Assembly (NCBI RefSeq): GCF_002252635.1
Contig: NZ_NQKX01000010.1
Coordinates: forward strand, 1-64,000
Direction of reading: 5' to 3'
Length of the DNA stretch: 64,000 nucleotides
DNA from: Synechococcus sp. MW101C3
GTDB taxonomy: Bacteria; Cyanobacteriota; Cyanobacteriia; PCC-6307; Cyanobiaceae
The position numbers and the translations under genes were made by a program. Positions 1 to 64,000 of the stretch are shown here, piece after piece. Numbering within the stretch: position 1 is the first letter of the stretch; each line of letters opens with the position of its first letter. The notes beneath the pieces are model-generated. The model saw only the letters and a program-made list of their open reading frames with translations, did not search any database and had not been told where the DNA came from.

Positions 1-703
1 CAGCTGCTCGCTATTGCTCGCCGCAAGCACGGGAAAGTCTGTGCTCGCAAGGCTTTCGCCCGCTACTAGTGGGGTGGGACTGCGTTGCAGCCACTGCTCT
101 CAACGAGCCGCAGGAGCCATTGCGAAACGGGCCGAACCGTCCACTGTGAACTTTTGCAACAGTCACGCGGCCCCCCTGGCTCACGGTTGCGCTGGCCGCG
201 CTTGAAGCCACGAGAGAAGACAGCAGGTGCCACACGAAGGCAACGACTCCGCTCAGACCTCTCCAGCGCAGGCCCTCCTGGTGGAGCTGAGAGGAGACGG
301 TTCGCTCCAGAGGCCGAGCACAAGCTCTTCGGACGTAGCCGTTCCAAGCCCCATCGCCTTCCAGCTTCCAATCCCCGCTCCGCTACTCCGCTTCTCACCA
401 CCCGGGGGCCGGCTTGCTGAACGCGACGGACGGATACGGCCCAGAAGCCCGCAGCCATAGGGAGGGCCAGTGTGCTCAGGAAGGTGCGTTCAAAGCCGTG
501 AGCAGCCTTAGCCTCAATCGGACCTCTGCCCCTGGGAGGCCTTCGAGCAGCAGAGTGTGGCTGTCACTACAGACGCGCTACCGAGAGGCACACCCATGTC
601 TGCCCAGGCCAGAGCAAAACCGAGGCAACAGAGGCGATAGCAGTTGCTGGCCTGCCTCAAGAGAGAAGAAGGCCCAGGAACTGCCAGCGGACCGTTCTCC
701 CAT
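1..703. other. Gene-free stretch, content unidentified
   Basis: No frame on either strand gives a protein I recognise. The open frames are short, overlap each other and read as arginine/serine-rich translations typical of non-coding GC-rich DNA. No tRNA, no repeat array and no transposase motif was seen. It could be a decayed gene or mobile-element remnant, but nothing in it proves that. It ends at the petD terminator. Confidence 0.5.
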
Positions 704-730
704 AAAAAAAGCCGCGGCTGATGCCGCGGC
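704..730 (-). terminator. Rho-independent terminator of petBD
   Basis: On the minus strand an 8-bp GC stem (GCCGCGGC twice around a 4-nt loop) is followed by seven T residues. It lies 30 nt past the petD stop and so ends the petB-petD transcript. Confidence 0.85.
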
Positions 731-760
731 GGGGGAGTATTGGCTGAGCTCGGAAGAGGC

Positions 761-1243
761 TCAGAACAGACCAAGGGTGAGGGACTTGTCAATCGGCATG
801 GCGGCACCGATGCCCAGGTAAATCGTGAAAGCAGTACCAAAAAGGAAGGCACCCATGGCCACAGGGCGGCGGAAGGGGTTCTGGAACTTGTTGAAGCTCT
901 CAATAAAAGGAATGAGCATCAAGCCGAGGGGCACCATCGTTTGAAGAGCGATGCCGAGCAGCTTGTTGGGGACAACCCTCAGAATCTGGAAGACGGGATA
1001 GAGGTACCACTCGGGGAGAATTTCCAGAGGAGTGGCAAATGGATCGGCTTTGTCGCCCAGCATGGCTGGATCGAGGACAGCGAGCCCAACAACGCACGCG
1101 ATGGTGCCAAGGATCACCACTGGGAAGATGTAGAGGAGATCGTTGGGCCAAGCGGGCTCGCCGTAGTAGTTGTGCCCCATGCCCTTGGCGAGCTTGGCGC
1201 GGAGCTTGGGATCGCTCAGATCAGGCTTCTTGAGGATGTGCAT
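761..1243 (-). CDS. petD: Cytochrome b6-f complex subunit IV (PetD)
   Basis: 160 aa, the normal length for PetD. It is a three-helix thylakoid membrane subunit that, with cytochrome b6, forms the quinol-oxidising Qo site of the cytochrome b6f complex between photosystems II and I. The N-terminal [14 protein letters not shown] region and the conserved PEWYLYP Qo-site motif (around residues 78-84) are visible, followed by hydrophobic segments. It is downstream of petB on the same strand with a 60-nt gap, the usual cyanobacterial petBD pair, and is followed by a strong terminator. Confidence 0.98.
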
Positions 1244-1303
1244 GGAGGGGACCTAGTGAGGGCGGCGGAAAGCTAGAGAGCAGGGGCAAGAAACAGGCAG
1301 AGA

Positions 1304-1978
1304 TCACAAGGGACCGGAAATGCCTTGCTTACGGATCATCAGGAAGTGCATGAGCATGAAGACCGCAAGCAGCCAGGGCATGACGAAGGTGTGAAGGCTG
1401 TAGAAGCGGGTAAGAGTGGACTGACCGACGCTTTCACCACCACGGAGCAGCTCGACCATGAAGTCGCCAACCACAGGGACGGCGGCAGGAACACCGGAAA
1501 CAATCTTGACGGCCCAATAACCCACCTGATCCCAAGGGAGGGAATAGCCGGTGACCCCGAAAGAAACTGTGATGACGGCCATGGTGACGCCGGTGATCCA
1601 GGTGAGCTCACGGGGACGCTTGAAGCCGCCAGTGAGATACACGCGGAACACGTGAAGAATGAGCATCAGCACCATCATGCTGGCGCTCCAGCGATGCACT
1701 GAGCGGATCAGCCAACCGAAGCTGACATCCGTCATGAGGTACTGAACCGAGGCATACGCCTCAGCGACGGTGGGCTTGTAATAGAAGGTCATCGCGAAGC
1801 CGGTGGCAAACTGGATCAGAAAGCACACCAGGGTGATGCCGCCGAGGCAATAGAAAATGTTGACGTGGGGCGGCACGTATTTGGAGGAGATATCGTCTGC
1901 GATCGCCTGGATCTCCAGACGCTCCTCAAACCAGTCGTACACAGGGGACGACTTGGCAGCCGGAGACGAGTTCGCCAT
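1304..1978 (-). CDS. petB: Cytochrome b6 (PetB)
   Basis: 224 aa, four transmembrane helices, the diheme (plus heme c) core subunit of cytochrome b6f. The start is placed at MANSSP because the family N-terminus [12 protein letters not shown] follows closely; the open frame extends upstream but that part lacks similarity and runs into the divergent protease gene. Heme-ligand histidines are present in the [11 protein letters not shown] and ILHVFRVYL segments and in SLHTFVMPW, and the conserved IFYCLGG segment containing the heme-c cysteine is near residue 45. It is divergent from the ctp gene, whose proposed start is about 50 nt away. Confidence 0.97.
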
Positions 1979-2029
1979 GCAGCAGGGGACGGTGGGTTGC
2001 GAGAGTCTACCGATTGCCGTGGACCGGTC

Positions 2030-3256
2030 GTGATTGCTGGCAGGCCTCTGAAACAGAGGGCATGGGCCTTGGTGTCGGCGGCCTCTTTGGCCCTGATTCT
2101 GCTGGGGTGCCCGCCCCCCGTGCAGGCCCTCAACGACGCGCAGCAACTGGTGGTGGAGGCCTGGCGCCTCGTGAACCAGAGCTATGTGGACCCCGAGCGC
2201 TTCGAGGCTGTGCACTGGCGCCAGTTGCGCCAGCAGGCCCTTGAACAGAGGATCGAAAGCAGTGGTGAGGCCTACGACGCCATCGCCGCCATGCTGGCCC
2301 CGCTGGGTGACCCCTACACACGGTTCCTCAGCCCATCTGACTACGCCGCTCTTCGTTCAAGCACCAAGGGGAGCGTCAGCGGGGTGGGCCTGCAGCTTGG
2401 GACGGTGGGCAACGACCAGACCATCGTGGTGATTGCGCCCCTGGATGGCTCACCGGCTGCCGAGGCGGCCATCGGCACCGGCAGTGCACTGCTTGAAGTG
2501 GAGGGGCAAAGCTGCGCCTCACTCGGTCTTGAGGCCACAGCGGCACGGCTGCGGGGACCGGCTGGAAGCCGGGTTCAGCTGCTGGTGCGCTCACCCGAAG
2601 GCGTGGAACGGCAGCTGCTGCTGGAACGCAGAACCGTTGACCTGCAACCCGTGCGGCAGCGCGAGTTCAATGCGCAGGGCCACCGGCTTGGGTACCTGCG
2701 CATCAGCCAGTTCAGCGAGCAGGTGCCCGAACAGGTGCGCGACACCCTCACTGCCTTCGACAGCCATGGCGTGGAAGGGCTTGTGCTGGACCTGCGCAAC
2801 AACTCCGGCGGACTGGTGGATGCCGGAGTTGCCGTAGCCGGCGCCTTGCTGGATGGCCAGCGGATCGTGGAAACCCGCACCCGCAGCGGCCTGAGCGAAG
2901 AGAGGCAGGCCCCTCCCGGCCAACTGTTCCGCGGGCCGATGCTCACGCTGGTGAATGGCGGCACAGCCAGTGCCAGTGAGATCCTGGCCGGGGCTCTCCA
3001 GGACGATGGACGTTCGGAGCTGCTGGGTAGCCGCACCTTCGGGAAAGGGCTGATTCAGACACTGATCGGGCTGGGCGACGGCAGTGGCCTCACGGTGACC
3101 GTGGCCCGCTACGTGACCCCCAGCGGCCGCGACATCCAAAGCCTGGGCATCACCCCCGATCAGCCCCTGCCCGAGCCGGAACCGCTCAACCCCGGCGGAG
3201 AGGACGACACCTGGCTGGCGGAAGCGGCCGCGACGCTCGCCGGGGAGTTGGCCTGA
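2030..3256 (+). CDS. Carboxyl-terminal processing protease (S41 family)
   Basis: 408 aa from a GTG start; the frame continues upstream but only antisense to petB. An N-terminal hydrophobic segment ending near LILLGC suggests export, possibly as a lipoprotein, though the lipobox is imperfect. A PDZ region follows (around VSGVGLQLG) and then the S41 core with [10 protein letters not shown]. The catalytic Ser314 in TASASE and Lys339 in FGKG are 25 residues apart, as in known Ctp/Tsp proteases. Cyanobacteria have several paralogues; CtpA matures the D1 protein of photosystem II. I cannot tell from sequence alone whether this is CtpA or another one such as CtpB/CtpC. The next gene starts directly after its stop codon. 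Confidence 0.88.
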
Positions 3257-4528
3257 ATGAAACGCACCCGCACGTATCACGATCCCCTGCATGGGGCCAT
3301 TCGCCTCGACCGTGACAATCCAGCCGAAGCGCTGGCCATGGAACTGGTCGATACCGTGCCGTTTCAACGGCTGCGCCGCATCCGCCAGCTGGGGCCCGCC
3401 TTTCTGACCTTCCACGGAGCTGAATCCAGCCGCTTCACCCATTCCCTCGGGGTGCTCCATCTGGTCCGTCGCGCCCTGGCGGAACTCACTCCCCAGGCTC
3501 CCGATCTGCTCGAAGCCCAGGGCGTTCTGTATGCCGCGGCCCTGCTGCACGACGTGGGCCATGGCCCGCTCAGCCACTCGGGCGAGGAGATGTATGGGTT
3601 AAGGCACGAGCGCTGGTCGGCCCGGCTGGTGCGCGAGCACCCGGATCTGCGCGGCCCGATGGAGCAGTTCGCTCCCGGCACCGCCGAGGCTGTGGCCAGC
3701 CTGCTGGAAGAGGGCAGCCACCCGCATCCCTCGATCGCGGCGCTGGTGAGCAGCCAGCTCGACTGTGACCGCCTCGACTACCTGCTGCGGGACAGCCACA
3801 GCACCGGAACCTGCTTCGGACAACTGGACCTCGACCGCCTGCTGGCCGCCCTGACCCTGGCCCCCGACCGCAGCCTTGCCATCCATCCCAAAGGCCTGAT
3901 GGCAGTGGAGCACTACCTGGTGGTGCGCAATCTGATGCACCGCAGCGTCTACAACCACCGCCTCAACGTGGTCTGCAACTGGCTGCTGCGGCAGCTGATC
4001 CTGGCCGCCCGCGACGCTCGCCCCGATCAGGTGTTTGCCGATGCGGTGATGGCCCGCTGGCTGTGGGAACCGGCGGCGCTGGATGTCTCCACCTATCTGG
4101 CCAACGATGACGTACGCACCGGGTACCACCTGCTCCGCTGGGCCGAGGACGGACCTGAGCCCCTGCGGCAGCTGAGCGCTCGCCTGCTGGAGCGCAGGCT
4201 GTTGAAGGCCCTTGACGTGAGCGCCCTGCCAGCGCAGGGCCGGTTGGAGCTGCTGGCACTGGCCCAGCGCCACGCTGCCGCCGCCGGCCTCGACCCACGG
4301 GTGTGTTGCGGGCTCGATCAGCGCCAGAGCCGTGGGTATCACCCATACAAAGGTGGGCTGCGGCTATGGGACGGTCACACGCTCGAAGCGCTTGAGGAGC
4401 GATCGCCATTGGTGAGCAGCCTGGTCAAACCGGTGGAGCTGTGTTGGCTGATCCATCCGGCTGAGGTCAACGCGCAGCTGAGGCAAGCGCTCCGGCAGCG
4501 ATCGGCTGAATCGAGACCTCCTGGGTAA
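3257..4528 (+). CDS. HD-domain phosphohydrolase (dNTPase/SAMHD1-like)
   Basis: 423 aa. HD-superfamily metal-dependent phosphohydrolase: His62 in SRFTHSLG, the His-Asp pair at 98-99 in LLHDVGHGPLSH, and a later metal Asp in SQLDCDRLDYLLRD near residue 170. This arrangement is typical of dGTPase/SAMHD1-like enzymes acting on deoxynucleoside triphosphates, but the substrate is not determined here. The ATG follows the protease stop with no gap, so the two are probably co-transcribed, and minC begins 23 nt after its stop. Confidence 0.85.
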   Translation: MKRTRTYHDPLHGAIRLDRDNPAEALAMELVDTVPFQRLRRIRQLGPAFLTFHGAESSRFTHSLGVLHLVRRALAELTPQAPDLLEAQGVLYAAALLHDVGHGPLSHSGEEMYGLRHERWSARLVREHPDLRGPMEQFAPGTAEAVASLLEEGSHPHPSIAALVSSQLDCDRLDYLLRDSHSTGTCFGQLDLDRLLAALTLAPDRSLAIHPKGLMAVEHYLVVRNLMHRSVYNHRLNVVCNWLLRQLILAARDARPDQVFADAVMARWLWEPAALDVSTYLANDDVRTGYHLLRWAEDGPEPLRQLSARLLERRLLKALDVSALPAQGRLELLALAQRHAAAAGLDPRVCCGLDQRQSRGYHPYKGGLRLWDGHTLEALEERSPLVSSLVKPVELCWLIHPAEVNAQLRQALRQRSAESRPPG

Positions 4529-4551
4529 GTTGTCCTCCTTCGCCCGCACCG

Positions 4552-5274
4552 ATGGCTGCCGTTCTGATTGCGGCTTCAGCGCCCGGCCTCGCCCATCAGA
4601 TGCTGCTGCCGGCCTCCCCTGACGGAGCAGCCACTGCCTTTCAGAACGTGCGCCTCGCTCTGGGGCACAGACCACCGCAGGGGCCGGTGGTGCTGCAGAG
4701 CGGAACCTGGCAGCTGGATCTGCCGCAGCTGCGCGAGCTCCAGCGGTTGTTCCGCAGCCATGGCCTGAAGCTTTGCAGGGTGGAGGGGCGGTGCGAGGAA
4801 ACGCTGGTGGCGGCGGCGGCGATCGGACTTGCCGTTGTCTCCAGCCGCAGCACGGAAGAGGGGTCAGGCGCGGCGGGGAACAGCGACAGCCAGGCGAGCG
4901 GCACCGTCGCAGGGCTGCCCGGCAGCGACGGACTCAGCCTGCATCGCGGCACACTGCGCGCCGGGGACCACGTGGAGGTGGGGGGATCGCTGCTGGTGCT
5001 GGGGGATGTGAACCCGGGCGCCCGTGTACGCGCCGCGGGTCATGTGCTCGTGTGGGGACGGCTGCGGGGCATTGCCCATGCGGGCTGCGAAGGGGATGCA
5101 AACGCCAGGATCGTGGCCTTGCACCTGCGGCCTCTGCAGTTGCGGATCGCCGATGCCGTGGCCCGCGGGCCCGAAGATCAACCACCGCTGGGCTTCTGCG
5201 AGCAGGCCACGCTGGTGGCAGGAAGCATTCGGATCGATCCGGCGGAACCGTTCTGGCCGGTGACGGAGGCCTGA
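4552..5274 (+). CDS. minC: Septum site-determining protein MinC
   Basis: 240 aa. Cell-division inhibitor that, recruited by MinD-ATP, blocks FtsZ assembly away from midcell. The C-terminal MinC beta-helix is clear: HRGTLRAGDHVEVGGSLLVL, GDVNPGARVRAAGHVLVWG and LRGIAHAGCEGDANARI. The N-terminal domain is more divergent, as is usual. minD and minE lie 2.4 kb downstream in the same orientation but are separated by three opposed genes. The start is the ATG 23 nt after the HD gene; an earlier in-frame start is excluded by that spacing. Confidence 0.93.
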   Translation: MAAVLIAASAPGLAHQMLLPASPDGAATAFQNVRLALGHRPPQGPVVLQSGTWQLDLPQLRELQRLFRSHGLKLCRVEGRCEETLVAAAAIGLAVVSSRSTEEGSGAAGNSDSQASGTVAGLPGSDGLSLHRGTLRAGDHVEVGGSLLVLGDVNPGARVRAAGHVLVWGRLRGIAHAGCEGDANARIVALHLRPLQLRIADAVARGPEDQPPLGFCEQATLVAGSIRIDPAEPFWPVTEA

Positions 5275-5327
5275 AGATCGCTTGGCTGGCATGTGTTCGG
5301 CGACAGCACTGACGAACAGCAAGCTCA

Positions 5328-5927
5328 TCAGCGGTTGATGATCCCCAGCCCGCCCAAAAGGCCCGCCACCCCCATGAACCACAGCGGCGAAAGCCGCGTG
5401 CGCAGCATGAGGAAGCACACCACAATCGAAACGAGATAACCCGGAACCCCGTGGTTGGCCGTGTTGAGGATCTTGAAGCCCACCACGAAGAGAATGCCCA
5501 GGGTGATCGGCCCAAGACCGCGCTCAAATGCCACCCGCCAGGGGGAATGCTCCAGGCGTTTCCAGCTGAGGCAGGCGACCACCATCAGCAGCGTGGATGG
5601 AACGAGAATGGCCAGTTCAGCGGCGTAGGCACTCACGAGCGCCATCCATGGCCCTTCCTTCCAGGCCGCCCCCATGCCCAGCAACCCCACAATCATTGAG
5701 CTGGGGCCCGGGGCCGCCTCCGCCAGCGCGTAGATATCCGAGAACTGGGAATCGGTGAGCCAGCAGAACTGCTCCACACTGATGTGGTGATACTCCGCCA
5801 GCAGGGTGTTGCCGCCTCCCAGCGAAAACAACGAAAGAGAAAGGAAGGTCCAGATCAGTTGAAGGAAGTCACCCAGCTGAGTGGTGGGAGGGGTCGCGCA
5901 GGAAAGCAAGACCAACGGCGAGCTCAT
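5328..5927 (-). CDS. chrA: Chromate transporter, CHR family, second half-size subunit
   Basis: 199 aa, hydrophobic, one CHR domain. It begins with the family pattern of a helix, then SLFSLGGGNTLLAEYHH and LAEAAPGPSSMIVGLLGMG, resembling the GGG...PGP signature of chromate ion transporters. Half-size CHR proteins work as pairs; this gene and the one upstream overlap by ATGA, implying coupled translation and a two-subunit transporter in the inner membrane. Substrate (chromate or sulfate-like anion) is assumed from the family. Convergent with minC, 53 nt apart. Confidence 0.88.
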   Translation of the reverse strand: MSSPLVLLSCATPPTTQLGDFLQLIWTFLSLSLFSLGGGNTLLAEYHHISVEQFCWLTDSQFSDIYALAEAAPGPSSMIVGLLGMGAAWKEGPWMALVSAYAAELAILVPSTLLMVVACLSWKRLEHSPWRVAFERGLGPITLGILFVVGFKILNTANHGVPGYLVSIVVCFLMLRTRLSPLWFMGVAGLLGGLGIINR

Positions 5928-6529
5928 GACGGCTCCTGGGCGCTGCTGCGGGGCCAGTACCAGACCATGGCCAGTGGACCCGCCACCAGCACCATCGGAA
6001 TCAGCCGCACATGGAACACGGCCATCGCCACAAAGGTGAGCGCAGCCAGTAGCAGGGCAACCCGATCTCGCCAGTAGGTGTGCAGGATCTTGAAGCCCAT
6101 CGACAGGGCCATGCCGGCCGCCGCTGCAACGACCCCGGCCAGCACCCGATCCACGGCCGGGATCTCATGCACCTGGAAATACACGAGGCCGAGCAGCATC
6201 AGCAGCGTGAATGGCACCACCAACATGCCGGCAAGAGCCACCAGCGCTCCGACGAGCCCGTGAAAACTGGCGCCGATGTAAACGGCCATGTTGATCTGGT
6301 TGGGCCCGGGGAACAGGCGCGCCACGGTGAGGCCGGTGAGGAAGTCCTGGTCGGACATCCAGCGGCGCTGCTCCACCACGATGCGCTGGCTCCAGGCCGA
6401 AAGGCCACCGCCAAAGGAGGAGAGCGCGACCTGCAGCATGCCGATGAACAGCTGACGGAGGCCGGGGGGTGGCGCCAGCCCGGCAGGGCACGGAATCGGG
6501 TGCGGTTCGGGAGCAGACGCAGGCATCAA
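5924..6529 (-). CDS. chrA: Chromate transporter, CHR family, first half-size subunit
   Basis: 201 aa, one CHR domain with SSFGGGLSAWSQ near residues 36-47 and LFPGPNQINMAVYIG near 71-85, the two signature motifs of the family, plus several hydrophobic helices. It overlaps the phospholipase-D-fold gene upstream and the second CHR subunit downstream by 4 nt each (ATGA), so the three genes form one translationally coupled unit. The unit is opposed to the min genes around it, which suggests it was inserted there. Confidence 0.88.
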   Translation of the reverse strand: MMPASAPEPHPIPCPAGLAPPPGLRQLFIGMLQVALSSFGGGLSAWSQRIVVEQRRWMSDQDFLTGLTVARLFPGPNQINMAVYIGASFHGLVGALVALAGMLVVPFTLLMLLGLVYFQVHEIPAVDRVLAGVVAAAAGMALSMGFKILHTYWRDRVALLLAALTFVAMAVFHVRLIPMVLVAGPLAMVWYWPRSSAQEPS

Positions 6530-7524
6530 TCGTGCACGAAGTGGGGATCAGGGGGGAGTTCACCCAGTTCGTGCAGGCTTGGATTGAGCGGGTCGGGGGC
6601 GGCATAGGGGCTGGCCTGCTCCCAGTCGGCTGCGAACGTGGCCTTGAGCCGTTCCACCACGGCCGGGGCATCACACTCGATGCCCAACTCCCGGCGCAGA
6701 TCGAAGGCGCTGCGGTCGATGTTCATGGATCCGGTCTGGGCGGCAATACCATCCATGAGGATCAGCTTGGCGTGCAGCTTGAGATGTTTCTGCCGCCGCA
6801 CCTTCACACCGAAGCGTTGCATCACCCGCAGCGATGAGAAGGTGTCATAAATGTCCCAGTCACTGATGCCGTGCTTTCCTCCGCAGAGCACGCGCACCTT
6901 CACCCCCCTTTCGCGGGCCGAAATGATCCGATCGAGGATCACCGCATCCACGAACTTGGGATGCTGGATCCACAGCGTGTTGTTGGCAGCATCCACGATC
7001 CGCGCCATCTGGCCGCGGCTGTGCAGACTGCTCCACAGCAGGCCGACCGCCAGATCAGGGGAGAAGAAGGTGCGGTTCCAGTCAGCCTCGAAGCCAGCAA
7101 TCACCTGCTCCACCACAGCTTTGGCACAGCTCACCACGCCATAGTCGCGCGTCTGGGTGAAGTACTTGTCACTCAGGTTGAAGGTGGCGATCAGGGCCTG
7201 CTCGCGGTCCACCACCATCGATTTCTCGTGGGTCACAGGGAAGGCTTCGCTCGTCCAGTTCACCTCCATGCCCCAGTCACACAGGCGCTGGTAGGCGGCA
7301 TCGTTCCAACGATCGCCGCCGGAAGTGTGAGGATTGAGCATCACCCGCACCTGCACACCACGTTGATGGGCCCGCAGCAAGGCCGCTTCCACCGCTTCCG
7401 ATTCCAGCTTGAACTGCTTCAGCAGCAGTTGCTCCCTGGCCCCTTCAATGAGCGCCACCACCGCTTCAGCGCCGTCGTCGGGCATGACCAGAAGTCTCTG
7501 GTGATGGGGGAGCGGATCCGGCAT
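6526..7524 (-). CDS. Phospholipase D-like (HKD) domain protein
   Basis: 332 aa with two intact HxKxxxxD motifs: His99-Lys101-Asp106 (THEKSMVVD) and His251-Lys253-Asp258 (LHAKLILMD), the second followed by GSMNIDRSAFDLRRELG. The fold covers phosphatidyltransferases such as cardiolipin synthase, phospholipases and nucleases. There are no long N-terminal membrane helices as in bacterial cardiolipin synthases, so a soluble phosphodiesterase/transferase is more likely; substrate unknown. First gene of the chr cassette, and divergent from minD across 122 nt that must hold both promoters. Confidence 0.82.
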   Translation of the reverse strand: MPDPLPHHQRLLVMPDDGAEAVVALIEGAREQLLLKQFKLESEAVEAALLRAHQRGVQVRVMLNPHTSGGDRWNDAAYQRLCDWGMEVNWTSEAFPVTHEKSMVVDREQALIATFNLSDKYFTQTRDYGVVSCAKAVVEQVIAGFEADWNRTFFSPDLAVGLLWSSLHSRGQMARIVDAANNTLWIQHPKFVDAVILDRIISARERGVKVRVLCGGKHGISDWDIYDTFSSLRVMQRFGVKVRRQKHLKLHAKLILMDGIAAQTGSMNIDRSAFDLRRELGIECDAPAVVERLKATFAADWEQASPYAAPDPLNPSLHELGELPPDPHFVHD

Positions 7525-7646
7525 CGGACAGGTGACAGCACGTGCACCGTTTTACTGGGCTCAGGAGCGTCTCGCCCGCAGCAGCAACGGGTACGGAGGG
7601 TGCCGACCACAAGTGGACGTAACCTGCAGGCATCCCTGGCAGCGCC

Positions 7647-8465
7647 GTGACCTCCGCCTCGAGCCGCACGATCCTCATCTGCTCCGGCAAGGGGGGGGTC
7701 GGCAAGACCACCCTCACCGCCAACCTCGGCATCGCCCTGGCCAAACAAGGCGCCAGAACCGCCGTGTTGGATGCCGATTTCGGTCTGCGCAATCTGGATC
7801 TGCTGCTCGGCCTCGAAAACCGGATCGTCTACACGGCGCAGGAAGTGCTCGCGGAAACCTGCCGCCTGGAGCAGGCTCTGGTGAAGCACAAGCAGGAGCC
7901 GAATTTATCGCTGCTGCCCGCAGGCAACCCACGCATGCTCGAGTGGCTCACGCCCGACGACATGAAGAAGATCGTGGCCATGCTGGAGGAGCGCTTTGAT
8001 TTCGTACTGATCGACTGCCCGGCCGGCATCGAGGACGGCTTCAAGAATGCGGCGGCCGCCTCCCGCGAAGCCCTGATCGTGACCACTCCGGAAGTGTCCG
8101 CGGTGCGGGACGCTGACCGGGTGATCGGCCTGCTGCAGACGCGAGAAATCCAGCCGGTGCAGCTGGTGCTGAACCGGGTGCGGCCAAAGATGATGGCCAA
8201 TCAGGAGATGCTGGCCGTCGACGACGTGACCGACATCCTCGCCCTGCCGCTGGTGGGCCTGGTGCTGGAGGACGAGCAGGTGATCGTGTCGACCAACCGC
8301 GGCGAACCGCTCACCCTCAATGGCAGCCGCTCCCCCGCAGGCCAGGCCTACATGAACGTGGCCAGGCGCCTGCGGGGCGAGGACGTTCCACTGGTGGATC
8401 CCACCAAGAAAGCACCAGGGCTGAGGGCCAAGATCGGCCGCTTGATGCAAACCAAGATCTTCTGA
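7647..8465 (+). CDS. minD: Septum site-determining ATPase MinD
   Basis: 272 aa from a GTG start, chosen because TILICSGKGGVGKTT then falls at the expected N-terminal position. The deviant Walker A (SGKGGVGKT, about 13-21), Walker B-like FDFVLIDCPAGIEDGF and a C-terminal amphipathic tail (KAPGLRAKIGRLMQTKIF) match MinD, which binds the membrane when ATP-loaded and recruits MinC. minE follows after 6 nt. minC is present but displaced upstream. Confidence 0.96.
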   Translation: MTSASSRTILICSGKGGVGKTTLTANLGIALAKQGARTAVLDADFGLRNLDLLLGLENRIVYTAQEVLAETCRLEQALVKHKQEPNLSLLPAGNPRMLEWLTPDDMKKIVAMLEERFDFVLIDCPAGIEDGFKNAAAASREALIVTTPEVSAVRDADRVIGLLQTREIQPVQLVLNRVRPKMMANQEMLAVDDVTDILALPLVGLVLEDEQVIVSTNRGEPLTLNGSRSPAGQAYMNVARRLRGEDVPLVDPTKKAPGLRAKIGRLMQTKIF

Positions 8466-8471
8466 TCACCG

Positions 8472-8777
8472 ATGACGCTCCGCGAACTCATCGACAAGCT
8501 GCTTGGACGTCAACCGGCCAGCGCTGCCACCGCCAAGCAGAGGCTGCAGCTGGTGCTGGCTCACGATCGCAGTGATCTGAATCCTGAATTGCTGGAGCAG
8601 ATGCGCCGGGAAATCCTTGAAGTGGTGTCGCGCTACGTGGAAATCGATCTGGAGGAAGGCGATGTGAGCCTGGAAACCGAAGACCGCGTGACTGCTCTGG
8701 TGGCCAACCTGCCGATCAAGCGGGCCCGCCCCACACCGTTACCTCCACCGCCTGGCACGGCTGCCGCCTCCGCCTGA
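8472..8777 (+). CDS. minE: Cell-division topological specificity factor MinE
   Basis: 101 aa. MinE stimulates MinD ATPase and drives Min pole-to-pole dynamics. Recognised by the family core [36 protein letters not shown] (about residues 25-59) and the N-terminal amphipathic stretch [11 protein letters not shown]. The proline-rich tail is not conserved. It follows minD closely in the same operon. Confidence 0.94.
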
Positions 8778-8879
8778 GCAAGCCAGCGGCAGAAGCCGCT
8801 GGCCATGGGCTACGCCGGAGTGAAGTGGGAACCAGGGCCAGCAACGAGGGCGAAGCTGCGATTGCGTGGGAACCCTGGC

Positions 8880-9125
8880 ATGAGCCGCACTTCAGCGATG
8901 GATCCCTTGCCTGCCACCAGCGAAACCACACTGACTTCACCCGTGCTCACCCCTGCCGAGAGGCGCGTGCTGCACATGTTGAAAGAAGGGAGAAGCAACA
9001 AAGGCATTGCCGCCGCCCTTACCTTGAGCCACCGCACCGTGGAAAGCCACGTGTCGCACTTGCTGGCAAAAACCGGCTGCAACAACCGGAGCCAGCTGCT
9101 GCTGTGGGCTCTGGGGGAGAGATAA
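8880..9125 (+). CDS. Small LuxR-type helix-turn-helix protein
   Basis: 81 aa from the ATG at 8880; the frame is open from 8805 and another ATG exists at 8898. Almost the whole protein is a LuxR/GerE DNA-binding domain: LTPAERRVLHMLKEG, NKGIAAALTLSHRTVESHVSHLLAKTG. No receiver or ligand-binding domain is attached, so any signal must come from a partner or expression level. It lies downstream of minE in the same direction, possibly read through from it. Confidence 0.75.
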   Translation: MSRTSAMDPLPATSETTLTSPVLTPAERRVLHMLKEGRSNKGIAAALTLSHRTVESHVSHLLAKTGCNNRSQLLLWALGER

Positions 9126-9136
9126 GCTCAACGCGT

Positions 9137-9208
9137 GCCGGCTTAGCTCAGCGGTAGAGCAGCGCTTTTGTAAAGCGAAGGCCATCGGTTCAAATCCGTT
9201 AGCCGGCT
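9137..9208 (+). tRNA. trnT: tRNA-Thr (anticodon TGT)
   Basis: 72 nt cloverleaf without encoded CCA: acceptor GCCGGCT pairs with AGCCGGC, D-arm with GGTAGAGC, anticodon loop TTTGTAA, and GGTTCAAATCC T-arm. Anticodon UGU reads ACA/ACG-type threonine codons. Confidence 0.95.
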
Positions 9209-9402
9209 TCTCTTTGCCCTCAAGCTCACGGCTGTTGCCTTCTGGCCAGCAGGTTCCGGCGGCGTGCCGGCCTTCCCCGTGCTGTGCAACAGCATTGCTC
9301 CTTGCCGCTTGATGCTGTTTTGCTCTATGCCCTGCAGGACGTCAGCGGCTCAGGAGGCAAGACAAGCAACACACGGGGAAGCCCCTCAGCCGACGCCGTC
9401 TT

Positions 9403-9561
9403 TCAGGAGCGCCGGCCCGCCAGCAACCAGCCGCCAGCGATCAGCGGCAGCCAGATCCAGCCGCTCAAGGAGAGGAGCGGCGTGAAGGCGCGCAGCACCG
9501 GCTCCAGGAGTGCGTCGAATCCCGTGAGCAGGAACACGATCAGCAGGATCAGCCAGAGCAT
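9403..9561 (-). CDS. Small membrane protein, 52 aa, function unknown
   Basis: Translated directly: starts MLWLILLIVFLLTG, then FDALLEPVLRAF, a second hydrophobic stretch WIWLPLIAGGWLLAG, and a basic end GRRS. Two transmembrane helices with a short amphipathic linker are predicted by eye. It begins 7 nt after the sua5 stop on the same strand and so is likely the last gene of the dprA-prmC-sua5 chain. Function is unknown. It is supported by the clean hydrophobic pattern and operon position; no family is claimed. Confidence 0.6.
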   Translation of the reverse strand: MLWLILLIVFLLTGFDALLEPVLRAFTPLLSLSGWIWLPLIAGGWLLAGRRS

Positions 9562-9568
9562 GGCGGCA

Positions 9569-10198
9569 TCATGGCGCGCCGTTGATGGGCATCACAGCCC
9601 CACGCCGCAGCACTTCCCAGCGATCGCCCGGATGCCAGCGAAGCACCGTGCTGGCCTGGCCTTCCATCAACGGCCATGGCAGCGGAGCCAGGATCGGCAA
9701 CCCGCCGAACACCGCAGCCACCTCGACAGGGGTGCGGCAAGGCGGCTCCCCTGAGCGGTTGGCGCTTGTGGTGGCCAGAGGGCCGGTGCGCCGCAGCAGA
9801 TCCAAAGCCGGGGCACAGGCTGGAATGCGCAGGCCCAGGGAGATTGCCTGCTTGGGCGCACTGGGCTGCAGGGCCTCAACGATCGGGCCGCTCGCCGGCA
9901 GCACGAGGGTGACCGCGCCTGGCCAGCAGCGCGCCGCCATCTCCAGCCAGGACGGCTGCAGAGGTTGGTGCAACGCCGCAAACAACAGCTCCGGATCTGC
10001 CCCCATGAGGATGAGCGGCTTGCCTTCAGGGCGCTGCTTGAGACGCCAGATCTGGGCGGCCACAAGTGGTTGGGTGGCCAGGGCGGGAAGGGTGTCGGTG
10101 GGAAACACCGCTGCTCCGCCACCGACCAGGTGCTGAGCCAGAGCCGCTGGCTCGAGGGTGAGCGGCAGAGAGGAACCAGGAGCAGGCAACGAATCCAT
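9569..10198 (-). CDS. Threonylcarbamoyl-AMP synthase (Sua5/YrdC/TsaC family)
   Basis: 209 aa from MDSLPAPG; its ATG overlaps the prmC stop by one base (TGATG), which fixes the start. YrdC-fold enzyme that makes threonylcarbamoyl-AMP from threonine, bicarbonate and ATP for the t6A37 modification of ANN-decoding tRNAs. Family features: GGGAAVFPTDTLPALA near the N-terminus, LKQRPEGKPLILM, WPGAVTLVL and TTSANRSGEPP. It lacks the extra Sua5 C-terminal domain, so it is the short TsaC type. It lies near a tRNA-Thr gene that decodes an ANN codon. Confidence 0.9.
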   Translation of the reverse strand: MDSLPAPGSSLPLTLEPAALAQHLVGGGAAVFPTDTLPALATQPLVAAQIWRLKQRPEGKPLILMGADPELLFAALHQPLQPSWLEMAARCWPGAVTLVLPASGPIVEALQPSAPKQAISLGLRIPACAPALDLLRRTGPLATTSANRSGEPPCRTPVEVAAVFGGLPILAPLPWPLMEGQASTVLRWHPGDRWEVLRRGAVMPINGAP

Positions 10199-11187
10199 CA
10201 GTGGGGAATGGGCGGACGCCGGCCCTGGGCAAAGCGGAAATGCCCTTCCAGATCCTTGTGGGCAACAACCGCTTCCAGACCGGCCGCGCTGAGCAGAGCG
10301 CACACGGCGGAGGATTGGTCGTGGTGGTGCTCAAGCAGCAGCCAGCCCCCGGGGGCCAGTGCCTGGAGAGCTCCGGCGGCAATCAAGCGAACTGCGTCAA
10401 GGCCATCGGCACCGCCATCGAGGGCGAGATGGGGTTCATGCCAGCGCACCACGGGATCGAGCTGGCTCACCTCGGCCGAGGGGATGTAGGGGGGATTGCT
10501 CACCACCAGATCGAGCTGCCCCCAGACGGCCTGCAGGGGGTCCCACCAGGACCCTTCCAGCTGTGCGACCCGGCCTTGGACGCGGGCGCGCTGGAGATTG
10601 TTGTGCGTGTGGTGAAGCGCCTCCGGGGAGCAATCCACTGCCCATCCCTGAGCCTCTGGGAAAGCCAGCGCCAGCGCCACTGCCAGGCAACCGGAACCGC
10701 AGCCAAGATCGGCCCAGCGGCGCGGCCAGCCGGGAGCGAGGGCGCCGGCATGCTCCAAGGCCAGTTCCACCAGCCATTCGGTTTCCTGGCGGGGAATCAG
10801 GGCCCCGGGCCCCACAACAAGCTCCAGATCGCGCCAGGGGCATATGCCCACCAGGTATTGAAGGGGGATGTGCTCGCTCAGATGACGGCGCCAGAGGCGC
10901 TCGATCTCGCCGAGGCTGCACCGCAGATCCACGCTGAGCTCAGGCTCAAGCCGCAGGCGATGGCGGCCGCGGCCATCCACTCCGCCGGCGAGATCCAGCA
11001 GCCAATCGAAATCTGCGGCAACTCCGCCAAGGCGAAGTTGTTCGCGGCGCCAAGGCCAGAGTTGCTTGCCGCTGAGCCGAATCGGCCCTGGGGAGCCTGT
11101 GGATGGGGTTTCCACGGGGGAGAACGCCTGTGGCGAGGCTGGAACTGCGATGGGACTGCGTTTGGCCGATGCGGAAAGGCTAAGCAA
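10198..11187 (-). CDS. prmC: Release factor glutamine methyltransferase PrmC (HemK)
   Basis: 329 aa from a TTG start that overlaps the dprA end by 8 nt; a GTG at about 11115 would give a more usual N-terminus. SAM-dependent N5-methylation of the GGQ glutamine in peptide release factors. Seen: RYxLG-type N-terminal region (HIPLQYLVG), IPRQETEWLVE, SAM loop DLGCGSGCLAVALA, and the NPPYIPS active-site motif that binds the glutamine amide. Middle gene of the dprA-prmC-sua5 chain. Confidence 0.93.
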   Translation of the reverse strand: MLSLSASAKRSPIAVPASPQAFSPVETPSTGSPGPIRLSGKQLWPWRREQLRLGGVAADFDWLLDLAGGVDGRGRHRLRLEPELSVDLRCSLGEIERLWRRHLSEHIPLQYLVGICPWRDLELVVGPGALIPRQETEWLVELALEHAGALAPGWPRRWADLGCGSGCLAVALALAFPEAQGWAVDCSPEALHHTHNNLQRARVQGRVAQLEGSWWDPLQAVWGQLDLVVSNPPYIPSAEVSQLDPVVRWHEPHLALDGGADGLDAVRLIAAGALQALAPGGWLLLEHHHDQSSAVCALLSAAGLEAVVAHKDLEGHFRFAQGRRPPIPH

Positions 11188-12337
11188 AGCTGCCGTGGGC
11201 GGGCCGCCAGTACAGCCCAGGCTCGGCGCTGATCAGCCCCGCCAACTCCAGATCCAGAAGCAGGCTGGAGAGATGCGCTGGTGGCTCTCCAAGAGACTGG
11301 CAAAGGTGCTCAAGCGAGGCCCCGCTGCCCAGTGCGGCGAGCAGATTCCGCTGCACAAACGTCAGTGCCCCCACCCGGCAAGATGGCAAGCCCGTGGCTC
11401 GCTCAGCGGAGCTCTGCGCCTGCAACAGCGGGCCGGGGCCCAGCTGGTGCACAAGATCCCCAGGCTGCAGCAACGGTGTGGCACCTTGCAGCAGCAAGCG
11501 GTTGCTGCCCTGGGCAGACACCTTGGCCGCATCGGCCGGCACCACCCAGAGCGGCAGACCCTGCTCCCAGGCCAGCGCCGCGGAATGGAGAGCGCCACTT
11601 TTGAAGGGGCACTCGATCACTACCACCGCCTTTGCTAGGGCCACCTGCAGGCGGTTGCGGGCGGCGAAATGGCCACGCTGAACCGAGGCGCCCGGAGGTT
11701 GCTCGGTGATCAGCAGCCCCCGGGCGGACACAAACTGCTGAAGGGGCCCGTGATGGCGGGGATAAGCCCGCCTTAGCGGCGTGCCGAGCACCGCCACTGG
11801 CTTGCCATCCTGAGCCAGACACCCTCGATGGGCGGCGGCATCGATGCCATCGGCGAGGCCGCTCACCACAGGCCAGCCTGCCGCGGCAAGGGCAGCACCC
11901 ACCGCCTCCGCCATCGCCAGACCGTGCAGGGAGGGGTTGCGGGTGCCCACCACAGCCACTGCCTCACGGCGGCGCAGCACCGGCCATAAGGCGCCCTGCC
12001 CCTGCCAGTAGATCGCCAGGGGTGGCCGTTCCAGGGCAGTGAACGCCCGCGGGTTGGCGGGATCCCCGGGAAGCAGCACCCGGCGCATCGCCGCCGGCGC
12101 CGGCTTGCCGGCGGCGACCGGATCGGCGCCGTGCCGCTGCCGATAGGCCTCCACAGCGGCCCGCAACCCTGCACCCAACCCCTGCACAGCGGCAAGATCC
12201 GCGGCCGGCGCCTTCCAGGCCTCTTCCAGAGAGCCGAACCGCTGCTCCAGCCCCTCCAGCCGCCGGATTCCCAGACCCGGACAGCCAGCCCAGAGCAACC
12301 ACCACCGCCGACGCCGCTCTGGCCATGGCAGCCCCAT
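11180..12337 (-). CDS. dprA: DNA-processing protein DprA
   Basis: 385 aa from MGLPWPERRR; the frame is open to an ATG at 12433 (417 aa) and the choice is uncertain. DprA loads RecA on incoming single-stranded DNA during natural transformation. Rossmann-like core: AVVGTRNPSLHG, VVSGLADGIDAAAHRG, ITEQPPGA, FAARNRL and VIECPFKSGALHSA. A C-terminal winged-helix region follows. A LexA-like palindrome sits just upstream of the longer start, suggesting SOS control. Confidence 0.92.
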   Translation of the reverse strand: MGLPWPERRRRWWLLWAGCPGLGIRRLEGLEQRFGSLEEAWKAPAADLAAVQGLGAGLRAAVEAYRQRHGADPVAAGKPAPAAMRRVLLPGDPANPRAFTALERPPLAIYWQGQGALWPVLRRREAVAVVGTRNPSLHGLAMAEAVGAALAAAGWPVVSGLADGIDAAAHRGCLAQDGKPVAVLGTPLRRAYPRHHGPLQQFVSARGLLITEQPPGASVQRGHFAARNRLQVALAKAVVVIECPFKSGALHSAALAWEQGLPLWVVPADAAKVSAQGSNRLLLQGATPLLQPGDLVHQLGPGPLLQAQSSAERATGLPSCRVGALTFVQRNLLAALGSGASLEHLCQSLGEPPAHLSSLLLDLELAGLISAEPGLYWRPAHGSFA

Positions 12338-12450
12338 CTCAGACGTGGGATTGCCAGAAACGAAGCCCTTGGGCCATGGGCTCGGCACAGCGCCAGAGCC
12401 CCGAGGAAAGCTGACGGCAACAAGCTCTCCCATTCCGCCGACAAAAGATC

Positions 12451-12464
12451 AGTACGCTTGTACT
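12451..12464. promoter_or_regulatory. Putative LexA (SOS) box upstream of dprA
   Basis: AGTACGCTTGTACT: a perfect 5-bp inverted repeat (AGTAC/GTACT) around four bases, matching the cyanobacterial LexA-type consensus RGTACNNNDGTWCB. It is 18 nt upstream of the outermost dprA ATG and overlaps the stop codon of the thioesterase gene. Confidence 0.6.
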
Positions 12465-12936
12465 ATGGCATGGCGGTCCGAGGGCCCCGCCGCAGGGCTG
12501 CCAGCGCCTCCGCCAGATCGGCGGGCGGTTGGCGTCGCAGCCGCCGCTGTGGAACGCCCCCGGCCGGATGGGGCCTGGATTCCACCAGCACAAGCTCCAC
12601 CCGCGCGGTGGCAGCCACATGCCCTTCCATGCCCACGAACCTGCTGCACCAGGGCAGTCGCAGCCCCTGCGCATCACCCACCATGCTCTCGATGTCCACG
12701 CAGTCGCCGTGCTGGAGCGGGCGGCGGTAGTCGATGGTGAGCGAAACCACCGGCAGCTCAAGGCCCCGGTCGGAGAGCACCCGGTAGGGCAAGCCCACCG
12801 CTGCCAGCGCCTCCACCCGCGCCTCCTCCAACCAGCGGAGGTAGGCCCCGTGCCACATCACCCCTGCGTGATCCGTGTGCTGAGGCAACACGCGCCGGGT
12901 CAGACGCCAGGGCCAGGTCGGATCACGATCGTCCAT
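12463..12936 (-). CDS. 1,4-dihydroxy-2-naphthoyl-CoA hydrolase-type hotdog thioesterase
   Basis: 157 aa from MDDRDPTWPW. Hotdog-fold acyl-CoA thioesterase of the 4HBT family with the active-site segment QHTDHAGVMWHGAYLRWLEE (Asp22 as catalytic acid), characteristic of the cyanobacterial DHNA-CoA hydrolase of phylloquinone synthesis. The later VVSLTIDYRRPLQHGD strand fits the family. Phylloquinone is the photosystem I electron carrier A1, so the role is plausible, but other aryl- or acyl-CoA substrates cannot be excluded. The dprA LexA-like box overlaps its stop codon. Confidence 0.82.
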   Translation of the reverse strand: MDDRDPTWPWRLTRRVLPQHTDHAGVMWHGAYLRWLEEARVEALAAVGLPYRVLSDRGLELPVVSLTIDYRRPLQHGDCVDIESMVGDAQGLRLPWCSRFVGMEGHVAATARVELVLVESRPHPAGGVPQRRLRRQPPADLAEALAALRRGPRTAMP

Positions 12937-13007
12937 TACGACCTCGACAGGGCGGAGCTGCTGGCCCCGGAGGCGGCCATAGGCTGATTTTGAACCGTGA
13001 CGCCCCC

Positions 13008-13859
13008 GTGTTTCGCAACCTTCTGATCGCCGATTCCGGCAAAGGTCATGTGGAGGAAATGGTGCGCATGCTGCGCGACCTCCCGGCCTTCCGGCAGGCA
13101 CGGCTCAACCTGCTCCATGTGGTGCCCGAGCAGTCGGGGGAAACCGTGCAGGAGCACTGGCAGCGTGCCGGCGGGTTGATGGCGGAGGCCGTTCAACGCC
13201 TGGGCCTCAATCCCACCGATGTGAACACGATCATCCGTCAGGGGGATGCCAAGCAGACTGTGCTGAAGGTGGCCGATGAGCTGGATGCCGACCTGATCGT
13301 GATGGGGTCGCGCGGCCTTGGACGGCTGCAGTCGATCCTGGGCAACAGCTCGAGCCAATACGTCTTCCAGCTGTCCACGCGGCCCATGCTGCTGGTCCGC
13401 GACGACCTTTACGTCCGGCATGTCAACAGGGTGATGGTGACCATCGATGGCACCGGCGTGGGCGATGACGCCCTCAAGATCGCCTGTGAGCTGGTGAAGG
13501 AGATTCCCGGGGGCACGCTCACCGGTGTGCACGTGAGCCGCCAGCAACTGGCTCCCAGCCGAGGCGGAAAAACCCCGGCAGACGAGGTGCTGGAGAAGGC
13601 CAAGCAGCGCGCGCGCAGCTTTGGCGTGGAGCTCAAGGGGGTGCACCGCGATGGCAACGATGTGGGCCGGGAAGTGTGCGCAGCAGCCAAGGAGATCGAG
13701 GCCGATCTGCTGGTGATTGCCTCTCAGGATCGTCGCCCGCTGGTGGCCAAGGCACTGGTGGACATCGATCGGCTGCTTGGGACCTCGGTAAGCGACTTCA
13801 TCCGGGTGCACGCTCCCGCGCCGGTGCTGCTGGTGCGCGAACCCGAACGCCGCGCCTGA
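13008..13859 (+). CDS. Universal stress protein, two tandem Usp domains
   Basis: 283 aa from the GTG that gives VFRNLLIADSGKGH; a TTG 18 nt earlier is also in frame. Two UspA domains: first ends with DLIVMGSRGLGRLQSILGNSSSQYV near 100-125, with the ATP-binding GX2GX9GS-type loop; second starts at VNRVMVTIDGTG near 142 and ends DLLVIASQDRRP...SVSDFIRVHAPAPVLLV, where the nucleotide loop is less complete. Tandem Usp proteins are cytosolic stress-related nucleotide binders with unknown partners. Divergent from the thioesterase gene across about 70 nt. Confidence 0.85.
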   Translation: MFRNLLIADSGKGHVEEMVRMLRDLPAFRQARLNLLHVVPEQSGETVQEHWQRAGGLMAEAVQRLGLNPTDVNTIIRQGDAKQTVLKVADELDADLIVMGSRGLGRLQSILGNSSSQYVFQLSTRPMLLVRDDLYVRHVNRVMVTIDGTGVGDDALKIACELVKEIPGGTLTGVHVSRQQLAPSRGGKTPADEVLEKAKQRARSFGVELKGVHRDGNDVGREVCAAAKEIEADLLVIASQDRRPLVAKALVDIDRLLGTSVSDFIRVHAPAPVLLVREPERRA

Positions 13860-14172
13860 ATCCGAAAGCTCTGGCCCGTTTCAGCCGGAGCCTGTGGTGC
13901 AGTTGTCAGGGAATGGCGTAAAGGCAGTTGCGTGGAGGCAATTGCGTTCGTGCAGTTGCGTGCAGGCACCTGGCTTCACGGCCTGAAGAACGACCACCTG
14001 ACTGGATCTCTAGCAAGCAGAACCAACGGCCAGCTCTGGGGAAAACCTTTCCTGCGGCAAAAGGCGTGAGCAAACCACTGGGTTGCGATCATGCGTTGCG
14101 CTCACCTTGCCCGAAAGCTGTGTGCGGAGTGAGCGATGCAGGCGGACGAAAACACGGGTTTCTCTCTGCCAG
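13860..14172. other. Non-coding gap between usp and psbM terminator
   Basis: About 310 nt with no plausible gene on either strand. It contains several CAGTTGCGT/GCAATTGCGT-like near-repeats around 13925-13965 that resemble diverged short direct repeats. Nothing else was recognised. Confidence 0.45.
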
Positions 14173-14212
14173 AAAATCACCCCAGGGCAAACCTGAGGTT
14201 GCTCTGGGGTGA
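14173..14212 (-). terminator. Terminator of psbM
   Basis: Long hairpin: TCACCCCAG at 14177-14185 pairs with CTGGGGTGA at 14204-14212, with further inner pairing (GCAA/TTGC). On the minus strand the stem is followed by TTTT, 20 nt after the psbM stop. Confidence 0.75.
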
Positions 14213-14231
14213 AAAAGCGCCAGCTGCGGGC

Positions 14232-14339
14232 TCAGCCTTGCTGGCGGCTGTTGGTCTGGATGTAGAGGATGATCAGGAAAATGGCCGGGACCAGCACGAA
14301 CAACAGGCTGGCCACGAAACCGAGATCGTTGGTTTCCAT
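14232..14339 (-). CDS. psbM: Photosystem II protein M (PsbM)
   Basis: 35 aa: begins [18 protein letters not shown] and continues with a single transmembrane helix ending [11 protein letters not shown]. This matches PsbM, a one-helix subunit at the photosystem II dimer interface. Transcribed away from psbB and followed by a hairpin terminator; the ferredoxin gene lies 15 nt upstream on the same strand, so the two are probably one transcript. Confidence 0.93.
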
Positions 14340-14354
14340 CAAGGCATGGAGGAC

Positions 14355-14840
14355 TCAGCGGACCGTATCACCATTGCCAGACGCTTCAGGAAGCCCTTCA
14401 CCCGTCGTTGCGGTCGTGGCGCCCTCGTCCTCGTCGTCCAACGGCGCTTCCACCACGGGCCAGCTGGTGGGGCCCTCCGGCAGCGGCTGCTGATGGGCCT
14501 CCGCAAGCAGCCGGTCACCGTCCGGCAAGGCGACCTGGGGCCGAGTCACCACGATCAGCGAGCGCTGCACCAGCGCCTGGCAAGCCAGGCGCCAGTTCCC
14601 AGGACGCTTGAGCAGCTTCCGCTCCTCCACAGCGGTGCGTGGGGAGAGGGCGGCCGCAGACGTTGCCGGCTCCTCAACCGCCACAAAACAGGTGATGCAC
14701 TGGCCGCAGCCGCCGCAATTGCCCAATTTCCCCTTCAGGCCATAGATCTCCACCCCTTCGCGCAGGGCCACCTCCCGCAGGTTTTCGCCGGGATAACAGC
14801 TGACATCACGGCCTTCACGAACAAAGCGGATCACGGGCAT
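14355..14840 (-). CDS. [2Fe-2S] ferredoxin-like protein with C-terminal extension
   Basis: 161 aa from MPVIRFVREG; the upstream open frame is antisense to psbB. Beta-grasp ferredoxin domain to about residue 100. Cysteines at 42, 45, 48 and 51 in GNCGGCGQCITC plus Cys87 in LACQ; the spacing fits an adrenodoxin-like C-x5-C-x2-C...C cluster (42, 48, 51, 87) with an extra Cys45. The last 50-60 residues are acidic and low in complexity. An electron-transfer role is inferred; partner unknown. It is divergent from psbB and co-directional with psbM. Confidence 0.85.
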   Translation of the reverse strand: MPVIRFVREGRDVSCYPGENLREVALREGVEIYGLKGKLGNCGGCGQCITCFVAVEEPATSAAALSPRTAVEERKLLKRPGNWRLACQALVQRSLIVVTRPQVALPDGDRLLAEAHQQPLPEGPTSWPVVEAPLDDEDEGATTATTGEGLPEASGNGDTVR

Positions 14841-15063
14841 GGAGGAACGGCTCAAACCACGCCATTGTGCTCCCAAGGTTGCGAAATGTAACTTCACAAT
14901 CGCGACAGGGCCAGACCCCGTATCACGGCTCGTTTCAGCTCCCTTGGTGGCCTCTCCGCAACGGAAGGAAACCCTTACGATCGCCAGCACGGAACGATCC
15001 ATCTGATCGTCCGCTGCTCGGGTCACACCCTTGCAGCCGTTTGTTTCCCCGGACCTAACCCCC

Positions 15064-16623
15064 ATGGGATTGCCCTGGTATCGGGTGCACACGGTCGTGA
15101 TCAACGACCCGGGCCGCCTTCTGGCCGTGCACCTCATGCACACCGCTCTTGTTGCCGGCTGGGCCGGCTCCATGGCGCTTTACGAGCTCGCCATCTTCGA
15201 TCCCTCCGACCCGGTGCTCAACCCCATGTGGCGCCAGGGCATGTTTGTGATGCCCTTCATGGCCCGCCTCGGGGTCACAGGCAGCTGGGGAGGCTGGAGC
15301 ATCACCGGTGAAACCGGTGTCGACCCTGGCTTCTGGAGCTTCGAAGGCGTAGCCGCCGCTCACATCATTTTCAGTGGCCTGCTGTTCCTTGCCGCCATCT
15401 GGCACTGGACCTACTGGGATCTTGAGATCTGGCAGGACCCTCGCACCGGCGAGCCCGCCCTGGATCTGCCCAAGATCTTCGGCATCCACCTCCTGCTGGC
15501 CGGCCTCGGTTGCTTCGGCTTCGGAGCCTTTCACCTCACAGGCGTCTTCGGCCCTGGAATGTGGGTATCCGATGCCTACGGCCTCACCGGGCACCTTGAG
15601 CCCGTTCAGCCCTCATGGGGGCCCGAAGGATTCAACCCCTTCAACCCCGGTGGAATCGTGGCTCACCACATCGCCGCCGGCATCGTTGGGATCATCGCCG
15701 GCATCTTCCACATCACCACCCGCCCCCCGGAGCGTCTTTACAAGGCTCTGCGGATGGGCAACATCGAAACGGTGCTCGCCAGCGCGATCGCAGCCGTTTT
15801 CTTTGCAGCCTTCATCGTGGCTGGCACGATGTGGTACGGCTCTGCGGCCACCCCAGTCGAGTTGTTCGGTCCCACCCGCTACCAGTGGGATCAGGGCTAC
15901 TTCAAAACCGAGATCAACCGGCGCGTGGCCACGGCCATGGAGGCCGGAGCCAGCAAGAAGGAGGCTTACGCCTCCATCCCAGAGAAGCTTGCCTTCTTTG
16001 ACTACGTCGGCAACAGTCCTGCCAAGGGAGGTCTGTTCCGCGTCGGCCCGATGGTGAACGGTGACGGCCTGCCCACCAGCTGGCTGGGTCATATCAGCTT
16101 CACCGACAAAGAAGGGCGCGATCTCCAGGTTCGCCGTCTGCCCAACTTCTTCGAGAACTTCCCCGTGGTCCTTGAAGACAGCACAGGCATTGTGCGGGCT
16201 GACATCCCCTTCCGCCGCGCCGAAGCGAAGTACTCCTTCGAGCAGACCGGCGTCACCGCCACCGTCTACGGCGGTGCTCTCGACGGTCAGACCTTCACCG
16301 ACCCTGCAGACGTGAAGCGCCTGGCACGCAAGGCCCAGCTGGGTGAAGCCTTCGAATTCGATCGCGACACCTATCACTCCGATGGCACCTTCCGCAGCTC
16401 CCCTCGCGGCTGGTTCACCTTCGGGCACGCCACCTTCGCGCTGCTCTTCTTCTTCGGCCACATCTGGCACGGGGCTCGCACCCTCTACCGCGATGTGTTC
16501 GCAGGCATCGATCCTGATCTTGGCGAGCAGGTCGAATTCGGCCTCTTCCAGAAACTCGGTGACCGCTCCACCCGTCGGATCCCCGAGGGCTTCGTGCCCC
16601 CGGCCGGCAGCACGCTCAGCTGA
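15064..16623 (+). CDS. psbB: Photosystem II CP47 chlorophyll-binding core antenna (PsbB)
   Basis: 519 aa from [12 protein letters not shown], the invariant N-terminus of CP47; upstream codons are not conserved. Six transmembrane helices with paired histidines that bind chlorophyll ([70 protein letters not shown]) and the large lumenal loop between helices V and VI. CP47 transfers excitation to the D1/D2 reaction centre. psbT follows 24 nt later. Confidence 0.98.
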
Positions 16624-16647
16624 TCGTCCCTTCGCCCGAGAACCTCG

Positions 16648-16743
16648 ATGGAGAGCTTCGCCTACATCCTGATCCTGACCCTGGCGATCGCCACCCTGTT
16701 CTTCGCCATCGCCTTCCGCGATCCCCCGAAGATCGGCAAGTGA
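16648..16743 (+). CDS. psbT: Photosystem II protein T (PsbT)
   Basis: 31 aa: [19 protein letters not shown] followed by [12 protein letters not shown], the single-helix PsbT subunit found near the dimer interface of photosystem II. It directly follows psbB as in most cyanobacteria and plastids and is followed by a terminator. Confidence 0.96.
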
Positions 16744-16758
16744 TCCCTGTCCAGCTCT

Positions 16759-16784
16759 GCCCCCGCCCCGGCGGGGGCTTTTTC
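16759..16784 (+). terminator. Terminator of psbB-psbT
   Basis: GCCCCCGC/GCGGGGGC 8-bp stem with a 4-nt loop followed by TTTTTC, 15 nt after the psbT stop. Confidence 0.9.
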
Positions 16785-16891
16785 ATGCCGACGGGCCGGA
16801 GAGAGAGGGGGGAAACCTGAGGGCGAGAACCCTTTTCATTGAATGAATGTCTGCTTACAATTGATAAGCGCAACTTGCGGCGAAAAAAGGG

Positions 16892-17395
16892 ATGCAATGT
16901 CCCTCCTGCCAACACACCGACAGCCGGGTCCTCGAATCCCGATCCGCAGATGGAGGCAGGAGTGTGCGCCGTCGCAGAGAGTGCCTCAACTGCGAAGCCC
17001 GCTTCACCACCTACGAGAGGGTTGAAACGGTTCCGGTCACCGTGGTGAAGCGCAACGGCCAGCGGGAGCTGTTCAGCCGCGAGAAGCTGCTGCACGGCCT
17101 GATCCGCGCCTGCGAAAAAACCGGCCTGGAGCCAGCCCGGTTGGAAACCGTGATCGACGAGATCGAGCTGCAACTCCAGCAACGCGGCGGTCGTGAGGTC
17201 AGCAGTGCCGAGATCGGCGAGCTCGTGCTCCAGCAGCTCGGCGAGATGAGTGAAGTGGCCTACGTGCGCTTCGCCTCGGTGTATCGCCAGTTCCAGGGGA
17301 TCAGCGATTTCGTTTCCGCCCTCGAAGGGCTGAGCCGGCGTCCCGCCAAGCGCCGCAACGACGGATCCAGCCCGGCACTGGCCATCTTGAACTGA
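16892..17395 (+). CDS. nrdR: Transcriptional repressor NrdR
   Basis: 167 aa. Zinc-ribbon (CPSC at 3-6 and CLNC around 31-34) followed by RFTTYERVE and an ATP-cone ([27 protein letters not shown]). NrdR represses ribonucleotide reductase genes in response to the dATP/ATP balance. Length is normal. Upstream of rpsA with about 100 nt between them. Confidence 0.96.
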
Positions 17396-17493
17396 CGGTC
17401 GCGCCGATTCGTATAGTCGGAGATTGGGTTTGCGCTGTCGGCGGGCAGCCAGGCCGAACCTTCGCTCTGCCACAGGCAGACCGCCACTCCTTC

Positions 17494-18555
17494 ATGACCG
17501 TGACCCCTTCCGACATCAGCAGCGCCGAGGCCGACCTCGAACTCATCGACACCATCGCCGCTGATCTGGACCTCGACATTCCGGAAGAGGTTCCCACCGC
17601 TGACGACCCCTCGAGCCGGGCTGCAAGCCGCGACGCCGATGGGGCCGGTTTCACCCTGGAGGAGTTCGCCTCTCTTCTCAGCAAGTACGACTACAACTTC
17701 AAACCCGGCGACGTGGTGAACGGCACTGTGTTCGCCATGGAGCCAAAGGGCGCCATGATCGACATCGGCGCCAAGACGGCTGCCTTCATGCCTCTCCAGG
17801 AGGTCTCGATCAACCGCGTCGAGAACCTCAGCGACGTGCTGGAGCCCGGTGAGGTTCGCGAATTCTTCATCCTCAGCGAGGAGAACGAAGACGGCCAGCT
17901 CACCCTCTCCATCCGCCGCATTGAGTACCAGCGGGCCTGGGAGCGCGTGCGTCAGCTCCAGAAGGAAGACGCCACGATCTACAGCGAAGTGTTTGCCACC
18001 AACCGTGGCGGTGCCCTGGTGCGGGTGGAAGGCCTGCGTGGCTTCATCCCCGGCAGCCACATCAGCACCCGCAAGCCGAAGGAAGATCTCGTCGCCGACT
18101 TCCTGCCCCTGAAGTTCCTGGAGGTGGACGAAGAGCGGAACCGTCTGGTGCTCAGCCATCGCCGCGCCCTGGTGGAACGCAAGATGAACCGCCTCGAGGT
18201 CGGCGAAGTGGTGATCGGCACCGTGCGTGGCATCAAGCCCTACGGCGCCTTCATCGACATCGGCGGCGTCAGCGGCCTGCTGCACATCTCCGAGATCAGC
18301 CACGAGCACATCGAAACACCCCACACGGTGCTCAATGTCAACGATCAGATGAAGGTGATGATCATCGACCTCGATGCAGAACGTGGTCGGATCTCCCTCT
18401 CCACCAAGGCGCTCGAACCCGAACCCGGTGACATGCTCACCGATCCCCAGAAGGTGTTCGACAAGGCCGAGGAGATGGCCGCCCGCTACAAGCAGATGTT
18501 GCTGGAACAGGCGGAAGAGAGTGAGCCGATGGGCGTCACCCTCGACCTCGACTGA
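17494..18555 (+). CDS. rpsA: 30S ribosomal protein S1
   Basis: 353 aa with three S1 RNA-binding domains: about 65-135 (DVVNGTVFAMEPKGAMIDIG), 150-220 and 235-305 (GEVVIGTVRGIKPYGAFIDIGGVSGLLHISEI). The three-domain form, shorter than the six-domain enterobacterial S1, is standard for cyanobacteria and plastids. It has an acidic N-terminal extension of about 60 residues. Highly expressed type of codon use. Confidence 0.94.
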   Translation: MTVTPSDISSAEADLELIDTIAADLDLDIPEEVPTADDPSSRAASRDADGAGFTLEEFASLLSKYDYNFKPGDVVNGTVFAMEPKGAMIDIGAKTAAFMPLQEVSINRVENLSDVLEPGEVREFFILSEENEDGQLTLSIRRIEYQRAWERVRQLQKEDATIYSEVFATNRGGALVRVEGLRGFIPGSHISTRKPKEDLVADFLPLKFLEVDEERNRLVLSHRRALVERKMNRLEVGEVVIGTVRGIKPYGAFIDIGGVSGLLHISEISHEHIETPHTVLNVNDQMKVMIIDLDAERGRISLSTKALEPEPGDMLTDPQKVFDKAEEMAARYKQMLLEQAEESEPMGVTLDLD

Positions 18556-18582
18556 TCCACGCCTCTCCCCCCGGGTGCATCC

Positions 18583-19371
18583 ATGGCCGTCCTGGCCCTG
18601 CGCGGTGAACCGATTGGCCAGTTGGAGGCCGTTCTGTTCGACAAGGACGGAACCCTCAGCCATAGCGAGCCATTGCTGACCAGGCTGGCCCGCACCCGCA
18701 TCGATCTCTGCGAGGCACGGGTGGCGCCTGAGCGCCGCCTTGAGCTGCGTGAACTGCTGGAGCGGGCTTATGGGCTCACGGGCGATCGCCTCCACCCTGC
18801 CGGAACCACTGCGGTGGCCAGCCGCAGCCACAACCTCATCTCCACCGCCACGGTGTTCTGCCTGGTGGGACTGGGCTGGCCGGAAGCCCTCCGCCACAGC
18901 GAGGAGGTGTTCTTTTGCACCGATGCTGCGCCGGGGGAGGATCAGGCCGCTGCTGTGGCTTTGCCTACCCAGGGCCTGGAGCGGCTGCTGGCTGAGCTCG
19001 ACACTGCGGGCGTGGTGATCGGGGTGATCAGCAACGATCAACCCACAGGTATCGAGCGCTTTCTGAGGGCCCATCAACTTCAGCACCACATTCGTGGCAT
19101 CTGGAGTGCCGATCACAAGCCCGCCAAGCCCGACCCGGGCGCCGTGCATGGGTTCTGCAGGCAGCTCGGTGTGGAACCGGCGGCCTGCGCCCTGATCGGC
19201 GACGCCGACAGCGATCTATCCATGGCTGAGGCCGCAGGAGTTGCCGTGGCCTTGGGGTATCTCTCCGGCTGGCTCACACCACCGGCGCTCGACGCCCGCT
19301 ACCCCCGCATCCACCATTGGTCGGAGCTCACTGTGCTGGAGGCACCGGGCACCAACGGATCCGCTACCTGA
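18583..19371 (+). CDS. HAD-superfamily hydrolase
   Basis: 262 aa. HAD motif I LFDKDGTLSHSE near residue 18, motif II GVISND near 146, motif III Lys in WSADHKPAKPDPG and motif IV LIGDADSDLSMAEAAG near 207. The cap domain between motifs I and II indicates a subfamily IA phosphatase. Substrate not identifiable. It lies between rpsA and metK, all on the plus strand. Confidence 0.85.
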   Translation: MAVLALRGEPIGQLEAVLFDKDGTLSHSEPLLTRLARTRIDLCEARVAPERRLELRELLERAYGLTGDRLHPAGTTAVASRSHNLISTATVFCLVGLGWPEALRHSEEVFFCTDAAPGEDQAAAVALPTQGLERLLAELDTAGVVIGVISNDQPTGIERFLRAHQLQHHIRGIWSADHKPAKPDPGAVHGFCRQLGVEPAACALIGDADSDLSMAEAAGVAVALGYLSGWLTPPALDARYPRIHHWSELTVLEAPGTNGSAT

Positions 19372-19431
19372 GTACGAACCCCTGAGGATTCAGGGAATAG
19401 GCTCACCCCTCTAGATCCCTTTTCCACCGGC

Positions 19432-20706
19432 ATGGCGCGATACGTCTTCACGTCCGAATCGGTCACCGAAGGGCATCCCGACAAGATCTGCGACCAGATC
19501 AGCGACGCGGTGCTCGATGCCCTGCTCAGCTCCGACCCCACCAGCCGTGTGGCCTGTGAAACGGTTGTCAACACCGGGCTCTGCCTGGTGACGGGGGAGG
19601 TCACCACCAACGCGAAGGTGGATTTCACCAGCCTGGTGCGAGGGGTGATCGAACGGATCGGCTACAGCGGAGCGCGGGCCGGCGGCTTCGACGCCCACAG
19701 CTGCGCCGTTCTGATCGCTCTCGATCAGCAATCTCCCGACATCGCCCAGGGAGTCAATGAAGCCGATGACCACGATGGCGACCCGCTCGATCTGGTGGGT
19801 GCCGGCGACCAGGGAATCATGTTCGGCTTCGCCTGCGATGAAACGCCGGAGCTGATGCCGCTGCCGATCAGCCTGGCGCATCGCCTCTCCAGGCGCCTCG
19901 CCATGGTGCGCCACGAGGGGACGCTTCCTTACCTGCTTCCCGATGGCAAGACCCAGGTGAGTGTGGTGTACGAGCATGGCCGCCCCGTGGCCATCGACAC
20001 CCTGCTGATCTCGACCCAGCACCTGGCGGAGATCACCTTTGCCGATGGCGCGGTGGTGAGCGACGAAACCACCCTGCGCGAGCGGATCGCCGACGACCTG
20101 TGGACGCACGTGGTGGAGCCGGCCACTGCCGATCTCTACATCCGCCCGTCCCGCAGCAGCACCCGCTTCCTGGTCAACCCCACCGGGAAATTCGTGGTGG
20201 GCGGGCCGCAGGGGGATGCCGGACTCACCGGCCGCAAGATCATCGTGGATACATATGGCGGCTCTGCCCGCCATGGCGGCGGTGCCTTCTCCGGCAAGGA
20301 CCCCACCAAGGTGGACCGCTCTGCGGCCTATGCCGCCCGCTTCGTGGCCAAAAGCCTCGTGGCGGCAGGGCTTGCCCGCCGCGTGGAAGTGCAGCTGAGC
20401 TACGCGATCGGTGTGGCCCGCCCGGTGAGCATCCTGGTGGAGAGCTTCGGCTCAGGCCTGCTCGGCGATGAGGCACTCACCGCCCTGGTGCAGGAGCATT
20501 TCGACCTGCGGCCCGGGGCGATCATCGACGTCTTCGGGTTGCGCACCCTTCCCCAGGAGCGCGGTGGTCGCTTCTATCAGGACGTGGCGGCCTACGGCCA
20601 CTTCGGCCGCAGCGACCTCAACCTCCCCTGGGAGAACGTTGACGCCATGGCGGCCAAGCTGAGGCAGGCCACGGCCGATCGCATTCCAGCCGGAAGCGCC
20701 GCCTGA
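19432..20706 (+). CDS. metK: S-adenosylmethionine synthetase
   Basis: 424 aa. Makes SAM from methionine and ATP. Family motifs: [20 protein letters not shown] at the N-terminus, [12 protein letters not shown] near 123 and the flexible-loop [19 protein letters not shown] near 280. The product supplies PrmC and, after decarboxylation, SpeD, both encoded in this window. A small hairpin (CCTGA/TCAGG) lies in the 60-nt leader, but no SAM riboswitch fold was recognised. Confidence 0.97.
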
Positions 20707-20721
20707 CTGGAGGCCTCCGCC

Positions 20722-22011
20722 ATGTCCGGGGCGGGACCGCAAGCCCCGTTCTGCCTGGGGATTGACCTGGGCACCAGCGGCCTGCGCCTTGCCCTCGTCG
20801 ATGCGGCAGGACTGCCGGTGGCTGCAGGCGAGCGGGCCTTGCCCTACCCACAGCCGTTTGAACAGCCCGGCGGTTGGCGCTCCGGACTGATGGCCCTGGT
20901 TCAATCCCTGCCGGCAGCCTGGCGGCAGCAGGTGGCGGCCCTCAGTGTGGATGGCACCTCCGGCACCCTGCTGGCCTGTCGCCCCGATGGTGAACCACTG
21001 GGGGAGGCGCTGTCCTATGCACTGGCCTGCCCAGAGCAAGCCGCCAGCCTGGTCGCACTGGTGCAGCCCGGATCACCGGCCCGCAGCAGCTCCGGCAGCC
21101 TGGCGAGGGCGCTGCGGCTTCTGGAGGTCCACGACGCGCTGCAGGAACCAGCCCTTCTGCTCCGCCATCAGGCCGACTGGGTGATGGGCTGGCTGCTGGG
21201 GAACTGGCGCTGGGGGGAGGAAGGCAACAATCTCAAGCTCGGCTGGCAGCTGGAACCAGGCCTCTGGGCGGGCGCCATCGGCGAGCAGCACTGGTCGGGC
21301 GCGCTGCCGGAGATCGTGGCCAGTGGCACCGCTCTGGGCCCGTTGCATGCCCCAGCGGCCGCCGCCCTGGGTCTGCCGCCTGGCTGCCTGGTGATCGCAG
21401 GCACCACCGACGCCAACGCGGCCGTGCTGGCGGCGGCACCACGGGATCACGAAGGGGTTGCCGTGCTGGGGAGCACGTTGGTGCTGAAGCAGTTCGTGGC
21501 GCACCCGATCCAGGCGGCCGGGGTGAGCTGCCATCGCGTGACTGGGCGCTGGCTGGTGGGAGGGGCCTCGAATGCGGGCGGCGTGGTGCTGAGGCGCTTC
21601 TTCACCGATCAGCAATTGCGGCAGCTGAGCCGTCAGATCGACATACGCCGCCCCAGCGGGCTGGATCTGCTGCCGCTGCCGTCGGCGGGTGAGCGTTTCC
21701 CGGTTGACGATCCCACCCTGGAGCCGGTGCTGGAGCCCCGGCCGGTCAGCGATGTGCGGTACCTGCAGGCCCTGCTGGAGGGCCTCAGCCGTATCGAGGC
21801 ACAGGGCTGGGGGAAACTTCAGGAGCTCGGCGCGCCGGCCGTGCAGCAGGTGGTGACGCTGGGGGGTGGGGCCCGCAACCCCCAGTGGTGTCAGCTGCGT
21901 GAGCAGCTGTTGGGAGTCCCGGTGCGCTGCCGACCGGGTGTGAGCTGCGCTTTCGGCTCAGCCTTGCTGGCCCAGCGAGGCTGGCGGCAATGGCTGGCTG
22001 GCCGAGGATGA
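20722..22011 (+). CDS. FGGY-family carbohydrate kinase (ribulokinase/SePSK-like)
   Basis: 429 aa. Sugar kinase of the FGGY/ASKHA fold: first phosphate loop LGIDLGTSGLRLALVD at the N-terminus, AGTTDANAAVLAAAP near 228, and GGGARNPQWCQLREQLLGVPV near 383. The length is close to the cyanobacterial D-ribulose kinase-like SePSK rather than the larger xylulokinases. It starts 15 nt after metK, so is probably co-transcribed. The substrate is not shown by sequence. Confidence 0.82.
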   Translation: MSGAGPQAPFCLGIDLGTSGLRLALVDAAGLPVAAGERALPYPQPFEQPGGWRSGLMALVQSLPAAWRQQVAALSVDGTSGTLLACRPDGEPLGEALSYALACPEQAASLVALVQPGSPARSSSGSLARALRLLEVHDALQEPALLLRHQADWVMGWLLGNWRWGEEGNNLKLGWQLEPGLWAGAIGEQHWSGALPEIVASGTALGPLHAPAAAALGLPPGCLVIAGTTDANAAVLAAAPRDHEGVAVLGSTLVLKQFVAHPIQAAGVSCHRVTGRWLVGGASNAGGVVLRRFFTDQQLRQLSRQIDIRRPSGLDLLPLPSAGERFPVDDPTLEPVLEPRPVSDVRYLQALLEGLSRIEAQGWGKLQELGAPAVQQVVTLGGGARNPQWCQLREQLLGVPVRCRPGVSCAFGSALLAQRGWRQWLAGRG

Positions 22012-22039
22012 TGACCATGGAACCGTCTGCCTGCCTGCG

Positions 22040-22159
22040 ATGAACGAACGACTGCGCACCGTCATCTCCATGGGGCTGTTCGTTGTTCTGGCGGGCTATG
22101 TGGCCTTCAGCGGCGTGCGGCTGGGGCTGCTCCTCTGGCAACGCTTCGGGGCCGGCTAG
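22040..22159 (+). CDS. Small membrane protein, 39 aa, function unknown
   Basis: Translated directly: MNERLRTVISMGLFVVLAG, then a hydrophobic helix to the end WQRFGAG. One predicted transmembrane segment with positive charges at the N-terminal side. It is 28 nt after the FGGY kinase and 59 nt before the DUF2470 gene, in the same direction. No family recognised; judged a possible gene from position and composition. Confidence 0.5.
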   Translation: MNERLRTVISMGLFVVLAGYVAFSGVRLGLLLWQRFGAG

Positions 22160-22218
22160 AGGCGCAGGGGCGAGCAGGGCAGCCAGAATCGCGCTTCGTC
22201 CCACTCCTTTGCGCGTCG

Positions 22219-22494
22219 ATGTCCGCCGATCCCCTCACCTCAGCCGTCAGCGCACGCATCTGCGCCCACATGAACAACGATCACGCCGAGGCCGTACTGG
22301 CCTACGCCCGCCACTACGGCGGAGTGGCAGACGCCCAGGCGGCCCACATGCTTCAGGTGCTGCCGGAAGCCATGGAACTCGACGTGGATGGCGCCACCAT
22401 CTCCGTACCCTTCGATCACCCGCTCACGGACAGTGAGGACGCTCACCGGACCCTCGTCGCCATGCTGCGGGCCATGCCCTCACAGCCGGGCTGA
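22219..22494 (+). CDS. DUF2470 domain protein
   Basis: 91 aa. The segment ARICAHMNNDHAEAVLAYARHYGG followed by MLQVLPEAMELDVDG matches the DUF2470 domain, found alone or at the C-terminus of HugZ/HutZ-type heme and pyridoxamine-oxidase-like proteins. Here it stands alone; any heme or tetrapyrrole role is only suggested by that association. Confidence 0.75.
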   Translation: MSADPLTSAVSARICAHMNNDHAEAVLAYARHYGGVADAQAAHMLQVLPEAMELDVDGATISVPFDHPLTDSEDAHRTLVAMLRAMPSQPG

Positions 22495-22588
22495 GCGGCG
22501 TCTCAGCCGCAGGGATCACAATGGCGCCGGTTGGGAAGGCTGAGGAGACACGGCAGGTGGGAGTCCTGCCACTCCCCGCCCACACGCC

Positions 22589-23287
22589 ATGTTCCGGTCG
22601 TTTTTGAGCGGCTGCTGTGAGCTGCTCACCATCTCGGTCTGCCCACGCTGCCGCCAACCGTTGCCCAGCCGAGAGCAGGCGAGGCTTCTGTGCCTGCCGT
22701 GTCAGGAGCACCTGGAGTTCACCGGCATCGGGCTGCAAGGAACCGAGCCGCTGCCCTGGTGGAGCCTGGGCGCCTATGACGGCGCCTTCCGCCGCGAGCT
22801 GCTGGGACTGCGCAAGCGCCCTGATCCGGCCATGATTTCTGCCCTGGCGCGCAGCCTGGGCGCCACCCTGCCGGACGCACTCTGCCGTGACGGGCTGCTG
22901 GTGGCAGTGCCGAGCTGGAAGCGCCGGGCGAATCCCCTGCCGGAACAGATCTGCGCCGGACTCCCCCTGCCGGAGGCCGCGCTGCTGCGCCGCCGCCACG
23001 CCACCCTCGGGCAACACCACCTCAATCGCCAGCTGAGGGAGCGGAACCAGGCTGGCTCGTTCTGCCTCAGTGCCGAAGGCGAGCGGTTGGCCGAGCAAGG
23101 CCTGCGCGCCTGCGGCGACTTGCCGGCCCCCACCTGGAGGAAGCAGCAGGTGCTGCTGGTGGACGACATCCTCACCACCGGCGCGACGGCGCAAGCCGCC
23201 GCTTTGGCCCTGGGACAGGGGGGATTCCAGGTGGCGGGGCTGCTCTGTCTGGCCCGCACGCCAGCAAGAAGGCGCCACGCGCCGTGA
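22589..23287 (+). CDS. comF: ComF-family phosphoribosyltransferase-like protein
   Basis: 232 aa. N-terminal zinc-binding cysteines (CPRC near 29-32 and CLPC near 45-48), a middle PRTase-like region, and the PRPP-binding motif VLLVDDILTTGAT near 191-203. ComF is a DNA-uptake factor in competent bacteria. dprA elsewhere in the window also points to natural transformation. Just upstream of tRNA-Phe. Confidence 0.85.
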   Translation: MFRSFLSGCCELLTISVCPRCRQPLPSREQARLLCLPCQEHLEFTGIGLQGTEPLPWWSLGAYDGAFRRELLGLRKRPDPAMISALARSLGATLPDALCRDGLLVAVPSWKRRANPLPEQICAGLPLPEAALLRRRHATLGQHHLNRQLRERNQAGSFCLSAEGERLAEQGLRACGDLPAPTWRKQQVLLVDDILTTGATAQAAALALGQGGFQVAGLLCLARTPARRRHAP

Positions 23288-23319
23288 TCTAAGATCCGGG
23301 AGCGCTGCGGCCGCAGCCT

Positions 23320-23392
23320 GCCGGGATAGCTCAGTTGGTAGAGCAGGCGACTGAAAATCGCCGTGTCCCCAGTTCAAATCTGGGTCCTGGCA
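23320..23392 (+). tRNA. trnF: tRNA-Phe (anticodon GAA)
   Basis: 73 nt cloverleaf: acceptor GCCGGGA pairs with TCCTGGC (one G-U), D-arm AGCTCAGTTGGTAGAGC, anticodon loop CTGAAAA, T-arm CCAGTTCAAATCTGG. Confidence 0.95.
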
Positions 23393-23567
23393 TCCACCAT
23401 TTCTGGCCTACAGCCTTTTCGTGCCGCGATTTTCGGGCACCGTGCGCTGTGTAGTTCTGCCTGGCTTCGTGCTCAGCCGCTGAAACTCCGGGTCGATTCC
23501 GGCGTCGGCGGCGGTCACCAGGCCGGGGCTTGCCGAAACTTCCATTGCCCTCCCCGACGCAGCTTTC

Positions 23568-23807
23568 ATGATGCGCACCCCCCCCGAGTGGGACTCGAAT
23601 CAACTGTTCAACAACGCCGACAGCTTTGGCATGTCGTTTGATCAGGCCTGGCAGGCCTCTCTGGCGGCCGACCCCTCCCCGGACCTGAGCGAGGCGGAGA
23701 GGCTCGCGGCCATCCTGGACGCCCTGAGTGACCACCCTTTCGCCATCAACCAGCCGGATCTGGTGGCCCAGGTGGCGGCGTTCCGCCTGCGGTTGCTGGG
23801 CGGCTAA
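23568..23807 (+). CDS. Hypothetical protein, 79 aa
   Basis: 79 aa (ATG ATG start; the second ATG at 23571 is equally possible). Soluble, with a helical AERLAAILDALSDHPFAINQPDLVAQVAAFRLRLL C-terminal half and no hydrophobic segments. I do not recognise the family. It lies between tRNA-Phe and cpcT and its stop codon sits inside a hexanucleotide repeat. Confidence 0.6.
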   Translation: MMRTPPEWDSNQLFNNADSFGMSFDQAWQASLAADPSPDLSEAERLAAILDALSDHPFAINQPDLVAQVAAFRLRLLGG

Positions 23808-23843
23808 GGCTGAGGCTGAGGCTGGGGCTGGGGCTGGGGCTGG
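23802..23843 (+). repeat. Imperfect hexanucleotide tandem repeat
   Basis: Seven consecutive units of GGCTRR: one GGCTAA, two GGCTGA and four GGCTGG. It begins at the end of the upstream hypothetical gene (TAA stop inside unit 1) and lies 100 nt before cpcT. Confidence 0.85.
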
Positions 23844-23943
23844 GGCATGCTGCACCGCAACGTTCTTCGGCTTCCACTACAGGCTTCCAGCAAAGGCTCC
23901 GGCCAGAAACTGCCAGCGCAGGCTCCGCTCATAGGATCCGCTC

Positions 23944-24540
23944 ATGACCACGACCCTGCGCCGTCTGGTGGAGATGCTGAGCGCCGGCTTCAGCAACCAG
24001 CACCAGGCGTTTGAGAACCCACCGATCTACGCCCACATCCTGGTGGCCTTCCGTCCCGTGCCGCAGCTCGGAGAAGGTGCCTTGCTGCTGGAGCAGTCTT
24101 ATGCCTTCGCACCGCGGCAGCCCTACCGGATCCGCATCCTGCGGGCTGAGGCGTCACCGGATGGCTCGGTGCGCATCCATAACCACGCGTTGGTGGAGGA
24201 GAAGCGGTTCTGGGGGGCTGTGGAGGAGCCGGAGCGGATGGCGACGATCCAGAACGACGACCTGCGCCTGCTCAAGGGCTGCTCGTACGTGGTTCGCCAG
24301 CAGGGAGAAGGTTTCGTGGGCGAGGTGGAGCCCGGCTGTGGTTGCCTGGTGGAACGCAAGGGGAGCGTGGCCTACCTGGTGAGCAGCTTTGAGCTCGATC
24401 CCCGCGGGATGCGCACGATCGACCGCGGCCACGATCCGGAAACCCACCAGCAGCTGTGGGGATCAGTGGCTGGCCCCTTCGAGTTTCAGCGAACCCACGA
24501 TTACAGCGCAGAGATCCCAGCCGATTGGTTCGCCGCCTGA
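23944..24540 (+). CDS. cpcT: CpcT/CpeT-family phycobiliprotein lyase
   Basis: 198 aa, CpeT/CpcT family (DUF1001 fold): NPPIYAHILVAFRPVP, EQSYAFAPRQPYRIRIL, GCGCLVER and SSFELDPRGMRTIDRGHDP are family signatures. CpcT attaches phycocyanobilin to Cys153 of the phycocyanin beta subunit. Both CpcB copies in this window keep Cys153, and no phycoerythrin genes are present, so CpcT is favoured over CpeT. First gene of the phycobilisome cluster. Confidence 0.88.
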   Translation: MTTTLRRLVEMLSAGFSNQHQAFENPPIYAHILVAFRPVPQLGEGALLLEQSYAFAPRQPYRIRILRAEASPDGSVRIHNHALVEEKRFWGAVEEPERMATIQNDDLRLLKGCSYVVRQQGEGFVGEVEPGCGCLVERKGSVAYLVSSFELDPRGMRTIDRGHDPETHQQLWGSVAGPFEFQRTHDYSAEIPADWFAA

Positions 24541-24706
24541 GGCATGACCGGGGCGGGCGGCACAGCCTGCCCCACCAACTTCAAGACTTCTTCATGAAGA
24601 GAATGTCATGAACTCTTATTTTGTAAAGGAGTATGTGTGGATGCTTTTCATTCACCAAGATCGCGACGAGAGCCTCTAGCTTCTACCACCAGCACAACAC
24701 TTTCGC

Positions 24707-25525
24707 ATGCCTCTGCCCCTGCTCGAATACAGCCAGATCGCGCAAAATGCCCGCGTCAAAAGCTATTCCGTCGGCAGTGAGGAGGATCCCCGCCGCTCCC
24801 CCGAAGGTCTGCGCCGCAGCCCTCAGGACATGGACGCTTTGATCGAGCGCTCCTACCGCCAGATCTTCTTCCACGCCTTCAAAGTCGACCGCGACGCCGC
24901 CCTGGAATCGCAGTTTCGCAACGGCCAGATCACAACACGACTCTTCATTCGCGGTCTTCTGCTATCGCCGCGATTCCGTGAAGGCTTCTATCGCTGCAAC
25001 AGCAATTACGCGATGGTGGATCAGATCGTCGGCCGCGTTCTCGGCCGCAAAGTGAATGGGGATGGGGAACGGCTCGCTCTCTCCATTCTGATTGCGCAGC
25101 GCGGGCTTGAAGGCTGTGTCGATGCCCTGCTGGAGTCGAATGAGTATCTCGATCGTTTCGGCGAGATGGACGTTCCCCAGCAATTGGGACGTGTGCTGCC
25201 TGGCAACCCCGGCGGTGAGCTGCCGTTCAACCAGCAAGCCCCCCGTTACACCGCTTACTGGAGGGACGCCCAGTCCAAACGAGCGCCTGCAGGGCCCTTC
25301 CGCGGCACCCGCTCCTGGGGCAGCACCCCCCACATGGTGATGGGCACCGACGTGATGGCTCCCGGCCCGGTTCCCGTTCAGGTGTCGCCCACCTGGAAGA
25401 ACGGCCAACCACCACGCCTTGCGATGAATCTCTGGCTGCTGGCCGGAGCCCTCGGCGCTCTCGAACTGGTGAGGGTGCTGCTCACAACGGCTGGCGCCAT
25501 GCTGAGCACCGGTTCCGGGGGCTGA
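24707..25525 (+). CDS. cpcL: Rod linker with C-terminal membrane helix, CpcL-type (CpcG2)
   Basis: 272 aa. N-terminal PBS linker domain (ARVKSYSVGSEEDPR, DALIERSYRQIFFHAFKVDRD, FIRGLLLSPRFREGFY) identifies the CpcG family. Unlike rod-core CpcG1, the C-terminus is hydrophobic: about residues 240-263 (NLWLLAGALGALELVRVLL) can form a membrane helix. This architecture is that of CpcL, which anchors core-less phycocyanin rods in the thylakoid and delivers energy mainly to photosystem I. The leader (24541-24706) is AT-rich for this genome and holds a CTTCATGAAG palindrome. A classical cpcG may lie elsewhere. Confidence 0.82.
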   Translation: MPLPLLEYSQIAQNARVKSYSVGSEEDPRRSPEGLRRSPQDMDALIERSYRQIFFHAFKVDRDAALESQFRNGQITTRLFIRGLLLSPRFREGFYRCNSNYAMVDQIVGRVLGRKVNGDGERLALSILIAQRGLEGCVDALLESNEYLDRFGEMDVPQQLGRVLPGNPGGELPFNQQAPRYTAYWRDAQSKRAPAGPFRGTRSWGSTPHMVMGTDVMAPGPVPVQVSPTWKNGQPPRLAMNLWLLAGALGALELVRVLLTTAGAMLSTGSGG

Positions 25526-25607
25526 GTCCCAAGCGTGAGCAAGGGCTTGGGCGCCCATGGCCCAGGCCCATCGTTCATCTTCAGATGGCTTGCCCAGGCA
25601 GCCCGCT

Positions 25608-26195
25608 TCAGGCCGTCAGTTCATCCATGAAGGGTTGTTCCTCGTCCTCGGGGAACACATCGTCGGCTTCGCTGGGACGTTCAGGGCGCTCCAAGGCTGC
25701 CGGCATGGAACGCGCCTTCGCCAGCGACGGCTCCTGAACATGGAGGCCGAACACCTTGGCCCCGCTCATGGCGCCAGCAGCCTCAGCAGCGGCCAGATTG
25801 TCCCTGTCGCCAGGCTCGGGCGGCGATGCTTCGAGCAACGATTCTTCCAACGGGCGCCCTTCGACCTGCGCGCGGCGCCTGGGCTGGGCATGCAGCACCT
25901 GCAAACGCGGCGGCGCGGCATTGGCTTCAGCAACTACCCCCTGTGTCCCCTCCAGCAGCGACTCCAGAGAGGCAAGCCGTTGGCCGGTGGCTTCCAGCAC
26001 ATCCACCAGAGCGGCGGCGCTGCCGGCTTGCACCGAAGCCTGCTCTTCCAGGCACCGCTTCTGCTCATCCCAGCGGCCCATGCGCTCTTCCAGCTCCAGC
26101 AGACGGAGGGTGAGCGTTTCGCAGATCACACTGAGCGACTGGAGCTGAAGGCTCATGCGATGGGACCAGGAATCCGCCGCAGGCAGGGACGTCAT
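25608..26195 (-). CDS. Coiled-coil hypothetical protein in the phycobilisome locus
   Basis: 195 aa from MTSLPAADSW; the open frame upstream is antisense to cpcC1. Residues about 15-75 are rich in Leu, Glu and Gln with heptad-like spacing (SLQLQSLSVICETLTLRLLE), predicting a coiled coil; the C-terminal half is charged, Pro-rich and probably disordered, ending DEEQPFMDELTA. I do not recognise a family. It is divergent from cpcC1 over about 210 nt and convergent with cpcL, so it may be regulated together with rod genes. Confidence 0.65.
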   Translation of the reverse strand: MTSLPAADSWSHRMSLQLQSLSVICETLTLRLLELEERMGRWDEQKRCLEEQASVQAGSAAALVDVLEATGQRLASLESLLEGTQGVVAEANAAPPRLQVLHAQPRRRAQVEGRPLEESLLEASPPEPGDRDNLAAAEAAGAMSGAKVFGLHVQEPSLAKARSMPAALERPERPSEADDVFPEDEEQPFMDELTA

Positions 26196-26405
26196 GGCTT
26201 CACACAACAGACCAAGGCATGGCCGGATGGTATCGGCGTTGGCGGATGGCGCCAGATCTCTGCTTTGTAACGATTCTGGAACCAGGCGCTGGAGGTTGTA
26301 GTCCCCCCATAGGATCCCGCTAATGCCAGACCCGTCCGCGAGTGCCGCGCCGTGTACGGCACCCTCCCGACAGGCCCTGTCTCCCCACCCCCGGCTCGCA
26401 CGCCC

Positions 26406-27251
26406 ATGACACTCGTCAACGCTGCCTATCTGGGCATTGACCGTTTTTCGACCTCGCAAAACAAGGAAAACTGGCTGAACGCCACCGAATCCGACAAGGC
26501 CACATTGATTCGGGCTGTTTACCAGCAGGTTCTCGGCTTCCAATACGTCCTCAAGAGCGATCGCCTTGAGGGTCCTGAATCCCTGTTCCGTCGCGGCTAT
26601 CTGAGTGTGCGCGAGCTGGTTCGCCAGATCGCCAAGAGCAGCCTCTACCGCAAGCGCTTCTTCGAAAGCACCAACCCCTACCGGTTCATCGAACTCAACT
26701 TCAAGCATCTTCTCGGGCGCGCTCCCCAGAACAAGGCCGAAATGCTTGAGCACTTCACCATCCTGCAGGAGCAGGGCTTCGACGCCGAAATCGATTCCTA
26801 CATCGACAGCGCCGAGTACCAGGAGCGTTTCGGAGAAGATCAGGTCCCTTATCTCCACGGCTGGAATTACTCCGCCGGGCAGCAGGGCCTTCAGTTCTCC
26901 TACCTCCTCCAGCTCACCCGCGGCGTGGCCGCTTCTGTGAAAGGTGATCTGGCCAAGAACCAATCCCGTCTCAACCCCTCCATTCACAAGGAAGCCCCCA
27001 TTCCGGTGGTGAGCCCGAATGCCTGCGGTTCGGCTTTCCGCAAGGTGGAAGACGATGGCGTCACCCGCATGGGCGTGGGTGCTGGCCAGCAAGGCCGCAC
27101 CTATCGCGTTGAGATCACTGGTTTCAACAACTACAAACTGCACAAGCGCAGCAACCGTGTGCGCTTCATTCCGTTCGACAAACTGCTGGAGTACCAGCAG
27201 CAGATTCACCGCCAGGGTGGCAAGGTTGCCAGCCTCACACCAGTGAACTGA
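26406..27251 (+). CDS. cpcC: Phycobilisome rod linker polypeptide CpcC, copy 1
   Basis: 281 aa from MTLVNAAYLGIDRF; upstream residues are not conserved. N-terminal PBS linker domain (about 15-180; RFIELNFKHLLGRAP, EIDSYIDSAEYQERFGED) and C-terminal CpcD-like domain (about 225-281; RTYRVEITGFNNYKLHKR). It joins phycocyanin hexamers in rods and sets their spectra. cpcD follows 31 nt later. A second CpcC (30440-31291) is clearly homologous but diverged, so the two may occupy different rod positions. Confidence 0.95.
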   Translation: MTLVNAAYLGIDRFSTSQNKENWLNATESDKATLIRAVYQQVLGFQYVLKSDRLEGPESLFRRGYLSVRELVRQIAKSSLYRKRFFESTNPYRFIELNFKHLLGRAPQNKAEMLEHFTILQEQGFDAEIDSYIDSAEYQERFGEDQVPYLHGWNYSAGQQGLQFSYLLQLTRGVAASVKGDLAKNQSRLNPSIHKEAPIPVVSPNACGSAFRKVEDDGVTRMGVGAGQQGRTYRVEITGFNNYKLHKRSNRVRFIPFDKLLEYQQQIHRQGGKVASLTPVN

Positions 27252-27282
27252 TCTTTTTCTCCATCCCCTCGCCATCCCAGCC

Positions 27283-27501
27283 ATGAAGGTCTCCGCAGGC
27301 ACCCGCGGCAGCAGCTTCAGCAGCAACCGCCAAGTCACCATCAGCGTCACCGGCATCGTCAACAACGACTATGTGCGCAGCTCTGATTGCGTCATGCAGG
27401 TTCCCTACACCCGCATGAACGACACGCTTCGGCTCGTGAACCGCCTTGGCGGCAAGGTCACCAACGTCTCTGTCAGCGGCGGCGATATCGCAGCTGATTG
27501 A
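27283..27501 (+). CDS. cpcD: Phycobilisome rod-capping linker CpcD
   Basis: 72 aa, a single CpcD domain (QVTISVTGIVNNDYVRSSD, VPYTRMNDTLRLVNRLGGKV). The 8-9 kDa CpcD caps the distal end of phycocyanin rods and limits rod length. It is in one unit with cpcC1 and followed by a terminator. Confidence 0.95.
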   Translation: MKVSAGTRGSSFSSNRQVTISVTGIVNNDYVRSSDCVMQVPYTRMNDTLRLVNRLGGKVTNVSVSGGDIAAD

Positions 27502-27567
27502 TTCCGGCGGATGACCCACCCCGCCTAGCGCCTGAAGCCTGGGGCCCTTCCTGGGCCTCTTCTCATC

Positions 27568-27594
27568 AAACCTCCTCCATGGGAGGTTTTTTTT
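27568..27594 (+). terminator. Terminator of cpcC1-cpcD
   Basis: AACCTCC / GGAGGTT stem with a 6-nt loop followed by a run of eight T. Confidence 0.88.
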
Positions 27595-27699
27595 ATGGCA
27601 GCACTGACCTGGATTTGAACGGGGCGGCGTGAACCCCGGAAGCCAGTCCAGGGTGAAGGAGAGTCTTCAGCCAGCCCGACTTGAGCCGGGGACTCGACC

Positions 27700-28737
27700 A
27701 TGAAACACACCAGGCCTTCACCCGAACAGATCCTCCGCACGCTCCAGCCCGAAGGGCTTCTCCAAAGGAGTGGAAGCTTCTGGCTGAGGCAGAGCTGGAG
27801 AAGGCAATGCGCAAAGACCTTGCCGAGAGCAACTTCTGAGCCCGGAACTCCGGCACAGGGCCGTCGTGGTCCTGCAGGAGCGATACCGGGCATCTGAACG
27901 CTTCGTCTGTCGGGTGGCTGGCCAGCACAGCAGCACGCAGCGCCATGGCGGCAAGGTCATCGATCTGGAGGAGAGCAAGCTCCGGCGGCGTCCCCTAAGG
28001 ATCGCGGCCGAACACATCCGCTGGGACAGCCGCATGGCCTATCGCCTTCTGCGTGAGGGCTGGATGGTGAATCACAAGTGAGTGCAACGGCTGTGGCGGG
28101 AGATAGGCCTGCAGCGCCCCACTCCTCGCAAGCAGAAGCGTGCACGACCCGCCGAAGGCTCCGTGCGGCCTCACCAGGGTGAGCATCCCCATCAGGTGTG
28201 GGCCATGGACGTCCAGTTCGATGCCACCGCTGATGGAAGGCGGCTCAAGTTCCTGAACGTGATCGACGAGGACAGCCGCCTGTGCCAGGCGATCCGTCTG
28301 GGACGGCGTTGCAAGGCCAGAGATGTGGTGGCGGTGCTGGAGAAGCTCATCAGGCTCTACCCAGCTCAGGCCTTCATCCGCAGTGACAACGGGCCGGAGT
28401 TCATTGCTCATGCCCTCAGACGCTGGAGCGAGAGCAGCGGTACGGGAACGGCCTAGATCGAGCCAGGATCGCCTTGGCAGAACGGCTTGCCGAGTCGTTG
28501 AACGGACGGTTCCGCGATGCGTTCCTGAAGACGGAACTGTTCTCGACACCAACCGAGGCCCAGTTGCCATCAGACCAATGGCAGAGGGACCACAACACCC
28601 ATGAGCTCCGCTTGACTTCGTCTACAGGACGCACTCAGCGCTCCAGGGTCATGCGCCCCTGGGAGCAGCTCAACTGGGAGCTGCAGCATGGCCACAACCA
28701 ACAACTCTCCTTCGGACTGGACCGATCAAGGGGGTGA
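27700..28737 (+). mobile_element. Degenerate IS3-family element (orfA/orfB remnants)
   Basis: Broken pieces of an IS3-type transposase. orfA: MKHTRPSPEQILRTLQ at 27700, then in another frame WKLLAEAELEKAMRKDLAES to a stop near 27838, with the middle lost. orfB: RIAAEHIRWDSRMAYRLLREG, an in-frame TGA at 28079-28081, then QVWAMDVQFDAT (first catalytic Asp), AFIRSDNGPEF (second Asp), a frame change near 28450, and LAESLNGRFRDAFLKTELF (catalytic Glu region). With a stop and several frameshifts it cannot encode an active transposase. It separates cpcC1-cpcD from cpcB1. Confidence 0.85.
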
Positions 28738-29218
28738 CTTCAGGGGTGCGGTCGGGCAGCGCGGAGCTGGGCTGGCCAGTGTCAATCCGAACCGAGCTGA
28801 ACTGGACGCACTTGACCAGCACGGAATCGGACTGGACGCGTTGATCCCCTCAACGTTGAACTTGCAGCGCTCGAGCAGGATTCCCACAACTCGTGGGCAT
28901 CAAAGTGATCCCACACATGGGATTTTCACCAGGTTTCTGTTCGCTCAGATACATTCACTGGGGCCTGCCACCTCAGCCTGAGCACAGAATGCCTGGCTTC
29001 ACCACGCAAAAGCCTTGCCCCGCAATGGATATCAGCAGGCAATGACCATTTGTTAAGCATCGCTCACAAGATTAGGCGTTGGGCCAAAAATACGTAGGCC
29101 AAGTCGGGGGTCCGCTGGCACCGGTCAAACAACGGTGTTCAGCGCAAGACACACCTTTCTGGCTCGCGTGAACGCCTTTGGCGCTCTCGCTTTGCACACC
29201 CACCCTCCCGACCCCACC
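28738..29218. other. Upstream region of cpcB copy 1
   Basis: About 480 nt without a gene between the IS3 remnant and the cpcBA repeat. The part from about 28985 to 29100 is richer in A/T (CATTTGTTAAGCAT, GGCCAAAAATACGTA) and is the likely promoter region of cpcB1A1. No confident -10/-35 pair or NtcA site was identified. It shares no similarity with the upstream region of copy 2 except a few bases next to the repeat. Confidence 0.5.
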
Positions 29219-29242
29219 CGTCGAGAACAGGAGCTCATTTAC

Positions 29243-29761
29243 ATGTTCGACGCCTTCACCAAGGTCGTTGCTCAGGCTGATGCCCGCGGCGAATTCCTCA
29301 GCAGCGCCCAGATCGACGCCCTGGCGTCGGTTGTCGCTGACAGCAACAAGCGCATGGATGCTGTCAACCGCATCACCTCCAACGCCTCCAGCCTCGTCAC
29401 CAACGCTGCTCGCGATCTCTTCGATCAACAGCCTGCTCTGATCGCCCCCGGTGGCAACGCCTACACCCATCGCCGCATGGCTGCCTGCCTGCGCGACATG
29501 GAGATCATCCTCCGCTACGTCACCTACGCCGTCTTCACCGGCGACGCTTCCGTCCTGGAAGATCGTTGCCTCAACGGCCTTCGCGAAACCTATCTCGCCC
29601 TCGGCGTCCCCGGCGCTTCGGTGGCTGAAGGAGTCCGCAAGATGAAGGACGCCGCCATCGCTCTCGTCAACGATCGCAACGGCATCACCCCCGGTGATTG
29701 CTCCGCTCTCGTTTCCGAAATCGGCACCTACTTCGATCGCGCCGCCTCTGCTGTCGGCTGA
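29243..29761 (+). CDS. cpcB: Phycocyanin beta subunit, copy 1
   Basis: 172 aa from [13 protein letters not shown]; a good Shine-Dalgarno (AGGAG) precedes the ATG and earlier codons are outside the conserved protein. Both phycocyanobilin sites are present: Cys82 ([10 protein letters not shown]) and Cys153 (TPGDCSALV). Asn72, which is usually N-methylated, is conserved. The protein is the beta half of the rod phycocyanin trimer. Identical to copy 2 at 32161. Confidence 0.98.
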
Positions 29762-29840
29762 TCGGCTGCACCTGGATCGGCTGGTCTCATCCCGCTGATC
29801 CAACCCTTTCTTCGGTTCCCACCTTCTTCTCCTTCACCCA

Positions 29841-30332
29841 ATGTCGAAGACTCCCCTCACCGAGGCCGTTGCTGCCGCCGACTCCCAGGGTCGTTTCCTG
29901 AGCAACACCGAGCTCAACGCCGCCTTCGGTCGCTTCGAGCGCGCCAAGAACGCCCTCGAAGCTGCTCGCCAGCTCACCGCCAACGCTGACGCTCTCGTCA
30001 ACGGCGCTGCTCAGGCCGTCTACAACAAGTACCCCTACACCACCCAGCAGCAGGGTTCCAACTTCGCCTCCACCCCCCGGGGCAAAGAGAAGTGTGCCCG
30101 TGACATCGGTTACTACCTCCGTCACATCACCTATTCCCTCGTTGCTGGTGGCACCGGCCCCCTCGATGAGTACCTCATCGCTGGTCTCGATGAAATCAAC
30201 CGTGCCTTCGAGCTCTCCCCCTCCTGGTACGTTGAAGCCCTGAACTACATCAAGGCCAACCACGGCGTCTCCGGCGACCCCGGTGTCATCGCCAACAACT
30301 ACATCGACTACGCCATCAACGCCCTCGTCTGA
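29841..30332 (+). CDS. cpcA: Phycocyanin alpha subunit, copy 1
   Basis: 163 aa, one residue longer than the usual 162 because of MSKTP instead of MKTP. The single bilin site is Cys85 (equivalent to Cys84) in [14 protein letters not shown]. The usual [20 protein letters not shown]-terminal segment is intact. Pairs with CpcB 79 nt upstream and is followed by a terminator before cpcC2. CpcE/CpcF, encoded downstream, attach the chromophore. Confidence 0.98.
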
Positions 30333-30391
30333 TCCCTCGTGGATTCAACGATGCAACCGAGGATTCTCTCCTCGCTTGCCATCGGCGCAAC

Positions 30392-30417
30392 GGAGGCCTC
30401 ACGGCCTCCTTTTTTTT
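30392..30417 (+). terminator. Terminator or attenuator between cpcA1 and cpcC2
   Basis: GGAGGCC / GGCCTCC 7-bp stem, 4-nt loop, eight T. It ends 22 nt before cpcC2, so it probably limits linker expression relative to phycocyanin by partial read-through. Confidence 0.88.
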
Positions 30418-30439
30418 ACCCTCTTCCAGCCCGGCACCC

Positions 30440-31291
30440 ATGACACTCGTCAACGCCGCCTATCTCGGCATTGAGCGCTTCGCCAACGATCGCGGTAACG
30501 AAAATTGGAGCAACGGCTCCGATCAGGACAAAGGGAAACTGATCCGCGCCGTTTACCGGCAGGTTTTCGGTTACCAATACCTGATGGAGAGCGAGCGGAT
30601 TGAAGGGGCAGAGTCCCTCTTCAAGAACGGCTACCTCAGCATCCGCGAGTTGGTGCGGATGATGGCGAAAAGTGGCCTGTACAGGGCAAAGTTCTTCGAG
30701 AACTGCAACCCCTACCACTTCATTGAACTGAATCACAAGCATCTGCTCGGCCGCGCCCCTCACAGCAAGGCGGAGATGCTGCATCACTTCACGATCCTCC
30801 AGGAGCACGGCTACGACGCCGAAATCGACTCCTACATCGACAGCGATGAGTATCAGGCGCGGTTCGGGGAAGAAACCGTTCCCTACCTGCATGGCTGGGA
30901 TTACTCCGCAGGCCATGCCGGTCGTCAGTTCTCGTGGCTGATGCAGCTCACCCGCGGAGCGGCTGCTTCGGTGAAGGGTGACACTGCCGGCACCAACTTC
31001 CGTCTCGGCAAGGCCCTCCACCAGGACCGTGCACTGCCCGTGGTGAGCCCGAACGCCGCCGGTGCAGGCTTCCAGCCCACCAAGGTCGCCAACGAGTCGA
31101 TCACCAAGATGGCCAAGGGGATCGGCCAGCAGGCGAAGATGTATCGGGTGGAAGTCACCGGGTTCAACAACTACCGGCTGCACAAGCGCAGCAACACGGT
31201 GCGCTTTGTTCCCTTCAACAAAATGCTGGAGTACCAGCAGATGATTCACCGTCAAGGTGGCCGCGTGGCCAGCGTCACACCGGTGAACTGA
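30440..31291 (+). CDS. cpcC: Phycobilisome rod linker polypeptide CpcC, copy 2
   Basis: 283 aa, same two-domain design as copy 1: PBS linker domain (HFIELNHKHLLGRAP) and C-terminal CpcD-like domain (KMYRVEVTGFNNYRLHKR). The two copies share long blocks but differ at many positions, unlike the identical cpcBA copies, so they probably specify different rod disks. It lies behind cpcB1A1 and is closed by its own terminator. Confidence 0.95.
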   Translation: MTLVNAAYLGIERFANDRGNENWSNGSDQDKGKLIRAVYRQVFGYQYLMESERIEGAESLFKNGYLSIRELVRMMAKSGLYRAKFFENCNPYHFIELNHKHLLGRAPHSKAEMLHHFTILQEHGYDAEIDSYIDSDEYQARFGEETVPYLHGWDYSAGHAGRQFSWLMQLTRGAAASVKGDTAGTNFRLGKALHQDRALPVVSPNAAGAGFQPTKVANESITKMAKGIGQQAKMYRVEVTGFNNYRLHKRSNTVRFVPFNKMLEYQQMIHRQGGRVASVTPVN

Positions 31292-31321
31292 CTCAACGTC
31301 CCCAGAATCCATGGGCATCAG

Positions 31322-31350
31322 GCCCGGCGGTAACCCCGCCGGGCTTTTTT
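31322..31350 (+). terminator. Terminator of cpcC2
   Basis: GCCCGGCGG / CCGCCGGGC 9-bp stem with a 5-nt loop followed by six T. Confidence 0.92.
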
Positions 31351-32136
31351 GTGGCTTTGTGACCGTGCAGCGCCATCACCGCCCCTGCCCTGCACTTGGC
31401 TGTCAGGACAGAAGCGGCAGGAGAACGGGGCTGTCGTCAGAAGCAGCAAGCACCAGCCAAGGCTGGCGGGTCAGCCTGTCGGCCAGAGCAGGGCGATTGG
31501 AGCGGCGCGCCTCAGCCGAGCAGCCGCCGACCTGATCGTGGGCCGCAGGGCACCAATCCAGTGACATCGGGCCAGTGAGGTTTGCCCAGTGGCGTTGGGC
31601 GGCCAGGCAGCTCACTCAGAGACGGAGCGTCTTCACCAGCGGCGGAGCGCTTTGACCCACTGAACAGCGATTCGTCCGGCAGCGGGGCGACATGGCCAGC
31701 CGTCTATGGATCTGGGTGCTGGCGTGGTGACCGCGCCGCCCGGGCACCAGCGGACATCGACGCGGACCTTGCCGGAGCGGGGCAACCGCCCTGTGGAGGC
31801 AAGACACACAGGCTTGACCACTCAAGGCCTTGGGGCCGACTTCAAGAGAAGGCCGGCCGACCAGGAGCAATGGCTGACCGCTGCGGGGAACGGCCACTGG
31901 CGGACCCGGGCCAGCGAGGCGGAATCCGGAACGATGCCTGCAGCCTCAGGGCTTGCCAACGGGGAGGGGCGTCGCCATCGTTGTAGCGTGGAGGCACAGA
32001 CAAGGGGGTCTGACCCCAGTGCGCAAGGGGCTAGGTGACCCTTTGTGAACTTCCCACGGAACGGGTGCATTCGTCCGCAGAATAGCGCAGTCGATCGGAA
32101 GAATCCGATCGCTGTCAACCCCATCCCGACCCCGAT
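31351..32136. other. Gene-free spacer before cpcB copy 2
   Basis: About 790 nt with no recognisable protein in any frame; the frames have stops and Arg/Pro/Gly-rich translations. The palindrome GGGGTCTGACCCC (32005-32017) is of a kind often seen next to mobile or REP-like sequences. The last 100 nt must contain the copy-2 promoter. The block could be a decayed insertion, but no transposase motif was identified. Confidence 0.5.
32092..32111. promoter_or_regulatory. Perfect inverted repeat upstream of cpcB2
   Basis: CGATCGG and CCGATCG separated by six bases, 49 nt before the cpcB2 ATG and just outside the exact repeat, so it is unique to copy 2. It could be an operator or a 5'-UTR hairpin. 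Confidence 0.45.
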
Positions 32137-32160
32137 CGTCGAGAACAGGAGCTCATTTAC

Positions 32161-32679
32161 ATGTTCGACGCCTTCACCAAGGTCGTTGCTCAGGCTGATG
32201 CCCGCGGCGAATTCCTCAGCAGCGCCCAGATCGACGCCCTGGCGTCGGTTGTCGCTGACAGCAACAAGCGCATGGATGCTGTCAACCGCATCACCTCCAA
32301 CGCCTCCAGCCTCGTCACCAACGCTGCTCGCGATCTCTTCGATCAACAGCCTGCTCTGATCGCCCCCGGTGGCAACGCCTACACCCATCGCCGCATGGCT
32401 GCCTGCCTGCGCGACATGGAGATCATCCTCCGCTACGTCACCTACGCCGTCTTCACCGGCGACGCTTCCGTCCTGGAAGATCGTTGCCTCAACGGCCTTC
32501 GCGAAACCTATCTCGCCCTCGGCGTCCCCGGCGCTTCGGTGGCTGAAGGAGTCCGCAAGATGAAGGACGCCGCCATCGCTCTCGTCAACGATCGCAACGG
32601 CATCACCCCCGGTGATTGCTCCGCTCTCGTTTCCGAAATCGGCACCTACTTCGATCGCGCCGCCTCTGCTGTCGGCTGA
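32161..32679 (+). CDS. cpcB: Phycocyanin beta subunit, copy 2
   Basis: 172 aa, identical to the copy at 29243 including Cys82, Cys153 and Asn72. The ribosome-binding site is also the same. Upstream DNA differs completely, so this copy must have its own promoter. It is followed by cpcA2, then cpcE-cpcF. Confidence 0.98.
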
Positions 32680-32758
32680 TCGGCTGCACCTGGATCGGCT
32701 GGTCTCATCCCGCTGATCCAACCCTTTCTTCGGTTCCCACCTTCTTCTCCTTCACCCA

Positions 32759-33250
32759 ATGTCGAAGACTCCCCTCACCGAGGCCGTTGCTGCCGCCGAC
32801 TCCCAGGGTCGTTTCCTGAGCAACACCGAGCTCAACGCCGCCTTCGGTCGCTTCGAGCGCGCCAAGAACGCCCTCGAAGCTGCTCGCCAGCTCACCGCCA
32901 ACGCTGACGCTCTCGTCAACGGCGCTGCTCAGGCCGTCTACAACAAGTACCCCTACACCACCCAGCAGCAGGGTTCCAACTTCGCCTCCACCCCCCGGGG
33001 CAAAGAGAAGTGTGCCCGTGACATCGGTTACTACCTCCGTCACATCACCTATTCCCTCGTTGCTGGTGGCACCGGCCCCCTCGATGAGTACCTCATCGCT
33101 GGTCTCGATGAAATCAACCGTGCCTTCGAGCTCTCCCCCTCCTGGTACGTTGAAGCCCTGAACTACATCAAGGCCAACCACGGCGTCTCCGGCGACCCCG
33201 GTGTCATCGCCAACAACTACATCGACTACGCCATCAACGCCCTCGTCTGA
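32759..33250 (+). CDS. cpcA: Phycocyanin alpha subunit, copy 2
   Basis: 163 aa, identical to the copy at 29841, bilin site Cys85. Followed by the same hairpin terminator and then a highly structured leader before cpcE rather than by a rod linker gene. Confidence 0.98.
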
Positions 33251-33309
33251 TCCCTCGTGGATTCAACGATGCAACCGAGGATTCTCTCCTCGCTTGCCAT
33301 CGGCGCAAC

Positions 33310-33332
33310 GGAGGCCTCACGGCCTCCTTTTT
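33310..33332 (+). terminator. Terminator of cpcB2-cpcA2
   Basis: GGAGGCC / GGCCTCC stem with a 4-nt loop and only five T, against eight in copy 1; termination may be leakier, allowing read-through into cpcEF. Confidence 0.82.
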
Positions 33333-33338
33333 CATGCG

Positions 33339-33441
33339 CCTGCCTGAATCTGCCTGGCTGACGCCGGCAGGCTCAGGCAGGGCCACCGGACACCGGTCCG
33401 GTAGTTCTTCCGGCAAAGGCAGGCCACCCGCCTGCCTTTGC
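33339..33441 (+). promoter_or_regulatory. Triple-hairpin leader upstream of cpcE
   Basis: Three consecutive perfect stems. (1) 33339-33381: CCTGCCTGA/TCAGGCAGG (9 bp) enclosing GCCTG/CAGGC. (2) 33385-33402: ACCGGAC/GTCCGGT (7 bp, 4-nt loop). (3) 33413-33441: GCAAAGGCAGG/CCTGCCTTTGC (11 bp, 7-nt loop), ending 20 nt before the cpcE ATG. None is followed by a T run, so they look like RNA structure or mRNA-stability elements rather than simple terminators. Confidence 0.6.
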
Positions 33442-33461
33442 GAACCCGACACACAGCGGCC

Positions 33462-34322
33462 ATGGATGTCGCCGGATCCACCATCGACACACCCCTCTCA
33501 GACCCTGCCGCCACGGGCGGTGGCGCACCGATTTCGGAAGCGGAGGCCCTGCGGCGGCTCCGCCAGAGCGAAGACCAGTCGTTGCAGTATTACGCCGCCT
33601 GGTGGCTGGGTCGCATGCGCAGCCGCCACCCCGACGCCGTGCCCCTGTTGTGCGTGTCCCTGAGGCAGCGCCAGCCCCGCCAGCTGGACGCCGGGGTGGA
33701 GCACAATGCCGTCGCCCGCAACGCCGCCCGCGCCCTGGGCAAGCTCGGCTCTGCCGACGCCGTCGCCGACCTGATCGAAGCGCTCGACGATGAGGACGAC
33801 GGGCTGCGCGAAGCCGCGGCCCGGGCCCTCGGTGAGCTGGGAGCCACCGCCGCGGTGGAGACGCTCTGCCGACGGCTCGCCAGCGGTCCCGCCGTGGCCG
33901 GGGCCGTGCAGCCTGCCAGCAGTCGGCTGCAGGAACCCTGCGAAGCGCTGCTGGAAGCCCTTGGGTCGCTTGGGCAGGCCACGCCCACCGTGCTGGCGGT
34001 GATCGAGCCGTTCGTGGCGCATGAGCGGCCGTTGATCCGCAGCGCCGCCTGCCGCGCTCTGCTGCAGCTCACGGGCGACCATCGCTGGGGCGAGCAGCTG
34101 GTGGAACTGCTTGATCATCCCCAGCTGCAGGTGCGGCGCGCCGCCTTGATGGATCTGGGAGCTGCCGGCTGGCGGCCTGCGCTGGAGCCGATTCGCCGCA
34201 CCCTGGCCGAAAACAGCCTCAAGCTGATCGCTTTGCGCGGGCTGGCGGAAAACCTGCAGCCGCCCGCCATGTCCGATCCCGCCACCACCGCTGTGCTGGC
34301 AGTGATGGACGACCTGCTCTGA
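33462..34322 (+). CDS. cpcE: Phycocyanin alpha-subunit phycocyanobilin lyase, CpcE subunit
   Basis: 286 aa from MDVAGSTID. HEAT/armadillo-like repeat protein: NAVARNAARALGKLGSADAV, DGLREAAARALGELGATAAV, RPLIRSAACRALLQL. With CpcF it forms the heterodimeric lyase that attaches phycocyanobilin to the alpha subunit. Position directly after cpcBA and overlapping context with cpcF support CpcE. A related RpcE/PecE activity is less likely because only phycocyanin genes are visible. Confidence 0.92.
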   Translation: MDVAGSTIDTPLSDPAATGGGAPISEAEALRRLRQSEDQSLQYYAAWWLGRMRSRHPDAVPLLCVSLRQRQPRQLDAGVEHNAVARNAARALGKLGSADAVADLIEALDDEDDGLREAAARALGELGATAAVETLCRRLASGPAVAGAVQPASSRLQEPCEALLEALGSLGQATPTVLAVIEPFVAHERPLIRSAACRALLQLTGDHRWGEQLVELLDHPQLQVRRAALMDLGAAGWRPALEPIRRTLAENSLKLIALRGLAENLQPPAMSDPATTAVLAVMDDLL

Positions 34323-34324
34323 CC

Positions 34325-34963
34325 ATGTCATCTGCTGATCCGAGCGTTCTGATTCGCAACCTCAAGGAGGCCGACAGCCCCGTCGGGCTGCTACAGGCCA
34401 CCCGCGCCCTGGCGACGGCCTGCCATCCAGAGGCTGCTGTCCATCTGGTGGAGGTGCTGGGCTTCAACAATCCCGGGGCAGCGGTGGCGGCGGTGGAGGG
34501 ATTGGTCGCCCTCGGCACCGCTGCCGTGGAGCCCCTGCTGACCAACATCGACGGCTACAACTACGGCGCCAGGGCCTGGGCCGTGCGCGCCCTCTCCGGC
34601 ATCGGTGATCCCCGCGGCCTGGCGGTGCTGGAGGAGGCCCTTGCCGAAGACATCGGGCCGAGCGTGCGGCGCGCGGCGGCCCGCGGGCTCGGCCAGCTGC
34701 GGTTGGAGAGCCTGCCGCAGGAGGAGCGCAGCGCCATCTGGCAGCGCTGTCTCACGGGGCTGCTGGCTGGAGCGGCCGATCCGGAATGGGTGGTGCGCTA
34801 TGCCGTCGTGGTGAGCCTGGAGCAACTGCTGCCCCATCCTCTTGCGGCTGAACAGCGCGTGCGCGGGCTGGCGCAGCTGGAGGGACTGGCCGCGCCGGCT
34901 TCGGAAGACACCTTGGTGGTGCGTCTGCGCGCCAGGCTGGCGCTCGACAATCTGTCTGGCTGA
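34325..34963 (+). CDS. cpcF: Phycocyanin alpha-subunit phycocyanobilin lyase, CpcF subunit
   Basis: 212 aa, HEAT-repeat protein shorter than CpcE: NPGAAVAAVEGLVALGTAAV, YNYGARAWAVRALSGIGDPR, GPSVRRAAARGLGQL. Starts 2 nt after the cpcE stop and its stop overlaps the phosphatase start (TGATG), so the three are translationally linked. Confidence 0.92.
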   Translation: MSSADPSVLIRNLKEADSPVGLLQATRALATACHPEAAVHLVEVLGFNNPGAAVAAVEGLVALGTAAVEPLLTNIDGYNYGARAWAVRALSGIGDPRGLAVLEEALAEDIGPSVRRAAARGLGQLRLESLPQEERSAIWQRCLTGLLAGAADPEWVVRYAVVVSLEQLLPHPLAAEQRVRGLAQLEGLAAPASEDTLVVRLRARLALDNLSG

Positions 34964-35529
34964 TGGCGATGGCTCCCACCCGTGTCCTGTTTGTCTGCCT
35001 CGGCAACATCTGCCGCTCCCCGGCGGCGGAAGGGGTGTTCCTCAGCCAACTGGAGCAGGCCGGGCTCTCGCACGCCTTTGCTGTGGATTCCGCCGGCACG
35101 GGCGGTTGGCATGTGGGCCATCCCGCCGATGCGCGCATGCGCGCCGCTGCCGAGCGGCGCGGCATCCTGCTCACCAGCCGGGCCCGCCAGCTCGAACGGG
35201 GCGATCTGGACCGGTTCGACCACATCCTCACGATGGATGAGGACAACCTGGCCGCCGTGCGTGCCCTGGCCGGCGACGGGAACCACAGAGCCACGGTCAC
35301 CCCACTCACCACCTACTGCCGCCGCCACAGCGCCAGCCACGTGCCCGATCCCTATTACGGCGGCAGTCAGGGATTCGAGCAGGTGCTCGACCTTCTGGAT
35401 GACGCCTGCGCCGGACTGTTGGCACACCTCGAAGCCAGTGGCGGCGAGGGTGGCTCTGCCAGTGGAGGCGCCGCCGCCGGTGGACACGGCCCTGGCGGTG
35501 GAGCTGGAAACGGAGCCGGCGCGGCTTAG
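34963..35529 (+). CDS. Low-molecular-weight protein-tyrosine phosphatase
   Basis: 188 aa. CX5R(S) active-site loop CLGNICRSP at the N-terminus (Cys12, Arg18) and the catalytic Asp in VPDPYYGG near residue 128. The last 30-35 residues are a Gly/Ala-rich tail not found in typical family members (150-165 aa). Substrate unknown; translational linkage to cpcEF suggests, but does not prove, a phycobilisome-related role. Its stop codon overlaps that of the opposed panC/cmk gene. Confidence 0.9.
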   Translation: MAMAPTRVLFVCLGNICRSPAAEGVFLSQLEQAGLSHAFAVDSAGTGGWHVGHPADARMRAAAERRGILLTSRARQLERGDLDRFDHILTMDEDNLAAVRALAGDGNHRATVTPLTTYCRRHSASHVPDPYYGGSQGFEQVLDLLDDACAGLLAHLEASGGEGGSASGGAAAGGHGPGGGAGNGAGAA

Positions 35530-37109
35530 GCCGGATCCGGCCAGGCCTCTTCCGGCACCCGCTCGCGAAACAGTTCGGTGAGCCGTTCGATCACCGCTTC
35601 GATCGCCATACCATCGGTGATCACCTCCACCGCATCCTCGGCCTGGAGCAGGGGCGCAACAGCCCGGGTCGAATCGAGCCGGTCGCGTTCGGCGATCTGC
35701 GCCTCCAGCTCCGCGCCTGCTGGTACAGCGAAGCCCCGCTCCGCCAGATCGAGCGCCCGGCGACGCGCCCGCTCCGCCACGGTGGCCGTGAGGAACACCT
35801 TCAGCTCGGCGTCCGGGAATACAGCTGTGCCGATGTCGCGGCCTTCGGCCACCAGGCCGCCGCGCTCCCCCATGCCCTGCTGCTGGCGCGTGAGCGCCTC
35901 ACGCACACAGGCATGGGCCGCCACCACGGACACCTGAGCGGTGACGTCCGGACTGCGGATCGCCGTGGTGATATCGATGCCGTTGATGGTGACGCACGGT
36001 TCGCCGCCGGGGCCGTTGTCGAGGCGAAGCTCCAGGGCCTCGAGCAGGGGAGCCACAGCCGCGGCATCGGCAGGATCGGCCCCCTGGCGCTGCACCCACA
36101 AGGTGACGGCGCGGTACATGGCGCCGGTGTCGAGATAGATCAGCCCCAGCCGCCGGGCGAAGGCGCGGGTCACTGTGCTCTTGCCGGCGCCAGCAGGGCC
36201 GTCGATGGCGACGATCGGGAGACGGGTCATCAGAACGGTGTGATCGATCAGGCGGCTGGGCCCGCAACGGACGGCCACGGCGAGCAGAGCCATGGCGCGG
36301 AGCTGGGTCACCGGCGCCAGGGTCTGGGGGACCACCAGCTCGGCGTACTCCACCGCAAGGGCGGCAGCCTCGAGACCTTGGCACACCGCCTGCTGCACCA
36401 CGGCGGCGCTGCGTTCGCCTGCGGCCACCAGGGCCCGGCCGGCTTCCAGCGCCCGGGGCAGGGCTGCAGCCTGCAGGCGTTGGGAAGAGGAGAGATAACG
36501 GTTGCGGGAGCTGCCGGCCACGCCATCGGCTTCACGCCAGGTGGGACAGCCGCGGATCTGCAGCGGCAGCCCGAGATCGGCCACCACCCGACGCAGCACC
36601 ACCAGCTGTTGCCAGTCTTTTTCGCCGAGCCAGAGCTGCTCAGGGCGGATGAGACCCAGCAAACGGCAGACCACCGTGGCCACCCCTTCGAAGTGGCCCG
36701 GGCGGTGCCGGGCGCAGAGGCCGGCAAGCAAGGCCGGCGGCGGGCACACGCGGGTGAGGCCGGCGTCACCACCGGGGAAGAGCTCTTCGGCCGTGGGCAC
36801 GAACAACGCCATTGCTCCGGCCGCCTCAGCCAGAGCACGATCGGCCTCCAATGTGCGGGGGTACGACTGGAAGTCCTCGCCCGGGCCGAACTGGAGCGGG
36901 TTGACGAACAGGCTCACCAGCACGCGTGGCTGGTGGCGGCGGCCATCCGGCGCGGGCACCAGCCGGCCGGCCCGCTCGATCAGGCTGAGATGGCCGGGGT
37001 GAAGCGCCCCCATGGTGGGCACGAAGTGGAGGGGCACGTTCCGGGTGGAGGGGGTGCCGCACCAATGCTGCAGCTCCCGGCGAGTTCTCAGCAGGCGCAC
37101 CGGCTCCAC
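35526..37109 (-). CDS. panC/cmk: Bifunctional pantothenate synthetase / cytidylate kinase
   Basis: 527 aa fusion. Residues 1 to about 285: PanC, joining pantoate and beta-alanine (PTMGALHPGHLSLIERA, FVNPLQFGPGEDF, RNRYLSS-type segment). From about 294: cytidylate kinase with P-loop DGPAGAGKSTV, DTGAMYRAVTLW and AEGRDIGTAVFPDAELKVFLTA. This fusion is a known cyanobacterial architecture linking coenzyme A and CMP/dCMP phosphorylation. Convergent with the phosphatase gene, stop codons overlapping. Confidence 0.96.
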   Translation of the reverse strand: MEPVRLLRTRRELQHWCGTPSTRNVPLHFVPTMGALHPGHLSLIERAGRLVPAPDGRRHQPRVLVSLFVNPLQFGPGEDFQSYPRTLEADRALAEAAGAMALFVPTAEELFPGGDAGLTRVCPPPALLAGLCARHRPGHFEGVATVVCRLLGLIRPEQLWLGEKDWQQLVVLRRVVADLGLPLQIRGCPTWREADGVAGSSRNRYLSSSQRLQAAALPRALEAGRALVAAGERSAAVVQQAVCQGLEAAALAVEYAELVVPQTLAPVTQLRAMALLAVAVRCGPSRLIDHTVLMTRLPIVAIDGPAGAGKSTVTRAFARRLGLIYLDTGAMYRAVTLWVQRQGADPADAAAVAPLLEALELRLDNGPGGEPCVTINGIDITTAIRSPDVTAQVSVVAAHACVREALTRQQQGMGERGGLVAEGRDIGTAVFPDAELKVFLTATVAERARRRALDLAERGFAVPAGAELEAQIAERDRLDSTRAVAPLLQAEDAVEVITDGMAIEAVIERLTELFRERVPEEAWPDPA

Positions 37110-37116
37110 AAGCGAA

Positions 37117-37149
37117 AGGCCCCAACCGAGGGATTCTCGGATGGGGCCT
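37117..37149 (-). terminator. Hairpin between rlpA and panC/cmk
   Basis: AGGCCCCA / TGGGGCCT 8-bp stem with inner CCGAG/CTCGG pairing, followed on the minus strand by TTTCG; a second hairpin (CACCCCT/AGGGGTG, 37153-37170) precedes it. Together they probably end the rlpA transcript just before the panC start. Confidence 0.6.
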
Positions 37150-37184
37150 GTGCACCCCTCAGAAGGGGTGTTGAAGAGGAAGAC

Positions 37185-37736
37185 CTACCGCAGGACTTCC
37201 AGGCGGACCGGGGCGAGGCCGCTGGCCACGAGGCCCAGGTGCTGGGCGGCTCCATGGGCGAGGTCAATGACGCGGCCGCCGGTGAAGGGGCCTCGGTCAT
37301 TGATGCGCACCACGGCCGTGCGGCCGTTGTTGAGGTTGGTGACCCGCACCTTGGTGCCGAAGGGGAGGGTGCGGTGGGCGGCCGTCATGGTGCCGGGGCG
37401 GAACACCTCGCCGTTGGCGGTGCGATTGCCGAAGAAGCCGGGGCCGTACCAGCTGGCTTTGCCGCTGCTCACGTTGACGACGCGCGGGGCGCGGGGAGCT
37501 GGGGCGACAGGGGCGGGAACAACCGGGCGCACTTCGGGTTCGGGAGCGACTTCGCTCTGCACTTCCCGGATGGCCACGTCAGTGCTGGTTTCGAGCTGGA
37601 CCGTGGGCTGGCTCACCTGGGCCGAAGCCAGCAGGGGGGACTTGTGGGAAAGGGTCGAATCAGCCAGAGCCGGTACGGCGAGGCTGCTGCCGGAGAGCAG
37701 AAAGGCGATGGCGCCAAGGGAAAAGGAAGGTTGCAT
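37185..37736 (-). CDS. rlpA: RlpA-like septal ring lytic transglycosylase (double-psi barrel)
   Basis: 183 aa from MQPSFSLGAI, chosen because a signal peptide (to about residue 26, VPALA) follows. After a Pro/Val-rich linker comes the RlpA double-psi beta-barrel: GKASWYGPGFFGNRTANGEVF, AAHRTLPFGTKVRVTNLNNGR, VVRINDRGPFTGGRVIDLAHGAA, with the conserved catalytic Asp in NDRGPF. No C-terminal SPOR domain is present. Periplasmic cell-wall role inferred. Confidence 0.9.
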   Translation of the reverse strand: MQPSFSLGAIAFLLSGSSLAVPALADSTLSHKSPLLASAQVSQPTVQLETSTDVAIREVQSEVAPEPEVRPVVPAPVAPAPRAPRVVNVSSGKASWYGPGFFGNRTANGEVFRPGTMTAAHRTLPFGTKVRVTNLNNGRTAVVRINDRGPFTGGRVIDLAHGAAQHLGLVASGLAPVRLEVLR

Positions 37737-38168
37737 AACGCTCGGAACGCCCCTGGGTGAAAGAAATCGCCAATGAGAATTGGGAAATTTCTTTGGCTCT
37801 CCGCGCCAGGTAACGACCTGGAGCATCGAGCAGACGAGGGGAATTCCTGGGCAGAAGTAACGGCCCGGCAAAGTTAGGCTGTCTTTTCAGTGCAGTTCGG
37901 CCAGGAATACGCCGAAGAAAATGATCAGGAACAATCATCAAAGCCGACATCCCTGTCACTGTCTGCACTTCCTGACCACCACCGCCCAGGCAATGATCAG
38001 CGAACCCGATCACCCCGATCAGCGCCGCTGATGGTTTCCTGTGCCAATCGACCCAGCGTCTACCGGAAATGGCGCCCGCCGGTCGCGAGCGGCACCGCAT
38101 TCAGCGCAATCTGTCCCGCTGCATCGGAGGATCGGAGCGGAGATCGCCCGCCCTGAAGGACCTGAGCC
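37737..38168. other. Divergent intergenic region rlpA / purM
   Basis: About 430 nt with no supported gene; it separates two divergent genes and so should contain both promoters. The stretch 37745-37800 (GAAAGAAATCGCCAATGAGAATTGGGAAATTTC) is AT-rich and is the likely rlpA promoter side. No RNA gene recognised. Confidence 0.5.
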
Positions 38169-39203
38169 ATGGACTACCGCAGTGCAGGGGTGGATGTGGT
38201 CGCCGGTCGCGCCTTCGTTGAGCGCATCCGCAGCAGCGTGGATTCGACCCGCCGGCCTGAGGTGGTGGGGAACCTCGGCGGCTTTGGAGGGCTGTGCCGG
38301 CTGCCGGCCGGGCTGAAGAAGCCGCTGCTCGTCTCCGGCACCGATGGCGTGGGCACCAAGCTGGAACTGGCGCAGGCCCATGGCCGTCACCACGACGTGG
38401 GCATCGACCTGGTGGCCATGTGCGTGAACGACGTGGTCACCAGCGGCGCCGAGCCTCTGTTCTTTCTCGACTACATCGCCACCGGCAAGCTGAGTCCTGA
38501 GGCCATGGCGACCGTGGTGGAAGGCATCGCCGACGGTTGCCGTCAGAGCGGCTGTGCCCTGCTGGGTGGGGAAACCGCCGAGATGCCCGGCTTCTACCCC
38601 AGCGGTCGCTACGACCTGGCGGGGTTCTGCGTGGCGGTCGTGGAAGAGGACGCACTCATCGATGGGCAGCAGGTCAGCGCCGGTGATCGCCTCATCGCCC
38701 TGGGCAGCAGTGGCGTCCACAGCAACGGTTTCAGCCTGGTGCGACGGGTATTGGAGGCGGCAGGGGCCAGCAGTGAAACGCGGCTGCCCGGCAGCGGCGC
38801 GTCGGTGATCGAGGCCCTGCTGACGCCCACCCAGCTGTATCCCGCCGCAGTGAAGGCCCTGCTGACTGCTGGGGTTCCGCTCCGGGCAATGGCCCACATC
38901 ACCGGCGGCGGACTGCCGGAAAACCTGCCACGCGCCCTGCCGGCACACCTGCACGCAGTGATCGATCCCGCCAGCTGGGAGCGGCCTGCGCTGTTCTGCT
39001 GGCTGCAGGAACAGGGCAGCATCCCGGAAGAAGACCTCTGGAACACCTTCAACCTGGGGGTGGGATTCGTGCTGGTGGTACCGCCAGCGGCCCTGCCTGA
39101 TGCGCTTGCCGTGTGCGCCGCCATCGGCCAGGCGGCCTGGCCATTGGGAGTAGTGGCAGAGGGCTCTGCAAGCAACCGTCCACTTGGGGGGTTGCCGTAC
39201 TGA
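38169..39203 (+). CDS. purM: Phosphoribosylformylglycinamidine cyclo-ligase (AIR synthetase)
   Basis: 344 aa. Purine pathway enzyme forming AIR from FGAM with ATP. Signature segments: [61 protein letters not shown] and [15 protein letters not shown]-terminal [13 protein letters not shown]. Normal length. Confidence 0.97.
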
Positions 39204-39343
39204 CACCGCCTGCCAGAAATGACAAATTGGATTCGGCTTATCCGCGATCGGTCGTCGAGCAGGTGACACGATTCGCTTCACATGCTCCCCAGGCCTTCTG
39301 GAGCCAGCAGGAGCCACGTCTTCGTCGATAACTCCCTTTGTCC

Positions 39344-39976
39344 ATGATTCCCAACCCCGGTCGCATCACCCGTCGCCGCAGCTCCGCTCCTCCTCTGGCT
39401 CCCGTGCCGCCTCGTCGCCACGGCGAAAGCTTCTCCCGACCCCCGATCCGCCCCACCTTTCTCACCCTGAGGGACTACGGCAAGGTGTATGTGGCGGATC
39501 TACCGCGCCTCTCGGATGGCCAGCTGGGCCACGTGCTCAAGGAAGCCCGCGACATCCTCGAGAGTCTCAACAACCGCCTCAAGGAACTTGAACTGCAGGC
39601 CTCGCTCAGCCCGCTGGAGCAGGAAACCGTGATCCGGGCCGGCACCAAACGGGATGTGACCGAGCGCTTCATTCAGGCCCTTACCGAAGAGCTCGAGCAG
39701 CGCCGCAACAACCCCGCCCTGCGCGCCGCCGTGGGCGAATCCCTGGCCCGTACCTTCCTGGAGATGGCTCGCCATCGGCTGCCAGGTTCAACCTTCGATT
39801 CCCTCCTGCAGGAGGCGATGGCCGCCTGCGGCGGCGACGACGGCTCCGCTCTGGCTGAAGCGGACGACATCGCCGACGAGGACGAATCGGAGGAACGCTC
39901 CGCCCCGGTGCTGGTGCGCGTCACCCGGCCTGCCGCCATGCCGGTGGTGCTCACACCCGATGCCTCCCCGGCGTAA
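39344..39976 (+). CDS. Hypothetical protein, 210 aa
   Basis: 210 aa from MIPNPGRITRRR (a TTG two codons earlier is also open). Basic Pro/Arg-rich N-terminus, then PTFLTLRDYGKVYVADLPRLSDGQLGHVLKEARDI and a helical middle with LEQRRNNPALRAAV, then an acidic tail (DDIADEDESEE). I do not recognise a domain. Codon usage and composition look genuine. Confidence 0.7.
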   Translation: MIPNPGRITRRRSSAPPLAPVPPRRHGESFSRPPIRPTFLTLRDYGKVYVADLPRLSDGQLGHVLKEARDILESLNNRLKELELQASLSPLEQETVIRAGTKRDVTERFIQALTEELEQRRNNPALRAAVGESLARTFLEMARHRLPGSTFDSLLQEAMAACGGDDGSALAEADDIADEDESEERSAPVLVRVTRPAAMPVVLTPDASPA

Positions 39977-40027
39977 GCCCCCAGGGCGCCTGTTCATCCA
40001 TCGCCCGCCGTTCTGGAGCGCTTGGGT

Positions 40028-41035
40028 TCAGGCGCTCTGAAAGGGATTGGCCGGCATGCGCACCGGCAGGGCCAGTGCCAGCCCATCAAGCTCGTGGCGT
40101 TCAGCAGCGCTGAGCTGCCAGGCCAGCGCTGACGCTGCTCCATCCACCTGTGCCGGCGTGCGCAGGCCGGGGATCGGCATGGCTCCGTGGGCGCGGCACC
40201 AGTTCAGCGCCACTTCTGCCACCTGGGCCCCACGGGCATGGGCCACCGCCCGCATCGCCTCGAGCAACGGGGTGATCCGTGGCCATAAGCGGCGGTACAA
40301 CACACCCCTAGGGCCGGCCGGCCAGCTCTCGCCAGCCCGGTGGCGATCGCTGAGCAGCCCCAGGGCGAGCGGGCTGTAGGCGATCAGCTCGACGCCGAGC
40401 TCGCGGCAACAGTCCGCCACGCCCCCCGGCGCCAGGGCCTCAGGTGCCAGCAGCGAGATCTGCACCTGCAGGCTCGCCAGCCGCACCCCCCGCTCGGCCA
40501 GGTGCCGGTGCACGCGGCGCAGGCGCTGCGGGCCCATGTTCGACACCCCCAGGCTGGTGGCAGCGCCGGCCAACACCCGATCCGCCAGTCCGTCGAGCAG
40601 GGGCCCCTCCTGCCAGGGCGCGTAGCGGGCGGTGCTCCAGTGCAGTTGCACCCGGTCGAGCTTGCCTCGCAGGCGCTCGCTTGATGCATCGAAGGCACGC
40701 CCGAAACCGCCGCGGCCCAGCCGCCAGGGGAAGGGGGCCAGTTTGGTGGCCAGGCACAACGCCTCCCGCTCGCCGGGTGGCAGGGCCGCAGCGAAGCGGC
40801 CAAGCAGGGTTTCGCTGCGGCCCGTGAACCGGCCGGTGCCGTAGGAGTCGGCGGTGTCGAAGAACCGGAAGCCCTGGGCCACCGCCCGCTGAAACGTGGC
40901 CTCCAGCTCGGCGTCGTGCCGCTCGGGCTGGTAGCCCCACAGAAACTGGTTGCCCCAGGCCCAGGTGCCCACGCCGATGGCTGGGACCGCCGCTGCCGGT
41001 GCAGCAGGCTCGAGGGAGGAACTCCGCTCCTGCAT
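40028..41035 (-). CDS. Aldo/keto reductase
   Basis: 335 aa from MQERSSSLEP. TIM-barrel NADPH-dependent oxidoreductase: GVGTWAWGN, FFDTADSYGTGRFTGRSETLLG (catalytic Asp and Tyr), KLDRVQLHWS, GVSNMGPQRLRRVH, AYSPLALGLLSDRH and PIPGLRTPAQVD. The catalytic Lys is in LATKLAPFPW and the His in LHW. Substrate unknown. Confidence 0.9.
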   Translation of the reverse strand: MQERSSSLEPAAPAAAVPAIGVGTWAWGNQFLWGYQPERHDAELEATFQRAVAQGFRFFDTADSYGTGRFTGRSETLLGRFAAALPPGEREALCLATKLAPFPWRLGRGGFGRAFDASSERLRGKLDRVQLHWSTARYAPWQEGPLLDGLADRVLAGAATSLGVSNMGPQRLRRVHRHLAERGVRLASLQVQISLLAPEALAPGGVADCCRELGVELIAYSPLALGLLSDRHRAGESWPAGPRGVLYRRLWPRITPLLEAMRAVAHARGAQVAEVALNWCRAHGAMPIPGLRTPAQVDGAASALAWQLSAAERHELDGLALALPVRMPANPFQSA

Positions 41036-41093
41036 GGCTCCACGTTCTCCACGGCCTGGTGGCCATGATCGTGGTTCGTTGCTGTAGTGCGTC

Positions 41094-41252
41094 ATGCAGC
41101 CAGGCGGCCGGTTGCCCGAGCCCAGCCCCGAGCCTCCCGTGGCCGTGGCTGATTCCACCCCTGCCGAACCGGTGCTGTGCCAGCACTGCGGGCGCACCGC
41201 CAGCAACGGGATCGCCTGCCAGGGGTCCTGCGTGGCCGATTCCGGCTACTGA
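41094..41252 (+). CDS. Small Cys-rich protein, 52 aa
   Basis: Translated directly from ATG at 41094. An N-terminal Pro/Glu-rich half is followed by VLCQHCGRTASNGIACQGSC and a VADSGY end. Cys29, Cys32, Cys42 and Cys46 (C-x2-C-x9-C-x3-C) with a His at 31 look like a zinc-binding knuckle. Divergent from the aldo/keto reductase gene. Function unknown. Confidence 0.7.
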   Translation: MQPGGRLPEPSPEPPVAVADSTPAEPVLCQHCGRTASNGIACQGSCVADSGY

Positions 41253-41334
41253 TCCACGCGTTGGCCGGCACTTCTGCTCCGGCCGCTCCCCCGGAGATCA
41301 GCACAGACAATGGGGTTCATCCCGCCCCTGAGCC

Positions 41335-41862
41335 GTGCAAACTCCTTTGAACGTGGCGGGCCGCTGGGCGGCCCGTCTCTCCTTGGCGTTACTCGCCGCC
41401 GCCCCGCTGGGCGGTTCCTTCCCTTCGGTCGTCCGAGCCGCTGAGCCGGGCGACGATTTCGGCCGGCTGCGCAAAGCACCCGACACCTGCCGCGCCAACC
41501 TGGCGGAGGCGCCGGCAGTGGCCTGCACGTCGATCCAGCTGGAACAACGCGCCCGTGGGTCGCTCAGCATCCGCTTCTTCCTGCCGGAAGCGGAGGCAGT
41601 GAGCCACCAGCTCACGTTTGCGGGGGTGTTGACGCCGGGCAGCCAGCCGCTGCAATGCCGTCAGGGCCGTTGCCGCCTGCAGGGGCCGATCGAAACGGAG
41701 ATCGGCAGCATCAGCGAAAGCGGCTTCGACGGCCGTGGGCTGGCGACCAGCTTGCCGAAGGCCTGGCCGGTGCGGGGCCGCTGCAAGGTCGAGCAACTGC
41801 AACTGAGCTGCGAAGGCACATCCTTCAGCGGAGAGCGCTGGCAAGCGCAGGCCAGCTTCTGA
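41335..41862 (+). CDS. Hypothetical secreted protein, 175 aa
   Basis: 175 aa from a GTG start. Arg-containing N-terminus and hydrophobic stretch (LSLALLAAAPLGG) ending at VVRAAEPG give a plausible signal peptide cleaved near residue 36. Mature part has paired cysteines (DTCRA, VACTS, QCRQGRC, GRCKVEQLQLSC) suggesting disulfides in the periplasm or lumen. No family recognised. Confidence 0.6.
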   Translation: MQTPLNVAGRWAARLSLALLAAAPLGGSFPSVVRAAEPGDDFGRLRKAPDTCRANLAEAPAVACTSIQLEQRARGSLSIRFFLPEAEAVSHQLTFAGVLTPGSQPLQCRQGRCRLQGPIETEIGSISESGFDGRGLATSLPKAWPVRGRCKVEQLQLSCEGTSFSGERWQAQASF

Positions 41863-41958
41863 CGACGCTGCTACCGCGCCAGTGACGTGCACTCTGCCGA
41901 AGCCCCGGGCCCCCACGCCTCATGGCGGGGCGAGGAGCTAACGGTTGACTGAATAAAG

Positions 41959-42029
41959 AGGCGGCACCCAGATTCGAACTGGGGGTAAAGGATTTGCAAT
42001 CCTCTGCCTTACCACTTGGCCATGCCGCC
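41959..42029 (-). tRNA. trnC: tRNA-Cys (anticodon GCA)
   Basis: 71 nt cloverleaf on the minus strand: acceptor GGCGGCA pairs with TGCCGCC, D-arm GGCCAAGTGGTAAGGC, anticodon loop TTGCAAA, T-arm with CAGTTCGAATCTG. Confidence 0.95.
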
Positions 42030-42074
42030 GCATGGGGGAGCAAACTCCCTGGACCGGATCGTATCAGCCACGGC

Positions 42075-43316
42075 ATGCCCTCCCGTCTGCTGGTCCTGAG
42101 CAACGGGCATGGGGAGGATCTGATCGCGCTCAAGGTGATCGAGGCCCTGCAGCAGCGGCAGCCGGGCCTGGACGTGTGCGTTCTGCCCCTGGTGGGAGAA
42201 GGGCAGTGCTTTGCCGCGGCCGAAGCCGCCGGCGCCCTGCAGCGCATCGGCCCCCGCCAACGGCTGCCCAGCGGCGGCTTCAGCAACCAGAGTCTGTCGG
42301 GGTTGGTTCAGGACCTCGTCGCCGGCCTGCCCCAGCTCAGCTGGGGCCACCTGCAGACGGTGCGCCGCTGGGGGCGCACCCACCAGCCCCTGCTCGCGGT
42401 GGGAGACCTGCTCCCCCTAGCCCTGGCCTGGAGCAGCGGGGCACCGTTCGCCTTCATCGGCACCCCCAAGAGCGACTACACCTGGCGCAGCGGCCCGGGC
42501 CACAACGGCCTGGCCGATGGCTATCACCGCTGCAAAGGCAGCGAGTGGGATCCCTGGGAGTGGGCGCTGATGGGCTCGCGGCGCTGCCGGCTGGTGGCGG
42601 TCCGTGATGGGCTCACCGCCCGGGGGCTGCGCCGCCATGGGGTGCCGGCCCTGGCTCCGGGCAACCCGATGATGGATGGGCTGGCACCCACGGCCCTGCC
42701 GGCGGCTCTGGCCTCCAGCCGGCGGCTGGTGCTGCTGTGCGGCAGTCGTCTGCCGGAAGCGATCCGCAACTTCGAGCGGCTTCTTTCTGCCCTTCAGGGG
42801 CTGGCTGCAGAGCACGACACGCTGGTGTTCTGCCCGATCGGTGCCACCCCGGCGCCGGAGCAGCTCGGGCCAGCGCTGCGGGCGCATGGCTTCCAGCCTG
42901 TAGCCGTGCCCGGCGGCAGCGGCGCCGATCAGGCCTGGCGGCGGGGCGCGATGGTGCTGTTGCTGGGCCGGGGTTGCTTTCCGCGCTGGGCGGGGTGGGG
43001 AGAGCTTGGCCTGGCCACGGCGGGCACGGCCACCGAGCAACTCGTGGGGCTCGGCCTGCCAGCCCTGTCTTTGCCGGGTCCTGGCCCGCAGTTCAAGCGG
43101 GCCTTCGCGCGCCGGCAGAGCCGGCTGCTGGGGGGAGCGGTGCAGGTGTGCGCCAGCCCTGGCGCATTGACCCGTCGCCTGAGGGAGCTGCTGCAGGATC
43201 CAGTCGGCATCCGCCGGCTGGGCCAGATCGGCCGGCGCCGCATGGGCAGCGCCGGCGGCAGCGAGCGACTGGCGGCCCTGCTCGAACGCCAGCTGCTGGC
43301 AGGGGGCCGGGGCTGA
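42075..43316 (+). CDS. LpxB-related glycosyltransferase-like protein
   Basis: 413 aa from MPSRLLVLSNGHGED; the frame upstream runs through the tRNA-Cys gene. N-terminal LVLSNGHGEDLIALKVIEAL, the TPKSDYTWRSG region, VAVRDGLTARGLRRHGVPALAPGNPMMDGL and C-terminal GTATEQLVGLGLPALSLPGPGPQF resemble the lipid-A-disaccharide-synthase-related family found in cyanobacteria. Role in lipid or envelope glycan synthesis inferred only from fold. Confidence 0.8.
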   Translation: MPSRLLVLSNGHGEDLIALKVIEALQQRQPGLDVCVLPLVGEGQCFAAAEAAGALQRIGPRQRLPSGGFSNQSLSGLVQDLVAGLPQLSWGHLQTVRRWGRTHQPLLAVGDLLPLALAWSSGAPFAFIGTPKSDYTWRSGPGHNGLADGYHRCKGSEWDPWEWALMGSRRCRLVAVRDGLTARGLRRHGVPALAPGNPMMDGLAPTALPAALASSRRLVLLCGSRLPEAIRNFERLLSALQGLAAEHDTLVFCPIGATPAPEQLGPALRAHGFQPVAVPGGSGADQAWRRGAMVLLLGRGCFPRWAGWGELGLATAGTATEQLVGLGLPALSLPGPGPQFKRAFARRQSRLLGGAVQVCASPGALTRRLRELLQDPVGIRRLGQIGRRRMGSAGGSERLAALLERQLLAGGRG

Positions 43317-43352
43317 GGCGAGGATGGGGTCAACTCCCTACGCACCCCCCTG

Positions 43353-43610
43353 ATGCCAGTTCCGCCCAATCGGGCCTATGCGGTGGCCACCGGCAACCTG
43401 GCCACCCTGCTGGGCATCAGCATCTCCTCCGCCCGGCGGCGGGTGGATCTGCAGGCGGCACGGGAGGAGGTGCGTGATGCCGCCGGAAGAGTGGTGATCG
43501 CCGAGCGACTGATCGAGGCGGCGCGCGCCGATGCCATCAGCCAGGGCCGGCTGCTGGATGAGCTGCTGGTGGCCAAGCCTTCGGAATCTAATTTCCTCGA
43601 CGAGGACTGA
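43353..43610 (+). CDS. Hypothetical protein, 85 aa
   Basis: 85 aa, mostly helical: NRAYAVATGNLATLLGISISSARRRVD followed by LQAAREEVRDAAGRVVIAERLIEAAR and a DED end. No recognised domain. 36 nt after the LpxB-like gene in the same direction. Confidence 0.65.
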   Translation: MPVPPNRAYAVATGNLATLLGISISSARRRVDLQAAREEVRDAAGRVVIAERLIEAARADAISQGRLLDELLVAKPSESNFLDED

Positions 43611-43713
43611 ACGTCACCGGCGCTGGGCGGATAGGGCTTCAGCGACCTTGGTCGTGGGGCGCCTCAACGGCTTTGTGCGGGCAGCCCTTCATCGGCCCTG
43701 GGCGTGCGAACCC

Positions 43714-44397
43714 TCAGCGACCCTGGGCCGAATGCTCGAACACGGAGCCGAAGCGGCTGCGGTCGAGGTCGGCGAACACCGGGATGCAGGCAAAGCAACG
43801 CTGCGCCAGCTCGAGGCGCTCTTCGCGTTCCAGGATCGCGCTCAGGCGGCGGTAGGCGGGCAGCAGGTAGCGGGCATCGTTGGCCGCATAGGCCAGCTGG
43901 GCCTCATCGAGCTCCTCCACCCGTCCCCAGTCGCTGCTCTGGGCCTGCTTGTCGAGCTCCACACCCACGAGCTCCTGCACCACCTCCTTGAGGCCATGGC
44001 GGGAGCTGTAGGTGCGGGCCAGGCGGCTGGCCACCTTGGTGCAGAACAGCGGCGCCACAGCGATGCCGAGCCCTTCCCCCAGGGCCGCCACATCGAAGCG
44101 GGCGAAATGGAACACCTTCTCGATCGTGGGGCTTTCCATCAGCTGCTGCAGACGCGGCGCCGCCTTCTGGCCGCGGGCGATGCGGATGCAGCAGACGTTG
44201 TCCTCGTCGTCGGCGATCTGTACCAGACAGAGGCGGTCACGACCGTGCACCAGCCCCATGGCTTCGGTATCCACCGCCAGGGCGGGCGCGGCGGCATACA
44301 GCCCCAGCCATTCCTCGTCGAGGTCGCCATCGAAGACGGCGAAGCGGGCGGGTGCGGAGGCGGAGGAACCCATCGAAGGCGAAGCGACGGTCGTCAT
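43714..44397 (-). CDS. Ribonuclease D-type 3'-5' exonuclease
   Basis: 227 aa from MTTVASPSMG. DEDD exonuclease: ALAVDTEAMGLVHGRDRLCLVQIAD (first Asp/Glu pair), VFHFARFDVAALGE (second Asp), and YAANDARYLLPAYRRL (DEDDy Asp and Tyr). It lacks the HRDC domains of full RNase D, so it is the short cyanobacterial form. Substrate (tRNA or other RNA 3' ends) inferred. Confidence 0.88.
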   Translation of the reverse strand: MTTVASPSMGSSASAPARFAVFDGDLDEEWLGLYAAAPALAVDTEAMGLVHGRDRLCLVQIADDEDNVCCIRIARGQKAAPRLQQLMESPTIEKVFHFARFDVAALGEGLGIAVAPLFCTKVASRLARTYSSRHGLKEVVQELVGVELDKQAQSSDWGRVEELDEAQLAYAANDARYLLPAYRRLSAILEREERLELAQRCFACIPVFADLDRSRFGSVFEHSAQGR

Positions 44398-44424
44398 CGT
44401 CGCCCGCCGGGGGACTGGGAGAGA

Positions 44425-45006
44425 ATGGCCGCCACACACGGCCCGCTCCCCATGCCCCCTGCCCTGGGCTCCACCCTGCTGCTCACCGTTCTGCTGGCGA
44501 TCGGGCTGGTGTTCTTCCTGCGGGCCGCCAGCAAGGACCGCACCACGGTGGTGGAGGTGCACTCGCCCCGCCCGCCGGTGGAGGTGCTGGAGGGCCTGAG
44601 CCAATGGTTGCTGCAGCGCGGCTGGCGCACCGACAGCGGCGATGCCGAGCGGCGGGTGCTTCGCTTCCAGGGCACCGTGGCCGCCAGCACCAATCTGGCG
44701 CTGCTGCTGTCCCTGCTGGCGGCGGTGGGGGGGGCCTGCCTCGGCCTGGTGCTGCGTCAGCTGTTGCCGGTGCTGGGCGGCTGGCCGCTGCTGCTGGTGG
44801 CGGCAGGCCCACTGGCGGGGGTGGTCTACCGGCGGCGGGCCAACCGGCAGGAGCAGGTCGAGTTGCGTCTGATCAGCGGCGATGAGGCCTCTGGCAGCAG
44901 CCTGCAGCTGCGGGCCCACCGCGATGAACTGATCGCCCTGGAACTGGAGATGGGCCCCCGCCTGCAGCTGGCCAGCGACGGTGCCCTGCTCAGCTCCCCG
45001 ATCTGA
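44425..45006 (+). CDS. Cofactor assembly of complex C subunit B-like protein
   Basis: 193 aa from the ATG at 44425, preceded by GGGAGA; another ATG at 44452 is possible. N-terminal helix (LLLTVLLAIGLVFFLRAASKDRT), a soluble part (VEVLEGLSQWLLQRGWRT), two more helices (NLALLLSLLAAVGGACLGLVL; GWPLLLVAAGPLAGVVY), and a C-terminal soluble end. This arrangement fits the CCB2/CCB4-like (DUF2930) family that helps attach heme c to cytochrome b6. The heme acceptor PetB is encoded in this window. Assignment is by pattern memory. Confidence 0.65.
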   Translation: MAATHGPLPMPPALGSTLLLTVLLAIGLVFFLRAASKDRTTVVEVHSPRPPVEVLEGLSQWLLQRGWRTDSGDAERRVLRFQGTVAASTNLALLLSLLAAVGGACLGLVLRQLLPVLGGWPLLLVAAGPLAGVVYRRRANRQEQVELRLISGDEASGSSLQLRAHRDELIALELEMGPRLQLASDGALLSSPI

Positions 45007-45011
45007 TCCCC

Positions 45012-45848
45012 ATGCACTGCCTCGCCCCGACGCGCTGGCCCGGATCGCTGCTGCCCCGGTTCGGCCTGCTGGCGCTGGTGATCACCACCACGCTGCCGGT
45101 GCCGGCGGCCCTGGCCGGCCATGATCCTCTCACCGGTCCCCGCACCCGGCTCAGCAAAGACTGGGTGGGCACCCGCACGCTCCCCCCCGGCACGCCGGTC
45201 CTGGTGCTGGCGGGCCACGCCGACTCCCAGGGCATCGCCGGCGCCGGCACACCGGGTGAGGCCGTGGCCCTGTTCGGGGCGGCCCCGATGCAGGCGGAGA
45301 TCCGCGACGAGCTCTTCTGGAACCTGGCGGTGGCCCAGGAGGTGGCACGGCTCGGCCAGCAGCGTGGTCTGGCGATCGGCTTCTACGACCCCCCGCTCCG
45401 CACGATCGTCAACGGCGACGATCCCCGCACCAACTGGAGTGTGGGCCGCGAGCACGTGCGCCGCGGCGGCTATGCGGTCGAGATCCACTTCGATGCCTAC
45501 GGCCCCGATGGATTCGGCTCCGGCCTGATCCCCCCGTTGCAGCAGCCGCTCAGCCGCCTCGACGAAGCACTGGCCGGTGCCTTCGGCGGGTTTCCGGCCC
45601 GCTTCCGCCAGGGGCTGGGGGCGCCCCGGCGCGGCATCGCCATCCTTGAGATCGGCAAGCTGGAAGGGCCCCTGGAAGCCGCGCTGCGCGACCCCTACCG
45701 GCGCCAGGCCACTCTGGAGGCCATCGCCGCCCGGGTGGTGCAGGCCATCGAGACGGGTCTCACGCCCAGTCCTGGCGGGCCCGGGACGGCTCCGCTCAGT
45801 CCACAGCCTGTCGGGGTCGGCAGCGTTCCTCCAGCGATGGATCGCTGA
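45012..45848 (+). CDS. N-acetylmuramoyl-L-alanine amidase-like secreted protein
   Basis: 278 aa with a signal peptide ([18 protein letters not shown]). The mature part shows amidase-3-like zinc sites: [19 protein letters not shown] (His and Glu), [10 protein letters not shown] (His) and [11 protein letters not shown] (catalytic Glu). The sequence is distant from typical LytC/AmiC. Peptidoglycan cleavage is inferred. Its 3' end overlaps hemF on the other strand by 53 nt. Confidence 0.6.
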
Positions 45849-46965
45849 GCCACTCCTGCGGGCGGGTGAACAGCTCGGTGAGCAGCGCTTCGCGGCTGCC
45901 GGGCTCCGGCACATACCCGTATTCCCAGCGCACCAGCGGCGGCAGCGACATCAGGATCGACTCGGTGCGGCCGTTGGTTTGCAGGCCGAAGATCGTGCCG
46001 CGGTCGAACACCAGGTTGAACTCCACGTAGCGCCCGCGCCGGTAGAGCTGGAACTGCCGCTCTCGCTCGCCGTAGGGAAGGCCATTGCGCTTCTCCACGA
46101 TCGGGATGAAGCTGGGCAGGAAGGCATTGCCGCAGGCTCCGGCCAGGCGGAACAGCTGCTCCCAGCCGTGGCTGCAGGGCCCTAGGGCCTTGCTGACGGC
46201 AGCGGCAGGGCCGGCTGGATCCTGCCCCTTGTAGAGGATGCCGCCCGGATCCTGGTAGTCGTAGAAGATGCCGCCGATGCCGCGGGTCTCGCCTCGGTGC
46301 TTCAGGTGGAAGTATTCGTCGCACCACGGTTTGAACACCCTGTAATAGGCCGGGTCGACGCTGTCGCAGGCGGCCTTGAGCGTGCCGTGGAAATGGCGCG
46401 CGTCCTCCAGGAACGGGTAGTAGGGGGTGAGGTCGGCGCCGCCGCCGAACCACCACACAGGGCCGGCCTCGAAATAGCGGTAGTTGAGGTGGACGGTGGG
46501 AACGTAGGGGTTGCGGGGGTGGAGCACCATTGAGGTGCCGGTGGCGAACCAGTGCTGCCCCTTGGCCTCGGGCCGCTGGTTGAGGATTGACGGGGGAAGG
46601 TTGTCACCCTCCACCTCGGAGAAGTTCACACCGCCCTGCTCGAACACACGGCCCTCGCGCATCACCCGCGAGCGACCGCCCCCGCCTTCGGGGCGCTCCC
46701 AGCTTTCCTCCTTGAAAGTTCCCTCGCCGTCCAGGGCTTGCAGTCCCGCGCAGATGCTGTCCTGCAGGCCCATCAGCAACTGTCTGGCGCGCTGGCGTGA
46801 ATCCGCGGGGGGTGGCGTCGCCGTGCCCTCTGGCCCGGGGGCCGTCGCTGTGCCCGCGGGGCCGGGGGACTGGGTTCCCACCGGCTCCGGCCCGCCCTGC
46901 CTGGCCACTCCCTGCTCCGCCACCAATCTCTTCGCCGCAAACGGCGCCCGATACCTGAACACCAT
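45796..46965 (-). CDS. hemF: Oxygen-dependent coproporphyrinogen III oxidase
   Basis: 389 aa. Core motifs of Hem[79 protein letters not shown] and [37 protein letters not shown]. It decarboxylates coproporphyrinogen III on the heme/chlorophyll/bilin pathway. Residues about 20-55 are a Gly/Pro/Thr-rich stretch not needed for the fold, so the true start may be later. Divergent from mrp. Confidence 0.95.
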
Positions 46966-47053
46966 TCCAGCCTGTCGCCCCGCCAGACAAGCCTTCGAGA
47001 GGGTCTGTCATGGGAGCGGCGCCTAAGATCACCCTCTTTGCCCAGTCAGCCGG

Positions 47054-48145
47054 ATGGCCACCGCCGATCAGGCACGCGAAGCCCTTCAGGCCCTCTGCGA
47101 CGCGGGCACCGGCCGCAGCCTGCTGGAACTGGCCTGGATCAGCCAGGTGCGCACCCAGGACAACCGCGCCCTGTTCCGACTCGCCCTTCCCGGCTACGCC
47201 ACCAGCCAGCGCGAGCAGATCGCCAGCGCCGCGAGGGCAGCCCTGCTGGCGCTTGATGGCATCGACGACGTCCAGATCGAGCTGGCCCAGCCCGCCTCCA
47301 GCGCGGGGCACGGCCATGGCCATGGCGCCTCGGCGGCCCCGGGGCAGCTGCCCGAGCGCCAGGGCATCCCCGGGGTGAAGCGGGTGATCGCCGTCAGCAG
47401 CGGCAAGGGCGGTGTCGGCAAGAGCACGGTGGCCGTCAACCTGGCCTGCGCCCTGGCCGCCAGCGGCCTGAAGGTGGGCCTGCTGGACGCCGACATCTAC
47501 GGCCCCAATGCCCCCACCATGCTGGGCGTGGCCGACCGCACCCCTGAGGTGAGCGGCAGCGGCGACCAGCAGGTGCTCACACCGATCGACACCTGCGGCA
47601 TCGGCCTGGTGTCGATGGGCTTGCTGATCCAGGAAAACCAGCCGGTGGTGTGGCGTGGACCGATGCTCAACGGCATCATCCGCCAGTTTCTGTATCAGGT
47701 GAACTGGGGCGAACGCGACATGCTGGTGGTCGACCTGCCACCCGGCACCGGCGACGCCCAGCTCACCCTCGCCCAGGCCGTGCCCATGGCCGGCGTGGTG
47801 ATCGTCACCACACCCCAGAAGGTGTCGCTGCAGGATGCGCGCCGCGGCCTGGCGATGTTCCTGCAGATGGGGGTGAAGGTGCTGGGCGTGGTGGAGAACA
47901 TGAGTGTGTTCATTCCTCCCGACAGGCCGGAGACCCGCTACGCGATCTTCGGCAGCGGTGGCGGCGCCGCCCTGGCCGCCGAAGCCGAGGTGCCCCTGCT
48001 GGCGGAACTTCCCCTGGAGATGAGTGTGATGGAGGCCGGTGATCAGGGGTTGCCGGTGGTGGTGGCCCGGCCGGATTCCGCCATGGGCCAGGCCTTCCGC
48101 GCCCTGGCGCACAGCCTCTCCAGCCCGAGCCTGACCCCGGCCTGA
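47054..48145 (+). CDS. mrp: Mrp/ApbC-family iron-sulfur carrier ATPase
   Basis: 363 aa. N-terminal MIP18-like domain (about 1-90), His/Gly-rich linker (GHGHGHG near 95), then a deviant Walker A SSGKGGVGKST near 115-125 and the Mrp segments DADIYGPNAPTMLG, VWRGPMLNGIIRQF and DLPPGTGDAQLT. The C-terminal CxxC that holds the transferred cluster in many Mrp/ApbC proteins is absent (ENMSVFIPPDRPETRY). Head-to-head with hemF. Confidence 0.92.
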   Translation: MATADQAREALQALCDAGTGRSLLELAWISQVRTQDNRALFRLALPGYATSQREQIASAARAALLALDGIDDVQIELAQPASSAGHGHGHGASAAPGQLPERQGIPGVKRVIAVSSGKGGVGKSTVAVNLACALAASGLKVGLLDADIYGPNAPTMLGVADRTPEVSGSGDQQVLTPIDTCGIGLVSMGLLIQENQPVVWRGPMLNGIIRQFLYQVNWGERDMLVVDLPPGTGDAQLTLAQAVPMAGVVIVTTPQKVSLQDARRGLAMFLQMGVKVLGVVENMSVFIPPDRPETRYAIFGSGGGAALAAEAEVPLLAELPLEMSVMEAGDQGLPVVVARPDSAMGQAFRALAHSLSSPSLTPA

Positions 48146-48150
48146 GCGTG

Positions 48151-49425
48151 ATGGGCTTGCCCAAAGGGCGGCAGAGCATGTTCTCGGCGCGGCGGCCCCA
48201 ACGGCGATCGCCGTTTCAGGAGATCGATCTGGTGCTGTGGGGCATCCCCCTGGCCATGACCTTCCTGGCCGGCATCCTGATCGCCAGCACCCAGCGCCAG
48301 GCCGAATTCGCCGACTGGTATCAGCACTGGATCACCGGAGGGGTGGGCCTGGTGCTTGCGGCCCTGCTGTCTCGGGTGCCGCTGGAGCGGCTCAGGGCGC
48401 TGCTGCTGCCCATCTACGGCCTCACCGTGGTGAGCCTCATCAGCGTGCGATTGATCGGCACCTACGCCCTCGGGGCGCAGCGCTGGATCAACATCGGCGG
48501 CTTTCACGTGCAGCCTTCGGAGTTCGCCAAGCTCGGCGCGATCCTGCTGCTCGCCGGTGTGCTGTCGCGCTACCCGATCGAGCGACCGGTGGATCTGATC
48601 AGGCCCACCGGGGTGTTCCTGATTCCCTGGACCCTGGTGTTCCTGGAACCCAACCTGGGCACCTCTTTGGTGTTCGCCGCCGTTCTGCTGGTGATGATGT
48701 TCTGGGCCGGCATGCCGCTGGGCTGGGTGGTGCTGCTGCTGTCACCGCTGGTGGCAGCGATCCTGGCCGGCACACTCCCACCGGCGCTCGGGATCTGGGT
48801 GCCGCTCATGGGCCTGATCGCCTACCGCTCTTTGCCGTGGCGCTGGATCGGCGTGGCGATCACCCTGGCGGTGCAGGGGCTGTTTGCGGCCATCACCCCT
48901 TACCTCTGGATGCATGGGCTGAAGGCCTACCAACGCGACCGGCTGGTGCTGTTTCTCGATCCATCCAAGGATCCCCTCGGTGGGGGGTACCACCTGCTTC
49001 AGAGCAAGATCGGCATCGGCTCCGGCGGGCTCTGGGGCACCGGCCTGATGCACGGTCAGCTGACCAAACTGCGTTTCATCCCCGAGCAGCACACGGATTT
49101 CATCTTCAGCGCCCTCGGCGAGGAGCTCGGTTTCGTGGGCGCGATGCTGCTGCTGCTCGGCTTCGGTGTGCTGATGTGGCGCCTGTTGCAGATCGCCGGC
49201 AAGGCCCGCACCGATTTCGAGTCGTTGGTGGTGATCGGCGTGGGCGCCATGGTTCTGTTCCAGGTGGTGGTGAACATCAACATGACCATCGGGCTGGGGC
49301 CGGTCACCGGCATCCCGCTTCCTTGGATGAGCTACGGGCGTTCCTCCCTGCTGGTGAACTTCCTGGCGCTGGGGCTTTGCGCCTCGGTGAACCGCCACAG
49401 CCGCCACCAGCAGAGCCACTGGTGA
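48151..49425 (+). CDS. rodA: Rod shape-determining protein RodA (SEDS glycosyltransferase)
   Basis: 424 aa from the ATG at 48151. About ten transmembrane helices; SEDS motifs GAQRWINIGGFHVQPSEFAKLG, FLEPNLGTSLVF, HTDFIFSALGEELGF and GIPLPWMSYGRSSLLVNF. RodA polymerises peptidoglycan strands during side-wall growth together with a class B PBP. Its stop overlaps the GTG start of the kinase gene (GTGA), so they are coupled. Confidence 0.95.
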   Translation: MGLPKGRQSMFSARRPQRRSPFQEIDLVLWGIPLAMTFLAGILIASTQRQAEFADWYQHWITGGVGLVLAALLSRVPLERLRALLLPIYGLTVVSLISVRLIGTYALGAQRWINIGGFHVQPSEFAKLGAILLLAGVLSRYPIERPVDLIRPTGVFLIPWTLVFLEPNLGTSLVFAAVLLVMMFWAGMPLGWVVLLLSPLVAAILAGTLPPALGIWVPLMGLIAYRSLPWRWIGVAITLAVQGLFAAITPYLWMHGLKAYQRDRLVLFLDPSKDPLGGGYHLLQSKIGIGSGGLWGTGLMHGQLTKLRFIPEQHTDFIFSALGEELGFVGAMLLLLGFGVLMWRLLQIAGKARTDFESLVVIGVGAMVLFQVVVNINMTIGLGPVTGIPLPWMSYGRSSLLVNFLALGLCASVNRHSRHQQSHW

Positions 49426-50834
49426 CCTCCCCGAGCCTGGCGCAGATCAGGCAGAGGCTGGCCGAAGGGGTGCCGCCCGGGCGCGCCGACGAGGACGGCG
49501 TGCGCCGGCAATGGTGGGCGGCCCTGGCCACCTTGCAGAACGACTTCCTGCCCGCGCTCCAGCCGCTTCGCGGCGTTTGGCTGGCCTCGCCCCTGCCGGC
49601 TCTCTACGAGCCAGCGTTGCTGCAACAGCTGCAGGGATGGGTCTGGACCCCGGCGGCGGTGGGGTCGTTGCTGCAGCCGCCGGTTGCACTGCTTCCGGAT
49701 CCGCGCGGCGCCGTCCCGGCGGCGGCGGAAGGGAAGGCCGCCGCCTTTGAACGCCTGATCTTGCGGGACGACGACGGCACCGATCCGCTGTTGTTGCTGA
49801 TCACCCCCGACCTGCAGGTGGCCATGGCCCTGGAGGGTGAGCCCCCGCGCCGCCGCTTTGTGCTGCGCTTCGATCCCGCCACCCTCTCGGCCGCCCTGCA
49901 ACTGGTGGACCAGCGGCTTCAGGACACGGCTCCGCAGGCGGGTCTGCAATTGCGCAGCGCTCTGCAGCGGCTGGGCCAGCTGCGCAGCGACGAGGGCATG
50001 GCCTTGCGCTTCTGGCCGCGGCTGGGGGAACAGCTGGCCGCCATGGCGCCGAGTGTCACGCTTCAGCCGCTGGTGGCTACGGGAGCCGGCAACGATCACC
50101 AGGCCGAACGCTCCAGCGAGCTGGCCCTGCTGGAAGCCCTCACCCATGAGGTGCGCACGCCCCTGGCCACGATCCGCACCCTCATCCGCTCCCTGCTGCG
50201 GCGCCGCGACCTGCCCGCCGTGGTGGAGCAGCGGCTGCAGCAGATCGACAGCGAATGCAGCGAACAGATCGATCGCTTCGGTCTGATCTTCCATGCCGCC
50301 GAGCTGCAGCGTCAGCCGCGGCAACAGCAACAGCTCGCCCGCACCGATCTGGCGGCCCTGCTGCACCAGCTGGCAGGGCTCTGGCAGCGGCAGCTGGAAC
50401 GGCGGGGCCTGACGCTGCAGCTTGAGGTGGCCGAGGCGATGCCACCGGTGCTCAGCGATCCGAGCCGCCTGGAAACGATGCTGGGCGGCCTGATCGACCG
50501 TTTCAGCCGCAGCCTGCCGGGGGGCACCACCGTGCGGATCCGCCTGCAACCGGCGGGATCACGGCTGAAATTGCAGCTGAGCTGCGATGAAGCCGGCGGC
50601 GGCCGTGAGCCTGACGGAGACAAGTCCGGGGGGCGGGGATCCACCGCCACCGTCGGACCGGTGCTGCGCTGGGATCCGCTTACCGGCAGCCTGCAGCTCA
50701 GCCGGCAGGCCACTCAGGACCTCTTCCGCAGCCTGGGGGGCCGGTTGACCGAACGCTCCGGCAGCGGCCTGACCGTGTTCTTTCCCCTCGCCAACCAGGG
50801 GGCGACCGCGCCTCCGCCACGCGAACCCGCCTGA
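49422..50834 (+). CDS. Histidine kinase-like protein with degenerate ATP-binding domain
   Basis: 470 aa from GTG. Residues 1-230 have no recognisable sensor domain. A HisKA dimerisation domain follows with the H-box LEALTHEVRTPLATIRTLIRSLL, phosphorylatable His242. In the following HATPase region the N-box Asn is not evident (METMLGGLIDRFSRS-like) and no DxGxG loop is found; a Gly/Asp-rich insert (about residues 393-410) lies there. The C-terminal end LTVFFPLA is like a kinase end. It may be a pseudokinase or phosphotransfer partner. Coupled to rodA by 4-nt overlap. Confidence 0.8.
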   Translation: MTSPSLAQIRQRLAEGVPPGRADEDGVRRQWWAALATLQNDFLPALQPLRGVWLASPLPALYEPALLQQLQGWVWTPAAVGSLLQPPVALLPDPRGAVPAAAEGKAAAFERLILRDDDGTDPLLLLITPDLQVAMALEGEPPRRRFVLRFDPATLSAALQLVDQRLQDTAPQAGLQLRSALQRLGQLRSDEGMALRFWPRLGEQLAAMAPSVTLQPLVATGAGNDHQAERSSELALLEALTHEVRTPLATIRTLIRSLLRRRDLPAVVEQRLQQIDSECSEQIDRFGLIFHAAELQRQPRQQQQLARTDLAALLHQLAGLWQRQLERRGLTLQLEVAEAMPPVLSDPSRLETMLGGLIDRFSRSLPGGTTVRIRLQPAGSRLKLQLSCDEAGGGREPDGDKSGGRGSTATVGPVLRWDPLTGSLQLSRQATQDLFRSLGGRLTERSGSGLTVFFPLANQGATAPPPREPA

Positions 50835-50971
50835 CTTTGTTGACGGGTGTGAAGACCAGGCGCCGAGAGACGGTCTGGCTGAAATGACAGTGCTAGCTTC
50901 CAGCCGAAATGGTCGGCGGACGGCTTCTGAGCAACCCTCAGACCCCTGCAGACTCCCCTCCCCCCACAGCC

Positions 50972-51403
50972 ATGACAGCAACGGCGCTGAGCGGTCAACT
51001 TCCCAAGTACATCGGCAGCACCGGCGGTCTGCTCAACTCGGCTGAAACTGAGGAGAAGTACGCGATCACCTGGACCAGCTCCAAATCCCAGCCCTTCGAG
51101 CTGCCCACCGGTGGTGCCGCCGAGATGAACGAAGGGGAGAACATCATGTATTTCGCCCGCAAGGAACAGTGCCTCGCCCTCGGCACTCAGCTGCGCACCA
51201 AGTTCAAACCCAGAATTGAGGATTACAAGGTTTACCGTATCTTCCCCGGCGGTGACACCGAGTATCTGCACCCGAAAGATGGTGTGTTCCCCGAGAAGGT
51301 CAACGAAGGCCGCCCAATGGTGAACCACAACGCCCGCCGCATCGGCCAGAACCCCGACCCTTCCTCGATCAAGTTCTCGGGCCGCAACACCTTCGACAGC
51401 TGA
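50972..51403 (+). CDS. psaD: Photosystem I subunit II (PsaD)
   Basis: 143 aa from [11 protein letters not shown]. Stromal-side photosystem I subunit that docks ferredoxin and stabilises PsaC. Conserved [67 protein letters not shown] are present. Monocistronic, with its own terminator. Confidence 0.98.
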
Positions 51404-51449
51404 AGCTCTGACCTGCGCTGATCCCTCGCGCAAACAACACTTAGAAAGG

Positions 51450-51474
51450 CGGGGCCGGTGGCCCCGTTTTTTTT
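51450..51474 (+). terminator. Terminator of psaD
   Basis: CGGGGCC / GGCCCCG 7-bp stem, 3-nt loop, followed by eight T; trpE begins 18 nt later. Confidence 0.93.
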
Positions 51475-51491
51475 GCCCGGCCGTAGGCCCG

Positions 51492-53015
51492 ATGCCCTTT
51501 CCCGATCGCGACGCCTTTCTCGCTCAGGCCAGCTCAGGCCGCACCTTCATCCCCCTGTGGGACCGCTGGCCAGCCGACCTCGAAACGCCTCTCACCACCT
51601 GGTTGAAGGTGGGCACCACAAGCAGCCATGGGGTGCTGCTGGAGTCGGTTGAGGGCGGCGAGCGGGTGGGGCGGTGGAGCTTCGTTGCCACCGATCCCCT
51701 CTGGACGCTCACGGTGCGTGGTGCCAGCGCCGAGCGCCTCTGGCGTGATGGGCGCTGCGAGCCGCTGGAAGGCAACCCCTTCGAGCTGTTGCGCGACGGC
51801 CTGGCCGGCCTCCATACCAGCCCGATCCCCGGCCTGCCGCCGGTGGGGCAGCTGTTCGGCTTCTGGGGCTACGAGCTGATTCGCTGGATCGAGCCCAGCG
51901 TGCCGGTGCATCCCTGCGATCCGCATGGCCCGCCCGATGGCTGCTGGATGCTGGCCGACAGCCTGCTGGTGTTCGACCAGGTGAAGCGGCAGATCACGGC
52001 TGTGGCCTACGCCGACCTGAGCCAGGGGGGCGATCCCGAGCAGGCCTACGCGGCGGCAGTGGAGCGCATCTCGGCGCTGGAAGCCCGCATGCATGCTCCG
52101 CTGCCCAGCAGCGTCCTACCGCTGCGCTGGGAATCGGAGCCCACCAGGACGCTCCCCACCTCCAGCAACCGCAGCCGGGAGGATTTCGAGTCCGCCGTGC
52201 GGGCCTCCCGCGAGCACATCGCCGCCGGCGATGTGTTCCAGCTGGTGCTCAGCCAGCGGCTGGAAACCCGCATGCACCGCGATCCGTTCGACATCTACAG
52301 AAGCCTGCGGATGGTGAACCCCTCCCCTTACATGGCCTTCTTCAACTTCGGCGGCTGGCACCTGATCGGCTCGAGCCCCGAGGTGATGGTGAAGGCCGAG
52401 CCGATGGCGGCAGGGGTGAAGGCCTCGCTGCGGCCGATCGCCGGCACGCGCCCCCGCGGCGCCGATGAAAGCGAAGACCAGCAGCTCGAGCGCGACCTGC
52501 TGGCCGATCCCAAGGAACGGGCCGAGCATGTGATGCTCGTGGATCTCGGTCGCAACGACCTGGGCCGGGTCTGCGCACCTGGCAGCGTCAAGGTCACGGA
52601 GCTGATGGTGATTGAGCGCTATTCCCACGTGATGCACATCGTCAGCCAGGTGGAGGGCGTGCTCGCCGCTGGCAAGGACATCTGGGACCTGCTCAAGGCC
52701 TCCTTCCCCGCCGGCACCGTGAGTGGCGCCCCGAAGATCAGGGCGATGCAGCTGATTCATGCCCTTGAACCCGATGCCCGAGGCCCGTACTCCGGCGTCT
52801 ACGGCGCCATGGACCTGAGCGGTGCGCTCAACACCGCGATCACGATCCGCACGATGGTGGTGCTGCCCCACCCGGACGGCGGCTGGCGGGTGCAGGTGCA
52901 GGCGGGAGCCGGCCTGGTGGCGGATTCCCAGCCCGCCAGTGAGTACGAGGAAACCTTGAACAAGGCGCGCGGCCTGCTCAAGGCGCTGGCCTGCCTCGGC
53001 GAGGAACGGCCATGA
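51492..53015 (+). CDS. trpE: Anthranilate synthase component I
   Basis: 507 aa. Chorismate-binding enzyme: VRASREHIAAGDVFQLVLSQR, FFNFGGWHLIGSSPEVMVK, IAGTRPRGADESEDQQLERDLLADPKERAEHVMLVDLGRNDLGRV and FPAGTVSGAPKIRAMQLI. It makes anthranilate from chorismate with a TrpG glutaminase. No trpG and no leader-peptide attenuator were seen here. Stop overlaps the gshA start by ATGA. Confidence 0.96.
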   Translation: MPFPDRDAFLAQASSGRTFIPLWDRWPADLETPLTTWLKVGTTSSHGVLLESVEGGERVGRWSFVATDPLWTLTVRGASAERLWRDGRCEPLEGNPFELLRDGLAGLHTSPIPGLPPVGQLFGFWGYELIRWIEPSVPVHPCDPHGPPDGCWMLADSLLVFDQVKRQITAVAYADLSQGGDPEQAYAAAVERISALEARMHAPLPSSVLPLRWESEPTRTLPTSSNRSREDFESAVRASREHIAAGDVFQLVLSQRLETRMHRDPFDIYRSLRMVNPSPYMAFFNFGGWHLIGSSPEVMVKAEPMAAGVKASLRPIAGTRPRGADESEDQQLERDLLADPKERAEHVMLVDLGRNDLGRVCAPGSVKVTELMVIERYSHVMHIVSQVEGVLAAGKDIWDLLKASFPAGTVSGAPKIRAMQLIHALEPDARGPYSGVYGAMDLSGALNTAITIRTMVVLPHPDGGWRVQVQAGAGLVADSQPASEYEETLNKARGLLKALACLGEERP

Positions 53016-54172
53016 GCGCCTCCCTGCTGACCAAGGGGTTCGAGGTGGAACTGTTCACCGGCCGCTCCGACGGCCGTGTGGTGGGGGTGGCGGCTGAGGC
53101 CGCCGCGGCCCTCAGCGGCTTCGTGACCGAACCGGATCACCGCAATCTCGAATACATCACCGAACCGGACGCCGATTACGCCCGCCAGCTGGCGCTGCTG
53201 CTGGAGCCCCGCCGACGGTTGCGGCACTGGCTGCAGGACCGCGGCCTCACCCTGCTGCCGGGCAGCACCTTGAGCCTGGGGGACAGCCGGCGCTTCGAGC
53301 GCTCCGACCCCAGCAACCCGTACCACGGCTTCATCGCCTCGGCCTACGGCACCCGGGTGGTGACCGCGAGCGTGCACATCAACCTGGGCCTCACGTCGAT
53401 GGATCCCCTGTTCGCCGCCTGCCGGCTGCTGCGCTGCGAGGCGGCGCTGCTGCTGGCCCTGAGTGCGAGCAGCCCCTTCCTCGATGGCGTCGCCACCGGC
53501 GCCCATTCGCAGCGATGGCTGCAGTTTCCGCTCACCCCCGAGCAGGTACCCCTGTTTCTCGATCACGGGCACTACATCCGTTGGATGGAAGAGCAGCTGG
53601 CGGCGGGAACGATGCGCAACATCCGCCACCTCTGGACCTCCGTGCGGCCCAACGGCGACGACCGTCCCCACCGGCTTAACCGGGTGGAGATCCGGATCTG
53701 TGATCTGATCAGCGATCCCCGGCTGCTGCTGGCGATCACCGCCTTCGCCGAGCTGCGCCTGTGGCAGCTGCTCGACGACCCCGACGCCCACGACCCCCTG
53801 CTCGCCAGCCGTCTCAGCCCCGACGCCCTGGCGGAGCTGGCCGATGCCAACGATCAGGCCGCCGCGCGCCGGAGCCTCGACAGTGAGTTGTGCGACTGGC
53901 GCAGCGGCGAAACGATCACGGCTCGCGCCTGGCTGCGGCGGGAGATCGATGCGCTGTGGCCCCTGGCCGAACGCAGCGGCCTCGCCCCCTGGCTGCTGCC
54001 GCTGGAGGCGGTGCTGCGGGACGGCAACCAGGCGATCCGCTGGCTGGCGCTGCACCGGCAGGGCGAATCGATCGAGGCGATCCTCAGCCGCGAGGTGGTC
54101 TGGATGGAAGAGCAAGAACGCACGTGGGATCCGGCACCGCTCAACACAGAAGCCCTGCACCCTTTGGGATGA
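53012..54172 (+). CDS. gshA: Glutamate-cysteine ligase
   Basis: 386 aa, of the size of the cyanobacterial GCL family. [13 protein letters not shown] at the N-terminus, [20 protein letters not shown] (substrate/metal site), [26 protein letters not shown] and [15 protein letters not shown] fit gamma-glutamylcysteine synthetase. First step of glutathione synthesis. Overlaps trpE and ppc by 4 nt at its two ends. Confidence 0.88.
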
Positions 54173-57100
54173 TCATGGGAGCGTCCTCTGCTGGCTCCGT
54201 CCTCATGCGGCAGTCCCTGTCCGCCCCTGCACCCATGCGCGAAGACGGCGTCATGGAGGCCGGCCTGGCGCAGCCTGCCCCGCGGGTGACCCGGCTGCTC
54301 GGTGAGCGGCTGGAGCTGGTGGAAGACCTCTGGAAAACCGTGCTGCGCAGCGAGTGCCCGCCCGAGCAGGCGGAACGGCTGCTGCGCATGAAGGATCTCA
54401 GCGATCCCGCCAATGCCCTGACGGCCAGCGCCACCAGCGCAGCGATCGTGCAGCTGATCAGGGACATGGACCTGGCGGAGGCGATCGCCGCGGCCCGCGC
54501 CTTCTCTCTCTACTTCCAGCTGGTCAACATCCTCGAGCAACACATCGAGGAAGACAGCTACCTGGCCAGCCTCCAGGAGGGCACCACCAACCCCATCCCC
54601 GATCCGTTCGCGCCGCCGCTCGCCAGCCAGACCGATCCGGCCACCTTCCGCGAGCTGTTCACCCGCCTGCGGGGGCTGAACGTGCCCCCTGCCCAGCTGG
54701 AAAACCTGCTGCGCGAACTGGACATCCGCCTGGTGTTCACTGCCCACCCCACCGAGATCGTGCGCCACACCGTGCGGCACAAGCAGCGGCGGGTGGCGAG
54801 CCTGATCCACCGGCTACAAGTGAACAGCCCCAGCGATCTGCACGACGAGCGCAGCCTCAGGCTGCAGCTGGAGGAGGAGATCCGGCTGTGGTGGCGCACC
54901 GATGAGCTGCACCAGTTCAAGCCGTCGGTGCTCGACGAAGTCGACTACGCCCTGCATTACTTCCAGCAGGTGCTGTTCGACGCCATGCCGCTGCTGCGCC
55001 AGCGCATCCACAGCGCCCTGGGCTGCAGCTACCCGGATGTGGAGCCCCCCCGCGACGCCTTCTGCACCTTCGGCTCCTGGGTGGGAGCTGATCGCGACGG
55101 CAACCCCTCGGTCACGCCGGACATCACCTGGCGCACTGCCTGCTATCAGCGGCAGCTGATGATCGAGCGCTACATCAGCGCCGTCCAGGACCTGCGCGAT
55201 CAACTCAGCATCTCGATGCAGTGGAGCCAGGTGAGCGCTCCGCTGCTGGAATCCCTGGAGATGGATCGGCTGCGCTTCCCCGAGATCTACGACGAACGGG
55301 CTGCCCGCTACCGGCTGGAACCCTACCGGCTGAAGCTGAGCTACACCCTGGAGCGGTTGCGCCTCACCCACCGCCGCAACCAGCAGTTGGCGGAGGCGGG
55401 TTGGGAGGCCCCCTGCGATGCCGGCTCCTTCCCGCCGGCTCTCACCATCGGCACCGGGCCGATCGCCAGCGCCCCGCAAGACCTCCACTACGCCTCCGTG
55501 GATGAATTGCGCACCGATCTGGAGCTGCTGCGCGACAGCCTCGAAACCACCGGGCTCAGCTGTGAGCCGCTGCGCAAGCTGCTGAGCCAGGTGCACATCT
55601 TCGGCTTCAGCCTCGCCACCCTCGACATCCGCCAGGAGAGCACCCGCCACAGTGATGCCCTCGACGAACTGAGCCGTTACCTCCAGCTGCCGGTGCCCTA
55701 CGGCGAGATGGCCGAGGACGAGCGCGTCGCCTGGTTGCTGCAGGAGCTGCAGACGCGGCGGCCGCTGCTGCCCGCCGCCGCCGTCTGGAGCCCGGCCACG
55801 GCCGAAACCTTCGCGGTGTTCCGCATGCTTGAGCGGCTGCAGCGGGAGTTCGGCACGCGCATCTGCCGCAGCTACGTGATCTCGATGTCGCACACGGCCT
55901 CCGATCTGCTGGAGGTGCTGCTGCTCGCCAAGGAGGCCGGGCTGGTCGATCCCAAGGCGGTGCGCACCTCGCTGCTGGTGGTGCCCCTGTTCGAAACGGT
56001 CGAAGACCTCCAGCACGCCCCGGCCGTGATGGAGCGGCTGTTCAGCGAACCCTTCTACCTGCAGCTGCTCGCCAGCAATGGCGAAGCCGACAGGGCCCTG
56101 CAGGAAGTGATGCTCGGCTACTCCGACAGCAACAAGGATTCCGGCTTTCTCTCCAGCAACTGGGAGATCCACAAGGCCCAGATCGGCCTGCAGCGGCTGG
56201 CGCTGCAGCACGGGGTGGCGCTGCGCATCTTCCATGGCCGCGGCGGCTCGGTGGGACGCGGCGGCGGCCCCGCCTACCAGGCGATCCTGGCCCAGCCGAG
56301 CGGAACGATGAATGGCCGCATCAAGATCACCGAGCAGGGCGAGGTGCTCGCCTCGAAGTATTCCCTGCCCGAGCTGGCGCTCTACAACCTCGAGACGATG
56401 ACCACCGCCGTGCTGCAGAACAGCCTGGTGAGCAGCAGCCTCGATGACACCCCCGCCTGGAACGAGCTGATGGGCCGCCTCGGTGCCCGCTCCCGTCAGC
56501 ACTACCGCAAGCTGGTGCATGAAAACCCCGACCTCGTGGAGTTCTTCCAGCAGGTCACCCCGATCGAGGAGATCAGCAAGCTGCAGATCTCCAGCCGGCC
56601 GGCCCGCCGCAAGAGCGGCGCCAAGGATCTGTCCAGCCTGCGGGCCATCCCGTGGGTGTTCGGCTGGACCCAGAGCCGCTTCCTGCTGCCGAGCTGGTTC
56701 GGTGTGGGGGCGGCGCTGCAGGAGGAGCTGGAGCACGACCCCGACCAGCTGGAGCTGCTGAAGCTGCTCTACCAGCGCTGGCCCTTTTTCCGGATGCTGA
56801 TCTCCAAGGTGGAGATGACCCTCTCGAAGGTGGATCTCGACCTGGCCCATCACTACGTGCAGGCTCTGGGCCGGCCCAGTCACCGCGACGCCTTCGAGCG
56901 CATCTTCGAGGTGATCGCCGCCGAGTTCACGCTCACCCGGGATCTGGTGCTGAAGATCTCCGGCCACACCCGCCTGCTGGATGGTGATCCGGCCCTGCAG
57001 CTCTCGGTCGATCTGCGCAACCGCACGATCATTCCGCTGGGCTTCCTGCAGGTGGCCCTGCTGCGCCGCCTGCGCGACCAGCACCGCCAGCCGCCGATGA

Positions 57101-57216
57101 GTGAAGTGGCCAGCGATGCCGCCACCGATGGGCGCACCTACAGCCGCAGTGAGCTGCTGCGCGGCGCCCTGCTCACGATCAATGGCATCGCCGCCGGCAT
57201 GCGCAACACGGGTTGA
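54169..57216 (+). CDS. ppc: Phosphoenolpyruvate carboxylase
   Basis: 1015 aa if the ATG overlapping the gshA stop (ATGA) is used; in-frame ATGs at 54175, 54205 and 54235 are alternatives. Anaplerotic CO2 fixation onto PEP to oxaloacetate. Active-site motifs: [21 protein letters not shown] (catalytic His), [46 protein letters not shown] (mobile loop), and the C-terminal [14 protein letters not shown]...[13 protein letters not shown] end. Length is typical. Confidence 0.97.
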
Positions 57217-57223
57217 ACGCTGC

Positions 57224-57739
57224 TTGATCCCGTTTCGCAACCAACCGGCCGTGCCGCGTCTCCCTGATGGGTACGTCCTGGAGAGTGAGCCCTCCCCCCA
57301 CCCCAGTGAGCTGAACCTCCTGCTGATGGCCTGCGGCGAACCGCAGCGCAGTGAGGCCAAGCTGGCGCAGGTGCTCCTGCGCAGCGCCTGGCAGCTGAGC
57401 GTGCGCAACCCCGCCGGCGAGCTGGTGGGCTTCGTGCGCGCCACCAGCGATCAGGCGCTGAACGCCAACCTCTGGGACCTGGCAGCCACCCCCGGCGACG
57501 AACAGCAGCAAGCGGTGCTGACCGTGCTGGTGCATGCCGCCCTCTCCCGCCTGCGCCGTGAGCTCAGCGGCTGCAGCATCTCGGTGGCGGCCCCACCGGA
57601 GGCCTTGCCAGCCTTGCGCCGCTATGGGTTTCTGGTGGATCCCGGTGGCATCCGCGCCATGGGTCTGGGCCTCAAGGCGGAGGTGGAGGCGCCGGCCCCC
57701 GCCGGCGACGGGGCATCATCGCGGCCAATGGCCGAGTGA
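57224..57739 (+). CDS. GNAT-type N-acetyltransferase-like protein
   Basis: About 171 aa from the TTG at 57224; a GTG at 57251 is an equally likely start. Middle segment VRNPAGELVGFVRATSDQALNANLWDLAATPGDEQQQAV followed by LTVLVHAALSRLRREL and SISVAAPPEALPALRRYGFLVD has the order of a GNAT fold. The acetyl-CoA pyrophosphate loop (Q/RxxGxG/A) is not clearly present, so activity is uncertain. Starts within 10-40 nt of the ppc stop. Confidence 0.65.
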   Translation: MIPFRNQPAVPRLPDGYVLESEPSPHPSELNLLLMACGEPQRSEAKLAQVLLRSAWQLSVRNPAGELVGFVRATSDQALNANLWDLAATPGDEQQQAVLTVLVHAALSRLRRELSGCSISVAAPPEALPALRRYGFLVDPGGIRAMGLGLKAEVEAPAPAGDGASSRPMAE

Positions 57740-57786
57740 CACCCGCCACTGGTGTGAGGGAGGGTCGCCTTAGTGAATGAATGAAG

Positions 57787-57860
57787 CGAGCATGGAGGGA
57801 TTCGAACCCCCGACCCTCAGAACCGGAATCTGATGCTCTATCCAGCTGAGCTACATGCCC
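57787..57860 (-). tRNA. trnR: tRNA-Arg (anticodon CCG)
   Basis: 74 nt cloverleaf on the minus strand: acceptor GGGCATG with CATGCTC (one G-U), D-arm AGCTCAGCTGGATAGAGC, anticodon loop TTCCGGT, T-arm GGGGGTTCGAATCCCTC. Confidence 0.93.
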
Positions 57861-57975
57861 GTGTACGGCGCTGTGGGCCGGATCACGTGGGTGAACAGGC
57901 AAAACCTGCTGACCTTGATGGGAAGACAACGCCCTCACCACTCGGCCTACCTTAGCCGCAAGCCGCCCCAGACCC

Positions 57976-59121
57976 ATTCGGCTGCATCGCCTGGAGCTGC
58001 TGCACTTCCGCAATTACGCCCGGCTGGAGCTGGAGATCGAAGCCCCACGGTTGTTGGTGATCGGAGCCAATGGCGAAGGCAAGTCGAATCTGCTGGAAGC
58101 GGTGGAACTGCTCGGCAGCCTGCGCTCGCATCGCACCGGCAGCGACCTCGACCTGATCCAGCACGGCGAAACCCACGCCAGCGTGCGCGGCTTCTGCCAT
58201 GAACCGGCGGCGCCGAACCACCAGGGTGCGGCCAGCGCCAGCGACGCCCTGGAACTGGAGCTGCGCCAGCGGGGCGGACGCACAGCACGGCGCAACGGCA
58301 AGACCCTGAGCCGTCAGCACGATCTGATCGGTCCGCTGCGCTGCGTCGGCTTCAGTGCCCTCGATCTGCACCTGGTACGCGGCGAACCGGCCCTGCGGCG
58401 CCAATGGCTCGACCGGGTGGTGCTGCAGCTCGAGCCCGTCTACACCGAGCTGCTGAGCCGCTACGCCCGCTTGCTGCGGCAGCGCAGCCGCCTCTGGCGC
58501 GGTGGCCTCTCAGGACCGGAGCGGGAGGCCCTGCTCGATGCCTTCGACCTGCAGATGGCGGTGGTGGGCACCCGACTGCACCGGCGCCGGCGCCGGGCGC
58601 TGGCACGCCTGCAACCGCTCGCGGCCGCCTGGCAGGCCCGGCTGAGTGGGGGCCGGGAACGGCTGGAGCTGCGCTATCAGCCCGGCAGCGTGCTGGAGGG
58701 AGAGGAGGAGGAGGCCCTGTGGCGGGAGGCCCTGATCGAGCAGCTCCAGCGTCAACGCCAGGAGGAACGCCGGCTGGGCCAGTGTCAGGTGGGGCCGCAC
58801 CGCGACGAAGTGGGGCTGTTGCTCGGCGATCAGGCGGCACGCCGCTACGGCTCGGCCGGCCAGCAGCGCACCCTGGTGCTGGCACTGAAGCTGGCCGAGC
58901 TGGAGCTGGTGCAGCAGCTCTGCGGCGATCCGCCCCTGCTGCTGCTCGACGACGTGCTCGCCGAGCTCGACCCCACCCGCCAGCAGGTTTTGCTTGAAGC
59001 CGTGGGCGAGGCGCATCAGTGCCTGGTGAGCGCCACCCATCTGGAAGGTTTCAGCGATCGCTGGGCCGCAGGCTCGCAGCGGGTGGGGATCGTGGCGGGG
59101 GCGATCCACTCCCCCCCTTGA
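57976..59121 (+). CDS. recF: DNA replication and repair protein RecF
   Basis: 381 aa if begun at the ATT at 57976. Homology to RecF starts there ([21 protein letters not shown]) and includes Walker [13 protein letters not shown] near 30-40, the [11 protein letters not shown] segment, the signature loop [17 protein letters not shown] and Walker [16 protein letters not shown]. An in-frame stop is at 57916-57918 and no ATG, GTG or TTG lies between it and the conserved N-terminus; the first such codons (about 58048-58054) would remove the first strands. RecF helps load RecA at gaps. Confidence 0.9.
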
Positions 59122-59159
59122 ACCTGGCACTAGGATGCATTGCTGTTTGTACAGATTCG

Positions 59160-59666
59160 ATGACCCAGACCCTGCCCTGCCTCCACCCCAACCCGGGATG
59201 GAACGGAGCCCAAAGCCTCAAGAGCCCTAAGCACCCCGCCTCTCCTGCCCCGGCTGAACCCGTGGCCAGCTCACCTGAAACCATGGTGGGCAAACACTGC
59301 ATCCTCGAGCTCTACGACTGCAACCCGCAGAAGCTCGATGACGAAGCCTTCCTCAGGACCGCCATCACCACAGCAGCGAAACGTGCTGGCGCCACTCTCC
59401 TGAACCTCATCACCCATCGGTTCGAACCGCAGGGCGTTACGGGGCTTGCTCTTCTGGCCGAATCCCACATCTCGATTCACACGTGGCCGGAATCCGGTTA
59501 CGCGGCTGTGGACGTGTTCACCTGCGGTGACCACACCATGCCAGAGCGGGCCTGTGAAGTGCTTGGCCAGGAGCTCGGAGCCACACGCCGGAAGTTGAAG
59601 AGCTTCCGGCGGGAAACGCCCGCCTCGATCGCCGACGGAATCCGCGAACCGGTGCCCGCCGCCTGA
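59160..59666 (+). CDS. speD: S-adenosylmethionine decarboxylase proenzyme
   Basis: 168 aa from [15 protein letters not shown]; a later ATG at 59283 ([13 protein letters not shown]) would give the usual core length. The proenzyme cleaves itself at Glu101-Ser102 in [14 protein letters not shown] to form the pyruvoyl group. [13 protein letters not shown] and the catalytic Cys in VFTCGDH are present. It supplies decarboxylated SAM for spermidine synthesis. A terminator follows. Confidence 0.93.
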
Positions 59667-59698
59667 TCCGTTCCGGGGCACACCAAGAGGGCCATGCA

Positions 59699-59735
59699 AG
59701 GTGGGCGGGCATTCAGTGCCCTGCCCACCTTTTTC
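59699..59735 (+). terminator. Terminator of speD
   Basis: AGGTGGGC / GCCCACCT stem with further inner pairing (GGGCA/TGCCC) and a run of about six T. Confidence 0.85.
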
Positions 59736-59862
59736 GCGTCTGGCCATGCTCTGACACAGGCCTGGCCAGTAGATCGGCCTGTGCTCTGGCCATCGTCTTG
59801 CCGTGGCTCGGCCTGGGTGTGGGCGCTGCCTGGAAACTGACCGTGCGTTTGCCTGGTCCCGT

Positions 59863-60771
59863 TCAGCCCCGGCCCATTGCGGCGCCGGGCAGCTGGCGGT
59901 TCAGCTTGCCGCTCACCAACCCTTCCAGGTCCAGGCTCACAGCGGTGAAGCCCAGCCCCAGGAACGTGTCCACCAATTCCTGTCGCGGCAGGCGGGTCAC
60001 GAAGGAATCGAGCTGATCGGCGGGCACTTCGATGCGGGCCGTCTCCCCCTGCACCCGCACCCGCAGCTCACGCACCCCGCGGCGGTGCAACCACTCTTCG
60101 GCACGCGCCAGCCGTTCCAGGCGCAGCGCTGTGATCGGCTCTCCGTAGGGAAATCTTGAGGAGAGGCAAGGCTGGGCAGGTTTGTCCCACCAGGGGAAAC
60201 CGAGCGCTCTCGAGATCTGACGCACGCCCGCCTTGTCGATACCGAGCTCCGCCAGCGGTGAAATCACCCCATGCTCCCGGGCCGCCTCGATCCCGGGGCG
60301 ATGATCCCCGAGGTCATCGAGGTTGACACCATCCACCACCTGCAGGCCGCGGCCGGCGGCGATCTGCTCCGCCAGCACACCGTGCAGCTCCTTCTTGCAC
60401 GCGTAGCAGCGGTTGACGGGGTTGCGGAAGTAGGCGGGATCCTGCAGCTCTGCCGTGGCCAGCTCCTGGTGGCGGATGCCCATCCAGGCCGCCTGCTGGC
60501 GGGCCTCCTGGAGCAGATGGGGGGCCAAGGCGGGGGAAACACCCGTCACCGCCAGGGCCTCCTCGCCCAGCTGCTCGGCCGCCACCGCTGCCACCAGGGC
60601 GCTGTCCACACCGCCGGAATAGGCCACCACCACAGCCCCGAAACCCTGCAATCGGGCGCGCAACCGCTCCAGCTGGGTGCACAGCTCGGCAGGCAGGCAC
60701 TCCAGCAGGCGGTGCAGGGCCGGGGCAGCAGCGCCTCCGGCAGCCTGAAACGGCAGTGCTGGTGAAGGCAT
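59863..60771 (-). CDS. larE: ATP-dependent sacrificial sulfur transferase LarE-like
   Basis: 302 aa. PP-loop ATP pyrophosphatase: VAYSGGVDSALVA near 48-60, NRCYACKKELH near 119-129, DGVNLDDLGDHRPG and KPAQPCLSSRFPYG, the last carrying the cysteine that donates sulfur in LarE. LarE converts carboxylated pyridinium to the nickel-pincer cofactor precursor; no larB/larC is seen nearby, so the acceptor may differ in cyanobacteria. Head-to-head with the CobO-like gene, 46 nt apart. Confidence 0.85.
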   Translation of the reverse strand: MPSPALPFQAAGGAAAPALHRLLECLPAELCTQLERLRARLQGFGAVVVAYSGGVDSALVAAVAAEQLGEEALAVTGVSPALAPHLLQEARQQAAWMGIRHQELATAELQDPAYFRNPVNRCYACKKELHGVLAEQIAAGRGLQVVDGVNLDDLGDHRPGIEAAREHGVISPLAELGIDKAGVRQISRALGFPWWDKPAQPCLSSRFPYGEPITALRLERLARAEEWLHRRGVRELRVRVQGETARIEVPADQLDSFVTRLPRQELVDTFLGLGFTAVSLDLEGLVSGKLNRQLPGAAMGRG

Positions 60772-60817
60772 TCCAGTCGCTGCCGATCGTTAGCATCTGA
60801 TCGTAGAAGCCTGAGCC

Positions 60818-61963
60818 ATGGCAGCGACCACAAGCAACGGCCGGGGCATAGGGATCCGCACGGCCGCAGGCAGCAGTGAGCGCAGCCACGGCCAGTTGCA
60901 CGTCTACGACGGCGAAGGCAAGGGCAAAAGCCAGGCGGCCCTCGGGGTGGTGCTGCGCACCATCGGTCTGGGAATCTGCGAACAGAAACGCACGCGGGTG
61001 TTGCTGCTGCGCTTTCTGAAAGGCCCGGGACGCTCCTACGACGAGGACGCGGCCATTGAAGCCCTGCAACAGGGCTTTCCCCATCTGATCGATCAGGTGC
61101 GCACCGGCCGCGGCGATTTCTTCACCGCCGGAGAGGCCACGGCCTTCGACCGGCAGGAAGCGCAGCGCGGCTGGGACATCGCCAGAGGCGCCATCGCCAG
61201 CGCGCTCTATTCCGTGGTGGTGCTGGATGAGCTCAACCCGGTGCTCGACCTGGGCCTGCTGGAGGCAGGTGAGGTAGTGCGCACCCTGGCGGCCAAACCG
61301 GCAGGGATGGAAGTGATCGTCACCGGCCGGGGGGCGCCGGCCCAGTTGGTGCAACTGGCCGACCTGCACTCGGAGATGCGGGCCCACCACCACGAGGATC
61401 AGGGCGGCCGGCTCACCGGAATCGAGATCTACACCGGCGAGGGCAAGGGCAAATCCACCAGTGCCCTGGGCAAGGCGCTGCAGGCGATCGGGCGTGGCAT
61501 CAGCCAGGACAAGAGCCACCGGGTGCTGATCCTGCAATGGCTCAAAGGCGGCAGTGGCTATACCGAAGATGCGGCCATTGCCGCGCTGCGGGAAAGCTAT
61601 CCCCATCTGGTGGATCACCTGCGCTCAGGCCGCGATGCGATCGTGTGGCGCGGCCAGCAGCAGCCGATTGATTATGTGGAAGCAGAGCGGGCCTGGGAGA
61701 TCGCCCGGGCAGCGATCGCCAGTGGTCTCTACAAAACCGTGATCCTCGATGAACTGAATCCCACTGTGGATCTGGAATTGCTGCCGGTGGAGCCGATCGT
61801 TCAGACCCTGCTACGCAAGCCGGCCGAAACGGAAGTGATCATTACGGGCCGCTGCAAGAACCCACCGGCCTATTTCGATCTGGCCAGTGTGCATTCAGAG
61901 ATGGTCTGCCACAAGCACTACGCCGAGCGCGGCGTGGACCTCAAGCGCGGCGTGGATTATTGA
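60818..61963 (+). CDS. Tandem CobO/CobA-like (corrinoid adenosyltransferase-type) P-loop protein
   Basis: 381 aa with two homologous P-loop domains. First: LHVYDGEGKGKSQAALG near 27-43, VVVLDELNPVLDLGLL, EVIVTGRGAPAQLVQLADL. Second: IEIYTGEGKGKSTSALG near 203-219, TVILDELNPTVDLELL, EVIITGRCKNPPAYFDLASV. Each is close to a full CobO/BtuR domain, which adenosylates cob(I)alamin-type corrinoids. Both Walker A and Walker B motifs are intact, so both halves may be active or act together as an internal dimer. Confidence 0.85.
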   Translation: MAATTSNGRGIGIRTAAGSSERSHGQLHVYDGEGKGKSQAALGVVLRTIGLGICEQKRTRVLLLRFLKGPGRSYDEDAAIEALQQGFPHLIDQVRTGRGDFFTAGEATAFDRQEAQRGWDIARGAIASALYSVVVLDELNPVLDLGLLEAGEVVRTLAAKPAGMEVIVTGRGAPAQLVQLADLHSEMRAHHHEDQGGRLTGIEIYTGEGKGKSTSALGKALQAIGRGISQDKSHRVLILQWLKGGSGYTEDAAIAALRESYPHLVDHLRSGRDAIVWRGQQQPIDYVEAERAWEIARAAIASGLYKTVILDELNPTVDLELLPVEPIVQTLLRKPAETEVIITGRCKNPPAYFDLASVHSEMVCHKHYAERGVDLKRGVDY

Positions 61964-62185
61964 TTCGAGCGTTTCTTTGCTTCTCTGACTTGGATCTTCC
62001 AGGATCCCGCAACTTCAGCACGAACATGCCTGGGCCATGTGTACGCGCATCTCTGGCTTGTGCATGCCTGGCTTGCGCACTCAGACTTCACCCAATTTGC
62101 TCCATCCTGTTTTATTGATTTTCGCTCAGACGCCTGAACGCACCGACTCCCGCACAAGCAACAGCAAAAGCAAACGCACGTTCGC

Positions 62186-63007
62186 TCATTCCTTTCGGCT
62201 TCTGTCGACATCGAGCGGCAGCGGCAGGCGCCCCTCCTCGATTTCCTCTTCGATCAGATCCACCTCCCGGTTGGCGATGAAGCGGCCGAGCAACAGGCCC
62301 ATCAACAGAGACACATACAACGTGCTGCTGAGGCTCAGCAGAATGGCCAGCCGTTCGCCGAGGGGGTTGCTGGGCAACACATCGCCATAGCCCAGGCCGC
62401 CGAGGGTCACAAAGCTGAAATAGGTGAGTCGGTCGAGCAGGAAGTCGTTGTGGGCTTCTACGCCCAGGTTGAAGCTGCCCGGGTGAATCACCTGAATGGC
62501 CGTGGCCAGGATTCCACCGGTGAGGCCAAGATGCACATAGCCCGCCGCCGCGCCGGCCAGCACCTTCAGGTTCACACGCGGCACCCGGGCCAGCACCAGG
62601 ACGAACCGCACCGTTGTGGTGAGGAAGAACACCGTGAGCATCAGCAGCGCCACCACCCTCAGCTGCTGGTTTGGCCAGCCCCCAACCAGCAACGGCACCC
62701 AGGTGCCGAGCGCCGCCAACAGTCCGAGCAGCCGGTAGAGCTGAACGCGCAGCAGCTCCGACGAGGACGGCCGGATCGCCGGCAGAAGCCGGATCGACTG
62801 GAGCACCAGCAGCGACACCATCACCGGCAGCAGGAAGCGGGCGAAGCCCACCCCGCGGATCGTGGCCACCGGCATGAGAAACACCGGCAGCAGGGTCAGC
62901 AGGAGGAAGGGAACGAACTGCTGTTCAAGGAGCAGCAGACGCCGTTCCTCCTGTCGCCGGCCGTCACGCTCGTGCTCCGTCAGTGCCGCCCTTGCCACTG
63001 GGGGCAT
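62186..63007 (-). CDS. Two-helix K+-channel-like membrane protein
   Basis: 273 aa with about six hydrophobic segments; the last two flank a P-loop, DRLTYFSFVTLGGLGYGDVLP, near residues 191-212. The GYGD selectivity-filter core is present, but the two residues before LGYGD are Gly-Gly instead of the usual Thr-Thr (TLTTLGYGD/TTVGYGD). The C-terminal tail is short and acidic with no RCK domain. Ion_trans_2-type channel inferred; selectivity uncertain. Confidence 0.8.
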   Translation of the reverse strand: MPPVARAALTEHERDGRRQEERRLLLLEQQFVPFLLLTLLPVFLMPVATIRGVGFARFLLPVMVSLLVLQSIRLLPAIRPSSSELLRVQLYRLLGLLAALGTWVPLLVGGWPNQQLRVVALLMLTVFFLTTTVRFVLVLARVPRVNLKVLAGAAAGYVHLGLTGGILATAIQVIHPGSFNLGVEAHNDFLLDRLTYFSFVTLGGLGYGDVLPSNPLGERLAILLSLSSTLYVSLLMGLLLGRFIANREVDLIEEEIEEGRLPLPLDVDRSRKE

Positions 63008-63014
63008 GCGGGGG

Positions 63015-64000
63015 TCAGTAGAGCGGAACGGAAGGATCGACCTCCTCGCTCCAGGCCTTGATGCCTCCCGTCACGTTGACCCCCTCGATGCCATGCCGTT
63101 TGAGCGCGATCAGGGCCTTGGCCGAGCGGCCGCCGAGCTTGCAGTGCACATAAAGGCGCTTGCCTGCGGCCAACTCGCGCACCTGCTCGATCGCCTGCCC
63201 GCTTTCGATCTGATCGAGGGGAACGAGCACGCCACCAGGCATCACCGCGATCTCCGCCTCCGGCGGGTTGCGCACATCGAGCAGCACCACATCGGTGGGC
63301 TGGCTGTCGAGCAGGGCTTTGAGCTCCTGCACGCTCACGGAGGGCACACTGCCCGCTTCCTCCTGGCCGGGTGCCGAGCCACCGACACCACAGAACTCCT
63401 GATAATCGATCAGTTTGTCGATCACCGGACGCTCAGGGCTGGGGCGCAGCTTCAGTTCGCGGAAGGTCATCTTCAGGGCATCGAACAGCATCAGGCGACC
63501 GCTGAGCGTGGTGCCGATGCCCACGATGATCTTCACCGCTTCGGTGGCCTGGATCATGCCGATGATGCCGGGAAGCACGCCCACCACCCCGCCTTCGGCG
63601 CAGGACGGCACCATGCCCGGCGGCGGCGGTTCGGGGAACAGATCTCGGTAGTTGGGCCCGCCCTGATAGTTGAACACCGTGGCCTGGCCCTCGAAGCGGA
63701 AGATCGAGCCGTAGACATTGGGCTTGTCGAGCAGCACGCAGGCGTCGTTCACCAGATAACGGGTGGGGAAGTTATCGGTGCCATCGCAGATCACGTCGTA
63801 GGGGGCGATGATCTCGAGCGCGTTTTCGCTGGTGAGCGCCGTTTCGTAGAGATCAACCTGGCAGTGGGGATTGATCTCGTGGATGCGATGCCGCGCCGAT
63901 TCGATCTTCGGCTTGCCCACCCAGCTGGTGCCGTGAATCACCTGGCGCTGCAGGTTGCTGCTATCCACCACGTCGAAATCGACGATGCCGAGGCGACCGA
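63015..64000 (-). CDS. moeB: Molybdopterin-synthase adenylyltransferase MoeB with rhodanese domain (truncated)
   Basis: At least 328 aa; the N-terminus lies beyond the window. ThiF/MoeB/E1-like domain (NLQRQVIHGTSWVGKPKIESA, DGTDNFPTRYLVNDACVLL, GSIFRFEGQATVFNY) followed by a C-terminal rhodanese domain (DVVLLDVRNPPEAEIA, VHCKLGGRSAKALIALK with the active-site Cys). This MoeB-rhodanese (MoeZ-like) form activates small sulfur-carrier proteins such as MoaD. The usual zinc cysteines of the E1 fold are partly missing (single Cys in PSCAEGGV). It starts 7 nt upstream of the channel gene stop region on the same strand. Confidence 0.9.
   Translation of the reverse strand, partial: GRLGIVDFDVVDSSNLQRQVIHGTSWVGKPKIESARHRIHEINPHCQVDLYETALTSENALEIIAPYDVICDGTDNFPTRYLVNDACVLLDKPNVYGSIFRFEGQATVFNYQGGPNYRDLFPEPPPPGMVPSCAEGGVVGVLPGIIGMIQATEAVKIIVGIGTTLSGRLMLFDALKMTFRELKLRPSPERPVIDKLIDYQEFCGVGGSAPGQEEAGSVPSVSVQELKALLDSQPTDVVLLDVRNPPEAEIAVMPGGVLVPLDQIESGQAIEQVRELAAGKRLYVHCKLGGRSAKALIALKRHGIEGVNVTGGIKAWSEEVDPSVPLY

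Follow-up and report, generated by a model that had tools for sequence, protein, structure and literature searches.

Two identical cpcBA operons behind different upstream regions in Synechococcus sp. MW101C3: an old pair probably kept uniform by gene conversion

Results

The DNA analyzed here, referred to as the window, is a stretch of 64,000 nucleotides from Synechococcus sp. MW101C3 (contig NZ_NQKX01000010.1). It carries a phycobilisome rod gene cluster with the layout cpcC1-cpcD-P1-cpcBA-cpcC2-P2-cpcBA-cpcE-cpcF, where P1 and P2 denote promoters 1 and 2 (Table 1). The protein at the place of the first linker in the table is 53-59% identical in those relatives whose stretch showed one. Pieces related to the insertion-sequence relic upstream of P1 lie at G000:C1:217984-219132 (76-84%). 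An Rfam search over 22000-37500 returned a tRNA at 23320-23392 only, and the 676 bases at 31355-32030 are not repeated elsewhere in the genome.

Table 1. Coordinates of the features of the cpc region in the window
Feature	Position	Strand	Basis
Phycobilisome linker, one PBS_linker_poly domain, cpcG-like (rod-core) by place	24707..25525	+	Pfam PF00427
cpcC1 rod linker, 281 aa	26406..27251	+	Pfam PBS_linker_poly + CpcD; groups with relatives' first-position linkers
cpcD-like small linker ORF, 72 aa	27283..27501	+	ORF; tblastn 55-85% at same place in 11/11 relatives compared
Degenerate insertion-sequence relic (transposase fragments), upstream of promoter 1	27700..28740 (limits approximate)	+	PF00665 rve in 28082-28453
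Conserved upstream element TGACCATTTGTTAA, copy 1	29043..29056	+	Starts 200 nt before ATG; one of the genome's two matches at no more than 1 mismatch; conserved in relatives
-10-like box AAAAATA	29086..29092	+	43 nt after start of element 1; putative, from conserved spacing
Identical tract, copy 1: leader/RBS, cpcB, spacer, cpcA, terminator	29219..30414	+	Sequence identity, genome search
cpcB copy 1, 172 aa	29243..29761	+	Pfam Phycobilisome
cpcA copy 1, 163 aa	29841..30332	+	Pfam Phycobilisome
Terminator-like stem-loop, copy 1	30392..30409	+	
cpcC2 rod linker, 283 aa	30440..31291	+	Pfam PBS_linker_poly + CpcD; groups with relatives' second-position linkers
Conserved upstream element TGACCCTTTGTGAA, copy 2	32036..32049	+	Starts 125 nt before ATG; genome and relatives search
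-10-like box CAGAATA	32078..32084	+	42 nt after start of element 2; putative, from conserved spacing
Identical tract, copy 2	32137..33332	+	Sequence identity, genome search
cpcB copy 2, 172 aa	32161..32679	+	100% identical to copy 1
cpcA copy 2, 163 aa	32759..33250	+	Within identical tract
Terminator-like stem-loop, copy 2	33310..33327	+	
cpcE-like phycobilin lyase subunit	33462..34322	+	HEAT_PBS repeats; gene order as in relatives
cpcF-like phycobilin lyase subunit	34325..34963	+	HEAT_PBS repeats; named by place and repeats

The two tracts are identical at 1196 of 1196 bases, and the next base mismatches at both ends. An earlier sequence-only reading had described a base-for-base match of 1,196 bp that includes the cpcB-cpcA spacer and runs from the ribosome-binding site to the terminator, and this proved exact: the tract starts 24 nt 5' of the cpcB ATG and contains the ribosome-binding site, encloses the 79-base spacer, and ends within the T-run after a GGAGGCCTCACGGCCTCC stem common to both copies. 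Its statement that the flanks differ completely did not hold, since the local alignment extends a further 16 nt upstream with 12 of 16 positions matching, and a 14-nt element, TGACCNTTTGTNAA, occurs in both upstream regions. A whole-genome search found two full cpcBA copies; the two remaining matches were short (101 nt at 78% and 72 nt at 76%). Besides these two copies, a protein search of the genome detected no CpcB-like protein above 42% identity; it gave phycobiliprotein-like matches of 36-42% at C6, C7 and C8.

To place the pair among its relatives, cpcBA was aligned from the start of cpcB to the end of cpcA in 20 genomes chosen for having at least two full copies on one stretch, with G231 taken as WH5701 and counted once, and with the third copy of GFB01, whose cpcB splits into two pieces, admitted by a special rule. 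In all 20 genomes, copies within a genome differed at only 0-6 of 1042-1096 columns, versus a smallest difference of 1.6% and a median of 14.5% between genomes (190 pairs). WH5701, a close relative of the window genome, was the closest genome compared with it, and its cpcBA differs by 9.6%. On the cpcBA tree the copies of every genome (20/20) form one side of a branch; this is informative for the 12 genomes whose copies are not all identical and holds by construction in the other 8. The label "first" or "later" copy needs 20 changes on this tree, the maximum that 20 first copies allow. An approximately unbiased (AU) test rejected a tree holding all first copies together (p 4e-6), with 10 sets of identical rows left free and a very large likelihood gap (2548), and for that reason more weight is given to the branch count. 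A preceding 30-row tree, as drawn, did not resolve the G070 copies as a pair.

The adjoining linkers follow a different rule. Their tree places 25 second-position rows in one clade (97/100), separate from 18 first-position rows. Grouping of cpcBA by genome together with grouping of its neighbors by position implies that the duplication is old, predating the split of these genomes, and that cpcBA alone has been homogenized. These comparisons favor gene conversion over recent duplication, the two possibilities that the sequence-only reading had left side by side, and conversion is the mechanism to which they point. Two observations count against this assignment: unequal crossing-over can homogenize too, and some relatives clearly have amplified copies. 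At the left end of the tract, moreover, selection may play a part, since the leader in which that end falls is conserved from genome to genome.

Upstream of the tract, similarity also follows position, with a strength that depends on distance. For 29 of 30 upstream regions of 600 nt, the best foreign match lies at an equivalent position; the exception is the third upstream region of G055, which best matches a foreign first copy. Between the window and WH5701, same-position scores over -300 to -37 were 40 and 68, versus cross-position scores of 20 and 25 and a shuffle maximum of 28 (n=300). Counting against generality, only 44 of 66 genome pairs score higher at the same position than across positions, and the scores of distant pairs are at noise level. 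Alignment of copies and flanks across relatives, the check that had been proposed, thus groups cpcBA by genome and linkers by position, and gives an upstream match by position that is weaker in distant pairs. The position-specific similarity, clear in close relatives, supports the idea that two promoters have been kept. The view that they are unrelated finds no support, as each has a copy of the 14-nt element followed by a -10-like box at nearly the same spacing.

No further match to TGACCNTTTGTNAA was found in the genome beyond these two, even with one mismatch allowed. Across 12 genomes of the family, the window's included, all 26 copies have the element upstream, as against none of four in two outgroups. 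One of its letters marks position, being A or G in first copies and C in later ones; the one known exception is the first copy of G230, which has T. Among 72 cpcBA rows with at least 300 nt upstream, which were not deduplicated, the element was present at 0-1 mismatch in 53, with 2 mismatches in 2, and absent from 17. Judged by title or kinship, 12 of these 17 are not family members, whereas five (L043, L046, L094, L106 and L125) probably are. Six rows have cpcB at a contig end, two with the element and four without it. With one mismatch allowed, the element is also missing upstream of the middle copy of G158, and an exact match anywhere was found in only 116 of 300 family genomes. In the open-licence literature, the matches listed for the letters of the element concerned other organisms, as judged by title and start of abstract.

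A search of 28700-33500 found no sigma-70 consensus promoter (shuffles expect 0.6), so the evidence for the -10-like boxes is their conserved spacing. Such a box stands at an offset of 42-44 from the element in 42 of 52 upstream regions, the offsets being slightly blurred because rows L045, L097, L121 and L126 are shifted by four bases. If transcription begins just after the box, where we place the putative start sites, near 29098 and 32091, the leaders would be ~145 nt for copy 1 and ~70 nt for copy 2.

Discussion

We consider it highly probable (roughly 85%) that the locus is an old two-copy type-1 phycobilisome rod cluster in which recurrent gene conversion keeps cpcBA identical from the ribosome-binding leader to the terminator, while the promoters and adjoining linkers, lying outside the tract, evolve independently. 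The most likely use of such a pair would be dosage, with two promoters giving the main antenna protein in bulk. Both promoters would be switched through the common TGACCNTTTGTNAA ~43 nt before the -10-like box, and their differing leaders may tune each copy. Any difference in expression between the copies is hypothetical here, including the light- or nutrient-dependent one that the sequence-only reading had suggested.

Homogenization mainly through unequal crossing-over and tandem amplification, rather than through gene conversion, is improbable, though several relatives speak for it. In G230 (contig of 2.63 Mb), six cpcBA copies follow one another at intervals of 2437-2440 bases, accompanied by five CpcC2 proteins of identical sequence; three copies and a doubled cpcC2 occur in both GFB01 and G101; and G158 and G111, with three and four copies, carry added cpcBA without a linker of their own. 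However, crossing-over would take at least one of the flanks with it, and in two-copy genomes the first copy retains its own promoter and its cpcC1-cpcD neighbors and yet is equally identical. Likewise, the third linker of G055 is only 58% identical to the window CpcC2, versus 76% for the second, whereas its three cpcBA copies do not differ.

A recent, lineage-specific duplication of the cpcBA unit, too young for the copies to have diverged, would readily account for zero differences over 1196 bases, but we consider it very unlikely and reject it on the linker and promoter evidence. The ordered layout is shared by WH5701 and 10 further relatives, some of which have extra copies; cpcC1 and cpcC2 of the window share only 67% protein identity, and each is closest to the linker at the same position in WH5701 (83 and 85%, respectively); and the upstream regions match by position. 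An assembly artefact, by which a single copy was placed twice or slightly different copies were overwritten by a consensus, is hardly credible: draft assemblies of seven relatives do break inside this repeat (G007, G024, G037, G045, G048, G049 and G052, in which partial cpcBA matches begin at contig base 1), but the two copies of the window lie in different unique flanks on one contig, the same layout is found in the single-contig genomes G025, G055 and G011 and in WH5701, and Six et al. 2007 (PMC2246261) reported it for WH5701 and RS9917.

With gene conversion as the preferred reading, the locus illustrates cleanly how an operon evolves in concert while its promoters and linkers stay out of the process. 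Breaks of draft genomes at this point are likewise explained by the repeat, as is the presence of three to six copies in some lines. The genome-unique, conserved upstream element is a tangible starting point for understanding the control of the main antenna protein in picocyanobacteria. It is a putative regulator site, and one regulator may drive two promoters with different leaders. A bolder proposal, which we hold tentatively and at somewhat less than even odds, is that TGACCNTTTGTNAA with a -10-like box ~43 nt on constitutes an undescribed, cpcBA-dedicated class of picocyanobacterial promoter, and that conversion stops short of these promoters, which keep their position letter. If so, the locus would be a natural matched pair, in which a single regulator acts through two conserved switches on transcripts with the same body.

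A candidate for that regulator was RpaB, whose low-light targets include cpcB and whose HLR1 site lies at -66 to -45 in PCC 6803, according to PMC13421787 and PMC11633204. The window element would sit at about -55 to -42 from the putative start, and TTTGTNAA is similar to one reversed half-site of HLR1. However, two half-sites KTTACAWW spaced by 2 were not found at the element of either copy; allowing 3 mismatches brought in copy 2 but still not copy 1, and at that level the HLR1 pattern gave 38 matches versus 50 for a reversed-pattern control. HLR1 was therefore rejected as the identity of the element, no full two-half site having been found, and is kept only as a guess.

Comparison with known systems

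An identical cpcBA pair is a known arrangement, printed in 2007, and is ordinary for this group: Six et al. (PMC2246261) describe "two identical cpcB-A operons" in the same gene region of WH5701. The type-1 (phycocyanin-only) rod region of WH5701 and RS9917, as characterized there, has two identical cpcB-A operons, rod linkers, the CpcE/F lyases and, at its 3' end, a low-molecular-weight phosphatase gene. The window has two cpcB-A operons, rod linkers, cpcE/F and the 3' phosphatase gene as well, and its cpc gene order is that of WH5701. An extra cpcB elsewhere, which is not presented there as defining, distinguishes WH5701 and RS9917 from the window genome, where no third CpcB exceeds 42% identity. 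The window further differs from WH5701 by the insertion-sequence relic before promoter 1 (with a gap from cpcD to the element of ~1.5 kb versus ~0.36 kb) and by ~500 more bases before promoter 2.

Synechococcus elongatus UTEX 2973 offers a similar case, in which cpcB1A1 and cpcB2A2 surround rod linkers and adjoin cpcE (PMC10433846). According to PMC6091082, the coding sequences of its two copies are identical while the 5'-UTRs and promoters have diverged; transcription of the two copies differs in level, and most transcripts from the gene starts of that region drop in high light and darkness. Our own comparison with UTEX 2973 goes through G070 and G089, two-copy genomes of the same class that appear to be of the S. 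elongatus kind, and TGACCNTTTGTNAA was not found in their four upstream regions.

For the combination of cpcBA or a phycocyanin operon with gene conversion, our search of the open-licence literature gave a single match, which by its listing concerns Planktothrix toxin genotypes. A close evolutionary parallel is a published case of concerted evolution, the main text of which does not contain "phycocyanin", "phycobilisome" or "cpc". There, as here, the paralogues of one species cluster together and conserved neighbors mark old, distinct loci; the difference is that here a two-gene operon has been homogenized together with its spacer, part of its leader and its terminator.

Results

Identity of the two tracts and their neighborhood

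As the sequence-only reading had proposed, the two cpcBA tracts match at 1196 of 1196 bases, and the identity extends by 0 bases at either end. Queried with the tract, the complete assembly (G000; 3,029,138 bases in 18 contigs) yielded both copies plus two short matches, 101 and 72 bases long (78% and 76%), while a CpcB protein search found nothing above 42% identity beyond the two copies. The genome therefore holds two cpcBA operons, without a lone third cpcB, as far as the assembly shows.

Features of the cpcBA region and other stretches of the window
Feature	Position	Description
CpeT/CpcT-family lyase gene	23944-24540	neighbor of the tracts
Insertion-sequence relic	27700-28740	degenerate; upstream of promoter 1; contains an integrase-core fragment
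Element, copy 1	29043-29056	TGACCNTTTGTNAA
Tract, copy 1	29219-30414	24-base leader with RBS, cpcB (172 aa), 79-base spacer, cpcA (163 aa), GGAGGCCTCACGGCCTCC terminator-like stem
cpcC2-to-promoter 2 gap	31355-32030	~500 bases longer than in WH5701
Element, copy 2	32036-32049	TGACCNTTTGTNAA
Tract, copy 2	32137-33332	as copy 1
Direct-repeat pair	60903-61117 and 61428-61641	68% identity

The gene order is CpeT/CpcT-family lyase, cpcG-like linker, cpcC1, cpcD-like ORF, cpcBA copy 1, cpcC2 and cpcBA copy 2, followed on the 3' side by two cpcE/cpcF-type lyase genes with HEAT repeats and by one for a low-molecular-weight phosphatase. Pieces related to the insertion-sequence relic occur at G000:C1:217984-219132 (76-84%). 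No second copy of the lengthened cpcC2-to-promoter 2 stretch was found in the genome, and no gene was assigned to it.

Homogenized cpcBA and position-specific linkers

The family used in the comparisons is what we take to be Cyanobiaceae, and WH5701 is the best-matching named relative (CpcB 98% identical, cpcBA DNA 9.6% different). The comparison took 20 genomes (the window, 8 named records and 11 others), selected because at least two full cpcBA lie on one stretch and therefore not a census. Copies of one genome vary at 0-6 of 1042-1096 columns; pairs of genomes are never less than 1.6% apart, with a median of 14.5% over 190 pairs. On a tree of all 50 cpcBA copies, a single branch separates each genome's own copies from the rest in 20 of 20 cases; in eight of these all copies are identical and thus grouped by construction, leaving 12 informative genomes. 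First and later labels require 20 changes on this tree. An earlier tree (30 rows, 14 genomes) gave the same grouping, except that the pair of one genome, G070, was unresolved as drawn.

The linkers group by position. The family's 25 second-position (CpcC2) rows make up one clade (97/100), separate from the 18 first-position rows; cpcC1 and cpcC2 of the window share 67% protein and 73% DNA identity, and each is closest to its WH5701 counterpart (83% and 85%). The linkers are old, and a young duplication would have young flanks too; the recent duplication entertained in the sequence-only reading is therefore disfavored, and its other suggestion, gene conversion, gains support. The simplest account of these sequences is an old cpcBA duplication with recurrent gene conversion confined to cpcBA. 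If changes are clock-like, zero differences in 1196 bases, set against 9.6% divergence from WH5701, would place the most recent homogenization in roughly the final 3% of the interval since the WH5701 split, as a rough bound.

The left edge and the upstream regions

Leftward of the ATG, exact identity between copies stops after 1-103 bases in 14 genomes, and after 20 to 53 bases in all pairs but three (1, 8 and 103). Past this edge, the upstreams match by position: of 30 regions of 600 nt, 29 are most similar to a like-positioned region of another genome (first-first or later-later), a signal that for copy 2 comes partly from the end of cpcC2; the sole exception was the third upstream of G055, a three-copy genome. 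Between -300 and -37, the window and WH5701 gave same-position scores of 40 and 68 and cross-position scores of 20 and 25; the highest score among 300 shuffles was 28. Summed scores for this interval favor the same position in 10 of 11 comparisons that involve the window, in several cases by a small margin, and in 44 of 66 among all two-copy genomes; many distant pairs lie at noise level, the weak side of the position-specific evidence. The claim that the two upstreams of the window are unrelated holds only in part, as both carry the TGACCNTTTGTNAA element.

A shared upstream element

No further match to the element exists in the genome, even at one mismatch; a reversed-pattern control gave 0 exact matches and 2 at one mismatch. 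The element (0-1 mismatch) lies upstream of all 26 cpcBA copies of 12 family genomes, including the window, and of none of the four copies in G070 and G089. Letter-shuffled upstreams matched it (at most 2 mismatches) in 34 of 6000 cases. At its open letter, all 12 first copies have A or G and all 14 later copies have C; G230, a genome added to the comparison afterwards, has T in its first copy. An A-rich, -10-like box (AACAATA and variants) follows at an offset of 42-44 nt from the element start in 42 of the 52 distinct upstreams and at offset 41 in one, and was unrecognized in nine.

Many relatives carry a lone cpcB without adjacent cpcA (L035, L036, L037 and other loci; 29 rows), 84-96% identical to the window CpcB. 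Since the element (at most 2 mismatches) was found within 400 nt of none of the 29 lone genes, it belongs with the cpcBA operon, not with cpcB as such. Nor is it universal: among 72 cpcBA rows (not deduplicated) it is present in 53, at 2 mismatches in two and absent in 17, 12 of which are from outside the family. Exact matches occur in 116 of 300 family genomes. Thirty matches were taken as loci: cpcB lies downstream at +112 to +266 in 13, and one is situated at a contig edge; the other 16 (L143-L158), from genomes of 1.0-1.9 Mb that are probably Prochlorococcus judging by their size, have no cpcB inside the 3-kb locus.

Copy-number change

The cpcBA repeat probably feeds unequal crossing-over. 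Three genomes (GFB01, G055 and G101) each have three cpcBA, with cpcC2 doubled; in G158 (three cpcBA) and G111 (four), the added cpcBA have no linker of their own. G230 is a relative with an amplified antenna cluster, holding six tandem cpcBA at a step of 2437-2440 bases and five identical CpcC2 proteins (L173, G230:C1:528500-548400). The extra linker of G055 shares 58% identity with the window CpcC2 and the other linker 76%, beside three cpcBA without differences, again a sign that conversion is restricted to cpcBA. The third cpcB of GFB01 (L077 12800-13296) is in two pieces, and the cpcBA to which it belongs lacks one base relative to the two others, through either a frameshift or an assembly error. 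Partial matches start at contig base 1 in at least seven drafts; with such breaks within cpcBA, drafts probably underestimate copy number.

Discussion

Transcription starting ~6 nt after the box would give copy 1 a leader of ~145 nt and copy 2 one of ~70 nt, and the element would then occupy about -55 to -42. In PCC 6803, RpaB activation sites are reported to lie at -66 to -45, with cpcB among the listed targets (PMC13421787; on RpaB also PMC11633204). RpaB as the regulator of the element is a guess, because the full two-half HLR1 consensus did not match; at three mismatches it matches copy 2, not copy 1, and the search at that threshold gave 38 hits versus 50 for the control. The pair would most likely persist for reasons of dosage, the antenna protein being very abundant and its two promoters under one regulator.

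Neither concerted evolution of cpcBA nor the shared element was found in print in the open-access literature searched, which is weak evidence, as most subscription papers fall outside that scope. The two-copy layout is already known: two identical cpcBA are familiar in kind because the cluster is the rod gene region described by Six et al. 2007 (PMC2246261), so that the additions here are the concerted evolution and the element. WH5701 differs in having, besides its operons, a lone cpcB (L053), none being found in G000; the lone cpcB genes of WH5701 and RS9917 are already discussed in that paper. In UTEX 2973, transcript levels differ between two identical cpcBA copies (PMC6091082), and one cpcBA could be deleted along with rod linkers, whereas deletion of the other failed (PMC10433846).
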